Below are positions 1 through 64,000 of a stretch of DNA of 64,000 nt, one piece after another. The position numbers and the translations under genes were made by a program. Location of the stretch: the NCBI GenBank assembly GCA_963969595.1, contig OZ018417.1, forward strand, positions 17,858,501-17,922,500, given 5' to 3'. This stretch comes from Neckera pumila (taxonomy: Eukaryota > Streptophyta > Bryopsida > Hypnales > Neckeraceae). Every line of letters starts with the position of its first letter. Position 1 is the first letter of the stretch. The notes beneath the pieces were generated by a model. That model ran no database searches. It had not been told where the DNA came from and saw only the letters and a list, made by a program, of their open reading frames with translations.

Positions 1-475
1 AGACGTGAAAAAAAAGTTTTAAGAATAAAATTAAAAAAATCTAAAGGGAAACATACAGTACCCACTTCTGATATTCATCAGCAGTCCAGTTCAAGTGCGC
101 TAGACTATGAATGATGAAAGAGAACTGGCATGTGATGATCTCCGTCATCCTGAATCTGAGTTCAGAATTCTTTGCACAAAAAGTCTCAGCCTCGCGCCCC
201 AACACATGAGAACGTATCAGCATGCGCTTGAATGTACAAAACCATCATGAAAGGGTTTTGGGGACTCGGTGTGGGTGTCCGTGACATCCCGAGATCGAGG
301 ACCACGAGATGAGAAGACCAACCTTTGTAAGACACGAGCTCTATCTGATTTTCGGAACAACCAAGGCAGGAACCCACCTGAGTGCAGGTGGCTCTATCAT
401 TTCAATCTGTAACAGACTGCAACAGAATGCAGAAATCTGCAGCACAGCATGAAGAATGAAAAAAAAATCCGGCTT
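1..475. other. AT-rich DNA, no gene seen
   Basis: Short open frames occur on both strands, but none resembles a known protein and none shows a codon bias different from its surroundings. No repeat shared with the rest of the window was recognised here. Confidence 0.5.
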
Positions 476-617
476 GCTTGCAAGCAGCCCGCGTGGGTGA
501 ACTGACCCCGGCCTCGCTCGTCCCCTCAAACGCTGACATTTTTTTATTTGCAGCGCATGATAAAGTTTGCAAATTTTGAATTCATATTTGTAACCAAAGG
601 CCCCAAATTAGCTATAT

Positions 618-860
618 TAAATAGTGAAATTAGGTTGTCCCACACTAATTTCTTGATGTTCTACACTATATAACTGTGTTCAGTTATTGTAGAAGGATGT
701 TATAATGTAGGAGCCATGTGGAATGCATGGGTTGGTGCATTGGTTCATGGCTCAGGTTTAGAGAATGACATGTGCCTCCATCTAGACAAGTAGTGAGTCA
801 TGAGGTAACTTCTTTGGTGAAGGCAACCTAATTGTTAAGGCAACCCAATTTCATTATTTA
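618..860. mobile_element. TA-flanked MITE, AATAGTG family, copy 1
   Basis: Terminal inverted repeats read AATAGTGAAATTAGGTTG on the left and its imperfect complement on the right, and TA sits immediately outside both ends. About 240 bp, no coding capacity. Two other copies lie at 8840-9083 and 39163-39404. The element interrupts repeat R: the related sequence near 53510 runs through without it. Confidence 0.75.
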
Positions 861-1088
861 GTGTCGGAGAGGTGTAGAAGATAAATTATCAAGCTGAAAA
901 TAAGGGATCTTTTTTTTACATGCACCCCGGAATGACTTGGGGGGACAAGTGAAGACCACTGTTCGGGAAACTTTTTGAGTTTTACCGGCCAGTTTTCTTC
1001 AATTGCCAAATTGAACCGGTTTTTTAAGAACGGAATCCTGTTATTTCCTTTATTTTTTACTCAAAATAGAAATTTTATAGTTGTTTTC

Positions 1089-3443
1089 TACTACAAGAAA
1101 ATGGGCACTTTTGTGGCTGCAAAGGAATGATTGCATGTCCGGAATGACTAGAAAATGACTGTGGCTCTCTAATTGCACCACTTTTGAAACCAAAACCCAT
1201 CGCCAGTCATTTCGGAATCGGGCTCGCAAGTACAGGATGAACAATTGACAAAAAAGGACTACTAGGCCCACATTCTTGTTCACTGCATCGTTAACTTGCT
1301 GGATGAAAGAGGCAAAAATCCAATGTGGCCTATGAAGTCTTTGTGAAGTCATTTTCCTATCTTAAATTAGACTAACCTTCACTTGTGAGCAACTCAAAAA
1401 TGACTACAAAATGACTAACACAACTCTGAAACAATGGTTTACAAATTTACATAATTTAGGCCACTGCCCGTCATGACACGGGCAGGTAGTCCTTTGAATT
1501 TTATAGACTGTTTAAAAACCAGATCACCTGAGATGTCCACGAAATTTTTCTGACCAATTTCACCGTGTTGAAGTGCAATTGCAAAATGAGTAGGAGTTGT
1601 TCCATACTACAAAATGACTCCAGCCAAGTGATACAAGATGTCACGTTCAATTCCTGAGGAATTTGCAAGTCATTTTAGAGGCGCGAACGTTGCAACTTCG
1701 GGGCGTCCACATGTCATTGGGGAATGATTGCACACTATTCTGCAAAGACTTATTGATGTTGTATTAGAAATTGGGCACATTTGCGACTACTGCTATACTC
1801 TTGCACCCATTAGGGTCACCCCGAGCATCTATAGTAGCATCTATCAAAACCACTTTCTATAATGATGCCCTAATATTCTTCCTATGCTAATAGATTTTCC
1901 TTCGCCAACAATTTGATGGCGCCCACCACTCCTCCATGGTTCAAATCTTTGATGCAACAATACCACTAGTTGTAATCAACCCCGAGAACAAAGAGGACAT
2001 GGCTCATAGGCATTACAGTACTCTTAGGGGACTCTCTGAACGCTACTTCGTACCTTGCATTCTTGTGACTTCAATATGACTTCATCACAGTCAATTAAAA
2101 GTCGCGGTATAGGATTGTACCTCAAAAACGACTCATAAATGACTAACAAATGACTTTTGCACTACTGGCAACTGAATACTCAGCTCGGCATCCACATAGA
2201 CTGCAAATTTTGCAATTCTGGAAGATTGTGGAAATCATGTGCAGTCATCATCACACTTTTTTTGCATGAAGTAAGTAGACCTAGAACAACCACATATGTA
2301 TTCATTTTGGGGAAGTAAAATAGGTGACCATTTACTCTTCATGTGCCAATCTTTTCCAATCCATTTAGCAAATTTGTCTATAACTTTTTATTTGAGGCCC
2401 AAAATGTGAAATGGATTTTTGGAGATGAAAGTGAAAATGATTTCCTAACTTTTATTAGTTCAAAATTTTTTGAAAAAAAATATCTACTATGCCTCAATGA
2501 GGTTTGAAATATTACTAGTAACACAATTCCTTCATTTTACTTATCCCACATGGTTTGTCTTGCCTCCTACTACCCTACTTCTATAAAAGGCTTGTCATTT
2601 TTCTTCTTTATACTTATACAATAAGTGGATTTGGAAGCCATGCAAGATAAGCCAAATATGATGTATGGCCAATGTATGGTGTATGGTGTATTGCATAATA
2701 TATATGGCATATTGTATTTGGTATATTGTGTGGTGTATTGTATAATGTATATGGCATACTGTGTATTGTATTTGGTATATTGTAAATGGTGTATTGCTGT
2801 GGAACTTTGAATGTATGACTTATTCCTTGTCTATTTGTCATTATATTTCTTTTTGTAAACAATGCATTGCTGTAAATAAAAAATGACAGAAAAAATGTCT
2901 TTCGTTGTTTTGGAGAGTACTCTAAACTTGAAATCCATGTCACTTCAAAATGACTCATGCGTCACTCAAAAATGACTGGGGCAATCTTGAAAGTACATCC
3001 TACAAATAGCTGCAAAATAACTGGACACGTGTCAAAGCATCACTTGTCCATTGAAGATAATACTGCAACAATAACTAAAAAATGACTGGACACGTGTCAG
3101 TCTTGCACTGGTTGATACAACTCCCTCACGACTGCAGAATGACTGCAGAATAACTCACGCAGAGGTCCACGTCAATAATGGTCGACCAAATTTTTCAAAA
3201 AAATGGGCAATTGCTTGACCTTTCCCAAAAACTTTGTCCCTAAACCTGAATGTCATGTAGACAGACCCATCTGTTCTTCATCCAAGTCCACTTTCGTTGG
3301 TGATAACAAACCTGTGGTCATTAAAAGAATGACTTGTCCACTATGACTGCAGGGCCAGAAGTCATTTCCGAGTCACTTTTGTCCGAAATGACTGTTTTGG
3401 AGTCATTTTTTGCAGTCATGAAAGTGCCCATTTTTTTGTAGTG
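1089..3443. mobile_element. Non-autonomous CACTA transposon, about 2.35 kb
   Basis: The left end reads TACTACAAGAAAATGGGCAC, one base from the canonical plant CACTACAAGAAA end. The right end is GTGCCCATTTTTTTGTAGTG. Both subterminal regions carry more than ten copies of AATGACT or its complement in both orientations (for example near 1144, 1154, 1398, 1611, 2950, 3080, 3330 and 3387), as expected for the subterminal transposase-binding repeats of En/Spm-type elements. No transposase frame is present. A TATGG/GTATT-rich stretch at 2655-2800 is low complexity. The 3-bp flanks (TTC and TAC) do not match exactly, so the target duplication has decayed or an end is mis-set. Confidence 0.8.
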
Positions 3444-3585
3444 TACACCGGTTTTTTACCGATATTTTCAAATTGCAACCGGTTTTTTGTCCAATTCCAT
3501 CGGCTAACTTTGAACTAGCCACCGATTTTTTCCAATCATTGGTGGGACAAGTGAGGGGGTCAATTCACCCCAGCTCTTGCAATCC

Positions 3586-3907
3586 CCCTCCAAGTTCTAA
3601 TTTCAGCTGTTTTTTGTTGTTGTATTTTATATTCTTGCAGCCAACCCTCCGTACCGACACCAACTATGAAAATCTCCAACATGTGCAAATATTAACCAAA
3701 AGTTTTAAAAAATTTATCAAAAATTTCAAGAAAAAAAAGAGAGTTGTATAATTCCAATTCTACCATCGCTTGTGGATATTGCTAAATTTTTTTACCTGAT
3801 GAATTGGAATTAGCTGGAATGGCTGAAAATCCTAAACATGTCCTTGGATCACTGGGTGGAAGTGTCAGGTTGAAAAGGAGAAAGTAAGATTTTACTTGGG
3901 GCCATTG
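3586..3907. other. AT-rich DNA, no gene seen
   Basis: Nothing recognised between repeat R and the next MITE. The open frame over 3473-3751 is low-complexity sequence that begins inside repeat R. Confidence 0.5.
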
Positions 3908-4203
3908 TAAGGTAACTACACCTAAAATCACACGGTTCCTAAAATTGCACAATGGATATTCTTGCCTAAAATGTACTCCCACTATTCATATGACTCTATG
4001 ATCATTTTTGGATACACCTATTCTCAACACTTTGGAAATTTGTAGTTTATTCACACGGTGTCCAAAAAATGCATTCTTAGAGAATCTAGAATCTCCTTTT
4101 GACTACCAATGGGACCCCACAAAAAAAATTCAATATAATAGTGAAAACCACGTTGAATAAGGTTGAATTGCTTAACTGTGCGATTTAAGGTGCAGTTACC
4201 TTA
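3908..4203. mobile_element. TA-flanked MITE, AGGTAACTACACC family, copy 1
   Basis: The left end TA-AGGTAACTACACCTAAAAT is matched in inverted orientation at the right (ATTTAAGGTGCAGTTACCT-TA). About 292 bp, non-coding. A related copy in the opposite orientation lies at 5749-6026, and a decayed one follows directly (4275-4482). The TA on both sides points to Tc1/mariner-type target duplication. Confidence 0.75.
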
Positions 4204-4274
4204 ATCACCAGACTAAACAAAGTGTAAAACTTCATTTTTTCACCTCTTGTCAATGAACTCAAGTGACAAATAAT

Positions 4275-4482
4275 ATTTTTTGTGGTATCTAGGGTTGTTT
4301 TGGATAGACACATTTTCAACACTTTGGAAATTCATACTTTATTCTTACAGTTTCTAATTAAAAACGCATGCAAGGACAATCTAGAATCCCTTTTTTAGTC
4401 CCCCCAAAATCCATCAAACAAAATTGGTAATATGAACGCTATTCAAAGACTTATTCAGACAATTTTTGGTGCAATTACCTTG
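4275..4482. mobile_element. Decayed AGGTAACTACACC-family MITE fragment
   Basis: Shares the interior of the 3908-4203 element (ACACTTTGGAAATT and the following GAATC-rich segment) in the same orientation and ends at GCAATTACCT. The left end is not recognisable. Confidence 0.5.
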
Positions 4483-4532
4483 TGCACAAATTCATTTCTT
4501 GTATGGTGCTTAATATTAGGATAAATCATCTT

Positions 4533-5463
4533 TTAACCCCTAAAAGCCCAAACACTGTTTTTTGGCAACATAGTGATTTTGGGCAGCTCACTATGAATGG
4601 AGTTTTTATTTTTTTTCTTTGAAATTTTCACACAACATTTTCTTGAAGAGTAGCTTTATGGCCCAACAATTTTCGTAACTTTAGACTACATGATTAAAAA
4701 GTTATTGTATGATATGTGATGTTTAGTGCTCGGCGGGCAGCTCAAAAAATTCTTAAAAAATCACTTTTTAAAAAAATCAAAATTTGAAATTGATTCTTTA
4801 GATTTATATGTACATGAAAAGCTTTGAATCATTCCATTTTGATTTAGGAGATGAAAATTATGAAGTGTTCTAGTTTGCGGGCAGTTATGGATTCCCTACT
4901 CTAAAATAAACTTTGAAATCCTTTATTTAACTCAATTTTCAATAGTTTTGAGAAAAAAATAAAAGTATTGGGTGTAGATTGCTTATTACATCATTATAGC
5001 CATTGAGATTGGCATTCATCAATTCCATAATTAAGTTCTTAACAATTTTGTGTTTTGGATCATTCTCTACTTCTTTCTACTTACTATTTTTTTCCTGTAT
5101 GTTGTGCAATTTTAAATGATTTGAAATTTTTCAAAAACACAACCAACTTGATTTTAAAAATGAATCCAAAGAATAACCACCATTTTGGACATTTTTTCAT
5201 AAAAATGTGACCTTGTGAAGTGCAACTGCCCGGATTTTCGCAGAGACAAAAAGGATTTTTTTCAATTCAAACACTAATATCTTGCAATCTACAAGGTGGA
5301 AAATTCTGAAATTTTTTCCACATCTTCTCAAACCAGTGCACTACAAGATATTACGGTTACATATGTCCAAAAATTTTTCTTTTTTAAAATTTGATACTTG
5401 TATTAGAAATGGCAGTTTTGGAGCGTTTTTGGTGAAAACATAGTCAAATACATTTAGGGTTAA
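4533..5463 (+). mobile_element. TTAA-flanked piggyBac-like MITE, subtype B
   Basis: Begins TTAA-CCCCTAAAAGCCC and ends CATTTAGGG-TTAA, about 0.93 kb. The interior matches 39546-40479 along its length, including GGGCAG motifs near 4573, 4735 and 4880 and a CTGCCC near 5228. No transposase coding. Plus here means the GGGCAG-rich end lies at the lower coordinate. Confidence 0.75.
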
Positions 5464-5748
5464 GGTAGAACAACTCAATGCTGTCCGTAACCCAATTCCA
5501 ACATCTATTGGACCCTCCCATTTGCATCAATCACCCACCCACTACCACAATCTTAGCAATCCTTTAGCATCATGACAATGCACTTGGAGAGGGGACATGT
5601 TAGTGTAAAGTTCAGCATTGTATGAGTCTACAAACGCTTTACAGTGTAGTCCCAACAAACTTTGAAAAATCACAAGAAAATTCATTTCTTGTCAGAATGT
5701 CTTTATTATGGCTTCTCCAAGGTACCACATAACAAATCTGCTTGGTAA

Positions 5749-6026
5749 TAAGGTAACTACACCTAAAATTGCACGTTTTCAGCATGGTTCCATTATTATA
5801 TTGAAAAAGTTTTTGTAGGGTCTTGCTGGTAGTCAAATGGAGATTCTAGATTCTCTTAGAATGCATTTTTTGAACACCGTATGAATAAACTATGAATTTT
5901 CAAAGTGCCAAAAATAGGTACACCTAAAATCAACCATAGACTTTCATGGATAGTGGAAGTACATTTTAGGCAAGAATCTAGGCTGTGCAATTTTAGAAAG
6001 TGGTTGATTTAGGTGTACTTAGCTTA
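5749..6026. mobile_element. TA-flanked MITE, AGGTAACTACACC family, copy 2 (inverted)
   Basis: Starts TA-AGGTAACTACACC and ends GGTGTACTTAGCT-TA. The interior is the reverse complement of the 3908-4203 copy (GAGATTCTAGATTCTC segment). Non-coding. Confidence 0.7.
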
Positions 6027-6576
6027 TACCAGAAACTAAAAGAAGGAAACTGTTTCCTTCTTGTTTCATTTGATGTTTTGCAGCCAGTATTAAGTACCTG
6101 TGGTAGTGGTTGTGGGTTGCACATGGCAAAATAATCTTCATACCTACTCATACTGCCCACGTCTCATTGATTGGTATGGGACACTTCTATACAACAATAC
6201 CATTAACAATTGGGATAAACAGTCCCACTAACAATTGGGATAAATCACTTCCTCCTTTTGCATTGAAACAAAAGACAGAACACACCCTTATATTTGTGTC
6301 AAACAAAACAAAACAAAAGACAGAAAACCTCAATTAATTCTTGTTTCTGCTGGTAAGCCATGTTTTTGGAAGAACTAATTCTACTGTGACAAAAGAAACT
6401 TTAGGGACCTAACTTACTCACACACTGCCCACTACACATTAATTGGTATGGTACACTTTGAGAAGATTTAATTATTTTTGAAACAAATGAAACGGAGTTC
6501 CATTGCAAGGAAAAAATACAGACCGTTGGCTTTGAGAAGATTCAATACCTTAGGAAATGGGAAATACAGTACTAAG
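6027..6576. other. AT-rich DNA, no gene seen
   Basis: Contains a short near-direct repeat of ACAATTGGGATAAA (about 6208-6245) and A/C-rich tracts. No gene or element ends recognised. Confidence 0.45.
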
Positions 6577-7818
6577 TTAGCCCCTAAAGTTCCGTGACTC
6601 ATTAGAAGAGATTTGAGGCTTCCAAGAGACTGCGAGTTATCCTGCGTTCCTGCAGCGTTTCCAGCCTGTAGAACGCAAGAATGCTGCTGGGTTGATGTGG
6701 TCAAGAGAGTGCCACGTCATTTTCGAAAAAATAAAAATAAAAAAATTGGTCTGAAATGATATTTGGGAGAGAAAAAAATTTATTTATTTTTATTTTATTT
6801 TTTGAAAAAAATAAATTCTGACAGCCTGTACCGGTTGTTTTCAGATCTAGCCAGATTGGGAAACGGGCCTAAAACGGCCCTCCAATGCCCTCAAATATCT
6901 TCTAATGATGTAATCACCAAAAATGCTCCAAAATTGCCATTTCTAATACAACTACCAAATTTTTGGAGAAAAACAATTTTTGACACATGTAACCATAGGA
7001 TCTTGTTGTATGATGTATTAACAACATGTGGTAAAATTTTTAGAAAATTCCACTGTGAAGATCAAAAGATATAAGCATCCAAAGTCTCCAAAACCATTTT
7101 TTCAATCTTGCAGCAAACCAAGCAGCTGCATTTCACAAGCTCATTTTTCAATGAAAAAATTTCCAAAATGGTGGTGCTTCTCTGAATTCAATTTCCTAAA
7201 CAAGTTGGCAATATGCTTGAAATTTTTCGCATCATTTGGAATTGTATAACATACAGGAAAAATATAGTAAGTAGAAAGAAGTAGATAATGATTCAAAACA
7301 CTAAATTGTTAAGAATTTATTTATGAATTAAAAAAGTGCCAATCCCAACGGTTGAAATGTTGTAATAATCAATCTATATCCTAAGATTTTTTTTTTTTCC
7401 AAAAATATTGAAAACTGAGTCAAATAAACGATTACAAAGTTTTTTTAATAGTAGAGAATCTATAACTGCCCCAAAACAAAAAAAACCTCATAATTTTTGA
7501 CTCAATGATTGGAATGGAATGATTCAAACCTTTCCACGCATATATAATTGTAGAAAACCGGTTTCAAATATTTATTTCTGAAAAAATTATTTTTTTTAGA
7601 TTTGTTCAAACTGCCCGCTTGGTGAAAAAAGTAATATATTAGGCCATAACTTTTGACTCGTATTTCCAAATGTCATGAAATTTAATGCACATGAAAGATA
7701 TTCCTCGTCCCCAAGTTCTATTAAAATTTTAGTCCAAAATATTTAAACCTCTAGTCACAGGTACTTGCCCAAAATTTCTATAATGCCAAAAAACGCATGC
7801 TGGTCCTTTAGGGGTTAA
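6577..7818 (-). mobile_element. TTAA-flanked piggyBac-like MITE, subtype B, split by another MITE
   Basis: The right end is GGTCCTTTAGGGG-TTAA (7815-7818). The left end is TTAG-CCCCTAAAGTT (6577 on), where TTAG is TTAA with one change. The two halves are separated by a 308-bp element at 6600-6907. Removing it rejoins GTGACT to ATGTAATCACC, as in the intact copy at 39546-40479. The original length was about 0.93 kb. Non-coding. Confidence 0.75.
6600..6907. mobile_element. MITE with CATTAGA termini (family 2), nested copy
   Basis: The ends are CATTAGAAGAGATTTGAGG and the inverted CCTCAAATATCTTCTAATG. A second copy is at 8484-8756. It lies inside the piggyBac-like element 6577-7818, so it is younger than that insertion. 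No clear target duplication beyond the TA within the ends. Non-coding. Confidence 0.75.
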
Positions 7819-8483
7819 TAAACTCGCATGATTTTGCAATCACTGAATCCTCTCATTTTGGGTACACTTGGTAAGGTAGGAGGCTCTAAAATCGCACAGG
7901 CATTAAGAACGGCCCCTAAAAATGGTTGTGAAAAAGACATGAGGTGGTTCTAAAAATGGCCTCTATAGTCATCGAATGAATCAAGTTAAAAAGCATTGTT
8001 AATTGGTCCTGCCAAGTCACCTATAGTTGGTGGTATGTATTCTTCCCTTTGCAATGAAATTCTGTTTCATTTGTTAAAACAAAAAACAAAAAACAAAAAA
8101 CATTATTAATTGGAAGAGACAATTATTCTTTTTGCTTTCCCTATCTTCTTTTAGAATTGTAAGTGAACAATTTATGGAAGGCCTAGGGTCATAAGCAGGC
8201 ACCTACGACACAACTTGTTTAAAAATTCATAACCAATTCAATAATGCTTCAACAATATGAAAACCCTTGTGTTAGATTCCTCATCTATTTCTCTTTGTCT
8301 AAAACTCAAACTCTTCTCAATAAGTCATTGAAATGCTAATCCAAAAGTATTCTCTTAAACTTTTTTTTTCTTACAATCGATATTCTTTAATCAATTTCTT
8401 TGCTTTTATGTACTATTTCATTGTGTACAATTATTCAATAAAAATCAGTATTTTAATCTGACTTATACCCAAATAATTACTAG
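7819..8483. other. AT-rich DNA with a dispersed repeat at 8215-8340
   Basis: No gene seen. Positions 8215-8340 (ATTCATAACCAATTCAA, then AATATGAAAACCC) match segments at 15585-15730, 27175-27340 and, weakly, 31325-31420. This is a dispersed repeat of unknown class. A possible AGGTA-type MITE end (GGTAAGGTAGGAGG) is at 7870, without a partner. Confidence 0.45.
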
Positions 8484-8756
8484 CATTAGATGATATTTGG
8501 GGGTCCTGGAGGGCCATTTCAGGCCTGTTCCCTGATCTGCCCAAATTCAGTGAACGCCGGTACGGGTGTGTCAGAAAAAAAAATTTCAAAAAAAATAAAA
8601 AAAATAAAAAAAATTCTTACCAAAATATCATTTTAAGCAAAAAATAAAATAAAAAATATATTTTTTTTTTTTCAAGAAATTACGTGGCAGTCGCTTGACC
8701 ACGTCAGACAACAGGGGAACTCACAACCCTCCAATACCCCCAAATCTCATCTAATG
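8484..8756. mobile_element. MITE with CATTAGA termini (family 2), copy 2
   Basis: The ends are CATTAGATGATATTTGGGGG and the inverted CCCCCAAATCTCATCTAATG. The interior, inverted relative to 6600-6907, includes CCGGTAC, a run of A/T homopolymers and TGACCACGTCAG. Non-coding, 273 bp. Confidence 0.75.
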
Positions 8757-8839
8757 TTTTTGGAATTTTTAATTTTTTTCAAAAGACATCAACATCTACA
8801 TAACAACATTTTTTGGTAAGATTGTCTCATCTTCTACAC

Positions 8840-9083
8840 TAAATAGTGAAATTAGATTGCTCCACACTAGTTTCTCAACATTCTACACTATATAAATATG
8901 TGTAGATATTGTAGAAGGATGCAACAATGTAGGAACCATGTGTGTTGCATTTGGTTGGTGTACTGGTTTATGGCTCGGGTTTAGAGAACGGCATATGCTT
9001 CCAACTGGCCAAGCAGTGAGTCATGAAGTAACTTCTCTCAGTAAAGCAACCTAATTGTTAAGGCAGCCCAATTTCACTATTTA
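8840..9083. mobile_element. TA-flanked MITE, AATAGTG family, copy 2
   Basis: TA-AATAGTGAAATTAGATTG on the left and CCCAATTTCACTATT-TA on the right. The interior is colinear with 618-860. About 240 bp, non-coding. Confidence 0.75.
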
Positions 9084-9629
9084 GAGTAAAAATACTTTTC
9101 AAACCGTGAAAAATGAAATGTTTGCCTAACAAATTTGTTGAACCAAACTTATAAATCTAGACCCGCATGCCTTGCCATCAACTTCAAATAACCATGCCTA
9201 TAGCCTAAGACTTTTTTGATGTGTCCTATGGCTTATCTGGACATATTATTCTGCATAAAGGTCAGATTTGGCATAGATAAAGTCTTTTTTGTAAAAAAAG
9301 TGCCATGTGTCATCTTTTGAGTGGTGTGAGGTGACTTGGATCCTTAAAATCTGACGTGGAAATTCAATTCTGGCACCTAAGTGCCAAATCAAACCTTTAC
9401 ATACAACGGTAAACCACACTCCAACATGCAAGTGACTACAACAATTTTATTTGTTGGCTCTGTCCTTACATAAAGACTATGCCAACGAGTCTGAAATGAG
9501 TCCAGTTTTTGGTTTTCCAAATCTTACCTACAACCCTTTTCAAATTGTACGAAGATGTTGTCCACTACCTGAAAACGTAAAAAATTGCGGAAACATGTCC
9601 AACTAGTCGATCCTCAAGCTTGCACCTGA
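9084..9629. other. No gene seen
   Basis: Unremarkable AT-rich sequence; short frames only. Confidence 0.45.
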
Positions 9630-9960
9630 CCTTAGGTCTGGTGGGAAGGGGTAGGATTTGTGAGTAGGGATGTAGGGGTCTAATGGGGAGGGGGTAGGGA
9701 TTTGTGGGGAGGGGTCTACTAGGGGATTTGGTTGGAGGGGGTAGGATAGGGTCCAACTGGTTGGGGGGGGGTCTAGGAGGGAAACTGGTGGGGAGAGTCT
9801 GAGAAAGAGAGAGGTTGGGTTAGAGAAGTGGGTGGGAGTGGTTCGACTAGTCGGGAAGGGGGAGGCTATGTGAAGGAGCTACAAGGAGGGAGCTAGTGAG
9901 CTAAATAGAAGGAGGGAATGAAAGGGAGCTGCTAGGTGGAGGGGGAGGGAGCTACTTAGG
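9630..9960. repeat. G-rich degenerate repeat tract
   Basis: About 330 bp in which the plus strand is strongly purine (G) rich, with irregular repeats of GGGTAGGATTTG, GGGGAGGGG and GGGTCTA-like units. Many runs of three to eight G make it a candidate quadruplex-forming or strand-asymmetric tract. The apparent reading frame on the minus strand (Pro/Leu-rich) follows from this composition and is not treated as a gene. Confidence 0.5.
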
Positions 9961-11731
9961 AAGCCTATTTTTTCTTCATTTCACCTCAAGCAGAGCCTCA
10001 TGGTCACACTGTTCTTGTATTTTATTTTATTTTTTGCAATATTAGCCTTTATTTTAATAAGCAATTTTTATGTTTTTAGAAATTCTTTACTTAAATCTTA
10101 CAATCAACTAATGTAAATAGTTTCAATCCTTGTTTCCTAATATAAATCACCATTATCAATTTTTCCACTATTTTTTTTTGTTTAATTCACCCTAATATCA
10201 ATATTGTTGATTACCTAGGACAAAGCCTCACGGTCATACCGTTTTTGTTTTTTTTCCAAGGGCAATTGCCCAATTGCCTCAAAAAAATGAACAACTTCAA
10301 GCCACTAGAAAAAAAAAGGGGGATAAATGTGTTTTAAAGCACCAACCCACAATCATGGCCCTACCTACGCCTGCTACAATGGACTAGGTAATTGGTCTGC
10401 ACCACCTGGTTATGGAAAATAACCGGGGACTAGTACCTGTCGAGCCGCGGGAGCATACTCAAATTGATGTTAGCCTCCTTCAATTCAAGCCCCAAAAATG
10501 AAGGAGCCAGGAAACTCATAACCTTCAGTTCTTGAAACAAAGGCCACATACCCCAAAAGCAAAACCAAAAAATTGCTTTCCAAGATTGGATTGGCAGTTT
10601 GACAGAACATGACTATCTGAATTGTTTGCTGGAATTAGAAGTTGCAAAAAACAAACTTATTGACTAAATCTAGCCTCATTTCTTAATGTCTTTGCCATTC
10701 TATAATATGATCTATATTAGTGTTGCTTTTTTGGACAAGTGTCTCCAGAAGCCTTTAGATCACTGGAACAAATATGGTGGAACAAATATGGAGGGAGGGA
10801 GTCGGACGGGCTTAAACCCTCAGACAAGTGCAAAATTTCACTAAAAACCCCCCAATGATCTACACATTCAAATAGGCCTAGCCATGCCTTCAGTTGTGCT
10901 GAAATTTTGGGTGTGTCCTGTCTGCCTACGGCTTGACCATTGTCGGACGCATGGAACCAGCTTCCCAAGTCCAAGTGACACACACATGCCTGGAGATTGT
11001 AACTTATGTTATGTGGTACTTTGCGCTCCTCATATTATGACCATACCTAAGTTACAGAATGAGATGGGGCTCCTGATGAGGCTCCGGGGCCTAAGGTGGG
11101 TACAAAACTGCCACAAATTGATACTGTGCCTAGTTACTGTTACTAGACTGGTCAAATTTTCATATTGTCTTGTTGACAAGTGAAAGGAGGTTCCTACGCA
11201 CCAAAGAACGTAGCATTTGGATATTGTATGCAAAAGTTATTAAGGAACAAAGTTTGGTTCTAAAAGCGTTTCTTCCACATACTTAGGTACAGAACTAATT
11301 TTGGAGATGTACAAAGTATATAAATGGTGGTTTAAGGTCAGTGGCGCATTTGGGTGTACCCACCTTATACCGGCGCCACTGGCATCTGAATCAAAGCCAA
11401 ATCACGGAGGTACAAAGTAACATGAAAAATGGTCAGAGGCAGAAATGAGACAAAGCGCGTCTTCCATCTTCCTTCATTCTCCAATACACGCACAAAACCC
11501 AAGGAATTAAGAAACACACGGAGGGTTGAGGCTAGGCAGGCTCAAAACCAATGCGAGGTGGAGACTAGCTTAGTTGAATCATTTGAAGGTGAAGTAGGCA
11601 AATTGGAGAGACATGGCAAAACCGAAGTGGGGTGGGACCGACCTTCCTTATAACTTATGAAAATTTATAATTTTTTGTAAAATGTAATTAAGGGATTGAA
11701 ATTAGGCACATATAATTATATCAACACACAT
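9961..11731. other. Unclassified intergenic DNA
   Basis: No gene recognised. A motif AGCCTCAYGGTCA occurs near 10007 and 10221, about 210 bp apart, and may mark a small duplication. Positions 11339-11381 can form a hairpin with a perfect 9-bp stem (CAGTGGCGC/GCGCCACTG). Frames of 88-99 codons at 10717-11183 overlap on opposite strands and show no recognisable domain. Confidence 0.4.
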
Positions 11732-11890
11732 TTAACCCCTAAAGGACCAAACTGTGTTTTTTTGGCAACATAGCGATTTTGGGCAGCTCACTACGAATGG
11801 AATTTTTTTTTTCTTTGAAAATTTAACACAACATTTTCCCAAGGAGTAGCTATAAGGCCCAATAAAATTTCATAACTTTTGAATAGTTGG
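11732..11890 (+). mobile_element. Truncated piggyBac-like MITE, left end only
   Basis: TTAA-CCCCTAAAGGACC followed by the subtype B start (TTGGCAACATAGCGATTTTG, then GGGCAG). Homology stops near 11890. Confidence 0.7.
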
Positions 11891-12452
11891 CTAAAATGGC
11901 TCCTCCATCCTTAAAGTTACTATTTCCAAAAAAATAAAGAAGTGGAAGCAGTGGAAGCAAGTCCAACCTTAATATGAATCATATTCATAAAACTTGAGCA
12001 AAAGATGGCTATAAGAGCTTATAAGTGAGTAGACCGCGACATTGCATCACCAGTGTGTATGTTAATTCTAATAGATTTGTTTATCATAATAAGGTTATAA
12101 TAGAAAAAAGATAACTTTGATATTTGCAATGCTTACACCCAATTCAGATTTAATCCAATCCATTCTCCTCTAAGATCTTTAACCTCTAAAGGATCAACTA
12201 TCCATTTCAAAACTGTCAAACATCATATTTGATCTAAATATAGTTTCTAAAATTGTGTACAAATATTATTTTTATATTTCTAATACATGATATTATGGAT
12301 TGTCTATCATTACAGAAAATTCAATCTGTTTTGTAAAACATTGTCATTGTTATTGTTTTGTGGCAAAAAGTGAAAACAAATTAGTGAATATAACAAAACT
12401 AGTCAAATTAGTTTGATTTTTTTCAAGAACTACAAGTCGCAATGGAGATTGA
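11891..12452. other. AT-rich DNA, no gene seen
   Basis: No gene, element ends or shared repeat recognised. Confidence 0.4.
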
Positions 12453-12743
12453 TGGACAATTTCCTTAAAATGGCGAAATTCCAGAACCTTGGCAGTTTTC
12501 ACAGTTTAGAGCAGCCAATATGAAATGTTCAATTGTCCTAGATTTCTGAAATCTATAACTTTCCTAGACGTTTGAAATCTATAAGTGTGATAGATGTTGC
12601 TTTCGAAGTTCAAATTACGCGGTCTGAAATCTACAACAATGCTAGATTTCTGAAATCTATATTTGTTTTAGATGTCCCTTTTGCAATTCAGTGTGGTTGC
12701 TCTGAAAAATGGCACATGGAATACCGTTATTTAACAAAAATGC
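12453..12743. mobile_element. MITE, AATTTCATTAAAATGGC family, copy 1 (decayed)
   Basis: The ends GACAATTTCCTTAAAATGGC and CCGTTATTTAACAAAAATG are imperfect inverted repeats. The interior holds several copies of a small palindromic unit TAGATTTCTGAAATCTA. The same architecture is seen at 13306-13633. Confidence 0.6.
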
Positions 12744-13305
12744 CCTTATACAGGATTTGTATTCAAAGTAGAAGTTTAGACTTCATTTAGGTATAGTAGA
12801 ATATTTTTTTTTTTTAAACTTTGAACTCAAAAAAGCTAGAAAATAAAACTAAATTTTATCTCCAAAAAATATTTGAGGTTTTGAGACTTCGACTAAAAGT
12901 TAAGGACAAATTTCAAAGAGGGGTTGGAAGGGACATTTTTTTTTACATTTCAAACACCTTTTGTCTATAATGTTTAGTTGAAGTCTCAAACCGATTTTTG
13001 GAGATAAAGTTTAGTTTGAGTATCCAAACTTTTTTAGTTCACATTCTTTGTGAAAAGATAATCCACTATGCCTAAATGAGGTCTGAAATTCTATTTTGAA
13101 CACAAATCCTATGTTTTTTTGTTTTGAACAAATGGATGTCCTGTATTTTAACTTAACTATGAGCACTTGAATTCCTAGTAGTCCTAATTTACATATCCCA
13201 TATGAATTGTAATACCCACTACTACTATATTGGTATAAAGAGCTTATCTTTTCATCTAAATTCTCACCAAATGTTAATGAAGTAAATCTTATACATGGCC
13301 AACAT
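12744..13305. other. AT-rich DNA, no gene seen
   Basis: No gene. Two similar segments in inverted orientation (around 12840-12940 and 12950-13050, each with TTTGAGACTTCGACT-like sequence) suggest a decayed foldback. Confidence 0.4.
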
Positions 13306-13633
13306 GGCCAATTTCATTAAAATAGCGGTATTCTGTTACTTTGGCACTTGTAACAATTCAAATCGTGCCGTCTGAATTGATAAATTTGTATATAAAATCT
13401 AAGTCCGTTTTAGATTTTTGAAATCCATAAAAGTCCTAGATATATGAAATCTACACTAGTTTTAGATTTTTTAGGGCGTGCGGTCTGAAATCTATAAAGG
13501 TCCTAGATTTTTGAAATCTATAACTATCCAAGATGTCTAGAATGTATATCATTTCTAAATATCACTTTTGTAGATCCAACTAAGCAGTCTAAAAATGGCA
13601 CATGGAATACCGCCATTTAAATGAAATTTGTCA
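13306..13633. mobile_element. MITE, AATTTCATTAAAATGGC family, copy 2
   Basis: The left end GGCCAATTTCATTAAAATAG and the right end CCATTTAAATGAAATTTGTC are inverted repeats of about 40 bp including a GGTATTC...GAATACC portion. The interior repeats TAGATTTTTGAAATCTATAA-like palindromes three to four times. Non-coding, about 328 bp. Confidence 0.7.
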
Positions 13634-16199
13634 TATTGGTATAAAGCTTTGTCAATGAATTATTTTATATTTACACCCAAAATACCTTGCCAATGACTTT
13701 CTAATCAAATGTCACTATCAAGCTAAAATTATCCTTTTATATAATTGATATGTTGTATTTTGATATTTTTCACTTATAAAATAATAAATTTCTACTGACA
13801 TTGATAGATAAATCCCAATTTTCAGATTTGTTAAGTAAAAAGTTAAAAAAATTATATCAATTACAATATAAGTAAAAATAATTTGAATTTTTAATGTACA
13901 TAAAGTTTAGAATGAAAAAATTGGACTTAAAAATTAAATTAAAAACCATTAAAAAAAATTCATACAAAAGAAACACACACAATATTGTGTAATTTGGATT
14001 CTGTTACATAGAGCTTGCAATTGCAATAATTTTTTCAATTTTTTCAATTTTTTCAAAATTTTAATATAGATCAGAAACAAAACTTATCAAACTTTCTTAT
14101 CTTAGTTTAAATCAAATTCCAAAAATGGTTATTTTGAAAGTCATAATCAAGGTTGATCAAGGAGCATTCACTTTTGGGATGCACAAACCTTTAGAGGATA
14201 AAATATGGCATAACTTTCATTTGTGTCCAAAAAAACCCCTGGCACAATACATTTCTAGCAAACTTTAGCCAATAATTATTATAGATAATTTTAAAAAACT
14301 CCAATTTCTAGAATTAAAAAATATATTTCGTAATTCCATACTAATGTATTCTAAATTTATATAATGAAGATCTAATTATATTTTTTGGAGTTATTAAGAT
14401 GGTTTTCAATCACAATGTCTATTATATGTTTTTTAAATTAAAACTTCTAACAAATGAAATAAGTTTTCATTAGCTTTTTTATAACACATATTTTACAAAA
14501 AAATGAATGAAAATTTTACAGTATTTTAAAGCTTTTATCATAAATATTGAGCATTTAGAATTAAGTAATAATTCCGCTGCACACCTATGATCTTTACTTA
14601 ATTTCCATAATTTCCTTCTATATCTCTCAAAATCTGTGAGGAAAGTGAGCTGTATTTTTTTCCTACAAAGCAATGAAACCACAAATAGCCAACAAAAAAA
14701 GGATTTGTATGAAGCCCAATCTTCAAGGTGGTTAAATTTGAACCAATTCTAGCTAGGCTAATTTTCTTTTATGTATATAACATAAGGATGGATTAAAATT
14801 CTTCAAATAATTGGGAGTTTATCATGGATGGGGGCATGTTTTGTAGTTTATCCCTCTCAACAATGAATGTCTATAATATTATTAACTAACTCTGGAGGAT
14901 CTTTTCAGCTCCTCTAAAACGAAAGCCCCAAACATTGCAACTTCCCAGCCACCTAATGACTCTCTGTAGATTAAACTGAATTCACTCTCAGCAATGTAGA
15001 CACTGATTATTCGAATCTCAAAAAGGGAATGGTTTAGAGCATCTCTACCAGCAAACAAAGCAGTAGTGGCAGTTTCTTTAACTTGCCATGTTATTGCAAA
15101 GATGAAGGTCCTGCCTCTGTATTGGGCCACCATCAATAGATTGCAAAATCAAGGCTTTCAACGCAACAAGCATAAGTTCCAATGTGCTAGGCTGCAACTA
15201 ACCTAGGTTTTCAATGACGTGGCAGGGGCGGGAATGTAGGATAGGCTAGAGCAGCAAAAAATCTCCACAGAGTAGCAAATTGGGAGCTCTTTTCGTCAAT
15301 ATCCTAACGCAAGTAAAACATGCAAGTCACTGCAGATTGAAGTGTAGGGTCAAAAATTTGGAACTCCCTGCGTAGAAAATTAGCAAAGTTTTAAATAACC
15401 GGAAGGAAGAAGAAATGCAACCACCCTAAATTCTTTGACCATGAAGCGCTCGGACTCTAAAAGCATCCTTTTACAAAAAGGTACATTTTGCTTTCTCATT
15501 ACACCATCAATGTTCAAAGAATAGCGGTACATTTTAGGAGGTGGCTATACTTTTAGATCCTGAGCATGACCACTGCGTCTCAACTTCAAAAATTCATAAC
15601 TAATTCTACAAAGCTCCAAAAAAATATGAAACCAATTGGGTTACATGCCAATTCCATTTGTCTTTCAAGGAAAATGAACTTGAAAATATTTCAAAAAGTA
15701 TAACCTTCCCTAACCGAATTAATTATCAGACCTTAAATGGGCACTCTATGGACCTCCCTCCTATCAACCTTACCAATGTTATTTATGCCCCTTCTTCGTT
15801 CCGTTTGTGCCGAAACTAGAAATGGAAATGAAAGTATCAAATTAATAATAAAACATCTTGCTGACGGCCTTTCCTGTCCTGTAGATAATATGGTGAGTGG
15901 CAGTGCCAAAAGTGCCAAACATTTAATTTAATGTCTGGCTGGGGTTGGTAATTAGTGTCCTAAACTACAAATACCCTTGATAATAGAGGGGCAGTTATGG
16001 AGCCCTGTTTATTTGCAGCTTGCGGACACCTGATCGTGTCCCCCAAAGGAAGGAAAAAGCGAAGGCTGGAATTCAAAAGCAGGTGGGCCGGACTGACGCC
16101 CTGTGCTGCACTGGGAACCCTTGGATTGGATTACAAACTGAAGTTAAGGGTCAACCAGACACGGTCTAATAATAAAGCTAGGAATTATTACTATCACTG
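13634..16199. other. Intergenic DNA with two dispersed repeats
   Basis: No gene recognised. 14890-15040 matches 37075-37285 (TTGCAACTTCCCAGCCA, CAATGACTCT and following). 15585-15730 matches 27175-27340 and 8215-8340 (AAATTCATAACTAATTC, AATATGAAACCAATTG). The rest is AT-rich. A frame at 15997-16323 begins in unique sequence and runs into repeat R, so it is not taken as a gene. Confidence 0.4.
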
Positions 16200-16420
16200 G
16201 GCAACTATGTTCGAGAAAGTTACCCGGTGGAATTGGGAAAAAAATGATCGGTTGCAATTTGAAAACATCAGCAAAAAAATCGATGAAAAAATCTACATTT
16301 TTGTAGTTTTGAGTAAAAAGTAAAGAAAATAACCGAATTTGTACTTGAAAAAACAGTTCAACTTGGGAATTGAAGGAATATAGCCGTTAAATACTCAAGA
16401 AAACTTCCCAAACATTGTTA
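16200..16420 (-). repeat. Repeat R fragment
   Basis: The reverse complement matches the inner module of repeat R (TTTACTCAAAA, CCGATTTTTT, TTTTCAAATTGCAACCG). It has no insertion at the place where 476-3585 carries a CACTA element, so it serves as an approximate empty-site reference. Confidence 0.55.
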
Positions 16421-16742
16421 GGCAACAAGTGTGAGAAGGTGATTGGACACAGATCAAACTAGGGTTAAGTTCGCAAAGAAAAAACTTGATGGATTTGCCT
16501 TCTCTAGCGTAAAACATCATACTACGAAAAGCATAACTCCTTCTATAATATCATAATTCAATTTTGAATAATATTATAGAAATTCAATTGCTTTTGTAAT
16601 AGCCATAGGATACTTTCTACTATATATTATGTATTCTTTTTGTGAAATATTTGAAAATCAAATGGGTACTTCTAAAAATTTCAAAGAAATTTTTCAGACA
16701 ACAAAACTATAGATAAATTCTATGTTTTTTTAAAATGTGATA

Positions 16743-17311
16743 TTAATCCCTAAAGTCCCATTGTCCCTATGGGGGAAAAAATGGATTTCGGGCAGGTTCC
16801 TATGAGCTCAATTTTTGGTGAAACTTTCTGAAACTTTTCCATAAGATAGAAAAACTTATTAGTTTTTTGGGAATGTAATTTTTATTTCAATCGGTGCATA
16901 GGAGCAAAAGTCATGCTACAATAACCTCAAAACGGGGGAGACCGGGCAGCAAGAAAAATCTATAAAAAATTGAAATATTTTTTTTAATAGATTATATTTT
17001 TGTCTAAATAGGAAGCTTTGATTCAATCCATTTGGATTAGTGGTGTGAAAGTTATAGAGTTTCTTGTTTTGCGAGCAACCAAAGCATCTTATTGAAAAAA
17101 CTTTTTCTTTCACTTTAAATGCTGATATTTTTCAATACGTATGGTCAAACATCACAAAATTTTTACCACATGATCTGAAAAAAGTATAATAAAAGATCCT
17201 GCAGTTAGATTCTAATTTATTTATTTTTTTAATTTCTTGGATGAATGCAACAAAGGTAGCAATCTTGAGTGATTTTTGATAGAAAAATGGCCTTGGGACT
17301 TTAGGGATTAA
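16743..17311 (+). mobile_element. Short TTAA-flanked piggyBac-like MITE, subtype A
   Basis: The ends are perfect 18-base inverted repeats, TTAATCCCTAAAGTCCCA and TGGGACTTTAGGGATTAA, including the palindromic TTAA. Total 569 bp, so it is a deleted version of the 0.93-kb form. GGGCAG motifs are near 16789 and 16944. Non-coding. Confidence 0.85.
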
Positions 17312-17639
17312 AGAATAAGGAAGCACCAATCGCTAGCGTTGCTCTACATATTCAAATATGAAGAGTCTACTTACATTGTTCACTTGATTAATTTATTCTT
17401 ATTGCAATGTTTTAATCTTTGCAAAGGTTATTTTGTAAAAAATATGATATAAAGATTTTCTTTAATTACTTTGTATTGCACTATATAAAAATTTTCATAG
17501 AATATTGTATGAGGATGTCAATATTTCATTTAAACATTATACATACTTTGTTTATCTACATTCTATCACATGAAAAATTGATGAAAGTTATATGTTTAAT
17601 GCGTAGCAAAGCAAGTGCCAATCACTAGTTAATTTACTA
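17312..17639. other. AT-rich DNA, no gene seen
   Basis: No gene or repeat recognised. Confidence 0.4.
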
Positions 17640-17860
17640 AAGCCACACTATTCAAAAAAAAATTGACACAAATGAAGGAAGCTTTATTGTAAGAAAAAAG
17701 GAAACAAGAGCCCAATTGCAAGTGGCATGGGGAGCAAGTGAAACAAACATCAAAATACAATAAAGTACAAGCCAGGTGCTGGCCAGGCGGGGTGGGAATC
17801 GAGCGCCCCGCTAAGGTGTTACCTTGGCTACTAGGGTTGAAATACGAACTCGGCCCCAAA
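17640..17860 (-). repeat. Possible retroposon fragment, class unknown
   Basis: Read on the minus strand, a GC-rich head (GTAGCCAAGGTAACACC, then GCTCGATTCCCACCCCG) is followed by an AATAAAG and a T-rich tail. The head loosely resembles tRNA-type A and B boxes as in SINEs, but the spacing between them is too short for a normal tRNA head. No second copy is in the window. Tentative. Confidence 0.25.
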
Positions 17861-18341
17861 GCAAAAGAAAACCCATCTTAGTGTGCCACCCACCATCATC
17901 GCAAACAGGTCATAATTTTGAATCCACCTCTTAATGAACCAGACCCTGGCTTCCTCCCCACAAATAAGACTTCTCATCTACAACCTATATATTGTGTCCC
18001 ACTCTATACACCCATAATCAGCAAGACTCAGCCAAATGCACTGCATGAGTTTCAGTAGTTGTCATTAAATGCCGCATCGTTACCCTCAATCTAGAGTATC
18101 CAAATAATACCGTGCAGAGTGCCATTCAAATGTTGCTCACTCCATTGAATAAAGTCACAGTATTTCATTTTAGTAGGGCAAACTTTCACTACATTACAAG
18201 TCCTAATTCTTAAAGTTTCATTTGCAAATCCCAACTTTGATAGATTGTAGAAGGGCAATAAAAATTGTAATGTGCAAGATTTGGAACTTTGGAACGTGAA
18301 GCATGAGAACTACTTCATACTACGTCTCAAGGCCCATTCAT
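17861..18341. other. No gene seen
   Basis: Unclassified intergenic DNA. Confidence 0.4.
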
Positions 18342-18694
18342 TAGAGAAAATTTTAGCCCACTGTTCCACAGCCCTCCAAAGGACATTGAAATAGTGTTTT
18401 TCGGGGCTGAAAATTTGTTTTTTGCTCTATTTGTGCGCAACATTTTTTGCTATGACAGTGGCGCAAGAACCCAAATTCGCAAGTAAAAAATTAATTATAT
18501 ATATATTATCTTTAAAAAATAATTAAAAAATTAAATTAAGGGAAAAAAAAAATCTGTGAAATCTAACTGCTCTAGTGAGCAGTCATACATTTTGACTGCT
18601 CACCAAAGTCACTTTTCCAAGTTGACAAGCCATGCATGAAATAGCATGGTATGTCAACTTGGAGCAGCCCTCCTATAGGCTGAAATTTCCTCTA
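18342..18694. mobile_element. TA-flanked MITE, GAGAAAATTTCAGCC family (family 1), copy 1
   Basis: TA-GAGAAAATTTTAGCC on the left, GGCTGAAATTTCCTC-TA on the right, about 353 bp. It holds a conserved internal hairpin (18613-18661, arms CCAAGTTGACAAGCCATGC and its near complement) and a block AGTGGCGCAAGAACCCAAAT. Other copies: 19027-19388, 32938-33299 and 45972-46310. Non-coding. Confidence 0.8.
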
Positions 18695-18853
18695 ATAGAA
18701 TTCTCAAAATGTGATTGATGGAGAGCTAAAATTTAGAATTCAAGGCTTCATACTATACCTAAATACCTTGGGCATTTCAAAATTCTTGCATGGTCGTGCA
18801 CACTTTTTGGAAGGATTTGCACCAAAGAAGCGAGATTTAAAGCCTAAATTGAA

Positions 18854-19756
18854 TCAACCCCTACAGGACCAATATGCATTTTTTGGATACATAGAAATTT
18901 TGGGCAGATCTGTGTGATTGGAGATTTTCATATTTTTGGCCTAAATTTAAATAGAAGGTGGAGACTAGGAATATCTTTCATATGCACTAAATTTCATGAC
19001 ATTTGGAAATTTGAGTAAAAAGTCACTAGAGAAAATTTCAGCCCACGAGAGGGCCGTTCCAAGTTGACATGCCATACTATTTTATGTATGGCTTGTCAAC
19101 TTGGAAAGTGCCTTGGTGAGCAGTCAGAGAGTACGACTGCTCGCCAGAGCAGTCAGATTTTGCAGATATATATTCTTTAATATATATATATTTTCAAATA
19201 TTTTTTTAAGATTTAAAAAAATATATATTAATTTTTTACTCACAAATTTTGATTCTTGTGCCTCTATCACAACAGAAACTACTGCGCGGAAATAGGGCAA
19301 AAAATGACTTTTCAACCCCCAAAAACACTATTTTATAGTCCTTTGGAAGGTTGTGGAATAGCCCTCCGGAGGCCTGAAATTTTCTCTAATATTATGGCCT
19401 AAAATGTTGCTTGTTTTTGTAATTGGGCAGTTCGGGCAGATAAAAAATAATCACTTTTTTTTAGAAACAAAAAATCCAAATTGGTTTTCTAGAGTTACGT
19501 ATACATAAAAGCTTTTAATCATCCCATTTTGATCAATGAGTCAAAAGTTATGAAGATTTTTAGTTTGGGGGCAATTATGGATTTTATACTCTAAAATAAA
19601 CTTTGAAGTCCTTAATCTTACTCAAATTTCAATATTTGTAGAAAAATAAAATCATAGGACGTAGATTATATATAGTATAGTACAACATTGCAACCATTGG
19701 GATTGGCATTTTTCAACTCCATAATTAAATTCTTGGCAATTTAGTATTTTGAATCA
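18854..19756 (+). mobile_element. piggyBac-like MITE, subtype B, interrupted and 3' truncated
   Basis: Starts TCAA-CCCCTACAGGACC (TTAA changed at one base) and follows the 39546-40479 sequence. A family 1 MITE sits at 19027-19388. Homology stops at 19756, exactly where a CACTA end begins. GGGCAG motifs near 18903, 19429 and 19438 are conserved. Confidence 0.7.
19027..19388. mobile_element. TA-flanked MITE family 1, copy 2, nested
   Basis: TA-GAGAAAATTTCAGCC on the left and CCTGAAATTTTCTC-TA on the right, 362 bp, inside the piggyBac-like element 18854-19756. The related uninterrupted copy at 35949-36863 reads AGTTCAC-TA-CC at this point, which supports duplication of a single TA. The internal hairpin (19067-19110) is inverted relative to copy 1. 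Confidence 0.8.
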
Positions 19757-19892
19757 CACTATAAAAAACCCGCGTTTTAGGTGACATGTCCAGATTTTTT
19801 GGAACGGATTTGAAGTGACATCTATGTTGACATCTAGCTGTTTTTATGTCAACACACTTTACAATTAATTCTATGGGCTCCAAATTTTCACC
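19757..19892. mobile_element. CACTA MITE left-end fragment
   Basis: CACTATAAAAAACC followed by GCGTTTTAGGTGACA matches the left end of the complete element at 26776-26995. The right end is missing; the next piggyBac-like element starts at 19893. Confidence 0.65.
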
Positions 19893-20863
19893 TTAACCCC
19901 TAAAGGACCAAGGCCTTTTTTCTGCCAAAAAACACTAAAAACTGCCATTTCTATAGCAAAGAGTAAAAAAAATTGAAAATTGTTTTTTTTTTACATCCAA
20001 CCATAGGATCTTATACCCAACTAGTACGACAATGTGTGGAAAAAATTTCAGAATTTTTGACCCCACAAATTGCAAGATATCTGCATTTAAAGTGAAAAAA
20101 ACAAGTTTTTCAGCACATTGCGGGACTAGATTTTTTGACTTTGAACATTTTTAACTTTAATTTTTTGCACTACAGAGTTTTGAGCTTTTAATCTTCATAG
20201 TGGAGAATTGAGTTGAGAGTCTGTGGGTGTGTGGGTGTGTGGGTGGTGGGGTGGGTGGTGGTGGGGGGGGGGGGGAAATCCAAAAAAAATTAATTTTCAT
20301 TACTAAAAAAAATATTAAGTAGAAGTAGGTACGAGATAGAAGAAAAATCTAAAATATTAATATCTTTTATATGGAATTGAAAAACACTAATTCCAATTGT
20401 GAGATTGTTCTAGCAAAAAAACTAGACCTTGTGGAACTTCTTTTCTTGAAAAATTGTAAAAATTGCATTCAAAAATGAATCCTACAAGTTATTTTTTTTA
20501 GGAAGATGCTCTAAGTGCCCGAAAAACAAGATTGTCCATAACTTTCTCATAACAAATCCAAATGAAATGAATCAAAGCTTCCTAGATAGACAAAAATATA
20601 ATCTATAAGTAAAAATAATTTAAAAAAATTAAAAAAATAAATTGCAATTTTTTTTTGTTGCCCCACGTCCCTTGTTTTGAGCTTATTTGGGCATAACTTT
20701 TTTTCCAGGAACCAATTGAGAAAAAAATTATGTTCTTATAAAGCTTAGCAATTTTTCTATCTTCAAAAAAAATTTCAAAAAATCACAACAAAAATTCAGC
20801 CCGTAGGTACCTGCCTAAAATCCCATTTGTCCCTCGCAGGGACAATGGTCCTTTAGGGGGTAA
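19893..20863 (-). mobile_element. TTAA-flanked piggyBac-like MITE, subtype A
   Basis: TTAA-CCCCTAAAGGACC on the left and GGTCCTTTAGGGG-GTAA on the right (GTAA for TTAA), about 0.97 kb. The interior matches 50828-51758 throughout, in the same orientation. A G/T-rich simple tract has expanded at 20220-20273. Non-coding. Confidence 0.8.
20220..20273 (+). repeat. G-rich simple repeat (GGGTGTGT, GGTGG, G run)
   Basis: A stretch of GGGTGTGTGGGTGG-type units ends in a run of about 13 G. It lies in a piggyBac-like element; the homologous place near 51150 lacks it, so it expanded after insertion. Confidence 0.65.
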
Positions 20864-21365
20864 TCCCTAAAGGACCAAGTGTCCGTTCAACGTACACAAG
20901 AAATCCCAAGTAGGTTCCTAATAAGTCATTTTTGGTTGGATGTTCATGAAATTTGGATACAATGTATAAATATGTATCTCCTTGGTGAAAAACTAATTTT
21001 TTTTTAATCCGGTGCCTAGATCAAAAGTTATACTGCCTTGAACTTTTAGGGCAGCTCGGGCAATTTGGGAATCTTTTTTGGAAAAAGAATCATCAACTTT
21101 TTTAATTTGGCATATATGTAACTAATAAAATATGGCATACAATTGTCCAAGAAAAAAAAAAATTTAGTTTTCAAATCACATTCTAAGAGGAGTCAACTTT
21201 GTTAGCTAAGTTGGGGCGATTTCAAGAAAAAGTATTTTCTTCTAACTTTAAGGCCTATTATCTTGCAATCTAGGAAGTCAAAATTCTTGAAATTTTTGCC
21301 ATATATATCAAATGTTTGTCTCTAACTTTTCGCTGTTTGGATTTCAAATAAAAAATTTCTTCATT
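20860..21365 (+). mobile_element. piggyBac-like MITE, subtype A, truncated at the right
   Basis: Starts TCCCTAAAGGACC directly after the shared GTAA that also closes the previous element. The interior resembles 16743 on (AAATCCCAAGTAGGTTCC, GGTGCCTAGATCAAAAGTTA). The right terminus is not found. Confidence 0.6.
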
Positions 21366-22147
21366 GCATAAGAAATCATCAAAAAATGACTAGTGTATTG
21401 CCAATTCATTTAACCTCCTTGCATTGCAGGGTAATTTAGTGTAAGCAAGACATCTCAATTGCTTCTAAACTTCTTCTTGGGTGAAGCTAACATTAAGGGT
21501 AGTCACACCGACACACCGTCTTCACCACAGGAAATCTTTTGTGCAAATGGGGATGTGTTGGCTCCCAATTAGCTTCCTATCACCTCTTCGAGCTTCTTTT
21601 GTGAAAGCTTCGTGATGCACATTAGCCTCATATGGAGGTAAGTAATGGGCGTCGCGAGACATTAGTGCGCGAATCTTGTTGCTGCTTTCATCCCGGAGGC
21701 TGCTGCTTTCACCTTGGGGATAATGTTTTTTTTTTAATTTTCCATTAAGTGGCGAAGTGGCGATATTAAATGTTATGGTGGTGCTCCAAGTTTCAACATT
21801 CATCCACATACTAGATAGAAAATGTAATACTACGTATCTATAATTCTATTTTCATTCACAATGTGGCGATTTCATCCAAGATTTTTCTTGAACTTGAAGT
21901 TTTTTGGTGATTCATCCAAAATTTTACTAAAAATTTCCTACAGGCTTGGTGCTAGGTCAAATTTTTTGGTGCAATTTTGGACCAAATCGCTAGAAAAGAA
22001 AACATTGCTTGGGGATTGTTGCTTTCACCCAGGAGGCTGCTGATTTCACTCAGGAGGCTGCCGATCTCACCCTACAGTCTGCCGATATAGTTGCACAAGT
22101 AAAAACATTCGCCGGTTTTCAATCCTCCATACTTCACACACTAGAAA
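21366..22147. other. No gene seen
   Basis: Weakly repetitive text (GGAGGCTGCTGATTTCAC-like units near 21700 and at 22030-22080) but no recognisable gene or element ends. Confidence 0.4.
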
Positions 22148-22248
22148 GGGGTATCACACCTTCTTCATGAATTTAGGCTCCCCATTGGCTCCTCGTTTTT
22201 CTCATTCTTCTGCAAATTTTGGTGCAATGAAGAAGGTGTGATTACCCC
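22148..22248. repeat. Small inverted-repeat element, about 100 bp
   Basis: GGGGTATCACACCTTCTTCA on the left and TGAAGAAGGTGTGATTACCCC on the right form arms of about 21 bp with one indel, separated by about 58 bp. It could be a tiny MITE. A single copy in this window. Confidence 0.55.
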
Positions 22249-22489
22249 TATTATAGAGTACTTATGAATGGTCAAATCCTCATTTTGTGTAGAGCAAAGA
22301 TTTTACTCCAAGACCGCCCGAAGTCTGCTGACCCTGTTTGGCAGGGATACCAGTCCTCATTAGTCCCTGTTGTGCAATACTACAGTACTGAGAAATGATT
22401 ATCATCGCACTATCGCAGGAAGCCCGAAATGCTGAGCCGGATGCGTGCCTAAACACGGAAAGCTGCTCAATTTAGACGGAGGGGCATGA

Positions 22490-23340
22490 TTCCTCCAGAC
22501 GAGATGCCACGCATCTAAGCTTAGACAGACCACATGTCGGTCGCTGCAGCTGCTGCTGCCGCGGCTGCAACCGTGCAACGGAGCAACGGAGCAACGGAGC
22601 AACCGTGCAATGCAACGGAGGCCGGGGCGCCCGGGATTCAATGCCACTGTAGTGAGCGAGACCATGCCGGCTTTGCAAGAGCGCGCCGGGCCGAACCGAA
22701 CCAAACCAAGCTGCCTGGTTCCCGTGGCAGATCCCCCCGACCCTGCTCTGCCCGACTTGGACGGTCCAGAAATCCGACCCTCGTCCGTCCATCAGTCGCC
22801 ACGAACTGACGCTTGGCAAATTTGGCACTTTGGTTGGGATCCATTCTTCCAGTGGCAAGCGTCGTCCGATCCGGACTCCGGAGGTCCGCACCAGCGCACC
22901 TTGCTCTGGATTCGTTTCCATCAATTGCACAAGTGAGCATTTATGCTTTATGCTTCTAGTAATTAGTAACCAGAAGAACGTACTTAGCTTAAATTTAACC
23001 TTGCTGCTCAAATCCGGCCCTGGACTTCGCTGGCTCTCGTTGCACTCGGGAATGATTGATCGATCAGGCAATCCGCCCGGTGAAGTGAACGGACCTGTAG
23101 TGCGTTTCTATATGAGGCGGTTCAACTTCAGAATGTCTGTCGATCACTTCCAGTGCTGGTATGAACCCCAATTTAGTGCAATGGTGGTATGCAGTCGCGG
23201 TTTGGGTATGTGCATCATTGCATGGTAGGAGTTCCGTGGTATTAATTTGGAAGTAATTTGGTAATAATTTGGTATGAATCGGATGAGCCAGCAGCCGTGT
23301 GCCGTTTCTGGGCTGTGTCGGGTTTGGTCGGGCTTCACCG
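22490..23340. other. GC-rich low-copy island, no confirmed gene
   Basis: Markedly more GC-rich than its surroundings, with GCAACGGA-type short tandem units at 22570-22620 and GCTGCTGCTGCC. Open frames up to 199 codons overlap on both strands, which is typical of GC-rich non-coding DNA. No protein domain recognised. It could be a promoter or CpG-type island, or a decayed exon. Confidence 0.35.
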
Positions 23341-25439
23341 GGATACTCCAGTGGAGAACTGGAAGATCATGTAGGCAGTATTCCTGTGCAATTTGCAGGA
23401 GCGGAATTGGGGAACATCGATGGTGAAATAGTGGAATGAGTAATTGAATGTTGAAACTGTCACGACACCGATTTTATTCTATGGTGGACAATCAGTAGTT
23501 TAGTACTAATACGGTAAGTTTTCGGCCTGCACTAATTTAGTAATAGCGTGACTTTGGTACATCTGTACCACATGGACTAATTACAAATTAAATCAGGATA
23601 TTAGGAAGGTGGATCGGAAATGGGGCACCAAGTTCTGATGCTCCTACTGAGACCACCGAACTTGACTACTCGATAAGAGAGCAAATCAAATTTTCAATGA
23701 ATAATCTAACCGTAGTGCATGTATGTACGTACATGAAAAACGAATTCGACGGACGGAATCGGGGGTTGATTACGGGAAAATGAAGAACAAGTTAACTGCC
23801 GGTGAAGTTCAAAAACTCCCCAAACTCTGCTTTGAAACGCATAACTGTATTTTCTTTTCTTTTCAGAAGAGGTACTGTAGATATTTTGTAAACTCTTGCC
23901 AGGAATAATTAGGCTACGTACTGTGCGATTTAAACTACAGTAGAGGATGGATAATCTGCCTACGGTAACTTAACTCCGTCAGCTGTCAGGAGCCATTTCG
24001 GCCTCACTTGGCTTGGCCTTTTGCTCACATAATATCATTGTCCAGAATATGAACTACCTTATTTTTAAATCCATCAATTGTGATTTAGGCATGTTTAATT
24101 ATAAATTTACACAAAAGAATTTTCTTCTACGGTCCCGTGTTGCAATCCAGTGCATTGGTTGGAAGTGCACGCAAACCTTTCTATTCTTACCACCTGCATC
24201 CCAAAAATTTCCCTGCAATGCGGTTGGTATGTTTGACAAGTGTCTTACAATCACTGATAGTGTGACAAATGTGCAAGATATTCTAGAATGTCAATTTAGA
24301 GATTATTATATTAAATGGACACATGACAACCATATGACATTAAAAAAATTGCCTTCAAATTGCCTCAATACTTCAATTTTTTTTCCTGAGATTTAAATTT
24401 TAAATATGCATAATTTTGATGTGAAGAAATTTGTCTAATATTGGGGGAAAATCACACGTGTGAAATCATAGAAATGCAGGTAGGCCTTCAACAAGAAATA
24501 TCCAGGTTAAAAAAATTCCATGTTATTTTTCTTGGAAAAATAATCGTGAGCAGTGCCTCTTTCTTGCAATTGAAAGGGTTCAATTTCTGACAATTATTTT
24601 TAAAATTATTATCGTTATCACGATGAGTTTTTTTCCCTTCACTCTCTTTACAAGCTAAGGAGAAATCACCCCTGGCTAGGTTCTCCCCGGTATAAATGTA
24701 AATATTCCCCTTATTTTGTGATTGCATTTCTTGATCAATCTTCGGTAACTCGTGGTCTTTCCCAAATTTTATGGTCAGTGATGAATAATGAGTTCTAGCA
24801 TTTTTCTCGGAGGTGAATAAAAAAATTGACAAGGAAGGCAATTCACCTAACCCTGTTTACATGGTTTACGTGAACTCACCTAGAAGCTTGACTTCAGAAG
24901 CTTGCCCGGGTCAACGTGTAAATGCTTGTAAACCCTATTCAGTTATAAGTTGGTTCCTTTTCCTTTTCACATACTCACCAAGGAAAATTGGGGTCTCGGA
25001 TTCCAAATATGAACTCAAAATCTCCATCGATGATAAATTATAAGTTTTAGTCAGTTTTTTTTTACCAGTGGCCAAGCATTTGGTTTGGTTCTCCTTGTCT
25101 TTTTTACATTCAGAATACCGGCGATACCCATTACCAACCCTAATTCAGCTAAGATATGTGTCCCTATCTGCATCCATCCGTAGCTAAAATGATGGACAAA
25201 TGTAGATTGAGAGCCAATTGGGATGCAGACCTAACTGCTGGTGACTGCACTACTGTACAGTATCCTTACTACTGTACTGTACCCTCACTACTGTAGTGTA
25301 CTGTAGTTTCCCCTCCCTGCGAACTAAGTGCGAACGGAAACCTGCTGATTTGTTTTTCCACCTTGATCAGATGCCCTTTTTTTGCCATTGGACAAAGCTG
25401 GAATCGCAGTTCCCCTTAACTAATTCGCAGTTTCGCATG
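23341..25439. other. Intergenic DNA, no gene seen
   Basis: The frames at 24013-24396 and 24488-24841 are AT-rich and match no family I know. A CTACTGTA-type simple repeat lies at about 25245-25305. Confidence 0.4.
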
Positions 25440-26230
25440 ATGGATCGAAATTACATTAGATAATTGCGTCGATCCCCCGGACGGAGGGACGGAATCTCCC
25501 GGCCCCGTGCAAGTGGCGCCAGCTGCTTGCTAAACAACAGATCTCTCTTGCTTTTCTCATTCGGGCGTCTATGTTTAGCTGGGAGCAATCAGTGGGTACC
25601 GTCGACAGCACGAAATAGCGAATACAGTAGTACAGTAGCCCCCTCGCAACAGAACAGACTCCGTCACTGCAACAGAGAAAAAGCAAAGAAGGATGCCTTG
25701 ATTTAGATCCCGTAAGGCCATAACTCTTCCCGGCCTGTTATGATTATTTTATCACCCCAATGGCAGAGGAAATCAGTCCCCACGTGAACACTCCTTTGTC
25801 CCCCGGGCCTTCAATGAAGCTTGCCACAAATACAGTAACGACTCAGTATCGATCGGCACTGAGTGATGATGCAGGCCAGGCCAGGGTCCCTGATCGATTT
25901 TCAATGCTGATTTCCAAGTCTTCCCTGCTCCGTCTCCCTCTCCTGGCGCCGGGGTCATGGGCTCCTTCAGTTGGGCTGGGAGTGAGGATCTGGACACGGA
26001 GCCTTCAGTTTCAGACGTCAGTCCTGGTGACGGAAGCGACAGACACCAGGGTCGGGAGAAAATTGAATGGGTGTTCAGACTTCAGAGGGATCGACACCCC
26101 CTGCTGCTCTCCAAATGAGCTCGGGACAGGACGCAGGACGGCGGGAGTGTGAGCGCCCAGGGAGGCTGTGAAACGACTCCCACTGGGGCCACGGCATGGG
26201 ACCTTTTTCAAGTGGCCTCAACAAAAAAAA
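25440..26230. other. GC-rich low-copy island, no confirmed gene
   Basis: Similar in character to 22490-23340: GC-rich, short overlapping frames on both strands (for example 130 codons at 25760-26152), no recognisable domain. Possibly single-copy DNA near a gene outside my recognition. Confidence 0.35.
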
Positions 26231-26772
26231 CAAAAAATCAGGGCTCTTCAGCTTGCAGATCATAACATTGTTTACCTCTGCCGAGGACTCTGTTCTCTGG
26301 TTGCTGTTCTCTGGTTGCTTCCTCTATCAATGGAAATTATCCAAATGTTTCAAGAAAGGAAAAGAAAAATAACATTGTTTACCATGTGAGGCAAGGGGCT
26401 TTCTTTTCATCCTTGAAAAGGGGATCCCTACAATGAACAATATTGTCTTATAGGGGTCCTCATTTAACCCCAATTTTTGAATTACATTAAAAGTCTCTCC
26501 CATGCATCCAGGGAGGTATAATACCTTTCCAGCATGGTTATACAATGGTATGGATCCCAAGCATCTTCCCCAATGTCTAATCAAATTCTTCCACACACTT
26601 TTTGGTCATGGTTGTAATTGGATTGAGAACTTCTAAGAGGAAATATAAAAAATGGAAAAGATTGTAAGCTGATTCTTAGGGTTTGGGCTTTTTACTGAGT
26701 CCATTGAGCGGGACACAATGGGGGATGGTGTTGCCTCATTGAAAATCACCTTAGCTTGAGCCTACCATATGG
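26231..26772. other. No gene seen
   Basis: Unclassified intergenic DNA with short frames only. Confidence 0.4.
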
Positions 26773-26998
26773 CTTCACTATAAAAAAAAAACCGTGTTTT
26801 AGGTGACAAGCCTTGATTTTTCTTGATGGATTTTAGTGGACGTCCAACACAACAAATTCATGTTTTTTGTCAACAAAAACATCCAGTGTAACATCAAAGT
26901 TGACATAAAAACATGGGTTTGTTGCATTGGACATCCACTAAAATTTATCAAGAAAAATCAGGACTCGTCACCTAAAACGCAGGTTTCTTATAGTGCTT
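26773..26998. mobile_element. CACTA-type MITE with 3-bp target duplication
   Basis: The element 26776-26995 begins CACTATAAAAAA and ends TTTCTTATAGTG. It is flanked by CTT on both sides (26773-26775 and 26996-26998). A block TTTTAGGTGAC lies just inside the left end and its complement GTCACCTAAAA inside the right end. Most of the 220 bp is one long imperfect palindrome. Non-coding; a right-truncated relative is at 19757. Confidence 0.9.
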
Positions 26999-28562
26999 CT
27001 AGCGTGGGTTGGAAGTTGTTCCACAATGGCGATGCTCATACACATATGGTAGGAGGTTGTAAAACTGACCATGCTCTAAAAGTGTCTCCTACCGTAGAGG
27101 CACATTTTCATTTTTCAATGCACCACCAATATACCAATAACATAGAGGCACCTGGACACTTTTAATGACCACTACAAACATTCATAACTAATTTCACAAA
27201 CCTCCAAACAATATGAAACAACTTGTGTTAGATGCCAATTCATTAGATCCATTGACCTGAGTTCAAGAAAAATTTACTGAAAAATTAATTTCAAGAAGTC
27301 TAACCTCCCCAACTTAATTTTCAGCTCTTGAATAATTGCTTTATGAACCTGCTACCTTCAACATGGCTGTTTCCAAAAAAATTACGCTGCAGAGGCTACT
27401 CTAATAAGCCAAATGAACCGAGACAGAATAGGGACTGATGAGCAGACACACGGCAGTTTCTAAAACCAGGTGATTTGGGGAGCTTTACTCTAGACCTCCT
27501 CATCAGCGGCGTTTCCATGCCTGTTCCAAGCCTAGAGTCACCTGCTGCTAATTCCTCATGTAAGTTAACAGAATAATAAACAAACCCTTAGCATTGGTGC
27601 ATGCACACTCCGATGCTCGATCATTCTCTTGTTCGTATTGGAGCATGTTGAAAGCCGGGACTTGCTAATTGTTTTAAAAAAGAAGTTCAGAATTGTAAAC
27701 AAAGCCACTTGTAGGGAGGGAGACCAATGCAAAACAGGAGTCCTGTACGTAATTGCAAACCTAGAGATGCACTAAGTCCTCTGTTCACTAGCTAGAATTC
27801 TATTTTGCCCCAATTTGCAAGTTTTGGCAATCCAAGCAATCCAGTCCGTCTTTAAGCTTGCTTGCTAGTTGCTACTCTCTTTGTAGGGTTCGGTGGACTT
27901 GGTACTAAAATTGTCCCTGCTCTAAAAGACTAAGTTCAGTCTAATACATGGGTTAAGTTTAGGCATGTTTGCACTTGGTGTTAAAGAGTGCTGTTACTAA
28001 GGGTTTTAGGAAGAATTTAGACCTACTTCTGGACCGGATTCACATAGCAAACATCACCCCTAACATCAAGTGCGCAAGCAAACTTTAAGGTATACAACCT
28101 ATTTCCGACAATGTTAAGTGTTTTAGCATATGTTCGATTGAGCAACAGTGGGGGGATAATGTACTCTGGTTAGGGAATAGAAATAATGAAGATTGCACTA
28201 TTGTTTGTTAATTTTCATCAAGTTTGGAATTAGTAAAAATTAAGGAAGTGTAGATTACAGTCCGACTTGTTCTTGATGTATAGGCAAGCCTATTTCCGAG
28301 AAGCGCAAAATTAAAAATTGATCTAGCAACTTTATTAGGTGTCAATGTATTATTCATCACACAAAAATGAAGGCCCTAGTCGACATCATATTCCCCTCAT
28401 TTATGAAAAAGGTCACCCTATCTTGCACAAATGGGGCTTTGGTTGGAAAGAGGTTGTATACCTTATATGTTGGAGTTTTGAATGCGTCTATAGCAAATAT
28501 TTCTTGGTAAGGATCATTTTAGAACAATCCCCAATTTTCAACATCAATGTTTTATAACTACT
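26999..28562. other. Intergenic DNA; dispersed repeat at 27175-27340
   Basis: 27175-27340 matches 15585-15730 and 8215-8340. The remainder holds no recognisable gene; the frame at 28339-28557 has no known motif. Confidence 0.4.
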
Positions 28563-29141
28563 TTAACTCTAAAAGACCAAAGCACGTTTTAGGCAGAAAT
28601 TGTAAAAAATTGCCACTTTAGGGGGGAAGATGAAGAAAAAAAGAAAAAATTATTTTTCTTTTCAAAATTCAACCCTACCAATTTAATTAGACTACTGTGA
28701 ATGCGTAGAAAAATTTCAAAAACTTTGACAGCACGGATGAAAAGATTATTATGTTTGACGTTAGAAGAATTTTTATTATTTTGAACTTGTCCAACAAGGC
28801 TATAAAGTTAACTCCACCAAGAGTAAGATTTTTACACTACACATGGATTTTTTGACATTTACATCTTGTGTCATAAAAGTTATATACCTACCAACTTTCA
28901 AAAATAAAAGAGGACTTTTGCACAAGTTGCTTGGAGCTACCCGGATTGCTAGAAAACCTCAAGGCAACATAACTTTTGATTTGGGCACCCGATCGGAATA
29001 TATTAATATAATCAGGCTAAGGGATACATGTTTACACCTTGTGTCAAAATTTTGTGAACATCTAACCAAAATTGATTGTGTGCATAACTACCCTAGATCT
29101 CTTGTGTACGTTGAATAGTCACTTGATCCTTTAGGAGTTAA
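28563..29141 (-). mobile_element. Short TTAA-flanked piggyBac-like MITE
   Basis: TTAA-CTCTAAAAGACC on the left and GATCCTTTAGGAG-TTAA on the right, 579 bp. The interior is strongly diverged from the other copies but keeps the GGCAGAAATTGT start and the AAAAATTGCCA segment. Non-coding. Confidence 0.7.
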
Positions 29142-29293
29142 TAAGAGTCCAAAAAATACAAATAAAACAAAATTATATGAGATTTGTTCTTATCATTCAA
29201 GAGATTTCATTGAAATTTGATTTGATATATGTAGTCCATCCAAGAATCCAGATTACCGTAGTGTTTAGAAAGAACCTTTATAAACACTCCACC

Positions 29294-29770
29294 TTAACTC
29301 CTAAAGTCCCATTGTCCCCTTAGAAGACAATATGGATTTCGGGCAGGCTACTAAGGCTTCAAAATTCATCATTATTTTCTAAAACTTTTTGTGAAGATAG
29401 AAAAATACATTAGCTTCATGGGAATATAATTTTTATTTCAATCGGTGCCGGCAACAAAAGCTATGGCACAAAAGGTCCTTTTTTTTGGTGCGGCGGGCAG
29501 AAATCTTCTCATACGAAAAAAATTTAAGAAAATTTAAAAAATTATTTTCTCATGGATTGTAATTTTATCTATATGGAAAGCTTTGATTCATTCCATTTGA
29601 ATTTGTTATGTGAAAGTTATGGACAATCTTATTTTTTGGGCAATTAGAGCATCTTCTTGAAAAAATAACTTGTAGGGCTCAATTCTGAATGCAATTTTCA
29701 CAAATTTAAAAAAAAATTGTTTGACAAGGCTAAGTTTTCTTGCTAAAACAATCTCACCATTGCAATCATT
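29294..29770 (+). mobile_element. piggyBac-like MITE, subtype A, right end missing
   Basis: TTAA-CTCCTAAAGTCCCATTG, then GGATTTCGGGCAGG, and the subtype A interior up to the AACAATCTCACCATTG segment near 29765. No right terminus found. Confidence 0.65.
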
Positions 29771-31045
29771 GTTGATCATTAGCAACCGCATCCAAATTGC
29801 AATCCATATTACATCCAATTTCACTTTGTCTTCTTAATGTTAAGAAAATTGTATTGAAATTCAATACAAATAGTCAAGATGTCAAATGGAATTGGAAAGG
29901 GTTGAAATTGAACTAAGAAATAATGAATTCATAAGTTGAATGTAGGTAACCATGATTTATTCACATAGCAAAGGATTTATTCACATAGCAAAGGATTCAT
30001 TCATTTCCTTTAATTTACAATGACATTTTTTATTCATCTTTGCGATCATAAATAAAGGAAATAAATAAAGTCATATTAGCATCATTCCCCTCTATGATTT
30101 GCAATAGAAAGCTATATTGAATAGGGATTTTAAGGGGATCCATATTAATTAATTGACATTTCACACTATATAGATATCTACTTTTGTTGTGCATCAATAG
30201 TTAGTGAAGTGTGTAGGGCCTGTACATCATATTCTAAACATCTACAATTTTCCACAATAAATCCCTCTAGTTTTTCGGTCCCCGTCATATCCCTATTTAG
30301 TATAGATGATTTTATTTTGACTAACTGTGATATGTTTTTTGTAATAAATATTGTTGACAAAATATTTAGGAGTAATTCTAGATTTTCCGTTCTTTTGAAT
30401 TCAATAAGTCTAATATGTGCTACCACCAAAATGACAATTATAGTAATCTTTCTACTTTATACATACTAACATATTTCAAGTAGCCAAGTCTCACTCTTTC
30501 AAAAATTAGAGAAGGTTTATCTAAGAGTATATTTTCATATTTAAAAGAATGGACATTTAATTCATGGCAATCATTAAATCAATCGGAATTCTTCATTCAT
30601 CTTCTTGGTTTCTATGGTAGATAAAAAGTGCACTGGATTTTAAGTGATTGCTCATAAATGACTAAAAAGCTCATTTGGGGATTTTGAAGTGGTTCATCCA
30701 ATTGATTGTAAGATGTTTTTTACTTGAACTTTGAAGAACAATTTTTTTCTACAATTTGTAAATGCGTAGTTCACCTTTCAATACAAGTGCAGTAAAAAGT
30801 ATGCATCTTACAACTTGTACAAATCAATGATATGTTGTTTTGAAATTTAGTTGAAAATTTAGTTGAAAATCCATATATAATTTCAATGAGAAAAGATTGA
30901 AAATAAGCAATATTTTAAGCACATCAGTCAAGCCCACATTGACACATTAAAGATGAAATTGGACAGAACTTTGCAATTACTAAATATAAATTCTATAAAT
31001 TCTAAAAAAAATTGATCTGAATTCAAGATAATCTTTCAATAGACA
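29771..31045. other. AT-rich DNA, no gene seen
   Basis: A 20-bp direct duplication (TTATTCACATAGCAAAGGAT) lies at about 29958-29998. No gene or element recognised. Confidence 0.45.
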
Positions 31046-31491
31046 TAAGGTAAAGCAGCCCATTGTGGTCAAATGACCCATGGGGGACACATGATGATCC
31101 TATTGTGGTTTTTCTGACCACAATCAATATCTCACCTAACTTCAATGGAGTAATTAGTGACCTTATTAGGAACATGTAGTAATTTAAGTGTAAGTCATTG
31201 TAGGAAGTGACTTTTTATGTCCATCAACATATAAAAGAAAATTGTCTCCTTTAGAAGAGGTAGGTGAGCATCATGGATACACTTGCAGTTGGTTTTGGGG
31301 TAGTCTGCCGACTTCTTTGGGCTAAACACTTGAGAAATTCATAGCTAATTCATACTCTGTCTAAAAATTATGATTTCAATTGCCTTCACAAATTCTCATA
31401 CTTGTCTTCACATGGGAAAAAAATTGAAAAACTTCAGCGATGGAATGATGGCAAACTCCTAATTCTGACCACAATGGGCTGCTTTACCTTA
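31046..31491. mobile_element. TA-flanked MITE with perfect 24-bp inverted repeats
   Basis: TA-AGGTAAAGCAGCCCATTG continues for 24 perfectly inverted bases to the right end (31466-31489), then TA. About 442 bp between the TAs. The flanking hexamers AGACAT and ACACAT differ by one base. The interior includes a second CCATGGGGG-type palindromic part and no transposase. One copy in the window. Confidence 0.8.
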
Positions 31492-31896
31492 CACATAAAG
31501 AGTCAATTGTGGAACACAAAATTGACGTTGCAATTGAGTGTCCAAAATTGTCAAATTTTCAGAAAGTTATCTTCAATATTTTAGGATTTATAGAGGAAGG
31601 TTTAAAAAAAAATTTAAATATATATAAATAAAAAAACTACATGACATTGCATCAATTCATATTCTGAGCAATAACAAAAAAAATTGCATGGAAAGGGAAT
31701 CAGCATTTTGTTTGAGACTCTACAATATGATAATACTAACATATAGGTACTCACTTATACACTAGAAATATGCCTATTCAATTGATACAAATTCATTGAA
31801 TCATCTTCAACAACAATAAGTGCTACATATTTAATGTATTTTAACCAAGAAATACCACAATTACATTATAAACTCTTACAACAAGTTGATGCACTA
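31492..31896. other. AT-rich DNA, no gene seen
   Basis: No gene or element recognised. Confidence 0.4.
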
Positions 31897-32626
31897 TAGG
31901 GTGATTGCATGAAAGACCAGTACTGAAACATTGTCACAAATGCAGTGTCAAAGCTTCATTTTGCAATAACTTTTGAAGCATGACTTGTATGAACTTGAAG
32001 TTTTTAGTGGAGAGTCTTCTTATGAGTTTAATTGTATTTCATATTTTTTAGAAATTTTCAAAAATCATTTTATATTTAAAAATCATTTAAACTGATTTGT
32101 CACGTTTTGGGTTTTAGGATACTATGTAAGGAGTCCCCAAATTTAATGATTTGGAGCTGAATTTCTATGGTATATTCCAACAGTAGGAACTCATGTTTCT
32201 ACCAAGGGGCATTAAAAAATACTTTATTTTATATCCTCTACGTCCATGCAAAGAGGGCTCCCTTGCGCATGTAATTCTGAACTTTGACAATGGTCTTAGG
32301 ATCATTTTTTTGGTGGAATCTCTTTACTATAAAGTCTTTTCAAATAGCGTTTTCAGTTTTTTTTTAAATTACTTTTCCTATTTTTTACAAATTAGAATGT
32401 TAAAGTATGTATTTTCTTGCAATTCTGCACTTTTCAAGTTCTCCTATTTAAAGAATTTATTTTTGCTTTTCCTTCATAGGGTCTCTTTTTCTTATAGGTG
32501 TATACATTTCTCATATTTTTTATATTTTAAAAAAAATGTTTTCCTATTTTTATAGTACTCCTGAAAAAATGATTGAAAACGGCCAAAGTGGAACAAAAAC
32601 GGAAGGTCATTCATGCAATCACCCTA
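31897..32626. mobile_element. TA-flanked inverted-repeat element, about 0.73 kb
   Basis: TA-GGGTGATTGCATGAAAGACC on the left and GGTCATTCATGCAATCACCC-TA on the right, inverted repeats with one mismatch. A plus-strand frame (32193-32555, 120 codons) inside is Phe/Leu/Ser-rich and low complexity. It looks like a consequence of T-rich sequence rather than a transposase. Single copy here. Confidence 0.75.
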
Positions 32627-32937
32627 CAAGAGAAAGGGGTGTTTTAAGTGAGTTTTTAAGTATAGTCCTAGACACATGATTTTAAGTAATGACAATATGA
32701 TGGTGATATAGATCAAAATTGTAAATCAATTTAAAGTTCTTAATTTTTTCTACAATATTGTAGATAAATAGAATTTATTTTAGTCAATTTATACTTCCTT
32801 CTTTGGTATTTAACAAGACAAATATAAATCCCACATGCATTAGTGGATTTGATGCTTGATTATTTGATTTAATATTTTTTAGAGTATATTGTTTGCAACC
32901 TAATTTGACATTGAAATAAAAATAAATTATTACCCAT
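32627..32937. other. AT-rich DNA, no gene seen
   Basis: No gene or element recognised. Confidence 0.4.
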
Positions 32938-33299
32938 TAGAGAAAATTTCAGGCCTCCAGAGGGTTGCTCTACAATTCTCCAAAGGACCTTGAACTTTAA
33001 TTTAATGGGGCTGAAAATTGTTTTTCCCCTATTTTCGCGCAGCAGATTTTGCAGTGACAATGGCGCAGTAAGTCAATTTTGCGAATAAAAAATTAATATA
33101 CATATATATTTAATCTTAAAAAGAATTAAATTTAAAAAAAAAAATTTAAAAAGAAGAAGTACGAAAGCTGACTATTTTAGCAAGCAGTTAGTCAAGCTAA
33201 CTACTCAACTAGGGCCATTTCAAGACTGACAGGCCAAGCTTGAAATAGCTTGGCCATATCAATCTGGAGCAGCCCTCTAGAGGGCTGCTTTTTTCTCTA
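32938..33299. mobile_element. TA-flanked MITE family 1, copy 3
   Basis: TA-GAGAAAATTTCAGGCC on the left and GGGCTGCTTTTTTCTC-TA on the right, 362 bp. It carries the AATGGCGCAGTAAGTCAA block and an internal hairpin at about 33218-33268 with its own variant arm sequence. Non-coding. Confidence 0.75.
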
Positions 33300-33445
33300 A
33301 TGCTTTGCAATATTTATCAAAATGACATAAAACAAAACTTCACATGTAGATTAAGATGATTAGCATCCATCCTAAATTTTTCATGCGAAAATTTCAAATT
33401 ATGAAGTCAATAAAGCTTGCCCAAATTCTCTATAAATTTAGAGTG

Positions 33446-34362
33446 GATTCACTAAAGGCCCAAAGTCCCCTCGAGGGACACTTGGGATTTTAGGCAGGCT
33501 CATGTGACTTGAAATTTTGGCCTGATTTTTTGAATTTTTTTTTTAAACTTTAGCTTTCTAAAAATATTTTTTTTGCAATCAATGCTTGGGAGCAAAAGTT
33601 TTGCCACCCGAAGTCAAAAAAGTAACTCGCCGGGCAGAAAAAAAAAATTGTAAAAAATTGTGTTTTTAAAAAAAAAAATTCTTCTTCAAGATTCATGTTT
33701 TGGTCTACATTTGAAGCTTTGATTCATTCTATTTGGACTTAGAATGAGAAAGTTATATCCAACCTTGTTTTTCGAGCAATTTGGCATCTTTTTCAAAAAA
33801 TAACTTATTTAATTCATTTTTGAATGCAATTATCAAATTTTTTTTCAATATTTTTTTTGAAAAAATTAAGTCTGTTTGCAAGAACAATCTCATTGTTGGG
33901 TTTATGGTGTTTTAATTCCACCTAAGAGCTGTTAACAATTTAGTGTTTCATTCAATTTTGGACCTACTTCTATATAACAATTTTTTATATGTGAAAATCA
34001 AGTTTTGACATTCTAAACCCGACTCTCAACTCAAATGTTCAACATAAAAAAATTTAACCCAAAGGTGTATAGTGCAAAAAAAATCTACAAACGGCCATCA
34101 AAGTCATCTGAAATTGCAGGCCACAGTTCAAAAAAACTTCTTTTTCCAACTTCAAATGCTAATATCCTCCAATCCGTACAGTCAAACTTTATGAAATTTT
34201 TACCACATAATCTAAGACAACTGAAGTACAAGATCCTGTAGTTAGATTCTAAATTTTTTTAATTTTTTAATTTTAATTTTTAATTTTTTGAGTGATCGCA
34301 GTAGAAATGGCAATTTTCAGTGGTTTTAGAGCCAGAAAATACCTTGGGCCTTCGGGGATTAA
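33446..34362 (+). mobile_element. piggyBac-like MITE, subtype A
   Basis: The right end is GGGCCTTCGGGGA-TTAA. The left end is decayed (ATTCACTAAAGGCCC). The full subtype A interior is present, including TTTTAGGCAGGC, GGGCAGAAA and the terminal AAATGGCAATTTTCAG. About 0.92 kb, non-coding. Confidence 0.65.
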
Positions 34363-34632
34363 TCCTCCACGGGTTAATTTTCTTGCCAAAGCAATGAAAC
34401 CGATAACAATTGTCCCATTTGTTAAAAAAACAAAAAACAAAAAACAAAAACAAACAAAAACACATAACAATTGGCATTGATGCTTTTTACTTTCAAATCA
34501 ACCTCAAAGAGCCTTCAAGGTTGATTTTCCGTTTGCTAATACAATATGAAAATTGACTCTTCAGTTTCTTCAGCCACGAAGCGGATTTAAAATTGACCTT
34601 ATTTGAATGCAGAATATAGTTAGGGGGGGCTG
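34363..34632. other. No gene seen
   Basis: Contains an A/C-rich tract (ACAAAAAACAAAAAAC) and unclassified sequence. Confidence 0.4.
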
Positions 34633-34682
34633 TCTTTTGAGTGGATAGTGAGGGACAGCTCCCTCACCATCCACTCAAAAGA
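34633..34682. repeat. Perfect-looking short hairpin
   Basis: Two 23-base arms (34633-34655 and 34660-34682, around TTTTGAGTGGATAGTGAGGG) are complementary at 22 of 23 positions with a 4-base loop. The flanking G7 and C6-7 runs extend the pairing potential. No Dicer-type precursor context can be judged from sequence alone. Confidence 0.7.
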
Positions 34683-34734
34683 CCCTCACCAACCCCCCAA
34701 AAAAGATTTATTTTTAATTTTTTAATTTTTTTAA

Positions 34735-34990
34735 ACCCCCCCGCCAACCCCCCCGCCAACCCCCCCAAAATATTTCAAATTCATTTTCTTCAGAACCTCC
34801 CCCCTCCCCCCCCCGCTTTGTAATTTTCAATCCCATATTGATCTCACAATCAATATGGGATAACTCTGTGTTTCCCAAGTATCCGTATCCGTATCCGTAT
34901 CCGTAGTTAATATCAGTATTTGTATCCATATATCTGTAGTTGTAGTTGTATATTATATCCGTATGTGTATCCATATCCGTATGCGTATCA
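34735..34990. repeat. C-rich and GTATCC simple repeats
   Basis: 34735-34768 is three units of CCCCCCCGCCAA. 34790-34816 is nearly pure C/T. 34880-34990 is tandem and interrupted GTATCC hexamers with TGTAGT variants. Frames across it are composition artefacts. Confidence 0.75.
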
Positions 34991-35050
34991 AAGTTTTTTT
35001 GATCAACGGTGGTGGGGTGGTTTGTAATTTAAAAAAAAAAAAAAATCAAC

Positions 35051-35948
35051 GGCTCTTGTTTTTTAGGAGGGAGGGGGGGCAACTAATTAGGTGTTCCTGT
35101 AGACACAGTAGATAGTAGATAGTTAGTAGTTCATGATTTAATTTTATTTGGGGTGGGGGGTGGGTCACATTCCGTAAAATTGCAAAATTTAAGAGAAAAT
35201 AAAACTCAAAATTCAAATTTGTTGAGAATCTTGTGGGCGGAAACCAGGAAGAATTTGAGAGGGGGGCGTTGTTAATGTCAACGAATGATGCCCCTCCCAT
35301 TTGTAGGCGGCTCTTCTAGAGCGTTGAGAATTATCCAGCGGATTTCCGGCCCCATTGTTTTGTTTTGGCCCCCTCAGTCCATCAGGATGGCCAAATGTAA
35401 TATATTAGGCTGACACGTGTCAGCTTATTGTTTCTGCCTTGCCTACTCTGACTTCTTACCCCTGAGCTTTTAGGGGTGCATTCACAACAAGGGTGAACAA
35501 AAAGCCGAGTATTACAAGACATGGAGGTCCGATTTTGAATTTCCATGTCATATTTTCACGGGTCCATGTCATCTCAGATCATTCATAAGATGACATGTGG
35601 CACTTTAAAAAATACAAAATGACTTAATTTATGTCAAATGCGACCTTCACATAGGATAACTCTTGAATCAATGCGGATGACACACAAAGTGTTATATGGG
35701 TGACTTTCTTTGTATTATAGAAAATGCCCCTATTGGTCCAAAAATTGAATTATACTTGAGTGAGTACCTATCACCAAAATGGTGTCCTTTCCATGATTTT
35801 AAAAGATTTTCATATATAACTTATGTGAGGAGAAATACTTCTTCTAAGATTGGAAATTTGTTCACACAAAGAGGGGAAATCAATTCCCTTAAGGTAAGGG
35901 ATGACTTAGGAACAAAGAAATTCCATCCTCCTTCAGGGGTTTCAAACT
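35051..35948. other. Intergenic DNA, one unassigned open frame
   Basis: An 87-codon plus-strand frame (35696-35959) has fairly ordinary protein composition but no motif I recognise, and its end overlaps the next transposon. It may be a fragment of a captured or decayed gene; I do not call a gene. Confidence 0.35.
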
Positions 35949-36863
35949 TTAATCCCTAGAAGACCAACATGCGTTTTTTGGCTATATAGCAATTTTGGGC
36001 AGGTGCATGTGATTGGAGATTTCCATATTTTTGCCTAATTTTTAATAGAAGGTGTGGACAAAGAATATCTTTCAAATGCACTAAATTTTATGACATTTGG
36101 AAATACGAGTAAGAAGTTCACTACCTAATATGTTATTTTTTTTTAAATAGGCAATGCGAGCAGATAAAAAAACCACTTTTTTTACAAAAATTTGAAATTG
36201 GTTTTCTTGAGTTACATATACGTGAAAAGCTTTTAATCATTCTACTTTTTGATCAATGAGTCAAAAGTTATGAGGAGTTTTTGTTTGCAAGCAGTTATAA
36301 AGTCTCTATTCTAAAATTAATTTTGAAGTCCTTTATCTTAGTCAATTTTCAATATTTTGAAAAAATAAAATCATAGGATGTAGATTGTTTGTTACAATAT
36401 TGCAGCCATCGGGACGGCATTTTTCAATTCCATAATTAAATTCTTAACTATTTTGTGTTTTGAATAATTTTCTACTACTGCCTACCTACTATTTTTTTCC
36501 TATATGTTGTACAATTCCAAACAATTTTCAAGCATGTGGCGAACTTGTCTAGGAAAAATATAACAAAGAAGCACCACCGTTTTGGACATTTTATTATAGA
36601 AAAGTGAGCTTGTGAAGTACAGTTGCCCTATTTTTTGCAAGGCCCCAAAAATGAGTTTATTGAATTTGAATGCTCATATCTTGCAATCCACATAGTGGAA
36701 ATTTCTGAAATTTTTACCCCATGTTCTCAAGTCAGCATACTCAAAGATCCTACGGTTATATGTGTCAAAAATAATTTTTTTCTAAAAACTTGGTACTTTT
36801 ACTAAAAATGGCAGTTTTTGAGCTTTTTCAATGAAAATATAGTTATGGAACTCTAGAGGTTAA
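35949..36863 (+). mobile_element. TTAA-flanked piggyBac-like MITE, subtype B
   Basis: TTAA-TCCCTAGAAGACC on the left and GAACTCTAGAGG-TTAA on the right, 915 bp. Colinear with 39546-40479 and, apart from nested MITEs, with 18854-19756. It provides the uninterrupted reference for the MITE at 19027-19388. Confidence 0.8.
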
Positions 36864-37354
36864 ACGTCAAATTCAACCCCTGGGAATTGGATTTTGAAGT
36901 TTGTCTTTTTGATCATTGGTTCAATCTAAGAAGGTTAATTGTGCAAAATTTGAGTGTGGAACTCCATTCAAAAGTGCTGTTGTTTTGGGCTACAATGACA
37001 TTGAAACAATAGATGATTTTCAAGATTGGAAAGTAGATATTCAAGTCAATTTTCATAACCAATTACTAACCAATGTTGGAGGATCCCTTTTGCTTTTCGA
37101 GAAAGTGGCAACCCCCATCATAGCAACTTCCTAGCAAGCCAATCACTCTCCGCAATTCCTAGGCAACCAATGACAATAGCGTTGCAATTTTTTAGCCAAC
37201 CAATGACTCTTTGTAAATTAAACTTATTTCATTCCAACGGATCCAGAGAGAGATGATCCCAATCTCCAAGGGGGAATGATTTAGGTTGGTTACCAATGTT
37301 TTCTTGTATTGAAAAGAACGTGAACTCTAGTCTCGTTTTTGAGGCTAGCATGAG
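36864..37354. repeat. Dispersed repeat (37075-37285) and unassigned frame
   Basis: 37075-37285 matches 14890-15040 in the same orientation (GGAGGATC, GCAACTTCC, CAATGACTCTTTGTA). A 72-codon frame at 36916-37134 overlaps its start and has no recognised motif. Confidence 0.45.
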
Positions 37355-37788
37355 TTAATCCTTAAAGGACATTCCAAGCCCCTCGGACCTTCTACCCAGG
37401 CCGGAATAACTAGAAGTGCTGGAGCTGGTATCAACAACTCTTTTGAAAAAATTGGCACATTTTTTTTCGCTCCTCCCAATATGTATTGGAATCTTGATTG
37501 TTGGAGGAAGCCTATGCTCATCATCAGTAAGTACAAAGGTCAAGGCGCATCTTTCCCAAGGTTACCCGAGGGAGAGAGCGCTTTAGTTGAGAGCACTTCA
37601 ATTGAGGTTATTGAGAACTCACCACAAAATCTATCATGTTGCTTGACCCCTCTGAACACACTGTGCCAGATATTCCTTGGACTGCACACCTAGAAACAAA
37701 AATGTCCTTTAACCCTAAAAAGGACCATAAGGCCACCAAGTGACTTTTGCAACTCGATTTTTTGCAACCCTAGTCCTCTAGGGGTTAA
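37355..37788. mobile_element. Small TTAA-bounded elements, piggyBac-like ends
   Basis: Three TTAA-type junctions are seen: TTAA-TCCTTAAAGGACATT (37355), TTAA-CCCTAAAAAGGACC (37709) and GTCCTCTAGGGG-TTAA (37785). The last two bound an 80-bp miniature with the family ends and almost no interior. The first pairs with AATGTCCTTTAA at about 37703-37712. The interior of 37370-37700 does not match the long copies. Confidence 0.55.
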
Positions 37789-38857
37789 GGGTTAAGAGTA
37801 TATTCATGTGAGAAGATCCCCATAACAACTGAACTCAAAGTCTACTCTGAATGCACAGGACAGAGCCAGCCAGGGTCAAACCAAGCATACTTCCTGGATT
37901 CCAGAAGCAAGCCATTCCCATGTAAAATATAGGCTGTTGACATGCCAAACAACGGAAAAGAAAAAACTGATGCAACAACCCAAAATGATGCAAATGATTA
38001 TGCGTAGAATCAGACAGACAGGCTGCATACTAATTTCTACTGCCGGGATTTGTCTGTAATCCAAGAATCAAATGTAAAATAAACAAACAAGTGCAGAATT
38101 AGGAGTTCGAAGTCAGTCGCATATATTGTATTGCAACTCAATAGTCAATTGTTTCACCCCGAGTAAAGAAAGACTCCATATGGTGCGATAATCAATGTAG
38201 GAGAGATAGAAGGTAACCTAACCAAAATTGTTCATTATGTATGATATTGAAGGTAAGACCATTACATCAAAATGGTCAAAAAATGTTCATAGCATATGAT
38301 ATTGCAGCTAATTTAGAGCACGATGTATAGACAAGGCATGCTCGTAGAAAGGAGATCAAAAAAAGTAATCTAGTAAGGACACCAAGGACTAAAAGTGTCT
38401 TTAATAGAAACTATAGAAAAAGAGAATGCACCTACTCATCCATATATTTAATAATTTCTTGACCGATTACCTTAATGAATGATTGAAAGGATCCCGTACT
38501 TCCGGGATTCCCCTAATTTAAGCTCTCCACCGATGATGAACAAAGTGCTTCATGCCACTTTTTCGTACCCATTTGTAAGACAATTAGTGGTATTCTCCAG
38601 ACATATATCAAGCAAAACATGTACGAAATTTCAGAAAGATTTTGGGTTAAGCACCCACCTTCTGATCCCTCCGATAATGCCCATCTCTCTTAATAACTCT
38701 TTAAAGCGGGGGAGTCCGTGTGCAGCCAGAACCAAAAACATGGCCAAAAACAAGCTCTGTGCTCCAACAGTCAAACTCTCTCTCAGACCAGCAGAAGCTC
38801 GTCCTAATAAAATATGCTTAATACGGTTGATTGAGGCGAAGAGCAAAGCTCCTCATC
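37789..38857. other. Intergenic DNA, no gene seen
   Basis: The frame at 38479-38997 (172 codons) runs into the Lys/Arg-rich AAAGA tandem repeat; its first part (to about 38850) has no recognised domain. It is not called a gene, though a decayed coding fragment cannot be excluded. Confidence 0.35.
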
Positions 38858-39033
38858 AATTCAGAGCGGTTTCAGTGGGACGGAGCCCAAAAAGAAAAAG
38901 AAAAAGAAAAAGAAAGAGAATTCAATTCCGAGCTGGGACTGATTTCAATGAGAGCCTCAAAAGAAAAAGAAAAGAGAATCCAATTCAGAGGAACTGATTT
39001 CAATGGGAGCCCCAAAAGAAAAAGAAAGGGCCC
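38858..39033. repeat. Tandem repeat of about 55-65 bp, three units
   Basis: Each unit runs CAATTCAGAG... GATTTCAATGGGAGCC... then an AAAGAAAAAGA purine tract. A further related unit appears at 40495-40545, beyond the LINE tail and its insert, nearer the bHLH gene. Confidence 0.75.
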
Positions 39034-39162
39034 CGTACGCTCAAATGAAGGCTCTTTTGGCAGCTCGTCATCATCCCCAACAAGCGGGGTTCAATCTAGC
39101 TTAATTTTGATAGTATTTGGCTTCAATCTCCTATTCTAACATGTAGGAATGGTAACTACACA

Positions 39163-39404
39163 AAATAGTGAAATTCGGTTGTTTTGTCAATTAGGTTGCC
39201 TTACCTCAATAAATTACCGCATAGATCAATGCTTGTTCCACATAGAGGCACATGCCACTCTTTGAACTAGCTCTTGAATTGGTGCACAAATCTATGCCAT
39301 ACACATGGCTCTAAATTGAATGCATCATTGTACAAAAGTAGTAAATATTTTTTATAGTGTGAACTATCAAGAAATTAGTGTGGGGCAATCTAATTTCATT
39401 GTTT
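39163..39404. mobile_element. AATAGTG-family MITE, copy 3 (inverted)
   Basis: AAATAGTGAAATTCGGTTG on the left and CAATCTAATTTCATTGTTT on the right. The interior is the reverse complement of 618-860 and 8840-9083. The flanking TA is not preserved. Confidence 0.7.
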
Positions 39405-39446
39405 TGTATACATTATCTAGACCAAGAGTCTTCCTCCCTCTAGCTC

Positions 39447-40515
39447 CTTTTTGTAGTCAGTTTTTGTTATGTTTTTTCTGCTCTCTGTACTCATTTCTCT
39501 TCATTGTCCAGCCTTTGGCTTGCCTGTTTTGTATTGGGTGTTTTTTTAACCCCTAAAGGACCAACATACGTTTTTTGGCCGTATAGAAATTTTGGGCAGG
39601 TACGTGTGACTAGAGATATCCATCTTTGAAGCTGAAATTTTAATAGAAGGTGGGGGCGAGGAATATCTTCATGTGTACCAAGTTTCATGACATTTCAAAA
39701 TACAAGTCAAAGGTTGTGACCTAATATGTCACTTTTTTTTGTAACTGGGCAGTTTGGGCAGATAAAAAATAAATAAATTTTCTGGTACTTTTTTTTTGAA
39801 ATTGGTTCTCTACATTTATATATACTTAAAAAGCTTTGAGTCATTCCATTTCAAGCAATGAGTCAAAAGTTATGAGGGTTTTTGAATTGTGGGCAGTTAT
39901 GGATTCTCTACTCTAAAAAAACACTTTAAAGTCGTTTATTTAACTCAATTTTCAATATTTTTGGAAAAAAATAAAATCCTAGGATGTAGATTCATTATTA
40001 AAACATTACAACTGTTGGGATTGGCATTTTTAAATTCCATGATTAAATTCTTAACAATTTAGTATTTTGAATCATTTTCTACTTCTTTCTACTGACTATT
40101 TTTTTTCCTATATGTTGTACAATTTCAAATGATGTGAAATTTTTCAAACATATAGACAACTTGTTTAGGAAACTAAATTCAAAGAAGCACCACCTTTATT
40201 GGCATTTTTCATTGAAAAGTGAGCTTGCAAAGTGCAGCTGCCCGGTTTTTTGCAGGATTGAAAAAATGGTTTTCAAGACTTTGAATGCTTATATCTTATG
40301 ATCCACACGGTGGAATTTTCTGAAATTTTTACCACATGTTTTCAAAATACCATAGTACAAGATCCTATAGTTACATGTGTCAAAAATTGTTTTTTTTCCA
40401 AAAATTTGGTAGTTGTATTAGAAATGGCAGTTTTGGAGCATTTTTGGTGATTACATAGTCATGAAACTTTAAGGGTTAATGCAATGGTTCATCCATTTGT
40501 TCGAAAAGAAAAAGA
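39447..40515 (+). mobile_element. LINE 3' tail fragment, split by a piggyBac-like insertion
   Basis: 39447-39549 matches the LINE tail at 49575-49668 (CTCTTCATTGTCCA, CTGTTTTGTATTG). 40476-40515 continues it (TTAATGCAATGGTTC, matching TTAATGCAGTGGGTTC at 49665 on) into an A-rich end. The two parts are separated only by the element 39546-40479. No coding part of the LINE remains here. Confidence 0.85.
39546..40479 (+). mobile_element. TTAA-flanked piggyBac-like MITE, subtype B, reference copy
   Basis: TTAA (39546-39549), a 926-bp body starting CCCCTAAAGGACC and ending ACTTTAAGGG, then TTAA (40476-40479). It lies in a LINE tail whose other copy has one TTAA at 49665-49668. This directly shows duplication of TTAA with no other change at the site. 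The GGGCAG motif is near 39593, 39747, 39757 and 39893, and CTGCCC near 40240. No transposase frame; presumably mobilised in trans. Confidence 0.9.
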
Positions 40516-40519
40516 AAGA

Positions 40520-40984
40520 GAAATCAATTCAGATTTCAGCCAGAGGGAGAGAAAGGGGCACCCTGCCTGGAAGGAAGATCAAGCGCGCATGATTCATTCC
40601 CGCGAATCTCAGATCATGAGAGCCATTCTACGCCTCGACAGCCCCGAAATCAGTCAGCGGCAGAAGGAATCCTCATTAATGAGCCTTCCGCCATCGGAGG
40701 CTGCCCCGCCGCTTGTTGCAAGGAGACTCTTCTCCGCGGCCGCGGCCGTCGTCGTCCCCAGCCCAGCGGGATCCGTATGCAAGTAAGCGCGCAGGTCAGC
40801 GGACGGCGTGACGAGGTTGCGAACCTGCTGCGAAGGGGGCCTTCACGAGGACGCGAACCCGAGGCACAATACAGGGACTCTCCATCTCAGAAGTGTGGGT
40901 CCAGCCAGGCGCGGTAACTTAAACCCCGTATTGAAATCGAGCGCCTTGGGAAGCAGGCAGTGCCTAGGTGAGCTTCTTCCCCCT
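40520..40984 (+). promoter_or_regulatory. GC-rich upstream region of the bHLH gene
   Basis: The base composition changes here from AT-rich repeat to GC-rich low-copy sequence that continues through the coding region. Short frames on both strands are not convincing as genes. It probably contains the proximal regulatory region; no specific factor site can be asserted. Confidence 0.4.
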
Positions 40985-41095
40985 TTTTATTTATTATATA
41001 ATGTTCTATTCCGCACTGCCTGCCGATGCCTGTTCGCACTGTGACGAGGCCGCTTGTCTGTCTGTCTCTCTCTCTTTCTGTGTCTCGCTCGTCTT
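40985..41095 (+). promoter_or_regulatory. Putative core promoter: TATA-like box and CT patch
   Basis: TTATTATATAATG at about 40990-41002 is the only TATA-like stretch in the GC-rich upstream DNA. A pyrimidine run of CTGTCTGTCTCTCTCTCTTT (about 41057-41080) follows, typical of plant core promoters and 5' leaders. Transcription would start roughly 41025-41040, giving a leader of about 400 nt with several upstream ATGs, including one at 41334 in a 14-codon frame. Confidence 0.4.
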
Positions 41096-41441
41096 CACTT
41101 CTGTAGTGCATCCCCAATGCTTCCCCAATGCTTCCTATTAAGTTAGTCCCGGGGGCTCTTCAGTTGCAGCAGCGGGAGGGTAGTGGGGAGATCGAACTGG
41201 GGGTTTAAGCTGAAGCTGAAGCTTGCGGATTTGGGGATGATCCTCGGGGTTGTGCCAATGCTAGAGCTTCGCGTGCTCGGAGAGTGCATGACGACGGGGC
41301 CGATTACGCTTATTTGTTGCATGTTGTGGTGAGAATGGATGGTGAGGTTAGTGGCGAGTGGGTGGAGCGGTGGTGAGTGAGAGTTGTGTTTGAGGGGAAT
41401 TTGGGTGAGAATTTGGGTTTGGGTTTGGGATAGGGAGAGAG

Positions 41442-43118
41442 ATGGTGGCGCGAGTTGAGGATTGTTTTCTAGGAAAGGAACCAGGACTGAGAGCGTCGTC
41501 GCACAGCAGATGGAGGTGGAGCCCCGGGGTGGGGCGGGAGGGCGGCGATTTTTTGCCGAACGGAAGCTCCTTCGGCGATGTTGCAAGGAGTGGGGCTTTA
41601 CTCCCGACGACGTTGACGAGCTCCAGCGTGGGAGGGTTCTCGAAGGGGCTGCTCAATGTCCACGGTGCCCACCTCGGCGGCAGGGTGCAGCCCCATCCCC
41701 ATCAGAATGTCGACTCCGGCATTTTGTCCTCGTTCGTGAGCAGCTACTTGATGCACCAGCAGCATAGTAGTTCAGCAGCTGCTGCTGCTACTGTGGCGAC
41801 TGGGCGTGCCGGGGCTTCGGCCTTGGCCCCAGGAACAGCCGCGAGCCTCGCTCGCAACCCCTCGTTTGAGTCCATCAACAACATCGGCTCATGCAGTACT
41901 CCAAGTTTTTGCGTTGGATCACCGGCGACGGTCTGTCCTTCGCGCCCCTCTGACTCGGGAAGCAACAACAAGCTCTCACCTGGCAGCGCTGCTGCTTTCT
42001 CCGAGTCGAGGGTGGTTCTGGCCCAATCCCAGCTGTCCGACCACTACCTCAGCACTGATAGCCTGAGCTACGGCAGCATGGAAGAACGCGACGCGATCGT
42101 CAATTGCGTGGAAGACTTCTGGACGGGGGAGCCTCTCCCCGAGTTCCGATTCGAACCAATGCTAGACGACACGGCGGACACAGGCGCCTGCGGGGCGCTT
42201 ACCTTCGAATTGGACAACCCCCTGGTGACCACTAATCATGGACCCCGGGCCGCGCGGTTGTCCTCGATGACAGCCCCGGCGGCTCCCGATTTCTGCCAGT
42301 CGTTCTTCGCTGGCGTGGAAGCCGAAGTGGAGCAGAAGCCGCTCGCGGCGACGTCTAGCAAACCCACACACCTCGCAATTCCAGCACGCGGCGTCCCTTT
42401 CATTGCGAGCTCGGATCACCACCCGCGTCTCCGCTGGTCGGACGAGCCGTGGATGGGGACCTCCCCCCCGAAGTTCTCGAATCCGCATGGATTCGAGAAG
42501 TCTTCGCCGAGCTCGCCCACCACGCCTCTGGACCCGCACTTGTTCGCGTCGTCGAAGCTGATTTCTGAATTCTCGAGCACCACCGCCACCGCCACCAGCA
42601 CTACCACCAACAAGCGCTCGTTCATGACCATGCAAAGCGGGAGCGAGAAGCCCGAGCCTGCAGCAGCGCCACTTTCCCTGCCATTGCGCCTCCACGGCGG
42701 TGGTGCGTCGAACGCGGACAAGTTCGACGCCGCCGCGTTGAGCGCGCTTCTTTACAGCAACAATCAGAACAACGAGTTTCGGTCGGCGTACATAGTTCCG
42801 ACGTCGACGACGTCCCCCACTCTGAATGCGCCAGCGCCCAAGCAGCGGCGTCGCCACGGGACCGCCACGGATCCGCAGAGCATCGCGGCGCGCACGCGGC
42901 GGGAGAAGTTTACGGACCGCATTCGCGTTTTGCAGAGCCTGGTGCCAAATGGGGAGCGTCTGGACACGGTGCACATGCTCAGCCAGACATTCGAGTACGT
43001 GCGCTTCTTGCAGCACAAGGTGTGGGACCTTTACAATGGGAAAGATTCGCTCGCGGAAGTGAAGTGCGAGAAGTGGAAGGAGTTCGTGGACACCACCACT
43101 GGACAGGTGATTGTCTGA
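41442..43118 (+). CDS. bHLH transcription factor, plant subfamily VIII-like (RSL/HEC-like domain)
   Basis: A 558-residue protein in one uninterrupted frame. Nuclear DNA-binding regulator by family. The bHLH domain is at the C-terminus, residues about 467-531: a basic cluster KQRRR (467-471), then TDPQSIAARTRREK (476-489), helix 1 to VLQSLVPNG (496-504), and helix 2 DTVHMLSQTFEYVRFLQHKV (508-527). At the three base-contacting positions it has Gln479, Ala483 and Arg487. Ala in place of the usual Glu is known for the HEC/IND/RSL-type groups, which suggests a modified E-box preference. The long N-terminal part is low complexity (Ala-rich at about 111-135, Ser/Pro/Thr-rich) with an acidic Trp/Phe-containing segment near 213-245 (EERDAIVNCVEDFW) that could activate transcription. 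At 558 residues it is longer than most RSL or HEC proteins. The ATG at 41442 is the first in this frame after an in-frame stop. The exact subgroup is uncertain: the loop and helix 2 (GERLDTVHMLSQTF) are unlike the standard RSL/HEC sequence. Confidence 0.88.
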   Translation: MVARVEDCFLGKEPGLRASSHSRWRWSPGVGREGGDFLPNGSSFGDVARSGALLPTTLTSSSVGGFSKGLLNVHGAHLGGRVQPHPHQNVDSGILSSFVSSYLMHQQHSSSAAAAATVATGRAGASALAPGTAASLARNPSFESINNIGSCSTPSFCVGSPATVCPSRPSDSGSNNKLSPGSAAAFSESRVVLAQSQLSDHYLSTDSLSYGSMEERDAIVNCVEDFWTGEPLPEFRFEPMLDDTADTGACGALTFELDNPLVTTNHGPRAARLSSMTAPAAPDFCQSFFAGVEAEVEQKPLAATSSKPTHLAIPARGVPFIASSDHHPRLRWSDEPWMGTSPPKFSNPHGFEKSSPSSPTTPLDPHLFASSKLISEFSSTTATATSTTTNKRSFMTMQSGSEKPEPAAAPLSLPLRLHGGGASNADKFDAAALSALLYSNNQNNEFRSAYIVPTSTTSPTLNAPAPKQRRRHGTATDPQSIAARTRREKFTDRIRVLQSLVPNGERLDTVHMLSQTFEYVRFLQHKVWDLYNGKDSLAEVKCEKWKEFVDTTTGQVIV

Positions 43119-45892
43119 AATCATGGATCCAGCAAATCTTGACATACATACATATCAATCGTGTACACCTAGTATAGTTATGTGCACAGGTTTAATTATT
43201 ACACATATAGTTTTGGAGCCTGGTTTTAGCGTCCATTCGATGGCGCATCTCGTCTTGGAGCCTGATTTTGTGGCGCATCTCGGCTCTGCGGATTGTATCA
43301 AGTTGGAGTGTGGTATATGTGCTTTAGAGTGTTTAATGATTAGCAAAAGGGGTGCAGAAACTGGAGTATGGAGGTCCGAATTGGGGTGATCACAGGACCA
43401 ATCGTCCACATGCGAGTTGGCCGTCACGAGGCGTGATTAACCTCGTGGCGTGAGCTTATCGACTGTGTGATGGTATGGTGATGTTATTGAGATCCAATTC
43501 GATCATTGAGGGATTTTTAGGCAGACTACCGGATTCTTTTTTTTCTGGCCAAGTGTAGGCAGATCGTTTGCTTCATCCTGAACACTTGTATGTCTTTACT
43601 ATAATATACAAATACCATTTGTAAATTTCTGGTTTGGAGTGAACCTGATTATGTATGTGAGCATGTCATTGTCTGCTATGCATGGATGAAGCCAAATCTA
43701 TGTCCTCATGTCCACGGGGGGAGTAGAGAGCACTGAATTGGTGGACCTCATGCATAAGCAACGATTTAATCATTTGTAACTACCCTAACTGTTTCTTCGT
43801 TTTTGGTGTTTTTTTGAGTGGCTTACCTTTTTGAGTCAGTAGCAGGTGCAATGCTAGGCCTAATGAGAGGTGGACGTCTCTAAATGTAATATGTCCATCA
43901 GCCAATCTAGGCAAGACAGATGGTTGAGACTTTCAACCATCACCACCTATTCGAAAACTCATGCTGATACTTTTGTGGTTTTGTATGTGCAATTGAGCAT
44001 CAGTTTCAAATTTTGTGAACTCATGTCCTGTTCCAGCCATTAGTGACCATTTGAAGCTCCCCTGTTTGAAACTCCCCTGTTTTGGAACTGAAACTCTTGA
44101 GGTGAACTTGCATTTTCACTGCAGTACCAGTACAAGTCGCGTAATATTTACTGTTCCTCTAGTTCTATGCTATTCAGTCTATCCAAAGCATGTGATGTTC
44201 TTGAGGAATTGGACCATTTTCAGTCGCAGAAGACCAGATGCACCTGACTCAAATCCTTTCTGATGTACCAATTCTTCAGGGGTGTTCGATTGCTCTAAAC
44301 ATCGGACTACCTCCGTGTTGGACAGGACCTCCGTCTTCTAACCTTATAGACTTTTGGGTGCAGACTGCAGAGCCCCAGTCTCACTGTGACCTGACGCAGG
44401 AGTCCCTGCCGCAGACGGCCCCGAGCGTTCCCTGCCGCTAGTGACTCCGGCAATACTCATTAACTTCGGAACAGAACCTGCTGCTGACATTGGTGCCTTT
44501 GTCTGGCTTAATATTGCGCCCCCTTCTCGCCATACCACCCCAATCTCTAACTTATATTCGCACTCGCACTCATGATGTTGGTTACAGCGGCTGCATCATT
44601 TGGGCTACTAACTTATCACCTTGCTTTCCAATTTCATTTTGGGGTTTCCATTTTCCAAGACGAATCGATCACTGGCTTCCAGTTTCAGTTAATCAGTCCT
44701 CGCTTAGATCAATTTGCGACACTGTAAACCTGGACCCATTGGTTTCTTTCCTTTTCATCTGTCCGACCTGCTGTGTGGGGCTGCTTTGCGCTGTTATTCT
44801 GGGCCCTGACTAGTTGGAGAAAGTTTTGTTGGTAGACTTGGGAGCTTTTCAATTGACGGTCGCCATTTATTTCATTTTACTTTTGACCCCCGGTATAGTC
44901 TATGCATGAATTTGAGTCCGTCAGCAAGCGGAATTTTCTGAAAGTTACTCGGGTTCGGAACTGCTACGATCCACCCTCTCTAACGAGACCGACGCAGTGT
45001 GATTGAACATTCCCTGCTTATTCGTGGAGACAGCCGTGTTGTGTGTACATTTGATTGGACAACTTCCACATCAAAAAGTTACTCTATTTTGTGGTATACT
45101 GCACTCTAACACTTAGTAAGTGCACATTCCTCAACATAACATCTTGAATGGGAAGGTGGGGTCCTTCTATGATATGATATCACTATTGAAAGCATATATT
45201 TCGTCTTATAATGGCTTGCATTTAAACTTTTCTACAATGAAAGGAGCCTTTAATCATGGAAAACAAAGGATCTTTGCCTTAAAGTTCAAGAATGTTATAA
45301 TGTCAATTGTCTATCATGTTGTATTTACATTTGATGTTTTGATTAGGCAGCTTATGCAGGTCAAGTCATGAGCACATGCAAAACACTATTAGGGCCGCTT
45401 TATAATATGGTGGAAAAGTGCCGACTAGTTGTTCAAGAAGTCACCAAGATATGGTTATTTGAGGCAACCTGTGAGACGTTGGAGAAGATGAAAAGACAAT
45501 AAAATAATGCCATAAGAAGTCTTGACCGTTTCTAATATAAACACCAAGTAGGACAACTTCATAAATTGAAGTCCATTAGACAACTTCATCAAGAGGAGAG
45601 TTTTGCAATGTGAAGGAAGAAGAGGTGATGAGCTAGCTAATGCTATTTGAAATAAAGGAAGCCCTCAATCGCACGGTTGAGATATGCGACAATGAAAAGA
45701 CAATAAACAAAGTTGGAGTTCTAGGGAGGCAAAGTTTCTTATCCGGGAAGTTGAGGCCACCTAAGAAACTTGACCTCTAGATAACTTCCTTTACAAGAAG
45801 AGTTGCCACATAGGCAACCCTATCATTTTTTCATCCATATTTGAAGTTCTTCACCCAAATAGTCTTAGCTATAGCATAAACATGGAGAATTT
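43119..45892 (+). other. 3' flank of the bHLH gene and intergenic DNA
   Basis: It probably starts with the 3' UTR. 43200-43290 holds a short internal duplication (TTTTGGAGCCTG / TCTTGGAGCCTG and TGGCGCATCTCG twice). 44000-44820 is moderately GC-rich with overlapping short frames and no recognised domain. The rest is AT-rich with no gene seen. Confidence 0.4.
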
Positions 45893-45968
45893 TGTTAAAA
45901 TGACAATCATTCTGCAACTTTGGCACTTTTACAATTTAGACCGCACGGTCTGAAAAGTTTGGTACTAG
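45893..45968. mobile_element. Left-end fragment of an AATTTCATTAAAATGGC-family MITE
   Basis: Contains TGTTAAAATGACAATCATTC, ACTTTGGCACTTTTACAATT and a CCGCACGGTCTGAAA piece shared with 12453-12743 and 13306-13633. It is cut off at the following family 1 MITE. Confidence 0.5.
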
Positions 45969-45971
45969 CAT

Positions 45972-46310
45972 TGGAGCAAAAATCAGCCTTCTAAAAGGCT
46001 GCTTCAAGTTGACATGCCAAGCTATTTCAATCTTGGCCTGTCAATTTGAAAAAGTGCCCTTGGTGAGCAATCAGAGTGTATCACTGCTCACCAAAGCAAT
46101 CAGATTTCGTAGTTTTTTATTTTTTATTTTTTTTATTTTTATTTTTATTTTTATTTTTTATTCGTAAATTTGGGTTCCTGTGCCACTATCACAGCAGTTT
46201 CAACTGCACAAAAATAGGGGAAAAAATAATTTTTTAGACCCGACAAATAAAATTTTAGGGTACTAAAGGGGTCCGCGGATCAGCCCTCTGAAGGGCTGAT
46301 TTTTTCTCTA
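45972..46310. mobile_element. TA-flanked MITE family 1, copy 4
   Basis: TG-GAGCAAAAATCAGCC on the left and GGGCTGATTTTTTCTC-TA on the right, 339 bp. The internal hairpin is AAGTTGACATGCCAAGC... with its partner at about 46030. Non-coding. Confidence 0.7.
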
Positions 46311-46889
46311 ATGAAGCCCATGTAGACACCAAGCTTTGGTGCTCTCTCTCGTACTCCAAGACCCAACTTTCTACTAGTGAAAGTAGACTCATTTGTCCAC
46401 CCCTAAGCAATGTCATCATGGAGGTTTGAGTATACACCAATTAATTAGGCTCTTTAGGTTGTCCTACACTATTTTTTGACACTTTGTGCTCATTTTTACA
46501 ATCATTTGAAATGGGATTTGGTCGAAACTTCTTGAAGTGTATTTAAGGTTTCTCTAGAAAAAGAATTTATTCACTAACATTCAGAAAAGAACTAGTGAAG
46601 AAAACCGATACTTGTTTGACATACTCACCTTGACTGCATGATATTGATGAATCTTCTCCAATTGGTTTGTTTGGTGAATTTACAACATTTGACAGTTTGT
46701 CAGATATTTTGCCCCCTTTTTTTTTGAAAGAAAAGGGGAGTCGTTTGACTTGTTGAATAGAATTTGATAGAGTCTGGAATTGCATCATTTCATCAAAATA
46801 ACTGCAAAAGTCGTATGAAGTCATCTGTCCCCTGATTGATCCTACTTTTTACTCTCATCAATTCCACAACCCTATGTTCAGGAAGAACC
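46311..46889. other. No gene seen
   Basis: Unclassified AT-rich DNA; the minus-strand frame at 46567-46824 has no recognised motif. Confidence 0.4.
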
Positions 46890-47100
46890 AGCAGCCAGTT
46901 CAAAGTTAGCCGATGAAATTGGGAAAAAAATCCAGTTACAATTTGAAAACATTGGAAAAACAAACCCCAATGAAAAAAGCTACAAAATTTCTATTTTGAG
47001 TAAAAAAAAAAATAGAGAAACTAATTGGACTACGTACTTGAAAAAATTGTCAGTCAATTTGGGAATTGAAGGAAAATGGCCAAGTGAAACTAAAAAAAAA
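46890..47100 (-). repeat. Repeat R fragment
   Basis: The reverse complement carries TTTACTCAAAATAGAAATTT and TTTTCAAATTG, colinear with 960-1085 plus 3444-3540 and with 16200-16420. No insertion is present. Confidence 0.55.
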
Positions 47101-47940
47101 TCCCAGACAAACACTACCACTAGTGTTGTTTTTGTGCACAAATTTTTGTCACTTGGCTACAATAAAAACGTGTTGACTATATTTTGTAAAAGAAATTTTT
47201 CATTTGTGGGTGTCAAAAATACCAAAATAAGCTATATTTCAGAACTAGTAGCCAAATTTTACCTAGGTGTCAGTGTGTCACCTAGTTTTCATATAGATAT
47301 CACCAAGTATCACATGAGTATTGAAGAAACAATTGACTCAAAATTTAAAAAAAATCACGGGCTGCCCCAGCCGGCCCTTGCCTTCTACTCCGTATTCCAT
47401 TTCATGATTCCGCCTGCCATACTGAGCTAGTTATTGGTATGCCAAAGGGCTCTCTCTTTGAGTCCGTGAGGGAACCAAAGCAGCAGCAGGAGCAGCAGCA
47501 GCAGCTATAAACGCAGCCGCTGTTTGACAATGGCAACCGCAGGGCGACGACACGGTGACCCATACTACGCCTCAGACAGAATGACATGTCCTTCCCTCCT
47601 TTTGTCCGTCCGTCCGTCCGTCTCCACCGCAGTGACGCTGATGAATAATTCCGTCCCATCGTGGACGTTGACTTGGAGTTGCGACAGGACAGGAGAGAAC
47701 CTATTCATTTCATTCCACTTTCGCAGAGAACAAACTCTGGGACACTGTCACACTCCGGCTACACTTACACTTGTTTATAAGTTCAACATTCTTGACGGAC
47801 GGAGGATTTGGGGAGCTAGCCATACCTTCTGTTCAGAATCAGTGGGTCCAACGAAATCTCCAATCGGATTCCAGGTGCTCAGAACGTCCACCCAATCTTG
47901 CAATCTTCTGTGCATCGCAGTGGATTCTTTCTTCCCCAGC
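47101..47940. other. Intergenic DNA with CAG and GTCC simple repeats
   Basis: 47480-47505 is a CAG/CAGG-type trinucleotide tract and 47602-47620 is GTCC repeated four times. The frames here (up to 163 codons, 47524-48015) run into the downstream tandem repeat and are not supported as genes. Confidence 0.4.
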
Positions 47941-48315
47941 ATTGGATTCAAGAAAAAAAACGCAAAAGAATATCCATCTGTGATCACAAGTTCAGGGAGC
48001 TTGGTTCATAGCTGAACTTGTTCATCGCAATTGATTTCCAAGGATTGGATTCAAAACAAAAAAACGCAAAAGAATATCCATCCGTGATCACAAATTTAGG
48101 GAGCTTGCTTCATAGCTGAACTTGTTCATCTCAGTTGATTCCTTCCTAAGCATTGGATTCAAAACAAAACGGAACGAATATCCATCCGTGATCACAAATT
48201 CAGGCGGAGCTTGGTTCATTTCCGGAACTTGTTCTTCAGCTCAAATGATTGATTCCCGAGCATTGAATTCAAGACAATGAAACGAATATCCACCCGTGAC
48301 CACAAAATCTGGGAG
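47941..48315. repeat. Tandem repeat, about 102-110 bp units, 3.4 copies
   Basis: Units start at 47941, 48043, 48152 and 48262 with ATTGGATTCAAAACAAAA, continue with AATATCCATCCGTGATCACA and GGGAGCTTGGTTCATAGCTG, and diverge progressively. Confidence 0.8.
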
Positions 48316-48456
48316 CTTTTGGGGTTCCGGAACAATGGTAGAAGAGCATCTCCTACTGTCGTTGAAATTTGGGCCCTCCCAAATGGACAAAAAGTGCCTT
48401 TCCAAACTTGAGTTGGTGTTGAGGCATGGATGAGAACCCTTGGAAAGGACCCCCCA

Positions 48457-48657
48457 TTGAAACAGTATTGCAACAATGGGTTCACAATAGAGTATTGAAA
48501 CTTTACTGTTACAGTATTAACGTAGTATTGTAATAGCATAGTTTCAATAGGAAGGCATTTTTTATATTGTTGCAGTACTGTGTTAGTACTGCAACAGTAA
48601 AGTTTTAATACTCTACTGTGAACCCTATAAAACTGTATTGCAACACTATTGTTTTGA
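48457..48657. repeat. Foldback element, about 200 bp
   Basis: The left arm (CAGTATTGCAACAAT..., GGTTCACAATAGAGTATTGA, AACTTTACTGTTACAG) is matched by an inverted right arm over about 70 bp (CTGCAACAGTAAAGTTTTAA, CTCTACTGTGAACC). No other copy in this window. Confidence 0.7.
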
Positions 48658-48769
48658 CAAGGTTGCCACACCTCATTTTAGCAAATGAAAATGGAAGGTT
48701 AGAAGACCAATGTTGCAGTAAATGAGAGAGTCAAATTGCAATCGTGACATTGCCCGGAGTTATTTTATA

Positions 48770-49703
48770 CAGGCAATATTCGTACTTTGGAGTATGACCC
48801 CAGACGTTGGTTTTGGAGCATTGGTAAACAGTTATTATCTTATACCACATCATGTGGCAGACTACTCCTCACCCAACATCGTCAGCCCAAACAAACAATT
48901 CCATCAAAGTGGCCCAATATTTTAGCTCCTACTTTTGAACCTGACTGGAGAGACGTATGGCTCAAGGTGTGTTCTCAAAAGGAAGCAGCCTTTATGTGGT
49001 CTGTATGGCACAATGCAGTAGCAGTTTATTCGTAGAGGGCCAAAATTAACCCGGACTTGGACATAGCCTGCAATTGTTGCTCAACTGGGTCCAATGGAAT
49101 ACCCAGTCATAGATTCTACCACTACCCCAGAGCACACAAAGTTTGGGACTATGCTCAATCAATCTTACAACACTTACTAGATGAACAACCTGTTAGGGGT
49201 CCTCATGTGCGTTTCGACCATACACTATGTATTTTTGGCTCAACTCTACCTCGACGATTCTATGACTTCCAAATCATTTGGTCCCTATTAAGAGGATTGT
49301 CACTTTGGCTAATCTGGATCGCTCGGAACCAGAGGTATTTTCTCACACATTGTGGCCACGTGGTCTCTTGCAACAAGCACTATGGGACTCGCTTCTTGAC
49401 TCAGGCAGAACGACGTTACTTAAGGCTCAAATGACCGCCAGGCTCCAACTTCACCTTGCGGCCTCTGCATGGCTCAAATTTGATTACATTTGGTTGCGTT
49501 CTAAGTTGTTAGCATCAACGGAGGGTGGCATTATTAGGTGGCAAGGGTGTGGCCCTCCTGTTTGTAGTTTTACCTAGGGTTCTTTGATTTCTTTGGTCCT
49601 TTTTGCTCATTTTCTCTTCATTGTCCAACCTCACGGCTTGGCTGTTTTGTATTGTGGTTTTTTTTTAATGCAGTGGGTTCTCCCCATTTATTCAAAAAAA
49701 AAA
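48770..49703 (+). pseudogene. LINE (non-LTR retrotransposon) ORF2 3' end, broken
   Basis: The frame from 48787 reads a segment typical of the plant LINE reverse-transcriptase zinc-binding region: FMWSVWHNAVAVY, then RAKINPDLDIACNCC, HRFYHYPRAHKVWDYA and LSLWLIWIARNQR. It is interrupted by a TAG at 49033-49035. A frameshift near 49330-49350 moves the rest (LLQQALWDSLLDSGRTT...) to another frame, ending at about 49575. A 3' UTR with CTCTTCATTGTCCA and a run of about 16 A (49687-49703) follows. The 5' part, including the polymerase domain, is missing, as is usual for truncated LINE insertions. Confidence 0.8.
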
Positions 49704-50224
49704 AAAAAATTTGTAATGGTGACAATAATTGGCCTTGTGTTTCTATTTGAAGGGCCCACCAGAAAAAACCTACATAGCGTGGCAATCATCACAATTCAAT
49801 AGGCCTACGGTAGTGGTGTACTTATGGGAAAAGGGATTTCATTTCTTGATAAAACCTATCGGACCTTCAAACTGGCGCTCTAGCTAGGCACCCATTTGAA
49901 GAACCATAGGGATACTTTATATATATACACACATCCTACTCCATTTGTTTAGCTTGAATTTGTAGCTAGTAGTATACAACATAGAAACTTAAAATCAATG
50001 TTTCATTCCATTAAGCATTTCGAAGGATACACGGGAACATGTATATGTGAAGCATTGAACTCAATTGAGTATAATTTAATTCCTGGATCATTGTGCAACG
50101 GAGAACAACAAAAGTTTTGGTAGATATGTACAATCTCAAATTGTTGGTATGCTTTGTGAGTTTTTTAAAATTAAAATATAGGAATATATATTAGATTTTT
50201 GAAATCTTTAGTTTTTATTTCAAT
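49704..50224. other. No gene seen
   Basis: Unclassified AT-rich DNA. Confidence 0.4.
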
Positions 50225-50745
50225 TGGATATCTGCATGGTTTGGATTGCTTGTTCACTAAATCTTACCATTAGAATTTATGTGTTTCAATTCCATCACAG
50301 AGTTATTAGCAATTTAGATTTAATTAGTTTTATTTTTGCCCCTACTTCTATGTAACAATTCTTTAAAGAGTGAAGGTCAAGTTTTTTTTTGAATATTTTT
50401 CTTTAATCTGTCCACCCAATTCCCCACCATAAAGGTCAATTTTGTCATTTTGTGGCAAACATCTTTGGTGCAAAACTTCAACTAAAGAAGATTCAAAGTC
50501 TTATAATTTAATATGCATTTGGAACCAAAAAAAGTGTATTTAAATTTCTTTTAAACACTAATATCTTACAATCTACATTGTCAAAGTTTTTGAAATTTCT
50601 TCCACGCATTCTCATACTAGTCTCGTGCAATATCCAATGGTAATATATGCCCCTTCCCTCCAAAATTAATTTTCACTTTTCTCTTAGCATTACCGTGAAA
50701 AGGAAGTTCTTGGGTGGGAGTTTTTGATAAAATATAGTCAAGGCG
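50225..50745 (+). mobile_element. Decayed right half of a piggyBac-like MITE
   Basis: Follows the order of the right half of the family: TTTCAATTCCATCACAGAGT, CTACTTCTATGTAAC, AACACTAATATCTTACAATC, TTTTTGATAAAATATAGTCA. The termini are lost. Confidence 0.5.
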
Positions 50746-50827
50746 GAATGGCTGTGGTATTAAACTTAAATAGAAATTACTAAAAAAACTTCAACATTAC
50801 AAAAAAGTAGCCCACCTATTGCTAATA

Positions 50828-51758
50828 TTAACCCCTAAAGGACCAAAGCCTTTTTTCTGCCAAAAAACTCTCAAAACTGCCATTTCTAGAGCAAAGAGTA
50901 AAAAAAACTAAAAATTGTTTTTTTTGCACATCTAACCATATGATATTATACCTAACTAGTATGAGAATGTGTGGGAAAAATTTCAGAATTTTTGACCGGA
51001 CAAATTGCAAGATATCTGCGTTTGAAGTGAAAAAAACAAGTTTTTCAGCACATTGTGGGAGTAGATTTTTTTACTTTAAACATTTTTAACTTAAATTTTT
51101 TGCACTACCGAGTTTTGAGATTTAAATATTTATAGTGGAGAATTGAATTGAGAGTCTAGGAAAAAAAAAGAAATTCAAAAAAACTTAAATCTCATTCTTA
51201 AAATAATTGTTAAGTAGAAGTAGGTATAAGATAGAAGGAAAATCTAAAATATTAATATCTTTTAGATGGAATTAAAATGCACTAATTCCAATGGTGAGAT
51301 TGTTCTAGCACAAGAACTAAACCATGTGGAACTTTTTTTTTTGAAAAATTGCAACAATTGCATTCCAAAATGAATCCTACAAGTTATTTTTTTCAAGAAG
51401 ATACTCTAAATGCCCAAAAAACAAGATTGTCCATAACTTTCTCATAAAAAATTCAAATGAAATGAGTCAAAGCTCCCAAATTGACAAAAAAAATAATCTA
51501 TAAGGAAAGAAAATTTTAAAAAAAAAATCAAATTTTTTGCAAATTTTTTTTGTTGCCCCCTCTCCCTTGTTTTGAGCTTATTTGGGCATAACTTTTGTTC
51601 CCGGGCACCGATTGAAAAAAAAATTATATTCCCACAAAGCTTATCAGTTTTTCTATCTCCAAAGAAGTTTCAGAACATCACAACAAAATTTCAGCCCATA
51701 GGTACCTGCCTGAAATCCCATTTGTCTCCCAAAGGGACAATGGTCCTTTAGAAGTTAA
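50828..51758 (-). mobile_element. TTAA-flanked piggyBac-like MITE, subtype A
   Basis: TTAA-CCCCTAAAGGACC on the left and GGTCCTTTAGAAG-TTAA on the right, 931 bp. Near-colinear with 19893-20863, but without the G-rich expansion. Non-coding. Confidence 0.85.
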
Positions 51759-51829
51759 AAAAGAATTGCAAATTGAAATATGCGGATGAGATGTCATTTG
51801 ATAGGATTACTTTATTTATTTATATATAT

Positions 51830-51999
51830 GGGCAATTTCATTAAAATGGCAGTATTTCAAGTGCCACTTTGACAGTGTGCCATTTTCACCATCTAGGACA
51901 GGTATAGATTTTAGAACGGCCGTTCTCAACCATTTTGGACAAGTATAGATTTAGAACGGCCGTTTTGAACTGTTTTCACGCCATTTTAATGAAATTGCC
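51830..51999. mobile_element. MITE, AATTTCATTAAAATGGC family, short copy
   Basis: GGCAATTTCATTAAAATGGC and its perfect inverse GCCATTTTAATGAAATTGCC bound about 170 bp, flanked on both sides by TATATATA. The interior holds two direct copies of GTATAGATTTTAGAACGGCC with one indel. It differs from the longer copies at 12453 and 13306. Confidence 0.8.
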
Positions 52000-52221
52000 T
52001 ATATATATATATAAACTTTTCACCCCATTTCAGATAAATTTTTGAGGAAAAAATTAGGTGAAAAAAATATTGATGCATTACCCACTTGGTCATCACAAAT
52101 ATTGTACAATAGTAATATTATTATATCACCAATTTTACATTCACTTATACGATCTACCTATGGCACTTGTATATGCCCGCTTACCCAAGTCAATGAGAAG
52201 CTGTAACTATACATTCCTCCA

Positions 52222-52325
52222 TTAACCCCTAAAGTCCCATTGTCCCATCAGGGGACAAAATGCAAGCTACTGCAGCTTCAATATTCATCATTATTTTCTG
52301 AAACTTTATTTTAGAGGATATTTTA
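52222..52325 (+). mobile_element. piggyBac-like MITE, left-end fragment
   Basis: TTAA-CCCCTAAAGTCCCATTG followed by about 90 bp of the subtype A start, ending at GAAACTTTATTTTAGAGG. Confidence 0.6.
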
Positions 52326-53371
52326 TGGGGTAATTTACCTCACAACTTTCTTGTAATGTTTGCAATTTGGCAGTTGGAATCATTTCATTCCTTTGTGCCC
52401 TAACCAAAAGAAACGAATATTGGTACATTTCCAGCTCTTGTGCCAAGTCACCGTTTGAGATGATCATGGCTTTAATTCTACTGTACCCAAAACTGAAAAC
52501 AGAGAAATGCTTTACTTGTGTCCTTAAAAAAAAAGAAAAAAAAAAAAGAGAAATGATGGCTTGAGGTGTTTAATTGTGTCCCTCCCTCCACCCCCTCCTC
52601 CTCCAAGAAAGTGAAGGCCAAAGCAGGAATCGTTGACATTGTTAAAGCCCACTGAATTTGCAGAACCATCATCTCATTTCCAAGAGACTTGAATGATGCG
52701 ACTGATCTCCAATTCCCCAAACTTTCATCCGACTATTTGCAATTAATTCGTTCCTAAAAGGAATAAAAAACAAGTAAATCTTTTCATCAGACACTGCTTT
52801 CAGTTTGAATTGAATGGCAGTGATTTTAGCAATTTTAAGTATCCTCTGGGTGTCCCTCTCACTAGGGCTTCAACACACTGAATTGCTACTGCAGTCGATC
52901 ACGTGAGCTTCTGTCTACTGTACTAATTTGAGCAGAAAGGAACTGCTTTTGGGAGAGACGGACGGACACGGTTAAGCTTACAAATTACAATGCCAAAGGT
53001 AAAACTTCTGTCGTCAGTCTTCGAGCAATGAATGTGGAGCGAAGTAATGGAGTGAGCTTTTTTTGTCAACAAATGCAAGGACTTTTCATTGCACAGAATA
53101 TCCGAAGTATGTACACTGTCACCACGTGTACAGCATTTCAAGGAAGTTTTTGCAGTTCCAGATATTTGATCAGTTTGTTTCTGCAACCACAGTCAACTAC
53201 TGTACCAAGTCTTTCCCTTGATGAAGGTTTTTCCCCTGACATCTGTGGCCACCACCCATCTGTTAATAAAAAAGATATGACTTGAATGATGTAATGTCTA
53301 ATGTAAGAAAGAAGTGATCACAGCTGCTAGTATGGACGCACTGGCCGGTGACAGTAACACACAATGTATCC
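52326..53371. other. Intergenic DNA, no gene seen
   Basis: An A-rich tract lies at about 52528-52550 and a CCTCCCTCC tract at 52580-52605. The frames have no recognised domain. Confidence 0.4.
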
Positions 53372-53628
53372 GGTCGAGCTTATAGTTGTATGACGAGCCT
53401 CTTGCGGAGGCCGTTTTTAAAACCGCTTTACCCCTGGTGAAAACGAGGAACGTTTTATTTGCAACGCATGAAAAAATTTGCAAATTTTGAGTTCATATTT
53501 GCAAGCAGAGGCCCCAATAGGTGTAGAGAATTAGTTTCAACACGGCACAAAATAGAGGTCTTTTTTTTACATTCACCCTTAGCTGGACCTCCGCAAGAGG
53601 CTCGTCATACAACTATTTAAGCTCGACC
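53372..53628. mobile_element. Inverted-repeat element with 40-bp ends
   Basis: GGTCGAGCTTATAGTTGTAT continuing to CTTGCGGAGG (53372-53411) is inverted at 53588-53628 with one or two differences. 257 bp in all. The interior (53456-53585) is the module shared with 545-960 of repeat R. So either repeat R is carried inside this element, or the long ends were added around it. No direct flanking duplication is certain. Confidence 0.75.
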
Positions 53629-54629
53629 CAAATGAAAGTATCCGCCCCCGGCTTGCGAGGCACCGACAGAAGGAGTTCCAACACGCGCGCCATCAGAAGA
53701 AGCTACTACAGTAGGATCAAGCTGCCCGCAGTGAAGTACAGTAAAATTAGCCCAAATTAAATGCAGATGTTCAATAGATCCTCGCCGAATCTGATCAATT
53801 AGGTCGGAGTATGCAAGATTCTCGAATTAGAGATGACCCACCCTGTTGTGTTGATCAGGTTGATGCTAGCTAGTCATGCTACTACTTTTGATTTGATAGT
53901 TGTCAATTTGTGTCATGCCTTTGTTCTCTTTCTGAATTAGGAGCAAAACACTCAACAACGCAGGCTGTTACAAGCAGAGCCGCACCCTGTTTCCAGTCAT
54001 TTCCCAAAACAAATACAACCCGTACGTGCGTGCTATGGTGCAAACCTGCAAATAGTGCAAAACACTGTCCATTCTCGCTTGTCCCCAATTCTCCCAAAAC
54101 TATCTGCAAAATATGAGAGCATGTCGACTAATGCGGTAACATTTCCTTCAATTGCAGTTTCTATTTGGGGAAGTGCGTTAAACAAGTAAAGTAAGCGAAG
54201 TTTTTTTGTTTATTCTGTTGATCTATCAGGCGAGAACTGAACTGAATTCAATGGCCTGGGGTTCAGTTTAATCGCGTTATCGTCTCTTTGACGGAGACTG
54301 CCACGTACATTGCTTTGGGTCCGTCGGCGTTTAGTTTGACTTTGGAAATTGCTATCAATATGGAGAGGAGAGCGAGAGTTCATCATTTCCTAGACAGTCA
54401 TCACCCTCCCGTCAGTCCCGTGCGATGATCGTTCCATATTTCCAATTCAAGTTCCCCAAAAACAGAAGAAAAGAAAAACCCCATTCAAGCTATTCTCGTC
54501 GCTACCAAAGCGCTGCAATCGACAAAGAAACGAGATTCCAAACGTGATCAGAATGCGGGGATCTCCGTCTCCTTCGGACGTCGTTTGCCTCGAAGGGCAA
54601 GTCAAGTCCGGCTCAGGTCAAAATCTCAA
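53629..54629. other. Low-copy intergenic DNA, no gene recognised
   Basis: Moderate GC. A 68-codon frame (53903-54116) exists on both strands over the same place, which argues against coding. No domain seen. Confidence 0.4.
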
Positions 54630-55040
54630 TGTTCGGGAAGTTTTTTGAGTTTTTACCGGCTAGATACTCTATTTTTATAATTCAAATAGAACATTACACT
54701 AAAAATGATATTTAGTGTTGGCAACACTAATTACGAACCTTGACACTAAATATCATAACTAAGTAACACTAAATCTAATTTCTAACACTAAATATGCTCT
54801 ATGGTAAATCTGAAATCTGAAAAGGTTTACATTTAGTGTTAGAACACGTTAAAAAAATGAACTAAATCCGCTACAATTCAGATTTAGTTTTGTGGCTGGT
54901 AGGGGGGTAAAACACTAAATGTCATACTACACTAAATATCATTTTTAGTGTACTAGATTTTTGCACCGATGTTTTCAAATTGCAACCAAGTTTTTTCCCA
55001 ATTCCATTGGCTACAGTTGAACTAGCCGGTGGTTCTTTTG
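54630..55040 (+). repeat. Repeat R fragment, split by a CACTA MITE
   Basis: 54633-54690 (TTCGGGAAGTTTTTTGAG) and 54955-55040 (TTTTCAAATTGCAACC) flank the element at 54697-54950 and correspond to 948-1085 plus 3444-3530. Confidence 0.6.
54697..54950. mobile_element. CACTA-type MITE, 254 bp
   Basis: CACTAAAAATGATATTTAGT on the left and ACTAAATATCATTTTTAGTG on the right, perfect inverted repeats of 21 bp. ACACTAAAT motifs recur at least four times inside in both orientations. The flanks are TTA and TAC, so the 3-bp duplication is not exact. Confidence 0.8.
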
Positions 55041-55062
55041 GAACATAGGGTCAAATTGCACT

Positions 55063-55549
55063 TGAGGTAGAGACACCTAAAATTGACACGTTTTCAATTG
55101 TGAATTTTTAATTTATGTTTTGGTTTGCAAATGAAAGGAGATTCCCATTGTACCCAAAAAAAACATCAATTGGATAACTTTGGGTAGATGTTCTAGAATT
55201 GTTTCTCCAAGAATAGATACATACTCCCTTTGTCCCACTAAAAACCTTCAAATTGAACATAGTGCATGTACCACTAAACCGCTCCTTTTATTGATTTTGA
55301 TCATTGAGAAAGAGATGTAGAATGCAAATAAATTCCCGCTCAATCAATTCCAAAAATCTCACATTGGTTGCTCAACAATCAACTGTGAAAACCAATAAAT
55401 GGAGTGGTTTTAATGGTACATGCATTATTATCTATTTGGAGTTTTTTTATTGGGACGACAAGAATATTGATTTAAAAGATGTACTTGTCATAAACATTTG
55501 ATTAAGTAGTGGTTTTAAGCACTTGGTGTATTAGGGTGTACCTATCTTG
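55063..55549. mobile_element. AGGTA-ended element, TG/TG flanked, about 0.48 kb
   Basis: TG-AGGTAGAGACACCTAAAAT on the left and TTAGGGTGTACCTATCT-TG on the right are imperfect inverted repeats related to the AGGTAACTACACC family. The interior is different. Confidence 0.5.
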
Positions 55550-57012
55550 TGATAACTTCAAGTTTTGAACCTTGACAAATAAGAGTGGTAGATTAAGAAT
55601 GGTTTCATGAGCTTACAAAAAACAGATGAAGTGCATCCCTGTATACTAAGAAATCAAACTAGTTGCTTTTCTTCAACCATGTAAGGCTTGCATAGTTACA
55701 TGATGGTTCTTGATTTTTGTGCAAGTTCCTAAATCAATTTATGGAGGGATGGCAAAAGAATTAAAAAATTAAAAACAAAGATCCAATGTCTAGATTTTTC
55801 TTATACCACAATTTATTTGCCTAAAGAGCTCTAGATATGCATTCGGTCCCTCCATATTAAAGACTTCTAGGGGTTAATTTTTAAGTATTCAATCTAAAGA
55901 TAGTAAACTAACTTTGGAAATTTATTATAAATAATTGTAATTCTTCCAAAGTATCTACATCATTGATTCATATAGAACATATTTTTTTCTTTTCATTGAT
56001 GTGTTATATGATTTTTCTTGAAGCTTCTTCAATGAATACTAATTGGTTGAAGTGTATTGTTTATAACATTTATAATCCACTAATTGGATAGTTTAGTGCT
56101 TAATTAGGGGATAATCTAAGTAATGAAATTTTCTAAACTTTAAAAAATTGTAGTGAATAAAATGTGTTCAATGAAAGACTTTATGGGTTATTGTAAGAAT
56201 GGAAAATGCACATATTCAACCACGAATTTGATAATTTTTGGTTGTCAATTTTGGTGATGGGCCTTGACTTGTCTAGGTTAAAGAACCAAGGAGGTTATTA
56301 AATTGATATTAAAGCAACCATCAACTACAACCTTTATTTTATTTTACTCCTAAGTACAAAAAAAATTGGGTTTGTGTATACCATGGAATCTACAATGTGA
56401 AGAACTATATTACCATTTAGACTAGTTGCACATGGTTCTCCTCATAGTCCTTTTTCTACTTTCAACTAATTACTATATTGAAATGGTTACTTTTTGTATT
56501 GTTTAAACCATTTATCACAAGAACATACTATTCAACATCAGTTGTAGTTATGGTGACATTTTATATGCCCCTTTCCTAGGAAATTATCCTAGTTTTCTTT
56601 AAGGAATATTATATGCTTGTGGATGATTTTGCACTAGGATGTAGATAAGGGAACATTGGCCACAAGAAAAGTGAATAGCAAAACTCCATAAGGATGAAGC
56701 ACCCAAAACCAATAGCATACCTAATTGCGTCATTTTCTAGATAAGGCCATCATTCTCGACCATAAATCTAGGTAGACCATAGAAAGCTTATCATTTTGGT
56801 CAACAAACAATAAGCTATCTATGGTCTACGTCGATGTAAATTCTAAAATAACAAAGTACTTGTGCAAGAAGTGAGATTAAGATTGACAAGACAAATAGTT
56901 CTTTGGAACAGGTCGGCTTAGGAAATAAATGATATTATTCAGTGGAAGTTTTCATTCAACTTCAGGCCTCCATTGAATAGGATGAAATGTCTAACTTGGA
57001 TTTATTTGTAAA
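55550..57012. other. AT-rich DNA, no gene seen
   Basis: An isolated piggyBac-like right end (CTTCTAGGGG-TTAA, near 55864-55880) occurs without a recognisable partner. Otherwise unclassified. Confidence 0.4.
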
Positions 57013-58031
57013 TATATCCCTAAAGTCCAAAGGCCTTTTTCCCATTTAAAAACTAAAGACTAAAAACACACACACACTCAAAACTGCCATTTCTATTGCA
57101 AAGAGCAAAAAATTATTCTAATTCTAATTCAATTATTATTGTTATTGTTATTGTTATTGTTATTGTTATTGTTATTGTTATTGTTATTGTTATTGTTATT
57201 GTTATTGTTATTGTTATTGTTATTGTTATTATTATTGTTATTATTATTGTTATTATTATTATTATTATTATTATCATTAATATTTTATTATCATTTTATC
57301 ATTATTTCATATCTAAATGTAGGATCTTGTTTTCTTCACTTTAAATGCAAATATCTTGCAATCTATGTGGTCCTTGACTAAAATTTTTGTCTCTTTTTAA
57401 CTCAAAATTTTTGCACCACTAATTTTGAATTTCTAATTTCTTATGCTAAAGAATTGAGTTGAGAGTCTAGGAATTAAAAAAAAATAATTAATCAGTTTCA
57501 CTCATGAAAAATTTCTTAAGTAGAAATAGGTTTGAGATTGAAGGGAAAACTAAATTGTTAATAAATCTAAGATGGAATTGAAGCATACTAATAGTGAGAT
57601 TGCTCTAGCAAGATATATCAACCTTGTGATACTTTTTTTTGAAAAATTTGAAAAATTGTGAATCTTGTAAGTTATTTTATCAATAAGATGCTTTGATTGT
57701 CCAAAAAACAAGATTGTCCATAACATTCACATATCAAATCCAAATGGAATGAATAAAAGCTTTTCATGTAGATAAAAATACAATCTATGAGAAACAAATT
57801 TGTAAAAAAAATTATTATAAATTTTTGTGGAATTTTTTTGCATTGAGCTATAATTGTACCATAGCTTTTGCTCTCAGGCTTTGATTGAAATAAACAATTA
57901 TTTTCCACCAAAAATGAATGTATTTTTCTTTTTTCACAAAAGAATTTAGAAATTTCCGGCAATTACTAAGGCTATAGCCTACCTAAAGTCCATTATGTCC
58001 CTTGAAGGGACAATGGAACGTTGGACATTAA
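57013..58031 (-). mobile_element. piggyBac-like MITE, subtype A, with microsatellite expansion
   Basis: The left end TATA-TCCCTAAAGTCC (TTAA decayed) is followed by the subtype A sequence in the same orientation as 50828-51758 (AAAACTGCCATTTCTATTGC). The right part (CCATTATGTCCCTTGAAGGG, ACATTAA) is diverged. Contains the repeat at 57131-57290. Confidence 0.6.
57131..57290 (+). repeat. (TTATTG)n microsatellite
   Basis: About 15 uninterrupted GTTATT hexamers (57139-57229) followed by ATT/GTT interruptions. Frames reading poly-Leu or poly-Ile/Val across it are artefacts. Confidence 0.95.
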
Positions 58032-58089
58032 GTTAGTATTGCCATAAATAATATATATTTTCAATTGCACTCAAGAGAAATCGACAAAG

Positions 58090-58317
58090 TTAACCTTTTA
58101 TCCCCTCAAAGCCCATTTTGAATTTTTTATATATTTTCAATATCTTTATATAAATATGTTATTTAATTCAATATCACCAAATTGATCATAAAAGAAGATT
58201 GTCTTTGAATAATCCAAGCATTACTTTGAATGAATTAAAATTTACTCAAATAAACATTGTCATCAAGTTTTTTGTTCATCATCCAAAATATAGACTTTAG
58301 AAACCCTCAAAGGTTAA
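58090..58317. mobile_element. Possible small TTAA-bounded element, 228 bp
   Basis: TTAA-CCTTTTATCCCCTCAAAGCCC on the left and ACCCTCAAAGG-TTAA on the right. The ends are shortened and the interior has no match to the long copies. Confidence 0.4.
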
Positions 58318-58898
58318 AGGTTCCATGCATTGGCAATGGAAATTCAAGCTCCTCAAAAATTGTCCACATTGTAGTTAAATTTATGTAATAGAATTAGATG
58401 TGGGGTTTCATTTTTAAAGTGAATGTATTTATAATTCATGTTGGGTCTCAAATTGAAACTAAAGTTCTTCTTCTAAAACTTTGTTTTCTGTATAATTACA
58501 TACATCCAAGTTGCACTCAATATAATTCATAACATTTTTTACAATTTAGTAATTACTAATGTTGTAGGGTCTCTAATGCGTCCTGTAAAAGAAAAAGAAA
58601 AATCTACAGTGAAGTATTTGAATACGGTATATATTGGTTCCACATGAGTAGCGGTTGTAGTTCATGCCATATTAGGTAAGTGAGCCCATTACATACCAAA
58701 TGGGAGCAAGCTCATTGCAAACAAAATCATATTAGTTTTGCCCGCAATGGGCTAGCTCTTGGCATTTTGCCTATAGTAGGCCCATTTTCCTTTCTTGCTT
58801 GACCAATAAAAGTCAATAACTTAATCCCTCCCTAGGTATTTCAGAAAAGATGATACCATTTTTCAAGAATTCTTGAAAGGAGACACACTTAGAGCTTG
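58318..58898. other. AT-rich DNA, no gene seen
   Basis: No gene or element recognised. Confidence 0.4.
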
Positions 58899-60115
58899 TA
58901 TAGTGGGGTACCATTCAAAATGGCGTTTTTGCATTTGCAGAGAAGGAAATATCACATTTGTGAACTTTGACAACCTCCCAAGGGTTGAAAGATTGATCTT
59001 TGACCATGAAATTTTTTGCATGAAATCATCTTTATAATAATTATATATGTGCCAAATTTCAAAGCCAAAAGTTTTACTTAAGAAAAGATATTCGAAATCT
59101 ACCAACATGTGAAGCCATGAGAAAAAATTCACTACAGCCAACTTTGACATCCTTCCAAGGACTCAAAATTCTTTCTTTTCCCACGAAATTTTTGGCATAA
59201 GACCATATATATGTTGATTACATGTGTAAAAGGTCGATTTTCAAGTCCAAAAGGTCGATACCAAAAAAAAATATTCGAAATCTACCAACATGTATAGTTG
59301 TGAGAAACAATTTCTCTACTACCAACTTCGCCACTATAACAAGGGTTGACAAATTATTTATTTATCTTGAATTTTTTTCATGACATCATCTCTATGTTAA
59401 TAACATGTGTGCCAAATGACAAGGTCAAAATATTCATACAAAAAAAATACCAACATGTGTAATTTTGAGAAGAATTTCACTACTGCCGACTTTGATATTG
59501 TTCCAAGGGTTGGAAAAAACATTTTTTAAAATGAAATGTTTGTCATGGGATCATCTCTATGCTGATAAAATGTGTGCTAAATTTCAAGGTCACAAGATTC
59601 ACACAAGAAAAGATATTTGAAATCTACCAACATGTGTAGTTGAGAGAATGATTTTTTACATTCGTGTGAAACTTTACCCTTAAAATGACACTATCCTAAG
59701 GGCTGAAAAAACCATTTTCACACGTATACATGTTGGAAGAATTAAGATATCTTTTTTTGTGTGACTCTTTTGACCCTAAAATTTGGCACACATGTTATTA
59801 ACAAAGAGATGATCCCGCGACAAAAATTTCATGGTAAAGGAATAATTTGTCAACCCTTGGGATAGTGTCAAAGTTGGCAATAGTGAAATTTTTCTTATGG
59901 CTACATATGTTGAAAGAATTAGAATATCTTTTTTTGTATAAATTTTTGACCTTGAAATTTGTCACACCTATAAATAATATAGAGGTGATCTTGTGCAAAA
60001 AAATTTTAATAAAAAAAACAATTTTTCAGCCCTTGGAAGGCTGTCAAAGTTGGCAAATGTGAAATTTCCTTCCCTACAAATGCAAAAACGCCATTTTGAA
60101 CGGTACCCCTCTATA
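58899..60115. mobile_element. Foldback element with internal tandem units, 1.2 kb
   Basis: The ends TATAGTGGGGTACC and GGTACCCCTCTATA are inverted, and the pairing continues for about 75 bp (AAAATGGCGTTTTTGCATTT). Inside, about four units of 160-185 bp run in one direction (start points near 58967, 59146, 59325 and 59490; motifs CCAAGGGTTG, ATCATCTCTATG, AAATCTACCAACATGTG). About two units then run in the opposite direction (59693-60060). No transposase. This is the architecture of foldback-type elements. Confidence 0.8.
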
Positions 60116-60313
60116 CAATGTTGTGTTTGTATATAACCTTGTGGGTGACTCAAAGGATAGTGCTAATACATGCATGTGGTATATAGATGAATATGGATGT
60201 TTTTCTTCATATGTTATAATATTTAGGATTTGAATTGCAAAGATACATAGAGATTTGGATGAATTATTTTGTGGGAAAAAAATTAGAACTCAATGTTGTA
60301 AAAATTAGAGGTC

Positions 60314-60708
60314 TAAGGTAACTGACCCATTTCCAACCACTTAAGTAGTTACGCATATTTGGAGTGCAAGTTTTTTGAGTGCAAAAAATAGAGAAATAGA
60401 GTTTTTTGTGTACAAAAATAGAGTTTGAAAGGATTGCATATACTTCCAGCATTTTATTATACAAAATTTAATTACTATGGATTTTTTATTGAAAGATTTT
60501 CTTCGACCTATATTGGTAATATATACCTTTCTATTTGTAACCATAGGCTGATTGCAAAATTGACCAAGGGCCTCTTGCAATATTGACCACCTTGCAGCTA
60601 ATTATAATGCGCCACAAGTGCTTCAAGAATTGAGCCACAAATTCGCGGAAAGATAGCAACCTATAGATTGGAAATCAATTAGTGGTTGGAAATGGGTCGG
60701 CTACCTTG
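60314..60708. mobile_element. TA-flanked MITE with GACCCATTTCCAACC ends
   Basis: TA-AGGTAACTGACCCATTTCC on the left and GGAAATGGGTCGGCTACCT-TG on the right, inverted repeats of about 26 bp with two mismatches. About 391 bp, non-coding. The outermost AGGTA is shared with three other families in the window. Confidence 0.75.
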
Positions 60709-61529
60709 TAGCAAATAACAAATACCTATGAAGTTTTGGGGAAATCACTTCATATAATTTAAGGTATATACATGAATTAAAAGGTTATTTGATGGGGAGC
60801 TATTTACCTTAATTATTGTATTCAAAATGACTATATTTTATACAAAAATCTACAAAGGGTGTATTTTCAATACCCTTTGGTTTTTGTAAATTCATTTATG
60901 TGATTTTTTAAGTGGGTCTGTCTTATATATAAAATTTAAGTATCCAATTTTTTTCCGCCCCTACATTTCTTCAAGAATTTTTTCTTCCATCTATTATATA
61001 TGCATATAGGATATAAACCATGAAACCAACAACAATAAATTCAATTCAAGTTCCATTGACCAAGTGGTGGTTTTTAATAACAAGTTTACCATTGAATACT
61101 TAAAAATCGGCACTCAAACTATCCCGTAAACATCCCATATAATATGAGTGTGTTTAATACATGTGACTTCAAAGATTGAAGTGAAATGGACTATAAAATC
61201 TACCTTTTTGTGTTGTATAATTTCAGTTTGTTGAAACTAAGGTAAACCTCACTATTTGTGCAATGTGACGTGTTCTATTACTTGTGGTCAATGTTACATT
61301 AATACTTGATTTTTTTATATACATGTAGAACATATTAAATTTCCGTAGTTATTTTGGCAATGTCAAGTTGGTGTTTTTGAGGTCTAAATTGAATAATTAA
61401 CCAACTGGAGGAATAGTGTGGTGCCAATTCGATGTCTAATTAGTACTTTAAGTCAAAGCTGTAGTAAGTAACTATGTTAGATTCCAAATAGGGTGTCTTT
61501 CTATTAGGATGTTAAGTGGTGCCAAATCC
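60709..61529. other. AT-rich DNA, no gene seen
   Basis: No gene or element recognised up to the LTR boundary. Confidence 0.4.
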
Positions 61530-62035
61530 TGTCGTTGTTTGGGGTTGAATCGGTGCCGAGTTGGTATTTAGGTATCTGTGAATGCTTATACTCTCACCCA
61601 TTGCCACAGAAGCAAGTGCGATGTTAGGACTCAGATTCCAAAACAAGTATTCTGCTAATGCTTCCGAACGGATTTCAAATCCGGTTGCTACTTTCCAATG
61701 CAACCATCCCGAATTCATCTCTTCCTCAATATCACCTAAACTAAGAAAGAATGATAATATAGGCGCGGTCAATCATGGTATGTCATCACACAATAACACG
61801 CTCTTCCATTAAAAGACAAGCATAGACTTAACATGAAGAGACATTAAAACGAAGCACTCATCACTAGAAATCCTTCTTATATTAACGTATGTCAAGTGAA
61901 GGACATTGCTCCCTCACCGAGCTTAAGTTCAAGCTTTGATCGACTAACCGTAAATAACCGTCTTGTCTTCTACTAGTAAGCTCCGCTTCCCCTTCATCAT
62001 GGGACCTTGTCCCTTGGAACGACGTAGTCGTGACA
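61530..62035 (-). repeat. Putative 3' LTR of the Ty3/gypsy element
   Basis: On the minus strand it begins TGTCACGACTACG directly after a polypurine tract plus TAA, and could end ACAACGACA at 61530, giving TG...CA ends with a TGTC/GACA inverted pair and a length of 506 bp. The inner boundary is well supported. The outer one is a guess because the other LTR lies outside the window. Confidence 0.5.
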
Positions 62036-64000
62036 TTACCCCCCTCTTTTAAGGCATGTAGGTGATGTGTCGTTGAGTCGTTTGGTTTGGCCGCTTGTGG
62101 GTAACGCTTGTGGAAATTAGCTACCACATCAGGAGCATTGTGCAAATTTGCAGCCGGTTCCCAGGAATTTTCTTCGGGCCCGTATCCCTCCCAAGCTACC
62201 AAGTATTGGAGTTTTCTCCCTCTTCCTACCCGTCGGGAATCCAAAATTCTATTCACTTCCCACTCCATGTCACCGTCCGGGGTCACAATGGGTGGTGGTG
62301 GTTTTTGTCGTCGACTTGAGATGGTGTCAGGTCGATATCTCTCTAAAAGTGATACATGAAATACATTGTGTATACGAAGGGCCTTTGGTAGTCGAAGTCG
62401 ATAAACCAAGTCAGAGAGTTTAGCAATAATGGGGAAAGGCCCCAAAAACTTGGCTTCTAATTTTTTCGTGGGCGCAGTTGTAGAGATGTTATCGTGTCGA
62501 AGTAAAACCTTGTCTCCTACTACAAATGATGGTTGTAGCTGTACTCGTCGATCATAGTTGAGCTTGGCTTGGTCACCCGCTATTTGGATCATAGTCTTCA
62601 CCTCATCATGTATTTCTTTTAAAAGTCGAATCCTGTCTTCTGCCGCTGGCACACTTGAGGTTGTTGGTGTACTAATGGATAATGCTGGGTGGTACCTATA
62701 AGTGGCATAAAACGGCGAAAGACTTGTTGTTGAATGAATTGCATTGTTATAAGCGAATTCGGCTATTGGGAGGAGGTCTGACCAGTCATCTTGTCGTCGG
62801 GTTGTGAACATGCGAAGAAATTGCTCCAGCACCTGATTCACCCTCTCTGTCTGACCATCAGACTGTGGGTGGAAAGCCGTTGTCAAAGCCGGTTGGATGC
62901 GAAGGAGTTCGTGTAATCGTTTCATACATTTGGAAATGAATACCGGCCCACGGTCGGATATGATTTCTTCTGGAATGCCATGATGTTTCTACACGTGGTG
63001 AAGGTATAGATTGGCAGTTGCTAAAGAGTCGACTGTTTCAGTAGTCGGAATAAAATGTGCCAATTTTGTGTTTTTGTCCACAACGACCAAAATGGAGTCG
63101 GATCCATTGCTATTAGGCAATTTGACAATGAAATCGGCGGTAACCCGTTTCCATGGTGCCTCTGCCGTTGGAATGGGTTGCAATAATCCATGCCGGGCAT
63201 GATGAGTGGGCTTGGAGCGTTGGCACAAATCACACCCATCAACATACCGATGCACATATTTTCGAAATGTTGGCCAATAAAAAGTTCTTGACACCAAATC
63301 CACAGTTTTTGCTCTACCTTGATGTCCTGCCGTAGGTGCATCATGTCGGGAGCGTAGTATTTGTTGTTGTATCTCATCATCATCCGGTACATAAATTGCA
63401 TCCCGAAAATAGAGTAATCCGTCTTTAATCTTGTAATCTTGAAACCGTCGACGAATATTCACTGGAGCTCGGTTGGGGTCATTTATAAAGAATGCCAATA
63501 TTGGCTTAAGTGAGATATCCTCTCTCATAGCCCGTTTTATGTGTTGAATGATTTTAGCATCAGTCCAAATGAGATCACAGGCCTCCATTATTGCTAATTT
63601 TAGTAGGGGCTTGGGTTCTTTCGATGACTCTACTAATATATCGGGACGTCTTGACAGCATATCAGCACGGCCATTTAGTACCCCCGGCCGATGATGGATT
63701 TCGAAGTTGAATGCTGAGAGTTGCTCGGACCACCGTGCTTGTCGTCGGTTTAATTGTTTCGTTGTTAGGAAGTGTTCCAAATTTTTATGGTCTGAAATCA
63801 CTCGAATTATGTGTGGTGAACCTTCTAGATAGACTCGCCATTCTTGAAAAGCAAGTACAATACTAAGCAATTCTTTGTCATATATGTCGTAGTTCTTCTC
63901 TGCCGGTTGCATTTTGGAGCTCCGATAGGCACATGGGTGTAGATGCCCATCCTCTGCACGTTGTGATAAATAGCTCCTGTAGCACTATCTGAGGCATCTG
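61882..64000 (-). pseudogene. Ty3/gypsy chromovirus pol 3' part, disrupted
   Basis: Read leftwards: the RNase H start (TDASDSATGA) is at the window edge, a single-base loss near 63964-63972 shifts the frame, then KELLSIVLAFQEWRVYL and GRADMLSRR of RNase H follow. Next is the integrase zinc finger (HDAPTAGH...CDLCQ) and the core with its catalytic Asp in VTADFIVKLP, Asp in IISDRGPVF and Glu in SDGQTERVNQ. A TAG at 62989-62991 stands where related elements have Trp before KHHGIP. The C-terminus carries a chromodomain (WEVNRILDSRR... YLVAWEGYGPEENSWEP, about 62250-62075). Everything 5' of RNase H is outside the window. The RNase H text (FEIHHRPG, ADMLSRRPD) is closer in style to Tcn1/fungal-type chromoviruses than to the common angiosperm Tekay or CRM types; this is inference from memory of family features. 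Confidence 0.85.
62039..62050 (-). other. Polypurine tract
   Basis: AAAAGAGGGGGG on the minus strand, just upstream of the LTR start, is the expected plus-strand primer site of an LTR retrotransposon. It is still inside the open reading frame, which continues into the LTR. Confidence 0.75.

Follow-up and report, generated by a model that had tools for sequence, protein, structure and literature searches.

The 64,000 nucleotides of moss DNA analysed here (the window) contain a TTAA-flanked element inserted in the 3' tail of a LINE, and the locus raises the question of which transposon superfamily such an element belongs to and which enzyme moves it. The initial annotation read it as a piggyBac-like miniature transposon. 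We arrive, with a probability of about 95%, at a closely related reading: the element is a moss non-autonomous DNA transposon of the piggyBac superfamily, which would depend for its movement on a DDE_Tnp_1_7 (DDD) transposase acting in trans. It has no long open reading frame and can be a member of that superfamily only as a non-autonomous derivative.

The insertion and its family

The focal element is 934 nt long with both TTAAs counted, starts with TTAA-CCCCTAAAGGACC and ends with GAAACTTTAAGGG-TTAA. Its terminal inverted repeats are 9 bp long, CCCCTAAAG, with one base changed at the right end, and it is non-coding (longest stop-free run 76 aa). The sequence that it breaks up is a LINE tail, of which the window holds a second, paralogous example (Table 1). 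When the flanks of the focal element are joined, they align to this second tail with 83.5% identity over 103 bp, with a single TTAA at the junction, in agreement with the occupied and empty sites recognized initially. The accompanying claim, that insertion duplicated TTAA and altered nothing else, stands as far as the single TTAA of the empty site is concerned, but the T-run preceding the junction TTAA differs in length between the two tails and is the sole ambiguity.

Profiles built from three copies of subfamily A and three of subfamily B detected 16 copies or fragments in the window, together 10,570 bp or 16.5%, slightly below the at least 18 copies or fragments and 11-12 kb (about a sixth) estimated before. 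Uninterrupted full copies span 915-971 nt, and deletion forms of 569 and 579 nt are present too. Aligned globally in one alignment, A copies share 47-57% identity with B copies. One full B copy is matched by the A profile in two segments (about 2-560 and 711-932), another continuously (2-932); a comparison of positions 545-725 of copy A3, in the middle of the body, with three B copies gave no clear match (best E 0.02). The alignment consensus has 27% GC, and a long reading frame is absent from every copy in the window. When the window was searched for piggyBac transposase sequence, neither tblastn nor a profile built from two sequences yielded a significant match, and Rfam at gathering scores gave none either.

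Table 1. Positions in the window of the focal element, its empty site and related TTAA-associated elements
Feature	Position	Strand	Ends or basis
Focal non-autonomous element, subfamily A, full length	39546..40479	+	TTAA at 39546-39549 and 40476-40479
Paralogous LINE 3' tail with single-TTAA empty site	49606..49708	+	match to joined flanks
Subfamily A copy, full length	4533..5462	+	TTAA/TTAA
Subfamily A copy, ~300-bp insert close to right end	6577..7818	-	left TTAA, right CTAA
Subfamily A left-end fragment	11732..11898	+	profile match
Subfamily B internal-deletion derivative, 569 nt	16743..17311	+	TTAA/TTAA
Subfamily A copy without right part, interrupted by another element at ~19027-19392	18854..19757	+	left flank TCAA
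Subfamily B copy, full length	19893..20863	-	right end TTAA, left end TTAC
Diverged E-type copy, left end and part of right module	20860..21306	+	left flank GTAA
E-type element, 579 nt	28563..29141	-	TTAA/TTAA
Subfamily B left fragment	29294..29776	+	profile match
Subfamily B copy	33450..34362	+	right TTAA retained, left TTAA gone
Subfamily A copy, full length	35949..36863	+	TTAA/TTAA
Element of 434 bp, TTAA-flanked, similar ends TTAATCCTTAAAGGAC / TTAACCCCTAGAGGAC, unrelated body	37355..37788	+	outside the 16 copies
Subfamily B right-half fragment	50235..50757	+	profile match
Subfamily B copy, full length	50828..51758	-	TTAA/TTAA
Subfamily B left-end fragment	52222..52313	+	profile match
Subfamily B copy split by ATT-rich microsatellite	57016..58030	-	right end TATA in place of TTAA

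The family extends far beyond the window. In the 339.5-Mb chromosome-scale assembly (18 contigs, with the window on C10) we counted 4,015 A-type left ends with TTAA (≤2 mismatches) and 5,271 B-type left ends (≤1 mismatch, autonomous copies included); the control gave 0 in both cases. The initial description of a highly repeated family is borne out by these counts. Subfamily A would amount to about 1.1% of the genome if each A end represented a full copy, an overestimate wherever copies are fragments. A search with the full A element started from 8,070 first-look candidates and gave 40 scored full or near-full matches with 91-100% identity, 36 of them across positions 1-934.

The label 'miniature' fits the family in part. 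Like MITEs, the elements are non-coding, have terminal inverted repeats and are numerous, with thousands of left ends, but most full copies, at about 930 bp, exceed the usual MITE length, given as 50-800 bp in the relevant passage of PMC12550479, within which the 569- and 579-nt derivatives fall. 'Non-autonomous element' is for this reason the better term. The 434-bp element of Table 1 probably belongs to an additional non-autonomous family of this type.

Several other features lie in the window. The insert in the copy at 6577-7818 occupies 6593-6901, has inverted ends TCATTAGAAGA..TCTTCTAATGA and a partial relative at 8507-8706. A second element of about 360 bp, with terminal inverted repeats TAGAGAAAATTTCAG..., is present in four copies (19027-19392, 18340-18694, 32936-33299 and 45974-46312), one of them inside a piggyBac-type copy. 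On the minus strand, 61882-63984 encodes a Ty3/gypsy pol with RNase H, an integrase zinc domain, a Tf2-1-like SH3 domain and a chromodomain, which we take to resemble Tcn1-like chromoviruses of non-seed plants. A reading frame for a bHLH transcription factor (41409-43118, 569 aa) has full-length homologues. Among 20 matches, the best one with a name is a full-length moss protein, from Ceratodon purpureus (54% identity over 98%), which makes a moss the most likely source of the window; proteins named from liverworts and ferns match far more weakly, and the closest matches reach 65%.

Longer elements encoding a transposase

The genome was searched for PF13843 (DDE_Tnp_1_7, the piggyBac transposase), which gave 872 first-look candidates and 116 scored matches on contigs C1-C11, all above the cut-off and the best with 276 bits; by hand count, the matched stretch is stop-free in 35 of them. 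We examined the best 20 of the 116, with about 10 kb around each. Element ends were sought as TTAA-YCY...RGR-TTAA pairs around the transposase domain and were accepted in 12 of these loci; this TTAA-demanding pair search assigned none to the other 8. At L016 the second-ranked pair was chosen, as it matched L015, L019 and L025, and the ends of L018 and L026 are probable. Since the pair search demanded TTAA, near-identity inside the TTAAs combined with differing flanks is the stronger evidence for the ends. L009, L010 and L011 are 98.8-99.2% identical over 5.63 kb, and therefore recent copies; L015, L016, L019 and L025 are 98.7-98.9% identical over 5.37 kb; and L021 and L027 are 99.4% identical over 7.3 kb, L017 being more distant at about 96%. 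In all three groups the flanking letters differ. Apparently autonomous piggyBac elements of 5.4-7.3 kb are present, then, in the same genome as the focal element.

The B-type ends of the window are found on 6 of the 20 loci, on elements of 5.6 kb or 7.2-7.3 kb. L009-L011 start with CCCCTAAAGTCCCATTGTCCC, and L017, L021 and L027 have the end CCCCTAAAGGACCATTGTCCC; these are the two B-type left ends in the window, and each of the six elements contains a DDE_Tnp_1_7 transposase match. Other autonomous families have different ends, namely CCCCTTGGGG in L015, L016, L019 and L025, CCCCTAAGCGC in L014 and CCCCAAAACG in L022. The reading frame of L011 comprises 621 aa (567 from the first Met) and matches PF13843 with a Pfam E of 1.7e-80, and piggyBac (PDB 6x67) with a phmmer E of 2e-34, the second alignment covering residues 79-547. 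Its motifs TIDEMM, TMDNFF and GVDVADQ align with the catalytic-aspartate motifs of the T. ni enzyme, in which we take the aspartates to be D268, D346 and D447, and all three are kept. Pfam confirmed DDE_Tnp_1_7 for L011 and L015; the triad motifs were examined in L011. As to the cysteine-rich DNA-binding region at the C-terminus of piggyBac transposases, the tail of the L011 frame is visibly Cys-rich, but Pfam gave DDE_Tnp_1_7 alone for this frame. The initial annotation proposed looking for longer relatives whose ends read TTAA-CCCCTAAAG and which carry the gene for a DDE_Tnp_1_7 transposase, and this genome does contain them.

Two structural variations were observed among these loci. An end of about 560 bp that is located 3' in L009-type elements sits 5' and inverted in L017, L021 and L027, the ends being swapped relative to the transposase gene between the two types. 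At L012 (7397-9840), L023 (7094-7900) and L028 (7453-9653), a tandem array of ~350-bp units directly follows a B-type right end; the number of units varies among the three, and in L023 and L028 the array terminates near a left-type end (TTAGYCCCTAAAGGACCATTGTCC). The arrangement resembles an enlarged version of the element with duplicated ends.

The similarity between the B-type window elements and the six longer ones is not confined to the terminal 9-13 bp, and includes about 100-300 bp at each end. With nhmmer, the ends of L009-L011 match positions 1-209 and 678-932 of the B model (E 1e-22 to 1e-31), and those of L017, L021 and L027 match 1-100/105 and 633/642-932, giving common end modules of about 100-209 bp on the left and 255-300 bp on the right. 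The middles of the non-autonomous bodies have no nhmmer match to the interiors of these six elements. At the family level, sequence comparison identifies the transposase of subfamily B. Compared with the autonomous elements, the A model aligns well at the right end (E 1e-18 to 1e-24). Its left-end match is weak in L009 and L010 (E 2e-4 to 7e-4), and it finds no left end in L011, L017, L021 or L027. None of the 20 loci chosen from the 116 yielded an autonomous element that carries the A-specific left end (GGACCAACATGCG...) or a transposase source of subfamily A's own. Separately, an A-type left end at C1:16088201-16088234 lies 22 bp past a PF13843 match (C1:16087148-16088179) and may mark a non-autonomous copy within or next to a transposase gene.

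If the mechanism described for T. ni piggyBac (PMC7351741) applies here, the transposase from the longer elements would bind the ends and cut them via a TTAA hairpin in a cut-and-paste reaction; the element would then insert into a TTAA, duplicating it, and re-excision would seamlessly restore a single TTAA. The elements of about 930 bp retain the end modules and lack the gene, and therefore would be mobilised in trans.

Target site, termini and competing superfamilies

The window has 23 occurrences of the end motif including TTAA (≤2 mismatches), compared with 0-2 in each of 20 Markov shuffles. For scoring of the target site, the models were stripped of TTAA beforehand. With these models, TTAA lies immediately outside 16 of 23 aligned window ends and outside 2 more after a 1-nt shift of the alignment, against a background TTAA frequency of 0.0068; 3 of the other ends have one mismatch to TTAA and the last 2 carry a different sequence. 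A search of the whole genome for the exact 30-nt A terminus, with TTAA left out of the query, gave 1,078 occurrences. Of the 100 places listed, 97 fall within the first 24.96 Mb of C1; comparison with the list of exact TTAA-containing termini shows TTAA outside 92 of these 97 exact A left termini. In the 8 best of 39 genome copies outside the window, TTAA is present at 16 of 16 ends (here the query included TTAA), and all 8 have the 9-bp inverted repeats CCCCTAAAG...CTTTAGGGG.

Nested insertions provide four empty sites beyond the LINE case, each with an exact TTAA duplication. The 5.63-kb element of L009 lies inside an A copy and that of L010 inside a B copy; with their flanks joined at one TTAA, these align 82% and 84%, respectively, to an uninterrupted window copy. 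On C10 and on C4, an A copy is nested in another A copy, and the rejoined flanks give alignments of 78% and 79%. At all four sites, the uninterrupted relative that matches best has a single TTAA at the insertion point; at the L010 site a second relative (B2) has TTAG. The scoring of further empty sites proposed at the outset has thus upheld the TTAA duplication.

These data bear on the alternative that the elements are Tc1/mariner- or PIF-like, duplicating 2 or 3 bp on insertion (TA, for instance, together with ACCCC..GGGT ends) and merely favouring TTAA sites. At any one site, a TA duplication within TTAA yields the same flanks. Over many sites, the outer T and A are nearly fixed, TTAA being found at 18 of the 23 ends in the window and at 92 of the 97 scored genome-wide, so that the duplication reaches TTAA and is not the TA or TWA of those superfamilies. 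Given also that the partner transposase is of piggyBac type, we regard this alternative as extremely improbable. Sola3 elements also target TTAA, and this shared target is what would suggest a Sola3-type origin; the partners with identical ends encode the piggyBac domain DDE_Tnp_1_7, which leaves that origin scarcely any probability.

The 4-bp TTAA duplication, seen at five empty sites in addition to the window and genome ends, would suit piggyBac and Kolobok elements alike, and movement by a Kolobok (THAP-type) transposase has to be weighed. The two superfamilies differ in their termini: CC..GG is given for piggyBac in a passage of PMC10045372, and the section on these elements in PMC2872659 names a CC[C/T]T motif together with TTAA as hallmarks, whereas Kolobok termini are described as 5'-RR and YY-3' in the corresponding part of PMC9587614. 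The termini here are of the CC..GG form. Because the same-ended elements moreover encode a piggyBac-type DDD transposase, we consider a Kolobok assignment next to impossible. The piggyBac reading, in turn, is supported by the same-ended DDE_Tnp_1_7 elements, the additional TTAA empty sites, the high copy number and the CC..GG termini.

Origin and relation to known piggyBac elements

As piggyBac is best known from animals, the sequences might not be native to the moss, and stem from contamination or a recent animal transfer. Of 240 database matches listed, most are nameless, and the species-named ones are animals and one microsporidian; a plant piggyBac was not among the species-named matches listed (best 120 of 1,313 and 120 of 2,077, obtained with animal-like protein queries). 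Against such a source, the transposase matches are spread over C1-C11 of a chromosome-scale assembly, there are thousands of ends genome-wide, and the best database proteins examined are merely 29-41% identical. A tree was built from 11 of the 20 moss domains and 31 proteins from the 240 listed matches, which derive from animal-like queries and include no other plant. All 11 moss domains group in a single clade (support 100/100); the branch leading to it is long (0.77), and at least five lineages diverge deeply within it. In this animal-biased sample without other plants, the tree speaks against recent transfer from the sampled animals, and from the sequences we infer a vertical age for moss piggyBac. 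Element ends had 0 matches in viral contigs (two patterns) and prokaryote contigs (one pattern). We judge contamination or recent animal transfer very unlikely.

A native origin can be stated more fully: mosses would have their own deep, vertically kept and still-mobile piggyBac clade, with several autonomous lineages and more than 9,000 TTAA-flanked ends, mostly presumed non-autonomous. We hold the chances of this fuller version to be evenly balanced. On the evidence of the sequences compared, piggyBac appears to have resided in a land plant for a long time and to have been active there recently.

The moss elements resemble T. ni piggyBac (IFP2) and Myotis piggyBat in TTAA duplication, CC..GG ends and a DDD transposase of the same Pfam family. 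They differ from both in the distant sequence of the protein (the phmmer E of 2e-34 to the PDB entry) and in a land-plant host with thousands of non-autonomous ends, and from T. ni piggyBac in length, 5.4-7.3 kb versus about 2.5 kb (2472 bp in the description of the element in PMC10813416). The coral CMITEs and AmiPB, as presented in the section of PMC2872659 devoted to them, are likewise non-autonomous, with CCC ends, TTAA duplication, several families and autonomous relatives alongside. In that account the CMITEs measure about 100 bp, whereas the moss elements are about 930 bp long and share end modules of about 100-300 bp with longer elements.

The label 'PiggyBac' has been applied to plant hosts before. 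The repeat table of PMC6890710 lists 1,230 such elements (122 kb) in the fern Ceratopteris richardii, and the label also appears in the reviews PMC10004981 and PMC10794571. The entries concerned are counts or lists, in which intact transposases, element ends, empty sites with TTAA and recent copies are not described. PMC10619864 was rejected as a source on plant piggyBac, the pertinent text merely containing the word 'piggybacking'. Our literature search found no description of an intact, recent or moss piggyBac. Elements of this kind are already known; what is new is their host group, their scale and the presence of recent autonomous copies.

Moss piggyBac explains a repeat fraction that would hardly be named by a MITE survey of 207 genomes in which one of two tools had a limit of 800 bp and families were assigned to five superfamilies and Micron (PMC12550479). 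A native moss piggyBac with near-identical copies makes scarless natural transposition in land plants directly testable, offers a plant-adapted piggyBac transposase for comparison with the insect enzyme, and raises the question of when land plants gained or lost piggyBac. If the moss clade is indeed deep and still mobile, it would give land plants their first natural cut-and-paste system that leaves no footprint, and piggyBac would be a major shaper of this genome.
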